This document shows, one piece after another, positions 1 to 37,573 of a stretch of 37,573 nt of DNA (positions are counted from its first letter, which is position 1; the number at the start of each line of letters is the position of its first letter). The position numbers and the translations under genes are program-made. The DNA comes from Zoogloea sp. (GTDB lineage Bacteria > Pseudomonadota > Gammaproteobacteria > Burkholderiales > Rhodocyclaceae). Below the pieces are notes generated by a model. The model searched no databases. It saw only the letters and a program-made list of their open reading frames with translations, and had not been told where the DNA came from. The stretch covers positions 1-37,573 of the forward strand of contig NZ_JAFLDT010000042.1 of assembly GCF_017302315.1 (NCBI RefSeq), written 5' to 3'.

Positions 1-120
1 GCACACCTAACGGCGGTGATGCGGGCACGTCGACCGGGCCGCTGGCCGTATTTCCCGGCGATTCACGTTGTTCACCAAGTGGAATTTTCTGCCAAACGTG
101 ATCGGGTGAGATATGAAGGA

Positions 121-340
121 CCCCCTCGGGGGGCAGCGACCCCCACGAAGTGGGGTGAGCGTGGGGGCTCAAGCCAGCCGCCGGGCCGCCCCAAGGCAGG
201 CGCCCACCCCCTCGGGGGGCAGCGACCCCCACGCAGTGGGGCGAGCGTGGGGGCTCAAGCCAGCCGCCGGGCCGCCCCAAGGCAGGCGCCCACCCCCTCG
301 GGGGGCAGCGACCCCCACGCAGTGGGGCGAGCGTGGGGGC
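121..340. repeat. 86-bp tandem repeat, about 2.6 copies
   Basis: Copies begin at 121, 207 and 293 with an exact 86-bp period. The third copy stops after 48 bp. Copies 1 and 2 differ at two visible positions in the segment around CACGAAGTGGGGTGAGCG versus CACGCAGTGGGGCGAGCG. Each unit contains two short dyads (CCCCC..GGGGG and CCCCCACG..CGTGGGGG), so the transcript would fold strongly. Similar C/G-rich dyads are common between genes in Burkholderiales and Rhodocyclales. No coding role is apparent. Confidence 0.9.
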
Positions 341-407
341 AATAGCCACCCGGCACCTCTCTCGACCGATACACATCCTCCCCTCCCAGGATCTCGGTCG
401 TGTTCTT

Positions 408-444
408 CCCCTTCGCGAGGGCGGCTCGCGAAGGGGATTTTTTT
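408..444 (+). terminator. Strong intrinsic terminator
   Basis: A perfect 12-bp stem (CCCCTTCGCGAG at 408-419 pairing with CTCGCGAAGGGG at 425-436) closes a 5-nt GGCGG loop and is followed by A and seven T residues. The T-tract follows on the plus strand, so it should terminate a plus-strand gene that lies before the window. Confidence 0.9.
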
Positions 445-527
445 GGTGACAGGCGCTGAAGTGGGAAGCCGCCCTGTTGGGTCGAATTCATCCGATTTTC
501 CTCGGTTGCCCTCCCCGAGCCAGACGT

Positions 528-582
528 AAACCCAATGCTGACGCGGGTTTGCCCTCCACTGGAGGTATCACCCGATGGGTGA
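528..582. repeat. Three consecutive small hairpins
   Basis: Three perfect inverted repeats follow one another: AAACCC/GGGTTT (528-533 with 545-550), CCTCC/GGAGG (553-557 with 561-565) and TCACCC/GGGTGA (568-573 with 577-582). No T-tract follows. This could be a structured intergenic repeat; no known RNA family is recognised. Confidence 0.5.
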
Positions 583-631
583 AGCAGAAGGGATTCATGG
601 GACGCACTGAGGGCGGCTGGAGGAACTGTGG

Positions 632-709
632 GGGCGACTTCAGTCGCCCGCGGACTTTGATTAACGGCATGCCTGTGATCGACGCGCGGATGGGCGACTG
701 AAGTCGCCC
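632..709. repeat. REP-type inverted pair (REPIN-like)
   Basis: The 18-mer GGGCGACTTCAGTCGCCC at 632-649 recurs as its exact reverse complement at 692-709. Each copy is itself a near-perfect palindrome with a GCGACT core. Two inverted REP palindromes about 40 bp apart is the standard organisation of a REPIN/BIME, which spread through a RAYT transposase encoded elsewhere. A partial AGTCGCCC follows at 715-722. No transposase is seen in the window. Confidence 0.7.
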
Positions 710-882
710 CTACAAGTCGCCCGTACAGGAGAGACCGTATCGACCGTCAGACGACGCCTCAAACGGAGGGAATCAGGTTCATTCCAGCGCGGACTGGGAT
801 GAACGGCATGTCGATGATGCAGTGAATCGGGGCCGAATGAAGTCGACCCCACGCCTTTTGCCGGACACTGAAGGAGAAGCGC

Positions 883-1593
883 ATGAACGTACTGATAGTC
901 TTTGCCCACCACGAACCCCGTTCCTTCAACGCCGCCATGAAGGACGAGGCGGTGCGCCTGCTGGAAGGGGAGGGCCACGCGGTGCAGGTGTCCGACCTCT
1001 ACGCCATGAACTTCAACCCGGTGGCCAGTGCCACCGACTTTGGCGAGCGGGCCAACCCGGACTACCTCGTGTATGCCCTGGAACAACGCAACGCCTTCAA
1101 CAAGGGCACCCTGGCGCCGGACATCGCGGCCGAGATCGACAAGGTCAAGTGGGCCGACCTGATCATCTTCAACTTCCCGATCTACTGGTATGGCATGCCG
1201 GCGATCATGAAGGGCTGGGTGGACCGGGTCTTCGTCTCGGGCTTCTGCTATGGCGGCCGGCGCATCTATGACAAGGGCGGGCTGAGGGGCAAATCGGCCA
1301 TGCTGGCCATCTCCCTGGGCGGCCAGGCCCACATGTTCGGGCCGGATGGGATCCACGGTGAGCTCGAGGTGATGCTCCAGCCCATCCTGCGCGGCATGCT
1401 CGGCTACGTTGGCCTGACGGTGCTGCCGCCCTACGTGGCCTGGCACGTGCCCTACGTCAGTCCGGAGGCCCGCGTGGAGATTCTCGAAGCCTACCGCCGG
1501 CACCTGCTGACCCTGGATGCCCGCCCGCCGCTGCGCTTCCCCTCGGTGGACGATTTCGATCAGAACCTGCGCCCCCGGTCTGCGGTAGATTGA
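883..1593 (+). CDS. NAD(P)H-dependent FMN oxidoreductase (quinone reductase-like)
   Basis: A 236-residue protein of the flavodoxin-like-fold NAD(P)H dehydrogenase (quinone) family (Flavodoxin_2; relatives MdaB, KefF, NQO1). These cytosolic enzymes reduce quinones or similar acceptors by two electrons using FMN. The N-terminal beta strand and flavin phosphate loop are visible as [16 protein letters not shown] (residues 3-18). The family segment [20 protein letters not shown] lies at about 97-116, and a [15 protein letters not shown] stretch follows near 123-137. The ATG has a good GAAGGAGA ribosome-binding site just upstream. The HpaI-like aldolase gene follows after 28 bp and is probably co-transcribed. 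The physiological substrate cannot be told from sequence. Confidence 0.88.
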
Positions 1594-1621
1594 GGGCTCA
1601 GACGACCTGGAGTTGAACGCA

Positions 1622-2422
1622 ATGGATTTTCCCGAAAACCGCTTCAAGCGGCGCCTGCGGGCGGGCGACGTGCAATATGGCCTGTGGCTGGGGCTGTCCG
1701 AGGTCTTCAGTGCCGAGATCTGTGCCGGCGCGGGCTTCGACTGGCTGTTGATCGACGCCGAGCATGGCCCCAACGATTTGCGCACGATCTTCGCCCAGTT
1801 GCAGGCGATCGCCCCCTACGACACCCAGCCGGTGGTGCGCCCACCCCAGGGCGACCACGTACTGATCAAGCAGCTCCTCGAGACCGGGGTGCAGACCTTG
1901 CTGATCCCCATGGTGGAGTCCGGTGAGCAGGCCGCTCACCTGGTCGAAGCCATGCGTTATCCGCCGGCCGGCATCCGCGGGGTGGGCAGCGCCCTTGCCC
2001 GGGCCTCGCGCTGGGGGCGGATCGGCGACTACACCCAGCGCGCCAACGACGAGATGTGTCTGCTCGTGCAGGTGGAAACCCGTGCCGGCATGGCGCAACT
2101 GGATGCGATCCTGGCCGTGGAGGGCGTCGATGGGGTGTTCTTCGGTGCCGCCGACCTGGCTGCCTCCTGCGGTCTCCTGGGTGAACCCAACCACCCGGAC
2201 ATCGTGGCCATGATCGAGGACGGCCTTCGCCGCAGCGCCGCTGCCGGCAAGCCCGGTGGTGTGCTGTGCGGCGACCGGGAACTGGTGCATCGCTACCACA
2301 GCGCCGGAGCCCGCTTCATCGCCGTGGGCGTGGATTCCCTGCTGCTGGCCGCGGCCACCTCGGGGCTGGCGGCGTCATACAAGCACGGTGAGCCGTATGC
2401 TGGGCCGGGGGGTGGGTATTGA
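1622..2422 (+). CDS. hpaI: HpcH/HpaI family class II aldolase
   Basis: This 266-residue protein belongs to the HpcH/HpaI metal-dependent aldolases. They cleave 4-hydroxy-2-oxo acids such as 4-hydroxy-2-oxoheptanedioate into pyruvate plus an aldehyde, the last step of homoprotocatechuate-type catabolism. Conserved residues are in place: His48 in DAEHGPND (base), Arg73 in VVRP, Glu152 in QVETRAG and Asp178 in GAADLA (metal ligands). An in-frame TTG lies at 1613, but the ATG at 1622 has a GGAG nine bases upstream and gives the family N-terminus, so I prefer the ATG. The rest of an aromatic meta-cleavage pathway is not adjacent, so the precise substrate (4-hydroxy-2-oxo acid versus a sugar-acid analogue) is open. 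Confidence 0.88.
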
Positions 2423-2451
2423 GCTTCGGAACGCTCGTGCCCTTCCGGGCC

Positions 2452-3063
2452 GGCTTTCCCGTGTTTGGCGTATCGTTGGCCGGGTCTCGCCCCGGCGGGC
2501 GACTGACTTTCTTGCGTCGCCAAGAAAGTCAGCAAAGAAGGCGACCCGGCCACCCCGGTCATTCGCTGCGCGAATGACTGCCCTGCGCTGCTCCCAGCAG
2601 GCGGCCGGCGCGGAACTCGCCCTTCGGGCTCAGACAGCCGCGCCGGACTTCCCCGCCTGCTGCTGCGCTGCTCGGCGGGGCGGAACGGGCTTTTCGGATG
2701 CACCGAGCCTCTACGGACGGAAAGGTCGGCACTGGCCGCTGATCACCTGCATCTTCTTTCCCCTCTGGCGCGCCGACTGGAGGGTTCGGCAGGCGGAAAA
2801 AGGGCTGCGCATGTTTGAGCCCGCAGGGCGAGTTTGCGCAGACCCCGCCTGACGGGCCCGGAAGGGCGAAGGTGGGGTTTCGCGGAGCATGCTCCGCGCC
2901 ACCGTAGCCGGTCGGATGTGCAAATCCGACCGCGGGCGGGCACCCCCGCAGGGGGCGCGACAGCGGGGTACGTTTTCTTGCTTTCTTCTTTGTCGTACAA
3001 CAAAGAAGAAAGTCGGCCGCCGGGCCGAGACCCGGCCAATGTGACGCAATACAAGGGAAAGCC
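2452..3063. mobile_element. 612-bp non-coding element with long terminal inverted repeats
   Basis: The ends of this stretch are inverted copies of each other. Reading inward, 2452-2489 and the reverse complement of 3026-3063 align without gaps with 32 of 38 matches, including a perfect TTGGCCGGGTCTCG block. Similarity continues for roughly 20 bp into C-rich and CTTTCTT-containing sequence. Each end also has its own hairpin (GACTTTCTT/AAGAAAGTC on the left, CTTTCTTCTTTGT/ACAAAGAAGAAAG on the right). Frames inside encode no recognisable domain and run on both strands. This looks like a MITE-type or other dispersed intergenic repeat of Proteobacteria. It lies between convergent genes and fills nearly the whole gap from 2423 to 3080. 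Confidence 0.75.
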
Positions 3064-3080
3064 ACCCGCCACCCGGCGGC

Positions 3081-4208
3081 TCAGAGCGCCCGCGCGATCA
3101 CCATCCGCTGGATGTCGGACGTCCCCTCGTAGATCTGGCTGACCCGCACGTCCCGGTAGTGGCGTTCCACCGGGTAGTCGGCGATGTAACCGGCGCCGCC
3201 GTGGATCTGGATGGCGTCGGAGCACACCTTCTCGGCCATCTCGGTGGCAAACAGCTTGGCCATCGACGCCTCCTTCAGGCAGGGGTGTCCGGCGTCCTTC
3301 AGGCTTGCGGCGTGCAGCGCGAGCTGGCGGGCGGCCTCGACCCGGGTGGCCATGTCGGCCAGGCGGAAGGCCACCGCCTGGTGCTCGATCAGGGCCTGGC
3401 CGAAGGACTGGCGCTCCTTGGCGTAGGCCGTCGCCGCCTCCAGCGCTGCCCGGGCGATGCCGATGGCCTGGGCGGCAACCCCGATGCGCCCGGGCTCCAG
3501 GCTCGAGAGGGCGATGCGGTAGCCTTCGCCCTCCTTGCCCAGGAGGTGGTCTGCAGGGATGCGGCAGTCCTCGAGGATGATCTGCGCCGTGTCCGAGGCA
3601 TGCTGACCCATCTTGTTCTCCACCCGGCCGACGATGTAGCCCGGCGTGTCGGTGGGGACCAGGAAGGCCGAGATGCCCCTCTTGCCGGCCGACTTGTCGG
3701 TGACGGCGATGACGATGGCAAGCTGGGCGTTCTTGCCCGTGGTGATGAACTGCTTGACCCCGTTGAGCACCCACTGGTCGCCGTCGCGGGTGGCCGTCGT
3801 GCGGATGGCCGCGGCGTCGGAGCCAACGTGGGGCTCGGTGAGGCAGAAGCAGCCCAGCCATTCGCCGCTGGCCAGGCGCCCCAGATAGCGTTCCTTCTGC
3901 GCCTGGGTGCCGTAGTTCAGGGTGATGCCGCAGGGCAGGGAGTTCTGCACGCAGGCCACCGTGGAGGTGGCCGCGTCGCCGGCGGCGATCTCCTCGATGA
4001 TGAGCACCAGCGAGACGTAGTCCAGCCCGGCACCCTGCCATTCCTCGGGTATGACGATACCGAGGCCGCCGAGGGCGGCGAGCTCCTTGAGCGCTTCCGC
4101 CGGGAAGCGCCGGGTCCGGTCCCATTCGCTGGCGAAGGGGGCCAGACGCGCCTGCGCGAAGTCGCGCAGGGTGTTCCGGATCATTTCCTGTTCCTGGGTG
4201 AGGATCAT
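3081..4208 (-). CDS. Acyl-CoA dehydrogenase
   Basis: A 375-residue FAD-dependent acyl-CoA dehydrogenase of normal family length, which oxidises acyl-CoA to trans-2-enoyl-CoA and passes electrons to ETF. The N-terminal helical domain begins with LTQEQEMIRNTLRDFA. The middle beta domain carries CFCLTEPHVGSDAA and the FAD-side FITTGKNA segment. The C-terminal helices contain the IQIHGGAGYI signature and end in QIYEGTSDIQRMVIARAL, whose Glu361 is the expected catalytic base of short- and medium-chain enzymes. The thiolase gene lies 13 bp upstream on the same strand, so the two probably form one transcript serving beta-oxidation or short-chain acyl-CoA turnover. Chain-length preference cannot be read from sequence. 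Confidence 0.93.
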   Translation of the reverse strand: MILTQEQEMIRNTLRDFAQARLAPFASEWDRTRRFPAEALKELAALGGLGIVIPEEWQGAGLDYVSLVLIIEEIAAGDAATSTVACVQNSLPCGITLNYGTQAQKERYLGRLASGEWLGCFCLTEPHVGSDAAAIRTTATRDGDQWVLNGVKQFITTGKNAQLAIVIAVTDKSAGKRGISAFLVPTDTPGYIVGRVENKMGQHASDTAQIILEDCRIPADHLLGKEGEGYRIALSSLEPGRIGVAAQAIGIARAALEAATAYAKERQSFGQALIEHQAVAFRLADMATRVEAARQLALHAASLKDAGHPCLKEASMAKLFATEMAEKVCSDAIQIHGGAGYIADYPVERHYRDVRVSQIYEGTSDIQRMVIARAL

Positions 4209-4221
4209 GGCCGGGCTCCCG

Positions 4222-5400
4222 TCACAGGATTTCGATGGTCATGGCCGTGGCTTCACCGCCGCCGATGCACAGGCTGGCCAGCCCGCGCCGCAGGCCCCGG
4301 GCGCGCAGGGCATGGATCAGGGTGACGAGGATGCGCGCGCCGGTGGCGCCCACCGGATGGCCCATGGCACAGGCGCCGCCATTCACATTGACCACCTCGG
4401 CCGGCAGCCCCAGCTCGTCCATGGCCAGCAGGGTGACCACCGCAAAGGCCTCGTTGATCTCGAACAGGTCCACGTCACCGACGCTCCAGCCGGCCCGCTC
4501 GAGGGCGCGGCGGATGGCCGGTGCCGGCGCAGTGGGAAAGCGGCCGGGCTGCTGGGCATGGGTGGCGTGGGAGAGGATGCGGGCCAGGGGGGTTAAGCCA
4601 CGCCGCTGGGCTTCCGATTCGCGCATCATCACCAGGGCTGCGGCGCCGTCGGAGATGGACGAGGCGTTGGCGGGGGTGATCGAGCCGTCCTTGGTGAAGG
4701 CCGGCTTGAGCTTGGGGATCTTGGCGATGTCGCAGGTGCCCGGCGTTTCGTCGTCGCTGATGAGTTGCTCGCCCTGGCGGCTGGGAATGGCAACCGGCGC
4801 GATCTCGTCGCGGAAAGCCCCGCTGGCCACCGCGTGCTGGGCGCGGCGCACCGATTCGGCGGCGTAGGCGTCCTGGCGCTCCCGGGCGATGCCGAACTCG
4901 GCCGCCGCCAGGTCGGCAAAGTAGCCCATCAGCTTGCCTTCGTAGGCATCCTCCAGGCCATCCAGGAACATGTGGTCGAAGGCCTGGCCGTGGCCCAGGC
5001 GGTAGCCGCCGCGGGCGCGGGTCAGCACGTAGGGGGCGTTGGACATGGACTCCATGCCACCGGCCAGGCCCACGCTGCAGCTACCGGCCAGCAGCATGTC
5101 ATGGACGAGCATGGTGGCCTTCATGCCCGAGCCGCACATCTTGGTCAGGGTGGTGGCCGGCACCGAGTCCGGCAGGCCGGCGCCGAGCACCGCCTGGCGG
5201 GCCGGCGCCTGCTTGACGCCGGCCATCAGGCAGCAGCCGAACACTGCTTCGTCCACCTCCTGCCCCAGCTCGCCGAGGCCGCTGAAGGCGCCACGGATGG
5301 CCGCGCTGGCCAGTTGCGGTGCGCTGAGGGGGGTAAGGCAGCCCTGGAAGGCACCGATGGGGGTGCGGCGGGCGGCAACGATCACGATGGAATCTGGCAT
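4222..5400 (-). CDS. Acetyl-CoA acetyltransferase (thiolase)
   Basis: A 392-residue thiolase that condenses two acetyl-CoA or cleaves acetoacetyl-CoA/3-ketoacyl-CoA. The catalytic residues fall at the positions of the well-studied Zoogloea ramigera biosynthetic thiolase: nucleophile Cys89 in TKMCGSGMKA, His348 in CAMGHPVGATGA and Cys378 in SLCIGGGEA. Length is also identical to that class. The covering loop segment runs from about 120 to 250 and contains GGMESMSNAPY. It starts the minus-strand pair with the acyl-CoA dehydrogenase. A degradative role (atoB/fadA-like) or a polyhydroxybutyrate role (phaA-like) are both possible; the dehydrogenase partner favours degradation. Confidence 0.93.
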   Translation of the reverse strand: MPDSIVIVAARRTPIGAFQGCLTPLSAPQLASAAIRGAFSGLGELGQEVDEAVFGCCLMAGVKQAPARQAVLGAGLPDSVPATTLTKMCGSGMKATMLVHDMLLAGSCSVGLAGGMESMSNAPYVLTRARGGYRLGHGQAFDHMFLDGLEDAYEGKLMGYFADLAAAEFGIARERQDAYAAESVRRAQHAVASGAFRDEIAPVAIPSRQGEQLISDDETPGTCDIAKIPKLKPAFTKDGSITPANASSISDGAAALVMMRESEAQRRGLTPLARILSHATHAQQPGRFPTAPAPAIRRALERAGWSVGDVDLFEINEAFAVVTLLAMDELGLPAEVVNVNGGACAMGHPVGATGARILVTLIHALRARGLRRGLASLCIGGGEATAMTIEIL

Positions 5401-5547
5401 TGTGTTCTCCTGGTGGTCTTGTTATTGGGGTGCCTCGAGTGGCGCGGCCTAGTCTAGGAGGCGGCCTGCCTGCCTTCCCACGTCAAAAACCCTCAAAATA
5501 CGTGCGCGGATTTACCACCCCGGCCGGCCTGGAGGCGGCATGCGACG

Positions 5548-6558
5548 ATGGAGAAGGGCACGATCTCGATGGATTTCGTGGCGGAGGCCCTGCTGGTGGC
5601 CCGCCAGCGCGGGCTCGACATTGCCGCCCTGGTGGCCGGCGCCGGCTTGTCGCCGGAGCTGTTGGCGATTCCCCAGGCCCGGGTGTCACCCGAGCAGTAC
5701 GGCGCCCTGTGGCACGCCCTGGCCGACGCGCTCAATGACGAGTTCTTCGGCATGGATTCCCACCCCATGCGGCGGGGCAGCTTTGCCATCCTGTGCCATG
5801 CGCTGCTGGACTGCCCGACCGTGGGGCGCGCCATCGAGCGGGCTTTGCGTTTTTTCTCGCTGGTGCTCGATGATCTGAGCGGCCAGCTCCGGGTGGACGG
5901 TGCCCGCGCCGAAGTGGTGCTGTCCGACCGGGGGCCGCCGGGCCGCCTGTTTGCCCACGGCACCCTGTTCGTGGTCCTCTACGGGGTGGCCTGCTGGCTG
6001 GGGGGGCGGCGCCTGCCCCTGATGGAGGTGAATTTCTGTCAGCCCTGCCCGCCCAACCTGGCCGAATATCGGCTGGTCTTCGGCAACACGCTGCGTTTTG
6101 GGGCGGCGGTGAGCGCCCTGGCCCTGGATGCCCGGCTGCTTGGCCTGCCGGTGATCCGCGATGCCGCCGCGCTGCGGGGCTTCCTGCGCCAGGCGCCGGC
6201 CAACTTCCTGGTCAAGTACCGCAGCCAGGCTGGCGACGTGGCCCGCATCCGCGGGCTGCTGTCGGAACGGCCCCTCGCCGAGTGGCCGAGCTTCGAAGCG
6301 CTGGCCGGCGCCCTGCACACCACCCCGTCCACCCTGCGCCGCCGCCTGGAGCGTGAGGGCGCATCCTTCCAGGTGATCAAGGACGACCTGCGCCGCGACA
6401 TGGCCATCGACCTGCTGTGCAACTCCACCCGGTCGGTGGATGAGATCGGCTTTGCCCTGGGTTTCTCCGAGCACAGCGCCTTCTACCGGGCCTTTCGCCG
6501 CTGGACGGGGGCCAGCCCGGGGGAGTATCGGGGCAAGACTGCGGGTCTTGCGGGGTAG
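5548..6558 (+). CDS. AraC-family transcriptional regulator
   Basis: A 336-residue regulator of the OruR/ArgR-like AraC subgroup. The N-terminal two thirds (about 20-215) match the arabinose-binding-like ligand domain (PF12625 type) with the FFSLVLDDLSGQLRV segment. The C-terminal third holds two helix-turn-helix motifs: LAGALHTTPSTLRRRLEREG near 250-270, and VDEIGFALGFSEHSAFYRAFRRWTG near 295-320. It is divergent from the thiolase/acyl-CoA dehydrogenase pair with 147 bp between, which suggests it controls that pair, as is common for this arrangement. An alternative ATG at 5569 begins MDFVAEALL; neither start has a clearly better ribosome-binding site. The inducer is unknown. Confidence 0.9.
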   Translation: MEKGTISMDFVAEALLVARQRGLDIAALVAGAGLSPELLAIPQARVSPEQYGALWHALADALNDEFFGMDSHPMRRGSFAILCHALLDCPTVGRAIERALRFFSLVLDDLSGQLRVDGARAEVVLSDRGPPGRLFAHGTLFVVLYGVACWLGGRRLPLMEVNFCQPCPPNLAEYRLVFGNTLRFGAAVSALALDARLLGLPVIRDAAALRGFLRQAPANFLVKYRSQAGDVARIRGLLSERPLAEWPSFEALAGALHTTPSTLRRRLEREGASFQVIKDDLRRDMAIDLLCNSTRSVDEIGFALGFSEHSAFYRAFRRWTGASPGEYRGKTAGLAG

Positions 6559-6571
6559 GGAGTGGCGCGCC

Positions 6572-6583
6572 AGACCGTGGTCT
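6572..6583. promoter_or_regulatory. Candidate ParDE operator palindrome
   Basis: AGACCGTGGTCT is a perfect dyad (AGACC-GT-GGTCT) that lies 33 bp before the antitoxin start. A direct repeat TTGCCAA follows at 6584-6599. Ribbon-helix-helix antitoxins bind short palindromes in their own promoters, so this is a plausible autoregulatory site, by inference only. Confidence 0.3.
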
Positions 6584-6616
6584 TGCCAAATTTGCCAATG
6601 AACCCAGGCTTACGCC

Positions 6617-6868
6617 ATGCGCACGATGAACATCTCTCTCCCTGACACCTTGAAGTCCTTTGTGGACGAACAGGTCAATCAGCGCGGCTACGGTACGAGC
6701 AGCGAGTATGTGCGCGAGTTGATCCGCAAGGACCAGAATCGTATGCATCTACGCGGCTTGCTGCTGGCAGGTGCGGCGTCCAGTCCGACCACCCTGGTCG
6801 ACGCCAGCTACTTTGAAGGCCTGCGGGACCGGGTACGCAGGAGTGCCAAAGCCGGCGCTCAGGGGTAA
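6617..6868 (+). CDS. parD: ParD-family antitoxin
   Basis: An 83-residue ribbon-helix-helix antitoxin of the CC2985/ParD type. The N-terminal strand and helices are visible as MNISLPDTLKSFVDEQV and YGTSSEYVRELIRKDQ (about 4-40), followed by the toxin-wrapping tail with LLLAGAASSP. Such proteins neutralise ParE and repress their own promoter. A second Met at residue 4 could also serve as the start. The toxin reading frame begins immediately after the stop codon. It stands alone between the araC gene and the end of the hydrogenase cluster. Confidence 0.88.
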   Translation: MRTMNISLPDTLKSFVDEQVNQRGYGTSSEYVRELIRKDQNRMHLRGLLLAGAASSPTTLVDASYFEGLRDRVRRSAKAGAQG

Positions 6869-6909
6869 AAGCAAAGCCGGTCATCCCGCGTGAGCAGGCC
6901 AACCGGGAC

Positions 6910-7197
6910 GTGGACGAGGCCGTTGCCTACTATCTGCGTGAGGCGGGTGACGGCGTGGCGCTTGGTTTCATCGATGCGCTTGAGAAGGCCTACGGCCACA
7001 TCGGTCGCCACCCGGCCACCGGCTCTCCGCGTTACGCCCATGAACTCAACTTGCCCGGCCTGCCGTATTGGCCGCTGGCACGCTACCCGCACCTCGCGTT
7101 CTACGTCGAGCACCCGGAACACATCGATGTCTGGCGTGTGCTGCACGGCCAGCGGGACATTCCAGCGTGGATACCGGAGCCCGACACCTTGTTTTGA
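6910..7197 (+). CDS. parE: ParE/RelE-family toxin, start codon uncertain
   Basis: The frame encodes a typical ParE-like toxin (DNA gyrase poison family): AVAYYLREAGDGVALGFIDA helix pair, HPATGSPRYAHELNLPGLPYW core and the C-terminal VWRVLHGQRDIPAW strand. Family similarity clearly extends upstream to the residues KAKPVIPREQANRD, encoded from about 6868, which form the first beta strand. That stretch contains no ATG, GTG or TTG in frame. The first usable start is the GTG at 6910, which would delete that strand. Either a rare start (for example ATC at 6883) is used, or the toxin has lost its start and is inactive. The gene converges on hupV with 30 bp between. Confidence 0.7.
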   Translation: MDEAVAYYLREAGDGVALGFIDALEKAYGHIGRHPATGSPRYAHELNLPGLPYWPLARYPHLAFYVEHPEHIDVWRVLHGQRDIPAWIPEPDTLF

Positions 7198-7227
7198 GGC
7201 ACGCCCTTACACATCAGCCGCTTACGG

Positions 7228-8649
7228 CTAATGCACCGTACACACCATGCAGGGGTCGAAGGAGCGCACCACGTGCTGGATCAGGGGCGGGGCGCCCTCT
7301 CCGGCGGGGAGGCCGACGAGGGCCTGTTCGAGGGGGCCGGGCTGGCCCGCTGCGTCGCGGGGAGAGAAGTTCCAGGTGGTCGGGGCGATGATCTGATAGC
7401 GCGCGATGCGCCCGTGGCGAACGCTGAGCCAGTGCCCGAGGCTGCCGCGCGCGGCTTCCGTGAGGCCGACGCCGTCGGCCTCGTCGGGGATCTCGCCCTG
7501 GGTGCAGAAGGCTTCGCCGGGGGTGAGCTGGCGAGCCCAGCTTTCCATGGCCGGTACGAGGCTGGCGAGTTCGATCATCCGGGCGCTGATCCGTGCGGTG
7601 ACGCTGCCGCCGTGGCTGGCCACGAATGCCTGGAGCAGGGGGTGGCCGGCAAGTAGCTGGCGGGCCAGGGCGCCGGTTTCGGCAACCTGGCCGGCGTAGC
7701 GCGGTGCCTTGCACCAGGTGTAGGCGTCCGCCTTGTCGGCGGCGACCCGGGTGTGACCGTTGGCCGGGGCTACCGCATCGCTGCCGTACAGCCAGGCGTG
7801 GCGGTGGTCTTCGCTGATCCGCCCGATGTCCAGGGGCTCGGAAGTCATGCCTGCGGACAGCAGGCCCGGGGGAAGCAGATCGTAGGCACCGAAGGACAGG
7901 AAGCGGTCGCAGGCTCGGCCGGTCTGTTCCAGGCGCAGGGTGCGCGCGGCCCGCAGGAAGGCCGGAAAGTCGCCCTGCCGGGCCTCGGCCCAGGCCTGCA
8001 GCGCGTCGATGGAGCCCAGGGCCGCGACCGCCTCCAGGGCATCGCCGAACAGGGTCTTTTCGAGGAAGGCACGAAAATCCCGGATCTGGGCCAGCACCCG
8101 GATGCGCTCGGCGCTGCTGATGGCCCGCGTCGTGCCGCCCGGCTGCAGGGCCAGGGTGTGGGGCCAGCGGCCGGCGAGGAAGCCCATGAGGCGCAGGAAG
8201 CCCGCGCGGGCGGGGAGCATGTCTCCCGACGCCGTTCCGTTGAGGGCGGCGAAGCGCTCCGAGACCGCGCCATGCCAGGCGTGGTGGGCATAATCGGACC
8301 GGGCAAAGTCCGGCATGAAGAAGAGGTAGAAATGGGTGAGGTGGTCGGCGAGGTTTTCGGTGGCCTGGATCAGGTGTCGGGCCAGGCGGCCATTGGGCGC
8401 CGGCACGATGCCGGCGGTGTCGGCCAGGGCAAGGGCGGCGGCGGCCGACTGGGCGACGGAGCAGATGCCGCAGATGCGCGGAACGATGGCCAGCGCATCC
8501 AGGGGGGCGCGACCCACCAGGATCTGTTCGAACCCGCGGAACAGGGGCGAATTGACCCGCGCGGCGGAGACCTGTCCGCCCTCCACGTCGAGCTGGAGTT
8601 CGAGGTCGCCTTCCACCCGGTTGAAGGGGCCGAGCACCAGGCGGCTCAT
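7228..8649 (-). CDS. hupV: Regulatory [NiFe]-hydrogenase large subunit HupV/HoxC
   Basis: A 473-residue large subunit of the cytosolic H2-sensing hydrogenase (group 2b). The Ni ligands are Cys60 and Cys63 in PRICGICSVAQ and Cys467 and Cys470 in DPCMVCTVH. Two sensor hallmarks are present. The His that normally follows the first CxxC by four residues is Gln67, and the protein ends exactly at the His of DPCxxCxxH, so no C-terminal peptide needs protease removal. The start overlaps the hupU stop; longer frames upstream only translate hupU out of frame. With HupU it signals H2 to the HupT kinase. It is the last gene of the minus-strand cluster. Confidence 0.95.
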   Translation of the reverse strand: MSRLVLGPFNRVEGDLELQLDVEGGQVSAARVNSPLFRGFEQILVGRAPLDALAIVPRICGICSVAQSAAAALALADTAGIVPAPNGRLARHLIQATENLADHLTHFYLFFMPDFARSDYAHHAWHGAVSERFAALNGTASGDMLPARAGFLRLMGFLAGRWPHTLALQPGGTTRAISSAERIRVLAQIRDFRAFLEKTLFGDALEAVAALGSIDALQAWAEARQGDFPAFLRAARTLRLEQTGRACDRFLSFGAYDLLPPGLLSAGMTSEPLDIGRISEDHRHAWLYGSDAVAPANGHTRVAADKADAYTWCKAPRYAGQVAETGALARQLLAGHPLLQAFVASHGGSVTARISARMIELASLVPAMESWARQLTPGEAFCTQGEIPDEADGVGLTEAARGSLGHWLSVRHGRIARYQIIAPTTWNFSPRDAAGQPGPLEQALVGLPAGEGAPPLIQHVVRSFDPCMVCTVH

Positions 8650-9646
8650 TTCTGTTCCGTCCGCTTGATGGCTGGCGCGACCACCGGGTGATCGGCCACG
8701 GCGTTGTCCCGCACCCGCCGCGGCGTTGCGGACTTGGACAGCGCCGCGAGGGCGACAAACCAGGCCTTGGGCATGTCGGTGGGCAGGCCGATGGGAATGC
8801 CCGCGAGCTTCGGGGTTTCGGCGAAGGGATGGCCGGGCGCTTCGAAGTCGGGCGAGGTGCAGGAGATGCACGGAAAGCCGCCGCGCACGCATGATCCGCT
8901 CCCGTTCCAGGTGCGGGTATTGCAGTCGGCGTGGGCCTGGGTACCCTTGCAGCCCATGTTCTCCATCAGACAGCCCAGGTCGGAGGGCTTGGTGGCGCTG
9001 GCCTTGAATTCGTAAAACTCGTTGCGGGGGCACCCATGGTGAACCAGGTGTTCGGCATAGAAGCGGGGGCGCTGGAGGGCATCCAGGTCGTCGGCGGTGA
9101 AACCCTCCAGGGCCAGCTTCTCCAGGCTGTCCACCACCCAGCCGGGGTGGGTTGGGCAGCCGGCGATGTTGATGACGGGCAGGCCGGCCCGGCTGGTGAA
9201 GGCCTTGCCGAGAAGGCCGCCCGGTGCATCGCCTTCATACTGCAGGCCGCAGGCCTCCAGGGGGTTCTCGGGTGACGCCGCGGAGAAGCCGCCGAAGGCG
9301 GTGCACGAGCCGATGGCGAAGACCCAGCGGGCGTGGCGCGCCAGGCGTCCCACCCAGTCGGTGAGCGGTCGCCCGTCACCCGCCATCAGGTGGAAGCGGC
9401 CGGTGCCGTTGGGGCCGCGCAGCATGGCGCCCTCCACACACAGGATGTCAAAGCCCGTCCGGCCCTCGGCCAGATCTTCCAGCAGGGTCAGGGCCTCCCG
9501 GTCACTGGCCGCGGAAAGGGCGGGGTGCCAGACGATGTCGATGCCGGCGTCGCGCAGTTCGGCCAGGAGGGCGCGGGGTTCGCTGCACAGGAGGGACTGG
9601 GTGCACCCTCCGCAGCCGCCGCTCTGCAACCACACAAGGCGCAACA

Positions 9647-9647
<1 letters not shown>
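8646..9647 (-). CDS. hupU: Regulatory [NiFe]-hydrogenase small subunit HupU/HoxB
   Basis: A 333-residue Fe-S subunit of the H2 sensor. It starts directly with LVWLQSGGCGGCTQSLL (Cys12 and Cys15 of the proximal cluster) and lacks a Tat signal, so it stays in the cytosol, unlike HoxK. Further cluster cysteines are visible in IGSCTAFGG, INIAGCPTHPGW, HHGCPRNEFYEF, MGCKGTQAHADC and GFPCISCTSPDF. The proximal site has the ordinary four-Cys form, not the six-Cys oxygen-tolerant form seen in HoxK. It overlaps hoxA by one base upstream and hupV by four downstream, so translation is probably coupled. It assembles with HupV and modulates the HupT kinase. Confidence 0.95.
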
Positions 9648-11188
<1,541 letters not shown>

Positions 11189-11225
11189 GATAGTCGGCCT
11201 GCGCAGTAGATCGGGTCACATGCGC

Positions 11226-12281
11226 TCAGCAGATGCGAGGTAGCTGGTCGCCATTCAACCAGTCCACGATGCGCCGCCCGCCTAGGGTGGTGGTCATCTG
11301 GACGAAGCGGTGCGTGTCGGCCTGGACCGTGCCGATGCGTGCCGCCCGAGCGCCGAGGGGGTGGGCACGCAGGGCCGCCAGGGCGGCATCGGCGTCGTCG
11401 GGGGCGACGATGGCGAGGAGCTTGCCTTCGTTGGCCACATACAGGGGGTCGAGGCCGAGGAACTCGCAGGCGGCGGCGACGGCCGGGTTGATCGGCAGCG
11501 CGGCTTCGTCGAGCACGATGCCGACGCCGGATTGGCGGGTGATCTCGTTGAGGGTGGTGGCGAGGCCGCCCCGCGTCGGGTCACGCAGGGTGTGGACCCG
11601 GGCGCCGGAGGCAAACAGGGCCTCGGTCAGTCCATGCAGTGCGGCGCTGTCGGACACGATGGGCGTTTCGAAGCCCAGGTTTTCACGGGCGGCCATGATG
11701 GCCATGCCATGGTCGCCCAGGGTGCCGGAGATCAGCACCACGTCCCCCGGGCGGGCATGTCGGCCCGATACGTCGCGGTCGGGGGGCAGGCTGCCGACGC
11801 CGGTGGTGGTGATGAACACGCCGTCACCCTTGCCGCGCTCGACGACCTTGGTGTCGCCGGTGACGATGGGGACGCCGGCCACGCGGCTGGCCTCACCCAT
11901 GCTTTCGACGATGCGGGCAAGGTCGGCGAGGGGGAAGCCCTCTTCGAGGATGAAGGCCGCGGACAGCCACAGGGGCCGTGCGCCCATCACCGCCAGATCG
12001 TTGAGGGTGCCGTGCACCGACAGGCTGCCGATGTCGCCGCCGGGGAAGAAGAGGGGGGAGATCACGTGGCTGTCGGTCGCCATCACCAGCCGGCCATCGG
12101 CGCCGGGCAGCACGGCGCCGTCGTCACCCTGGGCCAGGAAGGGGTTGTCCAGGTGGCGGGCAAACAGCTCTTCGATGAGCTGGGCCATGGCCCGGCCGCC
12201 CGAACCGTGGGCCAGATCGATGCGGCCGTGTTTGAGATCGAGGGCGCGGCCAAGACTGCTGCGGGTTTTCGGCGCGGGCAT
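11226..12281 (-). CDS. hypE: Hydrogenase maturation factor HypE
   Basis: A 351-residue HypE, which dehydrates the thiocarboxamide on its C-terminal cysteine to thiocyanate, the source of the CN ligands of the NiFe site. The PurM/ThiL-like ATP-binding fold begins IDLAHGSGGRAMAQLIEELF and contains GDDGAVLPG and VVTGDTKVV segments. The protein ends exactly in the diagnostic PRIC, so the acceptor Cys351 is intact. It follows hypD by one base and precedes hoxA. Its carbamoyl donor HypF is not in this window. Confidence 0.96.
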   Translation of the reverse strand: MPAPKTRSSLGRALDLKHGRIDLAHGSGGRAMAQLIEELFARHLDNPFLAQGDDGAVLPGADGRLVMATDSHVISPLFFPGGDIGSLSVHGTLNDLAVMGARPLWLSAAFILEEGFPLADLARIVESMGEASRVAGVPIVTGDTKVVERGKGDGVFITTTGVGSLPPDRDVSGRHARPGDVVLISGTLGDHGMAIMAARENLGFETPIVSDSAALHGLTEALFASGARVHTLRDPTRGGLATTLNEITRQSGVGIVLDEAALPINPAVAAACEFLGLDPLYVANEGKLLAIVAPDDADAALAALRAHPLGARAARIGTVQADTHRFVQMTTTLGGRRIVDWLNGDQLPRIC

Positions 12282-12282
12282 G

Positions 12283-13401
12283 TCAGGCGTCCTTGTAGCG
12301 GCCGTAGGTGTAATGGGCGGCGCAGGCGCCTTCGGAACTCACCATGCACGAGCCGACGGGGTTCTCCGGGGTGCAGGCGGTGCCGAAGATCCGGCATTCC
12401 TGGGGGCGTTTGACGCCACGCAGGATGGCGCCGCACTCACAGGCCTTGTGGTCGGCGACGCTCCGGTAGGCCACCGGGAAGCGCGCCTCCGCGTCGAAGG
12501 CCCGATAGGCCGGCGCCAGGCCCAGGGCGGAGTCGGGAATGGTGCCGAGGCCCCGCCACTCGAAGTCCGGACGCCGCACGAACACCTCTGCGACCAGCGC
12601 CTGGGCCTTGCGGTTGCCCTCGTGGCTGACGGCGCGCACGAACTCGTTCTCGACCTCGGCCCGGCCTTCGTTGGTCTGGCGTATCAGCATCAGGATCGCC
12701 TGCATCACGTCGAGGGGCTCGAACCCGGCGATCACCACCGGCTTGCCGTAGCGCTCGGCGCAGAAGGCGTAGGGCGCGCTGCCGATGATGGTGGACACGT
12801 GGGCCGGGCCGACGAAGCCATCGAGGGGAACGCCCCCCGCACTGGCCGGCGCTTCCAGGATGGCGGTCATGGCCGGCGGGGTCAGAACATGGCAGCACAG
12901 CACCGAGAAATTGCCCAGGCCGAGCGCCGCGGCCTCCCGGATGGCCACCGCCGTGGGGGGCGTGGTGGTCTCGAAGCCGATGGCGAAGAACACCACCTGC
13001 CGGTCCGGGTGCTGCCGGGCCAGGGCCACCGCATCGGCGCTGGAATAGACCATGCGGACGTCTGCACCGCGCGCCCGCGCCTTCAGCAGCGACAGACCGT
13101 CGGAGGCGGGCACGCGCAGGCAGTCGCCGTAGGTACACAGCATGACACCGTGGTCGAGGGCCAGCCGGATGGCCTGGTCCACGCGACCGATGGGGAGCAC
13201 GCAGACGGGGCAGCCCGGCCCGTGGATCATGCGCACGTTGGCGGGCAGCAGATCGGCAACGCCATAGCGCGAGATGGCGTGGGTGTGACCGCCGCAGAAT
13301 TCCATGAAGTGATAGTGGCGCCGGGGGTCGGCGGCGCGGGCGATGTCGGCACCGAGCTTGCGGGCCAGTGCGCCATCGCGGAATTCGTCGATGTATTTCA
13401 C
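12283..13401 (-). CDS. hypD: Hydrogenase maturation factor HypD
   Basis: A 372-residue [4Fe-4S] scaffold protein that, with HypC, assembles the Fe(CN)2CO unit of the active site. Family motifs are present in order: [11 protein letters not shown] near 38, [10 protein letters not shown] near 65, [10 protein letters not shown] near 145, and the C-terminal cluster ligands in [34 protein letters not shown] (shown here in parts: CECG, QEC, GTAC and GSCMVS). The start codon overlaps the end of hypC by four bases, in keeping with HypC and HypD being obligate partners. Confidence 0.96.
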
Positions 13402-13625
13402 GGCGCGGTGCTGCCATCCAGCTCGGCAAAGAGGGCCAGGGTGCGTGCGGCTTCGTCCGGGTCGAGCTTGCTGAGGGCAAAACCCACGTGGACGATGACG
13501 TAGTCGTCCAGGGCGACGTCCTCGACCAGGGCCAGGGAGATCTCCTTGCGTACCCCGGCCAGGTCGACCACGGCGAGATCACCGTCGCGCAGTTCGACCA
13601 CGCGGGCGGGAATGGCTAGGCACAT
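13398..13625 (-). CDS. hypC: Hydrogenase maturation chaperone HypC
   Basis: A 75-residue HypC/HupF-family chaperone that carries the Fe(CN)2CO unit from HypD to the large-subunit precursor. It starts [12 protein letters not shown] with the essential Cys2, and has the usual [15 protein letters not shown] strand. A GGAG ribosome-binding site precedes the ATG. The gene sits 53 bp after hypB, at the position where hypF is found in many related operons. A paralogue, hupF, lies at 17977-18282. Confidence 0.95.
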
Positions 13626-13678
13626 GATGAAAGGCTCCGGGTAAGCGTGGTGGGGGGCAATGTTGGGCGCATGGTCGT

Positions 13679-14668
13679 TCAGGCGCCCCGGAGCCGGGCC
13701 AGTTCGCGCTCAAGGCTGTCGATCCGGGTCTGCTTGACGGCGCCCAGCTCGGTGTCGAGCCAGGCAAGCCAGGCGTCGAAGCCGTCGCCCCGGGTGGCGG
13801 AGACGGTGAGTACCTGGAGCTGCGGATTGATGCGCCGGGCGTAGGCAATGGCCTGATCCACGTCGAAATCCACATAGGGCAGCAGATCCATCTTGTTGAT
13901 GATCATCAGGCGGGCCGCATGGAACATGTCCGGGTATTTGAGCGGCTTGTCGGCGCCCTCGGTGACCGACAGGATGGCCACTTTGGCCGCCTCTCCCAGG
14001 TCGAAGGCCGCCGGGCAGACCAGGTTGCCCACGTTCTCGATGAACAGGATGCCGCCCGCCGGCAGGGCGATCTGCGCCAGGGCCTGGCCCACCATGTGGG
14101 CGTCCAGGTGGCAGCCCTTGCCGGTGTTGATCTGCAGGGCGGGCACGCCGGTGGCGCGGATGCGCTCGGCGTCGAAGGCGGTCTCCTGGTCGCCTTCGAT
14201 GACGGCCAGTGGATGGTGGTCCTTCAGGGCGGTCAGGGTTCGGGTGAGCAGGGATGTCTTGCCCGACCCCGGGCTGGACACCAGGTTGAGGGCAAGGATG
14301 GCCTGCCCAGCCAGGTGCTCGCGGTTGGCGCGGGCGTAGGCGTCGTTCTTGCCCAGGATGTCCTGCTCGATCCGCACCATGCGCGCCTGGCTGAGGCCGG
14401 GCGCATGGGCGCGCGCGGGGCCCTGACCGTAATGCAGGGTGCCGGCGGGCACGTAGGGGTGGTCATGGGTGTGGCTGTGGCTGTGCCAGCTTCCGTCGGC
14501 ATGTTGATGCCAGTGGCCCTGGCCGGCCGTGGCCGGCGGGTGCGCGTGGGTCTCCCCCTCGTGGGGGTGGCTGTGGCGGGTGCCGTCGGCATGCTCATGC
14601 TCGTGTTCGTGGGGGGGCTGCCCCTCGATGCGGGTCTCACCCGCGCCGCACCCGCAGACTGTACACAT
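13679..14668 (-). CDS. hypB: Ni-inserting GTPase HypB with His-rich Ni-binding region
   Basis: A 329-residue HypB that delivers nickel to the large subunit with GTP hydrolysis. The N-terminus [11 protein letters not shown] carries the CxxCGC high-affinity metal site. Residues from about 20 to 92 form a linker with about 19 histidines ([21 protein letters not shown]), the nickel-storage region of the Bradyrhizobium/Ralstonia type. The GTPase domain follows: P-loop [11 protein letters not shown], metal-site segment [24 protein letters not shown] and the guanine-specific NKMD. The gene lies between hypA (21 bp) and hypC. Confidence 0.96.
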
Positions 14669-14689
14669 GGCTGGATCCTTCCTGTTCTT

Positions 14690-15031
14690 TCACTCAATCT
14701 CGATTTCGCGAACCTGCATGTCGGTGCCGCCGGTCGGCTGGATCTGGAACCTGCCGCAGTGGGGGCAGGGTGCGTAACGTTCGCCAAGGGCCACCGTCTT
14801 GCCACAGGGCATGCACCAGCCACTGCCCTGTATCTCGTCAATGACCAGTTCCGCACCCTCCGCCACACTGCCGCGGGTGACCACGTCGAAGCAGAAGGCG
14901 AGGGCGGATGGCTCCACCGAAGACAGCCGGCCGATTTCCAGGACCACCTGCTTGACCCGCCGGGCGCCTTCCCGGCGTGCCGTCTCCTCGATGATCTGGA
15001 GGACGCCTTCGGCGAGGGACATCTCATGCAT
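14690..15031 (-). CDS. hypA: Ni chaperone HypA
   Basis: A 113-residue HypA, partner of HypB in nickel insertion. The N-terminal MHEMSL provides the nickel site (His2, Glu3). The zinc site is formed by two CxxC pairs, CMPC near 73-76 and CPHC near 90-93. The start overlaps the hupK stop by eight bases, linking the hup and hyp parts of the operon by coupled translation. Confidence 0.96.
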   Translation of the reverse strand: MHEMSLAEGVLQIIEETARREGARRVKQVVLEIGRLSSVEPSALAFCFDVVTRGSVAEGAELVIDEIQGSGWCMPCGKTVALGERYAPCPHCGRFQIQPTGGTDMQVREIEIE

Positions 15032-15947
15032 CGGTCAACTCCAGTTCATGGGGCACGCAGGGGTCGAGGGCCAGGATGGCCAGCGCAAGGGCTCGCCGGG
15101 CCGCTGCGGGGTCGGCGAAGGGCGCCGCGCCGAGCACGCGTGTCAGGCAGCCGGCGTCGGCAAAGTGCGCATCGGTCGGTGCCCGTATATGGTAGTCGCG
15201 GATGAGGCCGCACTCCAGGCGCATTCCGTGGCCGAGGAGGCCACGGGCGGTGAGGGTCTGGGCCGCACCAAAGCTGGCTTGTGCGCGGGCGGCGACCGGG
15301 TAGGGGGCCGCTTGCCGAAGGGCGTCCAGGTCACGTCGGGCAGCGGCAAGCAGCGCCTGGTAGGCGGCTGCGGCCGACGGGGGGGTGAGGGTGACGGTGG
15401 CGGAGGGCTTGTCGAGGCAGGCCGCCAGCCAGGCGTCGGCGTCCAGGATGGGCGGCGGGCTGGCGGGGGCTGCGCCCAGGCGAGCCAGGCAACGGCCGGC
15501 GATGCTGTCTGGGGAGGGCGGGGCGCCACGGTCGGAATGGGGGCCGATCAGGATCTCGGCAAACAGGCCCTCCGTGGCGGCGGCGAGATCCGCTCCCGTG
15601 CGGGCCGCGCGCCAGCGCCTGAAAGCATCGGTCGCCGGCGCCAGGCCGAGGGCGACCGGCCAGTCGAGCAGCAGGCGCCACAGGCGTTCGTGCAGGCTCT
15701 CCGCCCACAGGGGGCGGGCGTCCATCGCAGGTGGGGCCTCACCGCGGGCCGCCGCCAGGGCGTGTCGGGCGGCCAGCGCATGGGCCTGGCCGCACAGGCT
15801 GAAGATCAGCGGCAGGGTGGCGAGAACGCGCTCGGGGGGCTGGCCGATGAACAGGCGTGTGGCGGGGGGGCGTTCGAGGCAGGCGCTGAGGCCCGTGACG
15901 TAACCGTCGACAAAGCGCCCGGTAACCTTGAGCCGTCCGGCCTTCAT
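15024..15947 (-). CDS. hupK: Hydrogenase accessory protein HupK/HoxV
   Basis: A 307-residue HupK/HoxV family protein, a degenerate relative of the hydrogenase large subunit. It is proposed to act as a scaffold that carries the Fe(CN)2CO cofactor together with HupF/HoxL during oxic maturation. Traces of the parent are visible: GRLKVTGRFVDG near the start resembles the RVEG motif, IFSLCGQAHA keeps one Cys of the first CxxC, and the C-terminal LDPCVPHELELTD resembles DPCxxCxxH with the second Cys missing. It overlaps hupJ by four bases and hypA by eight. Confidence 0.9.
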   Translation of the reverse strand: MKAGRLKVTGRFVDGYVTGLSACLERPPATRLFIGQPPERVLATLPLIFSLCGQAHALAARHALAAARGEAPPAMDARPLWAESLHERLWRLLLDWPVALGLAPATDAFRRWRAARTGADLAAATEGLFAEILIGPHSDRGAPPSPDSIAGRCLARLGAAPASPPPILDADAWLAACLDKPSATVTLTPPSAAAAYQALLAAARRDLDALRQAAPYPVAARAQASFGAAQTLTARGLLGHGMRLECGLIRDYHIRAPTDAHFADAGCLTRVLGAAPFADPAAARRALALAILALDPCVPHELELTDA

Positions 15948-16405
15948 GCCCCGAGCCCGAGGAAGCGGCGGCGTCCCGGGGCCCGGGCTGGTTCCTCACG
16001 GGCAGCCGGCGCCTCAAACAGGGCGGTGACGGCTGCCCGGGCGACCTGGCGGGCTTCGTCGTGGCTGCCGAACTCGAGGGCCGGAGAAAACAGCGAGCAC
16101 AGGTGGAATTCGCCCAGGCTGTCTTCGCTCGCGCGGGTGAATTCATAGTCGCCGGAGGGGAAGCGCCACAGGCACTTGCCGTCAGCGCCGGCCCTTGGCC
16201 AGGGGGCTTCGCCGTCGGGCAGGCAGAGGAGATTGATTCCCCAGGGCGTGATCAGGGCGCCGGCCCAGTGTCCCGTCGGGGTGCGCCGGAAGTCGACGGC
16301 CTCCACGCCAAGCTCCGGGTTGCAAAGGGGCAGGCCGGCCATGCGGCCCGTGGCGATGGCGCGGAAGGCGGCTTCCAGGCGGGCGGCGGGCGAGGGAACG
16401 GACAT
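15944..16405 (-). CDS. hupJ: Hydrogenase assembly protein HupJ/HoxT
   Basis: A 153-residue protein placed as in hup operons of Rhizobium and Ralstonia (hupJ/hoxT). The [NiFe]-hydrogenase assembly chaperone HybE-like fold is suggested by CNPELGVEAVDFRRTPTGHWAGALITPWGINLLCLP, seen here in shorter parts (NPELGVEAV, WAGALITPW, LWRFPSGDYEF). The role is in protecting or maturing the small or large subunit, and is inferred from family. Start chosen at the ATG giving MSVPSPAARLEAAF, 8 bp after the hupI stop; no earlier in-frame ATG is useful. Confidence 0.9.
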   Translation of the reverse strand: MSVPSPAARLEAAFRAIATGRMAGLPLCNPELGVEAVDFRRTPTGHWAGALITPWGINLLCLPDGEAPWPRAGADGKCLWRFPSGDYEFTRASEDSLGEFHLCSLFSPALEFGSHDEARQVARAAVTALFEAPAAREEPARAPGRRRFLGLGA

Positions 16406-16413
16406 GGGGTGAT

Positions 16414-16629
16414 TCAGTCCGTGACCCGCATGAATTTGTGCTGGCCGGCTTCGCAGCCCGGGCAGACCCAATGGGCCGGCAGCGCCGAGAAGGGCACGCC
16501 GGGCGGGATGTTGCCCAGGGCATCGCCGTCGGCGGGATCGTAGACCCACCAGCAGATGCCGCACTCCAGTCGGGCGTCGGGCGGGAGCGCGTCGCGGCTG
16601 CCGAAGAAGGAGGAAACGTCGCCCGACAT
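16414..16629 (-). CDS. hupI: Rubredoxin-type protein HupI/HoxR
   Basis: A 71-residue rubredoxin with the two Fe-binding pairs Cys23/Cys26 (LECGICWWVYDP) and Cys56/Cys59 (WVCPGCEAGQ). In Ralstonia and Rhizobium this protein is required for correct HoxK cluster assembly or protection under oxygen, which fits the oxygen-tolerant HoxK in this cluster. Its start overlaps the hupH stop by one base. Confidence 0.93.
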   Translation of the reverse strand: MSGDVSSFFGSRDALPPDARLECGICWWVYDPADGDALGNIPPGVPFSALPAHWVCPGCEAGQHKFMRVTD

Positions 16630-17522
16630 CAGGCCGGCTCCATCATCAGGGCAAGGTACTCGCCCAGGCGTTCGAGGGAGTCCGCGAAGTCCTCGGGGGC
16701 GGCGAGGGCCACCTCCGGCATGTCGGTGACCTCGATGGTGTTGAGGATCAGGGTGTCCATGCTGTTGAAGTACTGCACCCACCACACGTTCTTCAGGCGC
16801 GTGCTGGTGATCCGGCAATTGCCATAGCCCCGTGACAGCAGGGACACCTCCCGATGGCCGAGCCAGCCGTAGAGGGTGTCGAGGTCGGTGTCGGTGACGG
16901 GCAACAGCGTCAGGTTGATCACGTGGGCCATCTGACCCGGTCGCCAGCGGGCGGCCTGGGCGCGCAGCTCCTCCACCAGCGCTTCGGCGTTCATCACCCC
17001 CTCGGGGTAGTGGGGGGGCGCCAGTTGCGTGGCACCGGTGGTGCGCATGAGATCGGCCAGAAGCGCCGGAATCGGGCTGGCTTCAAGGGTGTCGGCCACG
17101 ATGCGTTGTTCCGCATCCAGGCGCAGGATCCGCCACAGGCCGGCGAAGGCGGTCTCCTGGACACGCCAGTGTTCGGGTGCAACGGTGAAGGCGCTGACCT
17201 CGCCGTAGCCGAGAGACTGGGTGATGACTTCGAGCACGCCGGCTTCGAGGCCGCCCAGATCAAGGCGGGCGGCCGGTGCCCGGGCAAAGCGCTCGATGCT
17301 CAGGGTTTCCAGGTAGGGGCCGAGGATGGCTGCGGCGGCATGGATGGTGTCCTGGCTGGCGTTCTCGGGGATGCGCGGGGCCGAGAAGGTGTCCATCTGC
17401 GGCATGGGCAGGTAGGACGGGGCGTCGTCGCCCTGGGTGCCGGGGCCGATCAGGCCGGGAATGCCGGCGAAGTCGCCGAGGATGGCCCCTGCCGGGACGA
17501 CGGGAATGGGAAAGGGCTTCAT
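16629..17522 (-). CDS. hupH: Hydrogenase assembly protein HupH/HoxQ (HyaF-like)
   Basis: A 297-residue HyaF/HupH family protein, which helps mature the small subunit. Recognisable parts are the start MKPFPIPVVP, SYLPMPQMDTF near 40, LGYGEVSAFT near 130 and the C-terminal RGYGNCRITSTRLKNVWWV block followed by YFNSMDTLILNTIEV. It overlaps hupG by four bases and hupI by one. Frames reading further upstream only add translated hupG sequence. Confidence 0.94.
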   Translation of the reverse strand: MKPFPIPVVPAGAILGDFAGIPGLIGPGTQGDDAPSYLPMPQMDTFSAPRIPENASQDTIHAAAAILGPYLETLSIERFARAPAARLDLGGLEAGVLEVITQSLGYGEVSAFTVAPEHWRVQETAFAGLWRILRLDAEQRIVADTLEASPIPALLADLMRTTGATQLAPPHYPEGVMNAEALVEELRAQAARWRPGQMAHVINLTLLPVTDTDLDTLYGWLGHREVSLLSRGYGNCRITSTRLKNVWWVQYFNSMDTLILNTIEVTDMPEVALAAPEDFADSLERLGEYLALMMEPA

Positions 17523-17980
17523 GCGCAGGCTCCGTTGGTGGCGGCGACGACCGTGATGGCAATGGGTCTGGGTTGGGCCGGCCCGTGCAGGAGGCGATCC
17601 ACTTCGGCCTGGTATTCGGCCCAGTCGCGGATGCCGTTGAGGCTGCCCAGGTAGGCGCCATCCCGCAGGAAGACAACCGCGGGTGCGCGGCTGACCCCGT
17701 AGCGGGCCATCAACGGCACGCTGGCAGCGGCGTCGGCTACCCACGGGCTGACCGTGTCGGCAAAGGGGCGAAGGGCTTCGGGCAGGATCACGCAGGCATC
17801 GAGGATCTCGGGGTTGCGCTGGGGGTCGTCGGTGAGCAGCAGGGCGACCAGCCCGCGGGGCGAGAAGGCGTCGGTGTCCTCGGGCAGCACGGGCTGGAAG
17901 CCGTGATGCTCGACCATGCGGGCGATGCCCTGGCGGAGACGGTCCAGGGGGCTGGCGCCGGCCTTCAGGGGGGGAATCAT
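17519..17980 (-). CDS. hupG: Thioredoxin-fold chaperone HupG/HoxO (HyaE-like)
   Basis: A 153-residue HyaE/HupG family protein. It has a thioredoxin-like fold without the redox CxxC and binds the Tat signal of the small subunit, holding it back until it is mature. Visible segments are HHGFQPVLPEDTDAF, VALLLTDDPQRNPEILDACVIL (first half) and the YGVSRAPAVVFLRDGAYLG strand-turn that corresponds to the thioredoxin cis-Pro region. It overlaps hupF and hupH by four bases on each side. Confidence 0.92.
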   Translation of the reverse strand: MIPPLKAGASPLDRLRQGIARMVEHHGFQPVLPEDTDAFSPRGLVALLLTDDPQRNPEILDACVILPEALRPFADTVSPWVADAAASVPLMARYGVSRAPAVVFLRDGAYLGSLNGIRDWAEYQAEVDRLLHGPAQPRPIAITVVAATNGACA

Positions 17981-18282
17981 GCGGAGTCCTTTCGCAGGAA
18001 GTCGGGGAGTTGCGGCTCACGCTCCACCAGGTCGGCGAAGTACGCGTCCAGGTCCGTGATGCCGCTTTCGGCCGCGCCCAGGGCGGCGAGCGCCTGATTG
18101 ATGGCGTTGGCACGGGCTTCGTCTATCACTTCGCGCGCTGCATCGAGAAAGGTGATGAGCCAGGTGCCGACCGGCTGCGGGCCGACTAGCGCCAGATCGA
18201 CGAGTGTTTCTCCGTGCGGCCCTTGGCAGCGTGCCCGGTAGGGGCCGGATTCGATCACCTGCATGGGAATGCCAAGACACAT
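17977..18282 (-). CDS. hupF: HypC-like chaperone HupF/HoxL
   Basis: A 101-residue HypC paralogue. It begins MCLGIPMQVIES with essential Cys2 and has the family GTWLITFLDAAREVID segment. The C-terminal extension of about 20 residues beyond HypC length (LDAYFADLVEREPQLPDFL) is typical for HupF/HoxL. In Ralstonia and Rhizobium HupF works with HupK to stabilise the large-subunit precursor in the presence of oxygen. It starts 2 bp after hupD. Confidence 0.93.
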   Translation of the reverse strand: MCLGIPMQVIESGPYRARCQGPHGETLVDLALVGPQPVGTWLITFLDAAREVIDEARANAINQALAALGAAESGITDLDAYFADLVEREPQLPDFLRKDSA

Positions 18283-18284
18283 GT

Positions 18285-18908
18285 TCAGTCCTGCTCCAGG
18301 TTGAGGAAACGGGCATCGCCCAGCCGGCAGGCGACGCTGGCATCCGGGCGTCCGTCCTCGTAGGGGCGCAGATCCAGGGCGGCGTGGTTGATGCGTTCGC
18401 CATCCACCGTGCGGGGGGCGGGGACAGCGCCCCAGCGTTCCAGCCAGCGCAGGCCAAGGGCAAGGGCATCGGGCAGGCGGCCCTTCACCACCTCGCGCAG
18501 GCTGCCGCCGTAGTCCTCCAGCTCCTCCGGCTGAACGCCGATGAGCACCAGTTCGCGGGGCAGCTTGCCGGTCAGCTCGGCGGCCATCAGGACTTCCTGA
18601 AAGCCGGTCTGGTGCAGGCTCATCTTCTTGGCACCCATGAAGCGCGGTACCGCGTCGCCGACCACCTCCCGCAGGGTGGCGGGGGGATCGCCGTAATCGA
18701 CGGCGTCGAAGACGAGCAGGCAGTCGGCCTCCTGGACGTAGGGCAGCAGGTAGAGGCCCTGGGTGCCGCCGTCCATCAGGCTCACCTGCTCCGGAAACTG
18801 CCAGGCGTCGTTGAGGGCCTCGACACAGCGCACCCCAAAGCCTTCGTCGGCCCACAGCAGGTTGCCGATGCCGAGGATGAGGACGCGGGGAGGGGAGGCG
18901 GAAGTCAC
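18285..18908 (-). CDS. hupD: Hydrogenase maturation protease HupD/HoxM
   Basis: A 207-residue endopeptidase that removes the C-terminal peptide of HoxG after nickel insertion. The nickel-sensing residues are in place: Glu in GIGNLLWADEGFG near 11-23, Asp in LLVFDAVDYG, and His in KKMSLHQTGF. The start is a GTG (MTSASPPRVLIL). It is preceded by a near-consensus sigma-54 element and a weak terminator, so it probably begins its own transcription unit in addition to read-through from hoxKGZ. Confidence 0.95.
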   Translation of the reverse strand: MTSASPPRVLILGIGNLLWADEGFGVRCVEALNDAWQFPEQVSLMDGGTQGLYLLPYVQEADCLLVFDAVDYGDPPATLREVVGDAVPRFMGAKKMSLHQTGFQEVLMAAELTGKLPRELVLIGVQPEELEDYGGSLREVVKGRLPDALALGLRWLERWGAVPAPRTVDGERINHAALDLRPYEDGRPDASVACRLGDARFLNLEQD

Positions 18909-18941
18909 GATGGGGGCTTTCTGTAACGGATGGAGTTACAC

Positions 18942-18957
18942 ATCAAGAGCCGTGCCA
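18942..18957 (-). promoter_or_regulatory. Near-consensus sigma-54 promoter upstream of hupD
   Basis: On the minus strand the sequence TGGCACGGCTCTTGAT matches the sigma-54 consensus TGGCACG-N4-TTGCW at all positions except the -12 element (TTGA instead of TTGC). Its -24 half TGGCACGG is identical to that of the hoxK promoter. It lies 34 bp before the hupD start, so the start site would fall around 18930. Confidence 0.55.
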
Positions 18958-18984
18958 GTTTTGCGATGGCCCCTGGCAGTCCGG

Positions 18985-19004
18985 AAAAACCTTGTGCTTC
19001 AAGG
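18985..19004 (-). terminator. Weak intrinsic terminator/attenuator after the HigA-like gene
   Basis: Read on the minus strand, CCTTG-AAGCA-CAAGG forms a 5-bp perfect stem with a 5-nt loop, directly followed by five T residues. The stem is short, so partial termination is more likely than full. It lies between the HigA-like gene and the sigma-54-like element upstream of hupD. Confidence 0.45.
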
Positions 19005-19077
19005 GGATGAAAATGGCATCCCGATCTTGGGGTGGTAAGGGGCTTGCCGGTTCGGGTGTGTTCTGGAAGGTGAGTGA

Positions 19078-19398
19078 TCACCGGGCACGGCTTCCCTTGT
19101 CGTCGATGGAGGCGCGAAATTGCCGGCGGGCCTGATGCAGATCCCAGGCATTCTGCAGGCCCATCCAGAACTCGGCGCTGGGGCCGAAGTAGAGGGCCAG
19201 GCGCAGCGCGGTGTCGGGTGTCATGCCGCGTTTGCCGAGGACCAGCTCGTTGACGCGGCGGCGCGAGATGGCAAGCAGGCCGGCCAGGGCTTCCTGGCTG
19301 ACCCCGAGGGGGGCCATGAAGCGCGTGGCCAGAAAATGCCCCGGGTGCATGGGCGTGCGACCCGGGGCCAATACAACGCTGCGGGGGAGGGAAATCAT
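19078..19398 (-). CDS. HigA-like XRE-family DNA-binding protein without a toxin partner
   Basis: A 106-residue protein of the HigA addiction-module antidote family. Family features are HPGHFLATRFMAPLGVSQEALA near 18-39, the helix-turn-helix ISRRRVNELVLGKRGMTPDTALRLALYFG (about 44-72 in two parts) and SAEFWMGLQNAWDL after it. The ATG overlaps the hoxZ stop by one base (TGATG), so it is translationally coupled to the hydrogenase genes. Met17 is a possible shorter start. No HigB-type toxin is next to it: the neighbours are hoxZ and hupD. It may have been recruited as a regulator in the hydrogenase operon. Confidence 0.88.
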   Translation of the reverse strand: MISLPRSVVLAPGRTPMHPGHFLATRFMAPLGVSQEALAGLLAISRRRVNELVLGKRGMTPDTALRLALYFGPSAEFWMGLQNAWDLHQARRQFRASIDDKGSRAR

Positions 19399-20102
19399 CA
19401 ATCCTTGAACATGCGCCAACCGGAGATCATGGTGGAGATGAGCGACTGTCGGCTCATGATGTCCTCGCGGATGGCGGCATACACGTGAACCAGGACAAAG
19501 GTCATCATGATCCACATACCCAGGCGGTGCAGGCTGTGCAGCTGCATCGAGCCACCCACGGCGGGAATGACCCACCCGAAGAGCTGGTCCTGCCAACTGC
19601 CCAGTCCGACCCCTTCGCTGTACAGGGCAAAGCCGGTGATCACCATGCCCACCGCCAGGACCGTGAAAAAGAAGAACATCATCAGCTGGGCCATCGGGTT
19701 GTGGCCGACGTACTTCTTGGGCGTCTTTTCCAGAAAGAGATACCAGCGCAGTTCGAAGAACACCTCGCTCCACCACTGCCCGTTGCCGATGGGCAGCATG
19801 AAGATCTGCCGCGCGTGATGATTGCCGACGAAGGCCCAATAGAGGCGGCCAAGCAGGCCGACAGCAAAGATGTAGGCCGCGCTGAAGTGGGCAAAGCGGA
19901 TGTAGCCGAGCAGGAAGTTGTCGGAGGCTTCGCCCGGCAAGGTCGGCAGCGGCTTGCCGATGAAGTAGCCACTCACCGCCAGCACCACCATTGCCAGGGC
20001 ATTGACCCAGTGCCACAGGCGCACCGGTGCTTCATAGACGTAGATCGACTTGACCGAGCGACCAAGCCGCTCGGCCTCCAGCATGTCCTGTTGTGACAGC
20101 AT
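19398..20102 (-). CDS. hoxZ: Hydrogenase b-type cytochrome subunit HupC/HoxZ
   Basis: A 234-residue inner-membrane diheme cytochrome b that anchors the HoxKG dimer and transfers electrons from H2 to quinone. Four hydrophobic segments are visible: LWHWVNALAMVVLAVSGYF near 28-47, FAHFSAAYIFAVGLLGRLYW, MFFFFTVLAVGMVITGFALY, and LGMWIMMTFVLVHVYAAI near 195-212. Heme-ligand histidines lie in RLWHWVN, RFAHFSAAY, LHSLHRLG and LVHVYAAI. It begins 64 bp after the hoxG stop. Confidence 0.96.
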   Translation of the reverse strand: MLSQQDMLEAERLGRSVKSIYVYEAPVRLWHWVNALAMVVLAVSGYFIGKPLPTLPGEASDNFLLGYIRFAHFSAAYIFAVGLLGRLYWAFVGNHHARQIFMLPIGNGQWWSEVFFELRWYLFLEKTPKKYVGHNPMAQLMMFFFFTVLAVGMVITGFALYSEGVGLGSWQDQLFGWVIPAVGGSMQLHSLHRLGMWIMMTFVLVHVYAAIREDIMSRQSLISTMISGWRMFKD

Positions 20103-20166
20103 GTTCAGGCCTCCAGGGGGGTAGCGGGCGTGAGGGGCATCATGGCGCGGTGCCTGTCCGGCGCGC

Positions 20167-21963
20167 TCAGCGCACCTTGACCGACGACAGTTCCCGGCCG
20201 TCGGGACTCATCACGTGGGTCGAGCAGGCCAGGCAGGGGTCGAAGGAATGCAGGGTGCGCAGGATCTCCAGCGGCTCGTCGGCCTTGGCCACGGGCGTGT
20301 CCATCAACGAGGCCTCGAAGGCGCCGATCTGACCCTTATGGTCGCGGGGGCCGCCATTCCAGGTGGTGGGCACGACGCACTGGTAGTTGTCGATCCGGGT
20401 GTCCTTGATCTTGATCCAGTGGCCCAGGGCTCCGCGCGGCGCTTCGGTGAACCCGGCGCCCTTGGCCTCCTTCGGCCAGGTGGAGGGCTCCCATTTCTCG
20501 ATGTTGGCGGTGTTCAGATCCCCCGCCTTGAGATTGGCGATCAGTTTGTCGAACTGCTGGCTCTGCAGCTTGACGCAGTAGGCTGTTTCCAGGCCCCGCG
20601 CCGCGGTGCGCCCCAGGGTCGAGAACAGGGCGCTCACCGGCACGTCGAGCTTCTTGAGGGCGCCATCCACCAGCGCGTGGATCTCCGGGTACTGCTTGGG
20701 CTGAAGATAGCCCAGCACCATGCGCGACAGGCAGCCCACCTCCATGGCATGGCCGCGCCAGCGCGGGGCCTTGATCCAGGAGTATTTGGCGCCTTCGTCG
20801 AGTTCCTTGATGTTGGTCTTGGTGCCCTTGGTGTTGGGGCCGAGCACGAAGTTCGGCTCGGTGACGCCGTCGAAGGGGTGCAGGCCCTTGGTTTCGTCCG
20901 GGTACTTGTACCAGGAGTGGGCGACGAACTCCTGCACCTGCTCCGGATCCTTCAGGTCCACCGGATGGATCTCATCGAGCTTGCCGTTGATGATGGCGCC
21001 CCGCGGCAGCAGCAGGTTGGCCGACGAGTAGTCGTTGGCCTTCTGGGGGATGTCGCCATAGGAGAGCAGGTTCTTCGACGACAGGCCGCCGCCGTACAGC
21101 CAGCCCTTGTAGAAGGAGCCGATGGCAAGCAGATCGGGGATATAGACCTGTTCCACGAACTCGGTGGCCCGGTCGATGATGCTCTTGACCAGGTTCAGGC
21201 GCTCCATGTTGACCGCACCCACGGCCCCCGTGCCCTCCAGGTTGATGGCACAGGGAACGCCGCCCACCAGCCAGTTGGGGTGGGGATTCTTGCCCCCGAA
21301 GATGGTATGGACCTTGACCAGCTCCTTCTGGAAGTCGAGGGCTTCCAGGTAATGGGCCACCGCCATCAGATTGGCCTCGGGTGGCAGCTTGTAGGCCGGG
21401 TTGCCCCAGTAGCCATTCATGAAGGGGCCCAGCTGGCCCGATTCGACGAACTTCTTGAGGCGGTTCTGCACGTCACGGAAGTAGCCGGGCGAGGACAGGG
21501 GCCAGGAGGAAATGCTCTGGGCCAGCTCCGACGTCTTCTTCGGGTCTGCCTTCAGGGTCGACACCACATCCACCCAGTCCAGCGCGTGCAGATGGTAGAA
21601 ATGCACCAGGTGATCGTGAATGTAGAGGTTGAGCTGCATCAGGTTCCGGATGGTGTTGGCATTTTCCGGGATCTGGATGTTCAGGGCGTCCTCGACGGCG
21701 CGCACCGAGGTCAGGGCATGGGTGCCGGTGCACACGCCGCAGATGCGCTCGGTGAAGGCCCAGGCGTCGCGGGGGTCGCGCCCCTTGAGGATGACCTCGA
21801 GGCCGCGCCACATGGTGCCGGTGGAGACGGCATTGCGAATGATGTTCTTGTCATCGAGGTTCACTTCCACGCGCAGGTGGCCTTCGATGCGGCAGACCGG
21901 GTCAACGACGACCCGCTTGCCGGAGTTGTCGAGCTTGAAGCCCTGGGTTTCATAGGCGGCCAT
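20167..21963 (-). CDS. hoxG: Membrane-bound [NiFe]-hydrogenase large subunit HupL/HoxG
   Basis: A 598-residue catalytic subunit for H2 oxidation. Ni ligands are Cys75 and Cys78 in [11 protein letters not shown] (with His82) and Cys577 and Cys580 in DPCLACSTH. Fifteen residues follow the final His583, starting VMSPDGRE, and are expected to be removed by HupD after nickel insertion; the regulatory subunit HupV in this window lacks that tail. The [10 protein letters not shown] segment near 25 is conserved. The gene starts directly behind the hoxK stop, with no spacer. It is exported with HoxK by the Tat pathway as a folded dimer. Confidence 0.97.
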
Positions 21964-23052
21964 TCACTTTTCTCCTGCGTGTTCGGTTTCGCCGGCCTTG
22001 CGGCGTGCGCGTGCGAGGGCGGTCACGGCCGCATGGGCCGCCACGGCCGCCCCGACGGTGCCGGCCGCTGCCTTGCCGATGGTGTCGGCATTGGATTCGA
22101 CGCCGAACTGATGGATGTTGGTCACCCGGTCATAGAAGCTGCCCTTGTCCCAGAAGCCTTCTTCCGAACAACCGATGCAGCCGTGGCCGGACTGGACCGG
22201 CCAGCTCACGCCACCATTCCAGCGCATGGACGAGCAGGCGTTGTAGGTGGTGGGGCCCTTGCAGCCCATCTTGTAAAGGCAATAGCCCTTGCGGGCCGCT
22301 TCGTCGTCCCATTGTTCGACGAACTGGCCCGCGTCAAAGTGGCCGCGCCGATAGCATTTGTCGTGGATGCGCTGACCGTAGAACATCTTCGGCCGCCCTT
22401 GCCGGTCAAGCTCGGGAATGCGGTCGAAGGTGAGCATGTAGGTGACGACCCCTGTCATGACCTCGGCGATGGGCGGACAGCCCGGCACGTTGATGATGGG
22501 TTTGCCGGAGATCACCTTGTGCACCGGCGTGGCCCGGGTCGGGTTGGGCTTGGCAGCCTGCACGCAGCCATACGAGGCGCAGGCACCCCAGGAAATCACC
22601 GCCTTGGCATCGGCACAGGTTTCCTTGAGCACTTCGACAAAGGGGCGGCCACCGTGGATGCAGAACATGCCGTCCTCGTTGAGGGGCGGGTTGCCCTCGA
22701 CGGCAACAATGTAGTTGCCCTTGTACTTCTTCTTGACCTCTTCAATGATGGCTTCCGCCTGGTGACCGGCGGCGGCCATCAGGGTGTCGTCGTAGTCGAG
22801 GGACAGCATCGACAGCACCACATCCTTGGTCAGGGGATGGGCCGAGCGGATGAAGGACTCGGAGCAGCAGGTGCACTCCAGGCCATGCAGCCAGATCACC
22901 GGCGTGCGCGCCTTGGTCTCCAGCGCATGGGCGATGCGCGGTGCCGCGGCGCTGCCCAGTCCGAGGGACGTGGCCGTGAGACTGCAGAATTTCAGGAAGC
23001 TGCGCCGGGTGATGCCCTGGCGCCGCAGCACTTCATAAAAGGTTTCGGTCAC
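21964..23052 (-). CDS. hoxK: Oxygen-tolerant [NiFe]-hydrogenase small subunit HupS/HoxK
   Basis: A 362-residue Fe-S subunit starting at GTG with a GAGGGG ribosome-binding site. The Tat signal TRRSFLKF (15-22) is followed by a likely cleavage after AHA (43). Counting from Leu44 as residue 1, all six ligands of the oxygen-tolerant [4Fe-3S] proximal cluster are present: Cys17, 19 and 20 in ECTCCSE, Cys115 and Cys120 in GACASYGC, Cys149 in PGCPP. The two extra cysteines (19 and 120) separate group 1d enzymes from ordinary ones. Medial and distal cluster ligands follow ([36 protein letters not shown]). A C-terminal hydrophobic helix (about 320-348) anchors the protein to the membrane near HoxZ. 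Confidence 0.97.
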
Positions 23053-23275
23053 GGGTGGTTCCCCCTCGTTGTTCTGGCGTCAAGTCGAGGGTGGAATGAG
23101 CAACGGCCGTGCCATGGGCCACGCCAGGTCGCAGCCCTTTGAAAATCATGGGCTTGCACTGGGTGGCGGGTGGGCATGGAGGCGGGCGGTGGAAGCCTGC
23201 TTGCCGATCTCCATGGCAGGAGTGGCAAGGTGCCTTGCACCTTCGGGGCGGCGCACCCCGCCCGAAAGGGTGGGC
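23053..23275 (-). other. hupT-hoxK intergenic regulatory region
   Basis: This 223-bp gap contains two hairpin-forming stretches just after hupT (AAGGTG/CACCTT at 23227-23243 and a larger imperfect GC stem at about 23241-23270) without a T-tract, then the sigma-54 promoter at 23099-23114. The 120 bp or so between them is where HoxA and a bending protein such as IHF would bind, but I cannot name their sites with confidence. Confidence 0.5.
23099..23114 (-). promoter_or_regulatory. Consensus sigma-54 promoter of the hydrogenase structural operon
   Basis: On the minus strand TGGCACGGCCGTTGCT matches the sigma-54 -24/-12 consensus TGGCACG-N4-TTGCW at every defined position. The expected transcription start is about 23088, some 36 bp before the hoxK GTG. 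The cluster encodes the matching activator HoxA with an intact GAFTGA loop. Hydrogenase promoters of Ralstonia and Bradyrhizobium use the same arrangement. Confidence 0.93.
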
Positions 23276-24622
23276 TCAGTGGCTCCTGACGGGAAGCGTC
23301 AGGGTGAACACCGCGCCCCCGTCCGGATGGTTGTGGGCGGTGAGCTGGCCCCCGTGGCGCTCGACGATGCCGTAGCTGATGGAAAGCCCGAGCCCGGTGC
23401 CCTGGCCGACCGGCTTGGTGGTGAAGAAGGGCTCGAAGAGGTGCGCCATGTGTTCGCTGGCGATGCCGGGGCCGTTGTCGCGGAAGATGATGGTCAGCCA
23501 GCGGTCGCTCACCATGCCGGCAATGTGCAGGCTGGGCTGCGGGGTGGTGGCGGTGGCATCGCAGGCGTTCTGGATCAGGTTCATCACCACCTGCTGCAGT
23601 TGCCCCGATGAGCCCTGGCAGAACAATCCTGGTGGCAGATCATGGGACACCTGGAAGCGGGTCGGCGCACTCTGCACCACCCAGCGCACCGAGCGCCGGA
23701 TCACGTCGGCCAGATCGACCGAGTCCCGCGCCGCCTTGTCGACGGCCGAGAAACGCTTCAGGGCATCGACGATGTCCCGGGTGCGCTCAGCGCCTTCGAT
23801 CATGCCGTCGATCAGGGGCTGGAGATCGCGCTTGATGGCGTCGATACCCAGCTCGGCCCGCAATGCCGCCAGGCCCGGATCGGCCGCCGCCGCCGTGCCG
23901 TGCACCGCATCGAGGTATTTGTCGAGGCGTGTCGTGTAGCGCCGCAGGGACAGCACATTGCCGAGCACGAAGCTGATGGGGTTGTTCAGCTCGTGCGCCA
24001 CACCCGCAACCAGGCGGCCCAGGGAGACCATCTTCTCGGCGTGCAGAAGCTGGCTCTGGGTGCGTTTCAGATCATCGTGGGCCTGGCGCAGGGCCTCATA
24101 GGCACGGCGCAACTCACCAACCGGGCGCCCGGTGACCACCATGCCGACGAGCTTTCCGGTTCGGGACAGGCGGGGCGTCCAGTTGAACGAAACCGGCACC
24201 AGGGCACCGTTCCCGGCCCGTAGCTGGAGCTCGCAATCATGGGCGCCGGCCTGGCCGTGGCTGATCAGCAGCTCGCGGGCCTTCGCCGTCTCGTCGCTGT
24301 CACTAAACAGATCGAACACCGGGGTGCGGAGGAGCTGCGCCGAGGCCTTGCCGGTAAAGCGTTCCAGCGACGAGTTGACCTCCTGGATGGTGCCGTTGCG
24401 GTCGCACACGATGAGGAGGTCGGAGATCGAGGCGAGAACACTCTCGATGAACTGGTGGGACTCCTCAAGCGCCCGGTTCTTTTCCTCGAGCGCCACTTCA
24501 TGCTCGAGCAGGTCACTGTAAACCTGATCCATCTTCTGGATCACCTCTATCCACGCCAGCTCCCCAAGGTCGCCGGACGCGGGGGCTGGGTCGGCGGAAG
24601 GGCCGGAAACGGGCGTGCTCAT
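23276..24622 (-). CDS. hupT: Sensor histidine kinase HupT/HoxJ
   Basis: A 448-residue soluble kinase of the H2-sensing system. No membrane segment is visible. An acidic coiled-coil (LEHEVALEEKNRALEESH) leads into a PAS domain (about 60-165, with LLIVCDRNGTIQEVN). The phospho-acceptor is His210 in GVAHELNNPISF. The ATPase domain shows NLIQNACDA (N box), FRDNGPGI (G1), FEPFFTTK (F) and GTGLGLSISYGI (G2). In Rhodobacter and Ralstonia HupUV/HoxBC inhibits this kinase when H2 is present. The start ATG giving MSTPVSGP is preferred over a frame running 36 residues further upstream into the promoter region. Here hupT opens the cluster, far from hoxA and hupUV. Confidence 0.93.
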   Translation of the reverse strand: MSTPVSGPSADPAPASGDLGELAWIEVIQKMDQVYSDLLEHEVALEEKNRALEESHQFIESVLASISDLLIVCDRNGTIQEVNSSLERFTGKASAQLLRTPVFDLFSDSDETAKARELLISHGQAGAHDCELQLRAGNGALVPVSFNWTPRLSRTGKLVGMVVTGRPVGELRRAYEALRQAHDDLKRTQSQLLHAEKMVSLGRLVAGVAHELNNPISFVLGNVLSLRRYTTRLDKYLDAVHGTAAAADPGLAALRAELGIDAIKRDLQPLIDGMIEGAERTRDIVDALKRFSAVDKAARDSVDLADVIRRSVRWVVQSAPTRFQVSHDLPPGLFCQGSSGQLQQVVMNLIQNACDATATTPQPSLHIAGMVSDRWLTIIFRDNGPGIASEHMAHLFEPFFTTKPVGQGTGLGLSISYGIVERHGGQLTAHNHPDGGAVFTLTLPVRSH

Positions 24623-24680
24623 GGCGGCAGTCGGCTGGGCAGGGGCAAAGGGCCATCGGGGGGCTATGGGGAGGGATTGT

Positions 24681-24694
24681 AGAGCAGGTGCTCT
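24681..24694. promoter_or_regulatory. Palindromic candidate operator between hupT and tmoA
   Basis: AGAGCAGGTGCTCT is a perfect dyad (AGAGCA-GG-TGCTCT) in the 269-bp divergent region. On the minus strand a TACAAT hexamer, a good -10 for hupT, overlaps its edge (24675-24680), so a protein bound here would sit on the hupT promoter. A GGGG-TGCG-CCCC hairpin follows at 24697-24708. The binding protein is unknown. Confidence 0.35.
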
Positions 24695-24743
24695 AAGGGG
24701 TGCGCCCCAATGGCATTTGCTGCAAAGCACCTAAACCATCGTC

Positions 24744-24749
24744 TAATAT
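24744..24749 (+). promoter_or_regulatory. Possible -10 element for the tmo operon
   Basis: TAATAT lies 142 bp before the tmoA start. The -35 candidate at 17-bp spacing (TGCAAA) is poor, as expected for an activator-dependent promoter. No correctly spaced sigma-54 element is found in the region. This is a weak call. Confidence 0.25.
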
Positions 24750-24891
24750 CGCCCCCCTTCGTTTCCTTATAACTTTCCCCTGCACGGTTGAAATGCCCAC
24801 TGCCTTCAACCGGCCGATCCGGCTGCCAATGAGTGGTCGGGCGCGAGGGGGAGCTGCAGGGCTCCTGCATCCCGTTATGAAGGAGACATCA

Positions 24892-26397
24892 ATGGCTGTA
24901 CTCAATCGGATGGACTGGTATGACCTGGCCCGATCCACCAACTGGACACCCAAGTACGTTACCGAGGACGAACTGTTTCCGCCCAAGCTGTCGGGCGAAT
25001 TCGGATTGCCCCTGAGTGCCTGGGAAAGCTACGACGAGCCCTACAAGCAGACCTATCCCGAATACGTGAAAGTCCAACGCGAGAAGGACGCCGGGGCCTA
25101 TTCGGTGAAGGCGGCCCTGGAGCGCAGCCGGATTTTCGAGAACGCCGATCCGGGCTGGAAGTCGGTGATGAAGGCCCACTACGGCGCCATTGCCCGGGGC
25201 GAATATGCGGCGGCCAGCGCCGAGGCGCGGATGATGCGTTTCTCGAAGGCGCCGGGCATGCGCAACATGTCGACGCTGGGCTGCATGGACGAGATCCGTC
25301 ACGGCCAGATGCAGCTCTATTTCCCCCACGAGCACGTGTCCAAGGACCGGCAGATGGACTGGGCCTTCAAGGCCTACGACACCAATGAGTGGGCGATGAT
25401 CGCGGCCCGCCATTTTTTCGACGACATCATGATGACCCGGGACGCCATCAGCGTCTCCATCATGCTGACCTTCAGCTTCGAAACCGGCTTCACCAACATG
25501 CAGTTCCTGGGCCTGGCGGCGGATGCGGCGGAGGCGGGGGACCACACCTTCGCCAACCTGATCTCCAGCATCCAGACCGATGAGTCGCGCCACGCCCAGA
25601 TCGGCGGCCCTGCCCTCAAGGTGCTGATCGAGAACGGCCACAAGGCCGAAGCCCAGAAGCGCGTGGACATTGCCGTGTGGGGCGCCTGGAAGCTGTTCTC
25701 GGTGCTCACCGGTCCGATCATGGACTATTACACCCCCCTGGCGCACCGCAAGCAGTCCTTCAAGGAGTTCATGGAGGAGTGGATCGTCGCCCAGTTCGAG
25801 CGCGCCCTCACCGACATGGGCCTGGACCTGCCCTGGTACTGGGACATCTTCCTGAAGGACATCGCCCAGACCCACCACGGCATGCACCTGGGCTCCTACT
25901 ATTGGCGCCCGACCCTGTGGTGGAACCCGGCCGCCGGCGTCACCCCTGACGAGCGCGCCTGGCTGGAAGAGAAGTACCCCGGCTGGAACGACACCTGGGG
26001 CCAGTGCTGGGACGTGTTCATCGACAACGTGGTGGACGGCAACATGGCCAAGGCCTACCCGGAGACGCTGCCCTACGTTTGCAACATGTGCCAGCTGCCC
26101 ATCCTGGGCGTGCCGGGCAAGGGCTGGGACGTGAAGGACTACCCGCTGGAGTACAAGGGTCGCCTCTACCACTTCGGCTCCGAGGTGGACCGCTGGGTCT
26201 TCGAGCAGGAGCCCGAGCGCTACGCCGGCCACCTCTCCATCGTCGACCGCTTCCTGGCCGGGATGATCCAGCCCATGAACCTGGAGGGCGCCCTGCAGTA
26301 CATGAACCTGGCCCCCGGCGAGATCGGCGACGACGCCCACGACTACGCCTGGGCCGAGATCTACCGCGCACTCCGCGAGACCCGCAAGGCCAGCTGA
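24892..26397 (+). CDS. tmoA: Toluene monooxygenase hydroxylase alpha subunit TmoA
   Basis: A 501-residue diiron hydroxylase subunit of a four-component toluene/benzene monooxygenase. Iron ligands occupy the same positions as in T4moH: Glu104 (ARGEY), Glu134 and His137 (MDEIRHG), Glu197 (SFETGFTN), Glu231 and His234 (DESRHAQ). Active-site residues Ile100, Gly103, Ala107, Gln141, Thr201 and Phe205 also match the T4mo pattern, while position 180 is Met (Ile in T4moH, from memory). The ATG with AAGGAGAC upstream gives the family N-terminus MAVLNRMDWYDLARSTNW. The expected reaction is aromatic ring hydroxylation of toluene to cresols, and perhaps benzene to phenol. It opens the operon, divergent from hupT. 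Confidence 0.96.
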   Translation: MAVLNRMDWYDLARSTNWTPKYVTEDELFPPKLSGEFGLPLSAWESYDEPYKQTYPEYVKVQREKDAGAYSVKAALERSRIFENADPGWKSVMKAHYGAIARGEYAAASAEARMMRFSKAPGMRNMSTLGCMDEIRHGQMQLYFPHEHVSKDRQMDWAFKAYDTNEWAMIAARHFFDDIMMTRDAISVSIMLTFSFETGFTNMQFLGLAADAAEAGDHTFANLISSIQTDESRHAQIGGPALKVLIENGHKAEAQKRVDIAVWGAWKLFSVLTGPIMDYYTPLAHRKQSFKEFMEEWIVAQFERALTDMGLDLPWYWDIFLKDIAQTHHGMHLGSYYWRPTLWWNPAAGVTPDERAWLEEKYPGWNDTWGQCWDVFIDNVVDGNMAKAYPETLPYVCNMCQLPILGVPGKGWDVKDYPLEYKGRLYHFGSEVDRWVFEQEPERYAGHLSIVDRFLAGMIQPMNLEGALQYMNLAPGEIGDDAHDYAWAEIYRALRETRKAS

Positions 26398-26515
26398 GCG
26401 CACGCGAATAAACCTGCTGCGCGGCCCGATTTCGCCCCTGCGCTTCTCGGAGCGAACCCGGACCGCTCGCCACGGTTTCTTCACACGCTTGGTTGCATCC
26501 ACTTCCTGTCGTACC

Positions 26516-26535
26516 GCCCGGCCTTGGTGCCGGGC
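26516..26535 (+). promoter_or_regulatory. Hairpin in the tmoA-tmoB spacer
   Basis: GCCCGGC-CTTGGT-GCCGGGC is a perfect 7-bp stem with a 6-nt loop, ending 30 bp before tmoB. No T-tract follows, so it is not a terminator. It sits in an unusually long 168-bp spacer between two genes whose products bind each other, and could be an mRNA processing or stability element. Confidence 0.45.
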
Positions 26536-26565
26536 CGCGCACCACCCTACAAGGAGACTGCCGTC

Positions 26566-26835
26566 ATGGCCCTGTTCCCCCTGACCTCCAATTTCGAAGG
26601 CGACTTCGTTCTGCAACTGCTGCCCGTGGATACGGAGAACACCATGGATGAGGTGGCGGCCGCCGCCGCCGTCCATTCCGTCGGCCGCCGCGTGCGCGAC
26701 CGCCCGGGCCACATCCTGCGCGTCCGGCTGCACGGTACCACCGAGCTGCTGCCCCGCACGCTCAAGGTGGCGGATGCCGGCTTCCGGCCCACCGAGACCC
26801 TGGACATTGTCTGGCAGGCGCCGGGTACCGCCTGA
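26566..26835 (+). CDS. tmoB: Toluene monooxygenase hydroxylase gamma subunit TmoB
   Basis: An 89-residue small subunit of the (alpha-beta-gamma)2 hydroxylase with the ubiquitin-like fold of TmoB. It begins MALFPLTSNFEGDFVLQLLPVDTENTM in family fashion (here quoted in part: FPLTSNFEGDFVLQLLPVD) and ends in the FRPTETLDIVW strand. An AAGGAG ribosome-binding site precedes the ATG. It does not contact the diiron site and has a structural role. Confidence 0.94.
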   Translation: MALFPLTSNFEGDFVLQLLPVDTENTMDEVAAAAAVHSVGRRVRDRPGHILRVRLHGTTELLPRTLKVADAGFRPTETLDIVWQAPGTA

Positions 26836-26849
26836 GAAGGGAGAGCAAC

Positions 26850-27185
26850 ATGAGCTTCACCAAGGTATGCACCCTCGACGACGTGTGGGAAGGCGAGATG
26901 GCCCCCTTCACCGTCAATGGTCACGAAGTTCTGCTGGTCTGTGCCGAGGGGGGCGAGATCAAAGCCTTCCAGGGCATCTGCCCGCACCAGGACATCGCCC
27001 TGGCCGAAGGCAAGTTCGACGGCAAGAAGGTGATCTGCCGCGCCCATTTGTGGCAGTTCGATGCCGGAACCGGCAAGGGCATCAACCCCGATGACTGTGC
27101 CCTGGCCTGCTACCCGATCCGCGTGGAAGGCGAGGACGTGCTCATCAGTACCGAGGGTGTCGAGCCTCTCTTCGCCCATAGCTGA
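26850..27185 (+). CDS. tmoC: Toluene monooxygenase Rieske ferredoxin TmoC
   Basis: A 111-residue Rieske-type [2Fe-2S] ferredoxin that passes electrons from the reductase TmoF to the hydroxylase. Cluster ligands are Cys44 and His46 in GICPHQD, and Cys63 and His66 in ICRAHLWQFD, the normal CxH...CxxH pattern. It has a GGGAGAG ribosome-binding site and begins 14 bp after tmoB. Confidence 0.96.
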   Translation: MSFTKVCTLDDVWEGEMAPFTVNGHEVLLVCAEGGEIKAFQGICPHQDIALAEGKFDGKKVICRAHLWQFDAGTGKGINPDDCALACYPIRVEGEDVLISTEGVEPLFAHS

Positions 27186-27238
27186 TCCCCATTTCAAACC
27201 GGGCGCCAGCGCGCCCGGGCACCGACAAGGAAACACCC

Positions 27239-27553
27239 ATGAGCACTACAGCATCCGGGCAGGCCTATCACAACAATCTGGTGGGGCCGGTGATGCGTGC
27301 CGGCGATCTCGCCCAGGCCGTCATCGAAGCCGCCCGCACCGACAACCCGGGCAAGGAGATCTTCGTGGACGACAAGCGGGCCTACATCCGCATCCACGCC
27401 GAGCAGGAAATGATCCTGAACCGGGCCACCATCGAAGAGGAGCTGGGGCGGCCCTTCCGCATGAATGATCTGGAGGTGGACCTGAGCTCCTTCGCCGGCC
27501 AGATCGAGAGCCGTGACGACTCGGTGCGCTTCTTCTTCAACAAGACGCTCTGA
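27239..27553 (+). CDS. tmoD: Toluene monooxygenase effector protein TmoD
   Basis: A 104-residue cofactorless coupling protein of the MmoB/DmpM/TmoD family. It binds the hydroxylase over the diiron site and tunes turnover and regiospecificity. The family core is visible as NLVGPVMRAGDLAQAVIEAA (15-34) and IHAEQEMILNRATIEEELGRPF in two parts, ending SRDDSVRFFFNKTL. It lies 53 bp after tmoC. Confidence 0.95.
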   Translation: MSTTASGQAYHNNLVGPVMRAGDLAQAVIEAARTDNPGKEIFVDDKRAYIRIHAEQEMILNRATIEEELGRPFRMNDLEVDLSSFAGQIESRDDSVRFFFNKTL

Positions 27554-27595
27554 TCCGCCCCCCGGAAACCACAAGAACGACACGAGGAGACACCC

Positions 27596-28582
27596 ATGTC
27601 CGAAATTCAAGTCCTGAAGCCCCAGAAGACCTGGAGCCACCTGGCCGTCCGCCGCCGTAAGCCGAGCGAGTACGAGATCGTCAGTACCAACCTGCACTAC
27701 AACGACCGGGACCCGAACTCGCCCTACGAGCTGGACCCGGGCATGTTCATGAACGAGTGGTACAAGAAGCACACCTTCGGCACCGCCCTCAAGCATCCCG
27801 ACTGGAACGCCTTCCGCGATCCGGACGAGGTGGTCTATCGCACCTACAACCTGATGCAGGATGGCCAGGAGACCTACGTCTTCGGGCTCTTCGACCAGTT
27901 CAGCGAGCGCGAGCACGACAAGGCCCTCGACCCCCGCTGGGCCGGCACCCTGGCGCGCCTGTATACCCCGGCGCGCTACCTCTTCCACACCCTGCAGATG
28001 ACCTCGGCCTATGTGGGCCAGGTGTCGCCGGCCAGCACCCTGACCAACTGCAACTACTTCCAGATGGCCGACAGCCTGCGCTGGGTCAGCCACACCGCCT
28101 ACCGCACCCGGGAACTCTCCCGCACCTTCGCCGACAAGGGCTTCGGCGAGGACGAGCGGCGCTACTGGGAAGAGGACGCCGCCTGGCAGGGCTTCCGCGA
28201 GCTGATGGAGCGGACGCTCACCGTGTGGGACTGGGGCGAGGCCATCGTCGTGCTCAGCCTGGTGGTCAAGCCGGCCGTCGAGGAGGCCGTATTGCGTCGC
28301 CTGGGTGAGGCCGGCCGCCACAACGGCGACACCCTGCTGGGCCTGATCACCGACGCCCAGCTGATCGACGCCGCCCGCCACCGCCGGTGGACTGCGGCCT
28401 TCGTCGCCATGGCCTTGCAAACCCCGGGGAACCTGGAGCTCATCAAGGGCTGGATCGCCAAGTGGGAGCCCCTGGCCGACCAGGCCATCGACGCCTACTG
28501 CGGTGCCTTGCCGGATGTGCCCAACGCCGCGGCGGCCGCCAAGGCAGCCACCCGCGACCTGCGTCGCGGAGCGGGGCTCTGA
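27596..28582 (+). CDS. tmoE: Toluene monooxygenase hydroxylase beta subunit TmoE
   Basis: A 328-residue beta subunit of the hydroxylase, a ferritin-fold relative of TmoA without iron ligands. Recognisable parts are KTWSHLAVRRRKPSEYEIVS near 11-30, ALKHPDWNAFRDPDEVVYRTY near 64-84, and SPASTLTNCNYFQMADSLRW near 142-161. It is of normal length and has a GAGGAGAC ribosome-binding site. It forms the dimer core together with TmoA. Confidence 0.96.
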   Translation: MSEIQVLKPQKTWSHLAVRRRKPSEYEIVSTNLHYNDRDPNSPYELDPGMFMNEWYKKHTFGTALKHPDWNAFRDPDEVVYRTYNLMQDGQETYVFGLFDQFSEREHDKALDPRWAGTLARLYTPARYLFHTLQMTSAYVGQVSPASTLTNCNYFQMADSLRWVSHTAYRTRELSRTFADKGFGEDERRYWEEDAAWQGFRELMERTLTVWDWGEAIVVLSLVVKPAVEEAVLRRLGEAGRHNGDTLLGLITDAQLIDAARHRRWTAAFVAMALQTPGNLELIKGWIAKWEPLADQAIDAYCGALPDVPNAAAAAKAATRDLRRGAGL

Positions 28583-28644
28583 GACCTTTGCCGAAGGCCC
28601 TTGCCGCGGTCATCAAGGCCGCGGAGTGGCGCCGGAGAGACACC

Positions 28645-29658
28645 ATGAGTGACCCAGTAATCCACAACGAGCGGGACGGCAGCCGCTTTACCCAGCCAGC
28701 CGGCGACACCCTGCTGCGGGCCGGGCTGCGGGCCGGCATCGGCCTGTCCTACGAATGCAACTCGGGGGGCTGTGGCGGCTGCAAGTTCGAGCTGCTCGCA
28801 GGCGAGGTCGAGACCCTGTGGCCCGACGCGCCCGGCCTGGGCGAGCGGGACCGGCGCCGGGGCCGGCACCTGGCCTGCCAGTGTCGTGCCCTCGGCGATG
28901 TCTCCATCAAGCTGGCGACCGGCCCGGAGTATGTGCCCCGGATCCTGCCCCGGCGGCGTCGGGCTGTGCTTGTCGGCGTGAGCGACATCACCCACGACCT
29001 GCGGGAATTCCGCTTCACGGCCGAAGGGCCGGCGGATTTTCTGCCCGGGCAGTTCGCCATGCTCGATCTGCCCGGGGTGGCGGCGTCCCGCGCCTATTCC
29101 CTGTCGAACACCCCCAACGCGGCCGGAGAGTGGCATTTCCAGATCCGTCGGGTTGAGGGCGGGCAGGGCAGCGGCGTGCTCTTCGACGGTCTGCAGCCGG
29201 GGGCAGAGGTGGGGCTGGATGGCCCCTATGGCGTGGCCTGGCTGCGCACCGATTCGCCCCGCGAGCTGGTGTGCGTGGCGGGGGGCTCCGGCCTGGCGCC
29301 GATGATCTCCATCGCCCGGGGGGCGGCGGAGGCCGGCATGCTGGCCAACCGGCGGCTGCATTTCTTCTACGGCGCGCGGGAACCCCGCGACGTGTGCGGC
29401 GAGCCGATGCTGGCAGCGCTTGAGGGATTCGGTGAGCGCATCACCTACTGCCCGGTGGTCTCCTCCCCGGGCGCGGGGGGCTGGGCGGGGGCCACGGGCT
29501 TCGTGCATACCCGCCTGCCCGAGGCGCTGCCCGCACCGCTGGCGGACTACGAGTTCTACTTTGCCGGCCCGCCGCCCATGACCCAGGCCCTCCAGGAAAT
29601 GCTGATGGTGAACCACCGGGTGCCTTTCGAGCAGATCCATTTCGATCGATTCTTTTGA
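28645..29658 (+). CDS. tmoF: Toluene monooxygenase NADH-ferredoxin reductase TmoF
   Basis: A 337-residue FAD and [2Fe-2S] reductase that oxidises NADH and reduces TmoC. The N-terminal plant-type ferredoxin domain has Cys38, Cys43, Cys46 and Cys78 (SYECNSGGCGGCKF, HLACQC). The flavin domain carries SRAYSLSNTP, which matches the RxYS motif. The NAD domain shows VAGGSGLAPMISIAR and ends in YFAGPPPMTQALQEMLM. The ATG giving MSDPVIHNERDG was chosen because a longer frame only reads back through tmoE. Last enzyme gene of the operon. Confidence 0.95.
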   Translation: MSDPVIHNERDGSRFTQPAGDTLLRAGLRAGIGLSYECNSGGCGGCKFELLAGEVETLWPDAPGLGERDRRRGRHLACQCRALGDVSIKLATGPEYVPRILPRRRRAVLVGVSDITHDLREFRFTAEGPADFLPGQFAMLDLPGVAASRAYSLSNTPNAAGEWHFQIRRVEGGQGSGVLFDGLQPGAEVGLDGPYGVAWLRTDSPRELVCVAGGSGLAPMISIARGAAEAGMLANRRLHFFYGAREPRDVCGEPMLAALEGFGERITYCPVVSSPGAGGWAGATGFVHTRLPEALPAPLADYEFYFAGPPPMTQALQEMLMVNHRVPFEQIHFDRFF

Positions 29659-29689
29659 GGTTCCGCGAGGAACGGATGTGGAGACAAGA

Positions 29690-30861
29690 ATGAAAACAAG
29701 ACAAGGGAAGGGACAACATTCACCGCGCGGGCTGCGGATCGCGACGCTGGCTGTGGCCATCGCCGCGGCCGGTGGTACGGCCCACGCCACCGATGTCTTC
29801 CGGCTGGAAGGCTTTGGCGCCATCTCCCGGGGGATGGGGGGCGTAGCCACGGCCCTGGACGTGGGGGCGGCCGGCATGATGACCAACCCGGCCACCCTGT
29901 CGCTGATGCCCGCCGACAACACCGCCCAGATCGGGCTCGATCTGGTCACCACCGATATCGACGTTACCAACCGGAGCACCGGTGAGCACGTCCATTCGGG
30001 CAATCACAGCCAGAACCGTGGCCCCTATTACGCGCCCCAGGCGGCCCTTACCCGGCGCGTGGGGGAATGGACCTTCGGCCTTGGTGCCTTTGCTCAGGGC
30101 GGCCTCGGCACCGAGTACGGGCGCAGCAGCTTCCTGTCCCGGGCCACCGGCGGCATTGACACCGGCCTCGAGAACTCCAGCCGCCTGCTGGTGCTGAACA
30201 TCCCCCTGGCGGCAAGCTTCCGGGCGTCGGAGGCCCTGACCATCGGCGGCAGCGTCGATGCCATGTGGCAGGGCCTCAACCTGAACCTGCTGCTGGGCGC
30301 AGACCAGGTGGGCAGCCTGATCGGGGCGTCGCGGGTGTCCGGCTCCCTGCTGCCGGTGCTGGGCGGGCTGCCGGATCTGCGCGGCGCCCACTTCAGCCTC
30401 ACCCGCAACTCCCCCCTGGCCAGCGGCGTCAACGCCTGGGGCTATACGGGGCGGATCGGCATGACCTACGCCCTGACGCCGGCAACACGCCTGGGGGCCG
30501 CCTATACGAGCCGCAGCCGCATGGGTGACATGGAAGGCCGGGCCACCCTGACGGCCATCGACGGCGTGGCGGGGCAGATTCCCCTGGGCGGCAAGATTCG
30601 CATCCGCGACTTCCAGATGCCGGCCGTGGTCAACCTGGGGGTCAGCCATCGGGTCAACGATCAGCTCACCCTGGCGGCGGATGTGTCGCGGGTCTTCTGG
30701 TCCAGCGTGATGAAGGACATCAAGGTGGGCTTCGTGGCTGATGCCGGCGGCGACCTGAACATCCTGCTGCCCCAGAACTACAAGGACCAGACCATCCTCG
30801 CCATGGGCGCGGCCTGGCAGATGGATTCCCGCTGGACCCTGCGCGGCGGTCTGCGCCTGGC
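29690..30861 (+). CDS. tmoX: FadL/TodX-type outer-membrane transporter, C-terminus missing
   Basis: About 390 residues of a FadL-family beta-barrel channel, of the TbuX/TodX/TmoX kind that lets toluene cross the outer membrane. A signal peptide with cleavage after AHA (33) is followed by TDVFRLEGFGAISRGMGGVATA, the N-terminal hatch region with NPATLSLM. Later strands include LGAAYTSRSRMGD and AVVNLGVSHRVNDQLTLAADVSRVFW. Homologues run about 430-460 residues and end in aromatic. The match stops after WTLRGGLRLA, and downstream codons translate the opposite strand of an unrelated lipase gene, so the last part of the barrel is missing. It follows tmoF by 31 bp. Confidence 0.85.
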
Positions 30862-32356
30862 GCGCTTCCTGTTCGTTGTGCTGCATCGCCTGCTTGCCGT
30901 AGCTCTCGATGCCCTGCGCCTGCTGGCCGACCCATTTTTCCGCACCCTCGGGCAGCGGCTTCGCCAGCCAGCGCATCGCGCTGGCGGTCCACGACGTCGT
31001 CGACTCCTGCACCTTGCCCTGTACGTGGTCGATGCCGGCCGACACGTTGCCGGCCTGCAGCCGCACCTGCGCGGTCAGTTCGCCGCCGGCGCTCACGGTG
31101 CCGCTGACGACCTTGCCGGTGGTGCCGGTGACGAAGGCGTTCGCCTGCCCGTGCAGCTGCGCGGTGTAGTTCAGGCCCTGGCCGACGACGTGCAGCCCCT
31201 GCTCGGTCGCCTGCCCCTGCACCTTCACCACTTCGCCGACGTTGCGGCCGACGCGCGCGCTCATCGCGGTCGCGCTCAGCACGTCGGTCAGCGGGCCGGC
31301 GTAGGCGCCGAGTTCGCTCAGCGCCATCTGGTCGGGGCGATTGACCAGCCGACCCTGCTCGTCGCGGGTCTTGGGCGAGAGCAGCGGCTGCAGTTCGCCG
31401 GCCGCGGTCGGCAGATTCTTCAGCGCCTGATTGCCGGAATGGGTCGACAGGTAGTCGATCGCGCCCATCGCCGACTTCTGCGCGTCCGGCGGCAGCATCC
31501 CCGACAGTTTGCCGGCGACGAACTCGCGCGCACCGGGCTGGGCCATCAGCGAGGTGACGTCGTTCGCCAGTCGCCCGGCCTCGGCGCGGCGGGCCGCGTC
31601 GAGCTTCTGGATGCCGGTCTGGCCGTCGGTCAGCATCTCGCCACCGACCTGGTAGGCATCGACGTTGCGCTTGGTGTCGTACACCTGCAGGCCGTGCTCG
31701 TCGGCATAGCGCTTGGCGGTGTTCGGATGCAGGCCCGCGGCGTTGAACGTGGTCGTCTCCACGCCGGTGACCGCGCCGGCCGCCGAGGCCATGCCGCCGC
31801 CCAGCGAATGGCCGGCGATCTCGAACTGGAAGCCCTGCACGCCCTTCAGCCTGCTCGCGGCGTCCATCGCGCGGTCGTAGTAGTCGGTCTTCAGGCCCAG
31901 CCCCTGCGGGACGTTGTTGGCCAGGAAGTCCTCGGCCGCGCTCTCGCGCTTGCCGCCCGGCGCGGCCGGATCGACGATCGCGCCGGTCGAGCCCTTGAAG
32001 ACCAGCACCGGCTTCGCGTCGGCGCCGAGCACCGATTTGTCCGGGAGGTAGATCTCGGCGCGGTAGCCGGAGCCGTCGGGATGCAGCATGTTGTCGATCT
32101 GCCGGCGGTCGAGCCCGGGCGCCAGCGCCTGCAGCATCTCCGGATGCTCGCTGGCGCGCGTCCAGCCCACCGGCGGCTTGCCTTCGCCGCGGGCCGAGAC
32201 ATAGACGTCAGCGGCGAGGTCGGCCATGCGCTGGGCGTGATAGCCGCCGGCCAGACGGTCGGCGCGGCCGGTCTCGCCGGCGGTGCGCAGGTCGGAGACC
32301 AGCTTGTCCTGTGCCTCGCGCTCGGCGCGGACGCTCTCCCGGGTGGGCTCGGTCAT
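30862..32356 (-). CDS. Class 3 lipase-family protein, putative secreted effector, C-terminus missing
   Basis: At least 498 residues are visible. The N-terminal half has a lipase class 3/DUF2974-like alpha/beta-hydrolase region: LVFKGSTG near 118-125, and the nucleophile elbow AGHSLGGGMASA with Ser184. No signal peptide is present. The second half is Ala/Gln-rich and helical, ending HNEQEARQAQ before similarity breaks at about 30862, where the frame runs into the reverse strand of the FadL gene. Xanthomonadaceae T4SS (XVIPCD) or T6SS lipase effectors have this kind of layout. A divergent lipoprotein gene 124 bp away is a plausible immunity partner. Secretion route cannot be confirmed because the C-terminus is missing. 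Confidence 0.7.
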
Positions 32357-32480
32357 GGCTTCTGTTCCCTGAACGCGTGGTTCACCATCCTCGCAAAGCC
32401 CATGCCGCGCCACAAGCCGGCCGATACCGTCCCCCCGGATTTTCTGCTATCAAGGCCGCATCCCCCGAACCGATGCCGCC

Positions 32481-33491
32481 ATGTTCCCGTCTGTCGTCCG
32501 CCGGGCGCCGCCACGCTGGGCCGCCGCGATCGCCCTGAGCCTGGGCCTCTGCGCCTGCTTCGGCCCGCTGCCCGCGGCCAACGACGCCAGCCGTTCACAG
32601 CACGCCGCCGAGCGCTATTTCGACGGCAAGGCGCTGGATCTGGCGATCGCCGCCGAGCATGGCGATGCCGGCACCGTCCGTCGACTGATGCGCGACGAGA
32701 AGGTCGATCCGGACACGATCTTCGCCAAGGGCGAGAACGGACAGGGCATGCCGTTGGTCGCCTGGCCGGTCTACACGGAGAATCCCGAAGGCCTGAAGGC
32801 GATGCTGGAGAACGGCGCCGACCCCAACGCCCGCCGTCCCGAGCGCATCGACAAGCGCTACGACGATGGCACCGAAAGCCACAAGTTCCGCTACAACAAC
32901 GCGCTGGTCTACGCGGCGCAGGCGGACGACCCGATCTACCTGAAACTGCTGCTCGACCACGGCGGCGACCCGAACACCGTCAACACCAACGACGAGCCGC
33001 TCACCTTCGTCGCCTTCCTGCACCAGAACCAGTGGCAGAACGTGAAGCTGCTGGTCGAACGCGGCGCGAAGGTGAACGATCCGTCCTTCTACCCGGGCTC
33101 GCCGCTGGAGTGGTACGCCGGCCGGGGCGGCTTCGAGCAGACCTACTGGCTGCTGCAGCACGGCGCGGACCCGACCAAGAAGGTCAAGGGCACCGCGCCC
33201 GCGCCGACCGATGCGAAGGGCACGCCGCTGCCGCAGCCGGACGCGCCCGCCGACGGCTTCGCCTGGGTGAAGTACGGCAAGGACGGCAAGCCGGTCTACG
33301 TCGACGGCATGCCCATCGTCGAGAACATCTACTGGCATCCCGGCAGCCCGAAGACGGTCGAATGGCAGCGCAAGTGCCAGCACTGGCTGCGCGACCGCGG
33401 CATCGCCCGCCCGCCGATGCCGGCGAGCCTCCGCACGATGCGCAAGTCGTTCGGCTTCCCGACGGACGAGAAGGACATCCCGCCGCTCTGA
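32481..33491 (+). CDS. Ankyrin-repeat lipoprotein, candidate immunity protein
   Basis: A 336-residue protein with a basic, hydrophobic N-terminus and a lipobox-like LCAC (Cys26), so probably a periplasm-facing lipoprotein. Ankyrin-type repeats follow from about residue 50: ALDLAIAAEHGDAGTVRRLM, PEGLKAMLENGADPNARR, DPIYLKLLLDHGGDPNTVN, QWQNVKLLVERGAKVND and FEQTYWLLQHGADPTKK. A Lys/Pro-rich linker and a TrpHis-rich tail end the protein. It is divergent from the lipase-family gene. Ankyrin lipoproteins are known immunity partners of secreted lipases, so an effector-immunity pair is likely, by inference. Confidence 0.8.
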   Translation: MFPSVVRRAPPRWAAAIALSLGLCACFGPLPAANDASRSQHAAERYFDGKALDLAIAAEHGDAGTVRRLMRDEKVDPDTIFAKGENGQGMPLVAWPVYTENPEGLKAMLENGADPNARRPERIDKRYDDGTESHKFRYNNALVYAAQADDPIYLKLLLDHGGDPNTVNTNDEPLTFVAFLHQNQWQNVKLLVERGAKVNDPSFYPGSPLEWYAGRGGFEQTYWLLQHGADPTKKVKGTAPAPTDAKGTPLPQPDAPADGFAWVKYGKDGKPVYVDGMPIVENIYWHPGSPKTVEWQRKCQHWLRDRGIARPPMPASLRTMRKSFGFPTDEKDIPPL

Positions 33492-33509
33492 CGGCCGGTT
33501 TCCAAAGGG

Positions 33510-33965
33510 ATGTCCGAAAGGCTTTCCGATGGGCTTTCGACGATGACGCAACCGCCGCCGCTGCCTGCGACGCCTCCGACACCCGAAACGGATGCCGCGC
33601 GCCGGCCACGTCGCCTCTGCGCACGGGTGTTCCTGCTCGCCGCGGTGCTCGAATTCGCGGGCGCGGTACTCGTCGGCACCTGGCTGGCGCGCGACTGGTC
33701 CATGCAGTGGCACGAAAAGACCTTCGTCGACAGCGTGTACCTGTCCTAGGGCGGCCTCCTGATCCATGCCTTCGGCAAATGGGGGCTCATGGCCGTACTC
33801 GTGCTTTATTTTGCCGCCGGCGCGCTGCTGCTTTCGATCACGGCCGCCGTGTTTCGCGCGTCGGCACGTCCGCGGCTGCTGTCGTCGCTCGCGCTGCTGT
33901 GTCTCGTTTTCGTCCCCGCGGGAACGCTCGCCGGCCTGCACGCGCGGCGCCGGCTCCGACGCTAG
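33510..33965 (+). pseudogene. Small membrane protein interrupted by an in-frame TAG
   Basis: The first part (33510-33749, 79 residues, or from Met12 at 33543) has a Pro-rich head and one membrane segment (FLLAAVLEFAGAVLVGTWLA), then ends at TAG (33747-33749). The same frame continues without another stop for 71 codons to a TAG at 33963-33965. It encodes two more clear membrane segments (WGLMAVLVLYFAAGALLLS and SSLALLCLVFVPAGTLAGL) with a basic tail. This looks like one three-helix membrane protein split by a nonsense mutation or a base-calling error. The family is not recognised. It lies 18 bp after the ankyrin gene. Confidence 0.6.
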
Positions 33966-34047
33966 TGCACGCGACATCGGGTCGTTCCGGTGTCGACCGG
34001 AAAGGCGCGGGGTACGATGCCGCCACCGCCATGTCCCCGGAGACGCC

Positions 34048-35022
34048 ATGCGCCGCTTCAGCCTGACCGGCTTCATCTTCGTCGCACTCGGCCTCCTTGG
34101 CACCGCCGGCGCCGCCGAACCCGACCGCCGCATCGCCGTCACCATCGACGATCTGCCGTGGCAGCGGATCGCGGTCACGCCGCCCGAGGCCCTGCAGCCG
34201 CGGCACGAAGCGCTGATCGCGCAGCTGAAGCAGGCCGGCGTGCCGGTGATCGGCTTCGTCAACGAGGACAAACTCGAGGTCGACGGCGTCGTGCAGCCGG
34301 CGCGGGTCGCGATGCTGCGCGACTGGCGCGACGCCGGCTTCGCGCTGGGCAACCACACTTACGGGCACGTCGATCTGCACGAGGTCGGCATTCCCGCCTT
34401 CGAGGACGCGATCGTGAAGGGCGAGCGCGTGCTGCGCCCGCTGCTGGTCGAACGCGGCGACGCCCCGCGCTGGTTCCGCCATCCCTACCTGCGCGCCGGG
34501 CAGACCGATGCCGACAAGCGGGCGGTGATCGATTTCCTGGCCGAGCACGGCTATCGCGTCGCACCGGTGACGGTGGACAACGGCGAGTGGGTCTGGGCGT
34601 TCGCCTACGAGCGCGTGCTCGACGGCCAGCCCGACACGCCCGAGCGCACGGCGACGCTCGAACGCCTGCGCCTGGGCTACGTGCCCTACATGCTCAACAA
34701 GCTCGACTACTACGAGCGGCAGTCGGAGGCGCTGCTCGGGTACGCGCTGCCGCAGGTGCTGCTGATCCACGCCAATACGCTGAATTCGGTTGCCTACACC
34801 GAGTTGGTCGCCGGCATCCGCCGCCGCGGCTACCGCTTCGTCACGCTCGACGAGGCGATGCGCGATCCCGCCTATGCGCGGCCCGACGGCTACCACGGCC
34901 GTTACGGCCCGAGCTGGCTGCACCGCTGGGCGATGGCCGAACAGAAGCCGAAGACGTTCTACGCCGGCGAGCCTGAGGTACCGAAATGGGTGCTTGACCT
35001 GGCCGGCGTGGACGGCGAGTGA
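34048..35022 (+). CDS. Polysaccharide deacetylase family protein
   Basis: A 324-residue secreted NodB-homology (carbohydrate esterase 4-like) protein. A signal peptide (about 1-22, ending GTAGAA) precedes the catalytic domain. Metal and catalytic residues are visible: Asp34-Asp35 in VTIDDLPW, His103 and His107 in GNHTYGHVDL, and the RHPYLRAGQT motif near 150. HANTLNS near 260 would supply the late catalytic His. The ATG at 34048 was chosen because sequence upstream in the same frame is out-of-frame translation of the preceding membrane gene. Substrate (peptidoglycan, chitin-like or other polysaccharide) is unknown. Confidence 0.88.
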   Translation: MRRFSLTGFIFVALGLLGTAGAAEPDRRIAVTIDDLPWQRIAVTPPEALQPRHEALIAQLKQAGVPVIGFVNEDKLEVDGVVQPARVAMLRDWRDAGFALGNHTYGHVDLHEVGIPAFEDAIVKGERVLRPLLVERGDAPRWFRHPYLRAGQTDADKRAVIDFLAEHGYRVAPVTVDNGEWVWAFAYERVLDGQPDTPERTATLERLRLGYVPYMLNKLDYYERQSEALLGYALPQVLLIHANTLNSVAYTELVAGIRRRGYRFVTLDEAMRDPAYARPDGYHGRYGPSWLHRWAMAEQKPKTFYAGEPEVPKWVLDLAGVDGE

Positions 35023-35041
35023 CCGCGAAGCCCGGCGTCAT

Positions 35042-35797
35042 TCAGGGCTTGCGGTACAGGTGCACGAAGCGGTCGGTCTTGCCGCGTATCGTCGGGTCGA
35101 ACACGTTCTTCGTTCGGTCGTCGTCGGGATTGCGCAGCACCGCGATGCTGCCGACGAAGTCCAGGCCATGCGCCTTGAAATCGCGGACGGCGAACGTTTC
35201 GTCGATGCGATGCAACATCTGCGCATCGGCGCTGCCGCTGCCCTCGCGCGCCACGTGGTCGACGATCAGCAGCTTTCCCCCCGGCTTGAGCGCGGCGACG
35301 ATCTGGTCGATGAACTGGCCGGCATCCACCGCCGGCCAGCCCTGCGCGGGATCGACGTAGTACAGGTCGTGGTAGGACATCACGATCAGCGCGCCGTCGA
35401 GCGCATTCCTGCCGAGGCCGAGCGCCTCGTTCGGCACCACCGAGCGGCGCACGTTGGGCAGCCGGCCGTCGGCGAAGCGGGTGGCGAGCGCGTCCTTGGC
35501 GAACGCCGCGTACGGCGGGTTGTTGACCAGCAGCACCCTGCCCTCGGGACCGACCACCTCTGACAGGATCTCGCTGTAGTAGCCGCCTCCACCGAACACG
35601 TCGGCCACGGTATCGCCGCGACGGAAGCCCGCGAGACCGAGCACCGCATCGGGATGGTCGCGCAGGTCGCGGGTGCGGTCGTCGGCGCTGCGCGCGGGCG
35701 AGGCCAGCGCAGCGCGCACCACCTGTGCATCGCGAACGGGCGCATGCGAGCAGCCGGCGGCGGCGAGCGCGAGGATGAGCAGGGCAGGCAGGCGCAT
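35042..35797 (-). CDS. Predicted SAM-dependent methyltransferase with lipoprotein signal (COG4798-like)
   Basis: A 251-residue protein. The start MRLPALLILALAAAGC gives a clean lipobox with Cys16, so the protein is probably a lipoprotein. The class I methyltransferase domain follows, with SAM motif I as TVADVFGGGGYYSEIL (62-77) and a GGKLLIVDHVAREG strand later. This group of secreted predicted methyltransferases is widespread in Proteobacteria, without known substrate. A longer frame (to 35872) has no lipobox at its start and is less likely. It converges on the deacetylase gene with 19 bp between stops. Confidence 0.85.
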   Translation of the reverse strand: MRLPALLILALAAAGCSHAPVRDAQVVRAALASPARSADDRTRDLRDHPDAVLGLAGFRRGDTVADVFGGGGYYSEILSEVVGPEGRVLLVNNPPYAAFAKDALATRFADGRLPNVRRSVVPNEALGLGRNALDGALIVMSYHDLYYVDPAQGWPAVDAGQFIDQIVAALKPGGKLLIVDHVAREGSGSADAQMLHRIDETFAVRDFKAHGLDFVGSIAVLRNPDDDRTKNVFDPTIRGKTDRFVHLYRKP

Positions 35798-35912
35798 GGG
35801 GGTCTCCGTGGACGAGGCCTCACCCTGCCATTGCCGCCCCCGTCCGCGCACCGGCCCGAAGTCATGGCGCACGTTCCCGCCCGATCGTGCAAAGCGTGAC
35901 CTTTTCCGCGGC

Positions 35913-35933
35913 CCGTCTCATGCGACGAGACGG
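35913..35933. promoter_or_regulatory. Hairpin/dyad upstream of the radical SAM gene
   Basis: CCGTCTC-ATGCGAC-GAGACGG is a perfect 7-bp inverted repeat ending 21 bp before the radical SAM start. It could be an operator or a leader hairpin. It does not resemble a typical LexA box, and its role is unknown. Confidence 0.35.
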
Positions 35934-35954
35934 CGGGCACGGCACAATCCGCCC

Positions 35955-37223
35955 ATGCAGCTGTCCCGCAAACTGGCCGTCCTGGCCGACGCCGCCAAGT
36001 ACGACGCCTCCTGCGCCTCCAGCGGCGCCGGCGGCCGCAATTCGCTGAAGTCCGGCGGCATCGGCAGCACCGAAGGCATGGGCATCTGCCATTCGTACAC
36101 GCCCGACGGGCGCTGCGTGTCGCTGCTGAAGATCCTGCTGACGAACTTCTGCATCTACGACTGCGCGTACTGCATCAATCGCGCCAGCAGCAACGTGCCG
36201 CGGGCGCGATTCACGCCGGACGAAGTGGTGCAGCTCACGCTCGATTTCTACAAGCGCAACTACATCGAGGGGCTGTTCCTCTCCAGCGGCATCATCCGCA
36301 ACGGCGACTACACGATGGAGCAGCTGGTCGAGGTCGCGCGCAGCCTGCGCGAGGACCATCGCTTCGCCGGCTACATCCACCTGAAGACGATCCCCGAGGC
36401 CTCGCCCGAGCTGCTGGCGCTGGCCGGTCGCTATGCCGACCGCCTGAGCATCAACATCGAGCTGCCGACCGAAGCCGGGCTCAAGAAACTGGCGCCGGAA
36501 AAGCAGCTGCCCGGCATCCGCGCGGCGATGGGCACGGTCTCGGCGAAGATCGAGGAAACGCTGCAGGCGCGCAAGCCGGCGACGACCAGCAACGCTTCGC
36601 CGAAGCGGCGCCGTCCGCCGCGCTACGCACCGGCCGGACAGAGCACGCAGATGATCGTCGGCGCCGACGATGCCGACGACCGCAGCATCCTGCTCACCTC
36701 CAGCGGTCTGTACGGCGATTTCCGCATGCGTCGCGTGTACTACTCCGGCTTCAGTCCGATTCCGGACGCGTCGTCGTCCCTGCCGGTGAAGCCGCCGCCG
36801 CTGCTGCGCGAGCACCGGCTCTACCAGGCCGACTGGCTGCTGCGCTTCTATGAATTCGGCGTCGAGGAGATCGCCCCCGACGCCAAGGCCGGCGGCAGCG
36901 GCATGCTCGACCTCGACATCGATCCCAAGCTGGCCTGGGCGCTGCGTCACCCGGAGAAATTCCCGGTGAACCTCAACACCGCGCCGCGCGAGATGCTGCT
37001 GCGCGTGCCGGGTCTGGGCACGCGCAACGTCGACCGCATCCTCATCGCGCGCCGCCACGGCCGCCTGCGCCTGGAGGACATGGCGCGGCTGCGCGCGCCG
37101 CTGCAGAAGATGTTGCCCTTCATCCAGCTGCCCGACCACCATCCGCGCAAGCGTCTCGACGACCCCGCCTCGCTGCGCGCGCAGCTCGCACCGAAGCCGC
37201 GCCAGCAGGATCTGTTCGCGTGA
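35955..37223 (+). CDS. Radical SAM protein, putative DNA modification/repair (TIGR03916 type)
   Basis: A 422-residue radical SAM protein. The [4Fe-4S]-SAM motif is CIYDCAYC (Cys66, Cys70, Cys73) after CVSLLKILLTNF. The SAM domain continues with LFLSSGIIRNGDYTMEQLV. The C-terminus carries a helix-hairpin-helix DNA-binding motif, LLRVPGLGTRNVDRILIARR (about 355-374). This domain order defines the putative DNA modification/repair family that is nearly always next to a UdgX/DUF4130 gene, as is the case here with 13 bp between. A basic linker (ARKPATTSNASPKRRRPPR) splits the SAM region. The reaction is unknown. The start has no strong ribosome-binding site. Confidence 0.92.
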   Translation: MQLSRKLAVLADAAKYDASCASSGAGGRNSLKSGGIGSTEGMGICHSYTPDGRCVSLLKILLTNFCIYDCAYCINRASSNVPRARFTPDEVVQLTLDFYKRNYIEGLFLSSGIIRNGDYTMEQLVEVARSLREDHRFAGYIHLKTIPEASPELLALAGRYADRLSINIELPTEAGLKKLAPEKQLPGIRAAMGTVSAKIEETLQARKPATTSNASPKRRRPPRYAPAGQSTQMIVGADDADDRSILLTSSGLYGDFRMRRVYYSGFSPIPDASSSLPVKPPPLLREHRLYQADWLLRFYEFGVEEIAPDAKAGGSGMLDLDIDPKLAWALRHPEKFPVNLNTAPREMLLRVPGLGTRNVDRILIARRHGRLRLEDMARLRAPLQKMLPFIQLPDHHPRKRLDDPASLRAQLAPKPRQQDLFA

Positions 37224-37236
37224 TGGACGGCAGCCG

Positions 37237-37573
37237 ATGAATCGCTTCCGCGCCGAAGTCGAACCCGGCTGGGATCTCGGTGCCTGGCGCAGACTCGCCC
37301 GCGCCGGGCTGTGCGCAGGCATCGCGCCGGAAGACATCGACTGGGACGGCGATGCGCAGGCGACGCTGCTGGCCGCGCCGGATCTCGCCACTGCCGCCGC
37401 GCTCCGTCCCGCGCCGCAGGTGCCCACCGCGCTGTTCGAACTCGCCGCTGCAGTGCTCTGCCATCGCGACCCGCAGCGCCATGCCCTGCTCTACCGCATC
37501 GCCTGGCGCATCGCACAGGGCGAGAAGCACCTGCTCTCGCGCGTGACCGATGTCGACGTGCGCCGCGCCTCGG
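37237..37573 (+). CDS. UdgX/DUF4130-type DNA repair protein (N-terminal part)
   Basis: The first 112 residues, running off the window. The sequence WDLGAWRRLARAGLCAGIAPEDIDW and the later LLYRIAWRIAQGEKHLL stretch match the N-terminal DUF4130 (TIGR03915-type) domain (quoted here as parts: AWRRLARAGLCAGI, LLYRIAWRI). This domain is often fused to a uracil-DNA glycosylase of the UdgX kind in proteobacteria. UdgX binds and covalently traps uracil in DNA. The glycosylase half would lie outside the window, so only the family is inferred. Probably one operon with the radical SAM gene. Confidence 0.8.
   Translation, partial: MNRFRAEVEPGWDLGAWRRLARAGLCAGIAPEDIDWDGDAQATLLAAPDLATAAALRPAPQVPTALFELAAAVLCHRDPQRHALLYRIAWRIAQGEKHLLSRVTDVDVRRAS

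What the first reader, a model, noticed from the sequence alone, without database searches (positions are those of the whole stretch)
30845..30870. Abrupt junction between two genomes (probable assembly chimera)
At about 30,860 a plus-strand FadL-type gene loses its last 40-70 residues and a minus-strand lipase-family gene loses its C-terminus at the same place. Gene repertoire changes from a Rhodocyclales-like catabolic region to Xanthomonadaceae-like genes. There is no transposase, integrase, direct repeat or tRNA. The joint sits in a GCGCCTGGCGC-type GC-rich stretch that could have supported a false overlap. The long open frame across it is a high-GC artefact, not a fusion protein. Genes right of this point should not be used to interpret the hydrogenase/tmo region.
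Basis: partly seen in the sequence, partly recalled or inferred. Interest (0 to 1): 0.8.

Follow-up and report, generated by a model that had tools for sequence, protein, structure and literature searches.

The report
Chimeric contig from two bacteria
The contig is very probably glued together wrongly from two different bacteria at about base 30,850, so the genes on the two sides should not be read as neighbours; this is an ordinary assembly error, not new biology.

Summary
Observation confirmed, reading supported. The window is the whole contig C103 of a 165-contig draft (G000). Its last native 3.3 kb (27605-30861) align at 96% to same-genus G006 and stop at 30861. From 30841 it aligns in blocks to Lysobacterales MAG SH_71_25 (85-91%) and, from 30836, to UWPOB_LYSO1 (70-80%), same order and orientation, to within 5 bases of the contig end. 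In the 21-base overlap G006 and SH_71_25 agree at 19; 200,000 random pairs reached at most 16. Two genes are cut there: fadL lacks its last 77 residues, and a minus-strand effector-type gene about 305 of about 805, including its XVIPCD signal. What follows fadL in G006 lies in G000 on contig C112, which begins with a multicopy repeat. Tetranucleotide usage of the right part fits Lysobacterales, not G000. No reads were available, so a real recombination is not strictly excluded (about 2%). The right part (30862-37573) should be cut off this contig; C112 is the likely true neighbour.

The parts
1..30840 (.). Left part, native to G000: blocks at 88-96% to same-genus G006; much of 6500-24800 also matches other same-genus genomes
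29690..30861 (+). fadL/todX-type outer-membrane transporter, lacking its last 77 residues at the joint
   Evidence: Pfam PF03349 E 1.1e-37; 10 of 10 same-genus loci read continue 77-79 residues
30841..30861 (.). The joint: 21 bases alignable to both sources; G006 and SH_71_25 identical at 19 of 21
30862..37573 (.). Right part, foreign (Lysobacterales): collinear blocks with SH_71_25 (G060 contig C27) to 37569 and UWPOB_LYSO1 (G061 contig C20) to 37568; 33496-34102 and 35019-35945 do not align to SH_71_25
30860..32356 (-). Effector-type gene, truncated: the first 499 codons remain, the C-terminal XVIPCD part is missing. The lipase label rests on sub-cutoff matches only
32481..33491 (+). Ankyrin-repeat protein divergent from the effector-type gene (lipoprotein signal judged by eye; immunity role inferred)
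   Evidence: Pfam PF12796 E 7.3e-13; same neighbour aligned in L032 and L033
33766..35022 (+). Polysaccharide deacetylase-type protein (frame as listed; true start probably further in)
   Evidence: Pfam PF01522 E 5.4e-11
35042..35872 (-). Methyltransferase-like protein
   Evidence: NCBIfam matches far below their cutoffs, best E 3.4e-5; no Pfam match
35937..37223 (+). Radical SAM protein TIGR03916 (putative DNA modification/repair)
   Evidence: NCBIfam E 7.7e-166, above cutoff
37237..37573 (+). Start of a TIGR03915-like partner, cut by the contig end
   Evidence: NCBIfam E 4.5e-9, below cutoff as expected of a fragment

Best explanation
An inter-genome assembly chimera. The assembler joined sequence of the G000 organism to sequence of a co-occurring Lysobacterales bacterium through a GC-rich stretch of about 21 bases that is nearly the same in both, inside fadL of the one and inside an effector-type gene of the other. 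Shown: the two-source alignment, the shared stretch, the two truncations, and the left half's continuation on contig C112. Inferred: that the joining was done by the assembler rather than in a cell or a library, and that the shared stretch was the cause.
For: The alignment to G006 ends at 30861 and that to SH_71_25 starts at 30841. G006, G001 and G011 all depart from the window at 30862. SH_71_25 and UWPOB_LYSO1 carry the right part in the same order up to 37569 and 37568, and match nothing in 20000-30835 beyond one 41-base stretch. The DNA after fadL in G006 is in G000 on C112 from base 229 on, at 97%; in G001, G011 and G020 that gene also follows fadL within a few hundred bases. C112 bases 1-132 are a repeat with at least 8 further near-full copies in G000. 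The 8 kb beyond the joint in SH_71_25 gave no match in G000. Tetranucleotide distance of the right part is 0.205 to the G000 mean and 0.066 to the Lysobacterales mean; 0 of 36 G000 chunks is nearer the Lysobacterales mean. A fifth-order Markov change point falls at 30787 (score 1236.9, against 1232.3 at 30861).
Confidence: 0.95

Rival explanations
1. A real illegitimate recombination: Lysobacterales DNA entered the G000 organism and joined inside fadL through microhomology of about 20 bases.
For: Microhomology is also expected at natural illegitimate joints (recalled); a 16-nt inverted repeat straddles the joint; there are no reads to test it.
Against: No mobile gene among the proteins scanned, no tRNA, no flanking direct repeat. 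The right part keeps Lysobacterales composition. The gene that follows fadL in relatives is on C112 behind a repeat, and the C112 head has no match in the Lysobacterales stretches fetched. The right part runs in Lysobacterales order to the contig end with no return to native DNA.
Confidence: 0.02
2. A chimeric library molecule (amplification or ligation chimera), not an assembler graph error.
For: Such molecules can also join at short shared stretches (recalled).
Against: A rare molecule would not normally win in the assembly (recalled); not testable without reads.
Confidence: 0.02
3. The contig is right and the left part is the foreign one: a Lysobacterales genome with an acquired catabolic island.
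For: None direct.
Against: The tool places the draft in a genus whose members carry the left part. The left chunks are nearer the rest of G000 than Lysobacterales, one of five only narrowly (0.127 against 0.137). The rest of the SH_71_25 locus gave no match in G000.
Confidence: 0.005

Closest known systems
Interspecies chimeric contig of metagenome assembly (chimeric node of a de Bruijn graph; PMC8171044, passages seen)
   Different: That paper speaks of evolutionarily similar species; here the sources are distant and share only about 21 bases. The assembly graph was not seen
X-Tfe effector with XVIPCD signal of bacteria-killing T4SS (PMC6759196, PMC11253643, PMC6536674: search listing with start of abstract only)
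   Same: The intact relatives of the right-hand gene carry PF20410 X-Tfes_XVIPCD
   Different: The window's copy lacks the signal where the contig changes source. The lipase assignment is below Pfam's cutoff

Membership tests
Inter-genome assembly chimera | The two sides have different closest source genomes | tested here: met
Inter-genome assembly chimera | Each source carries its gene intact through the joint | tested here: met
   fadL in 10 of 10 same-genus loci read; effector-type gene in 2 of 2 Lysobacterales loci read, L032 and L033
Inter-genome assembly chimera | Short sequence shared by both sources at the joint | tested here: met
   19 of 21 bases between relatives of the two sources; exact identity in the real strains not shown
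Inter-genome assembly chimera | Composition changes at the joint | tested here: met
Inter-genome assembly chimera | True continuation of one half found on another contig of the same draft | tested here: met
   C112; about 230 bases of fadL plus spacer are missing between
Inter-genome assembly chimera | Coverage step and absence of spanning read pairs | not testable with these tools
   No reads held
Mobile-element or integrase-mediated insertion | Recombinase, flanking direct repeat or tRNA at the joint | tested here: not met
   only some of the contig's proteins were scanned, mainly those right of the joint
X-Tfe T4SS effector (right-hand gene) | C-terminal XVIPCD signal | tested here: met
   Met in the intact relatives L032 and L033 (PF20410, E 1.1e-21 and 5e-22); the window's truncated copy has no Pfam match
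X-Tfe T4SS effector (right-hand gene) | An X-type T4SS in the same genome | not tested
   Not searched

The most novel reading that the evidence does not exclude
A genuine recent recombination between distant lineages (probably different orders) that joined Lysobacterales DNA to fadL through about 20 bases of microhomology, without a mobile element at the joint.
Probability: 0.02. Interest if true: 0.35.

Novelty: not a real feature. Interest (0 to 1): 0.07.

Why it matters
It is a curation result. About 6.7 kb of Lysobacterales DNA sits at the end of a contig in another bacterium's draft genome. The contig should be cut at about 30841-30861, and C112 treated as the likely true neighbour.

Tried and rejected

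Limits of searches: only part of the first-look candidates were scored (for example 40 of 330, 5 per genome), so absences hold at that depth.

Papers: PMC8171044 and PMC8103865, passages only; PMC7881036, PMC9795473, PMC8619395, PMC6759196, PMC11253643 and PMC6536674, search listing with start of abstract only.

Full report
What was claimed. It had no tools.

Where the window lies. The window is the whole of contig C103 (37,573 bases; length) of a draft genome, G000, with 4,516,272 bases in 165 contigs, completeness 95.05 and contamination 2.96.

Left side. The fadL/todX-type protein (Pfam PF03349, E 1.1e-37) has close same-genus relatives (G006 98%, G001 93%, G011 91% identical). The DNA of 27605-30861 aligns to G006 at 96.3%; earlier blocks of the left part align at 88-96%, with gaps. 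G006, G001 and G011 all depart from the window at 30862. In 10 of 10 same-genus loci whose gene end I read (10 of the 22 other same-genus genomes held), fadL runs 77-79 residues beyond the point where the window's copy stops matching.

Right side. A scan of the genome collection with the minus-strand protein confirmed 7 loci (of 41 stretches that matched a pattern): two Lysobacterales MAGs at 94% and 74% best-segment identity, then Stenotrophomonas, Pseudoxanthomonas, two Luteimonas and a Lysobacteraceae bacterium at 38-55%. DNA of the right part aligns to SH_71_25 in three blocks from 30841 to 37569 (85-91%) and to UWPOB_LYSO1 in five blocks from 30836 to 37568 (70-80%), same order and orientation; the stretches between blocks differ in length (for example 927 window bases between 35018 and 35946 against about 3.7 kb in SH_71_25). 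Of 20000-30835 nothing matched in either genome beyond one 41-base stretch. In 59 relatives of G000, the right part gave one longer match, in a same-order genome at 68% over the radical SAM gene; the other listed matches are under 90 bases, and at most 62 in the same genus. The effector-type protein was found, besides G000, in 1 of 199 genomes of G000's order, as partial matches at 37-39%. One search scored 5 candidates per genome and at most 7.

The joint. The two alignments overlap at 30841-30861. Over these 21 bases G006 and SH_71_25 agree at 19; in 200,000 random pairs of 21-mers from sampled stretches of G000 and of the two Lysobacterales genomes the best was 16. Window, G006 and SH_71_25 are all identical over 30851-30861. 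[quoted passage not shown] UWPOB_LYSO1 was itself assembled with SPAdes in its metagenomic option (PMC8103865, passage seen); the assembler used for G000 is not known here.

The missing neighbour. What follows fadL in G006 was looked for in G000: it is on contig C112, which matches from its base 229 at 97%. In G001, G011 and G020 the same gene follows fadL within a few hundred bases. The first 132 bases of C112 are a repeat with at least 8 further near-full copies (91-99%) on other contigs of G000, so C112 starts where a short-read assembly would be expected to break (inferred). The last about 230 bases of fadL were not found in G000, so the two contigs cannot be closed from this draft. On the Lysobacterales side, the roughly 8 kb beyond the joint in SH_71_25 gave no match in G000.

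The cut genes. The right-hand gene keeps 499 codons; its relatives have 806 (SH_71_25) and 803 (UWPOB_LYSO1). The lost part holds the XVIPCD domain PF20410 (residues 678-777 and 673-772). That it is a lipase rests on sub-cutoff matches only (PF01764, 14.4 and 17.9 bits against 22; NF047388, 20.7 bits against 230).

Alternatives. A natural recombination would need DNA of a distant lineage to land inside fadL with no mobile gene among the proteins scanned, no tRNA and no flanking direct repeat, to keep its foreign composition, and to run on in Lysobacterales order to the contig end. One 16-nt inverted repeat straddles the joint; its arms lie some 100 bases left and 210 bases right of it, and I take it as chance. 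Without reads natural recombination is not strictly excluded; I give it about 2%. A library chimera instead of an assembler error gets about the same.

Verdict. Observation confirmed, with corrected lengths; interpretation supported; not a biological feature. Genes right of 30,861 should not be used to interpret the left region, and should be removed from this draft.

Noticed in passing
window 30860-32356 (-) and 32481-33491 (+); L032 8001-10421; L033 8001-10412: In its intact relatives the cut gene carries an XVIPCD domain (PF20410) and stands divergently beside an ankyrin-repeat gene: possibly an antibacterial effector/immunity pair of Lysobacterales (pairing inferred; enzyme type uncertain).
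   Followed up: partly
G000, many contigs, e.g. C105:33633-33758, C117:16550-16675; partial copies at window 26395-26489: A dispersed repeat of about 125 bases with some tens of matches in G000, first seen in a G006 stretch; some copies match on both strands, so it looks palindromic.
   Followed up: partly
G000:C112:1-132 (L077) and 8 other contigs: A multicopy repeat of about 130 bases in G000; in the 22 other same-genus genomes only matches of up to 47 bases, in 4 of 22 (part of the candidates scored).
   Followed up: partly
window 6572-11194 and 15046-24705: Stretches with almost no DNA match in the fetched part of otherwise collinear G006, much of them matched by other same-genus genomes at about 67-86%: variable gene content.
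   Followed up: partly
window 35937-37573: Radical SAM TIGR03916 followed by a TIGR03915-like start (putative DNA repair pair) on the foreign right end, the second cut by the contig end.
   Followed up: no
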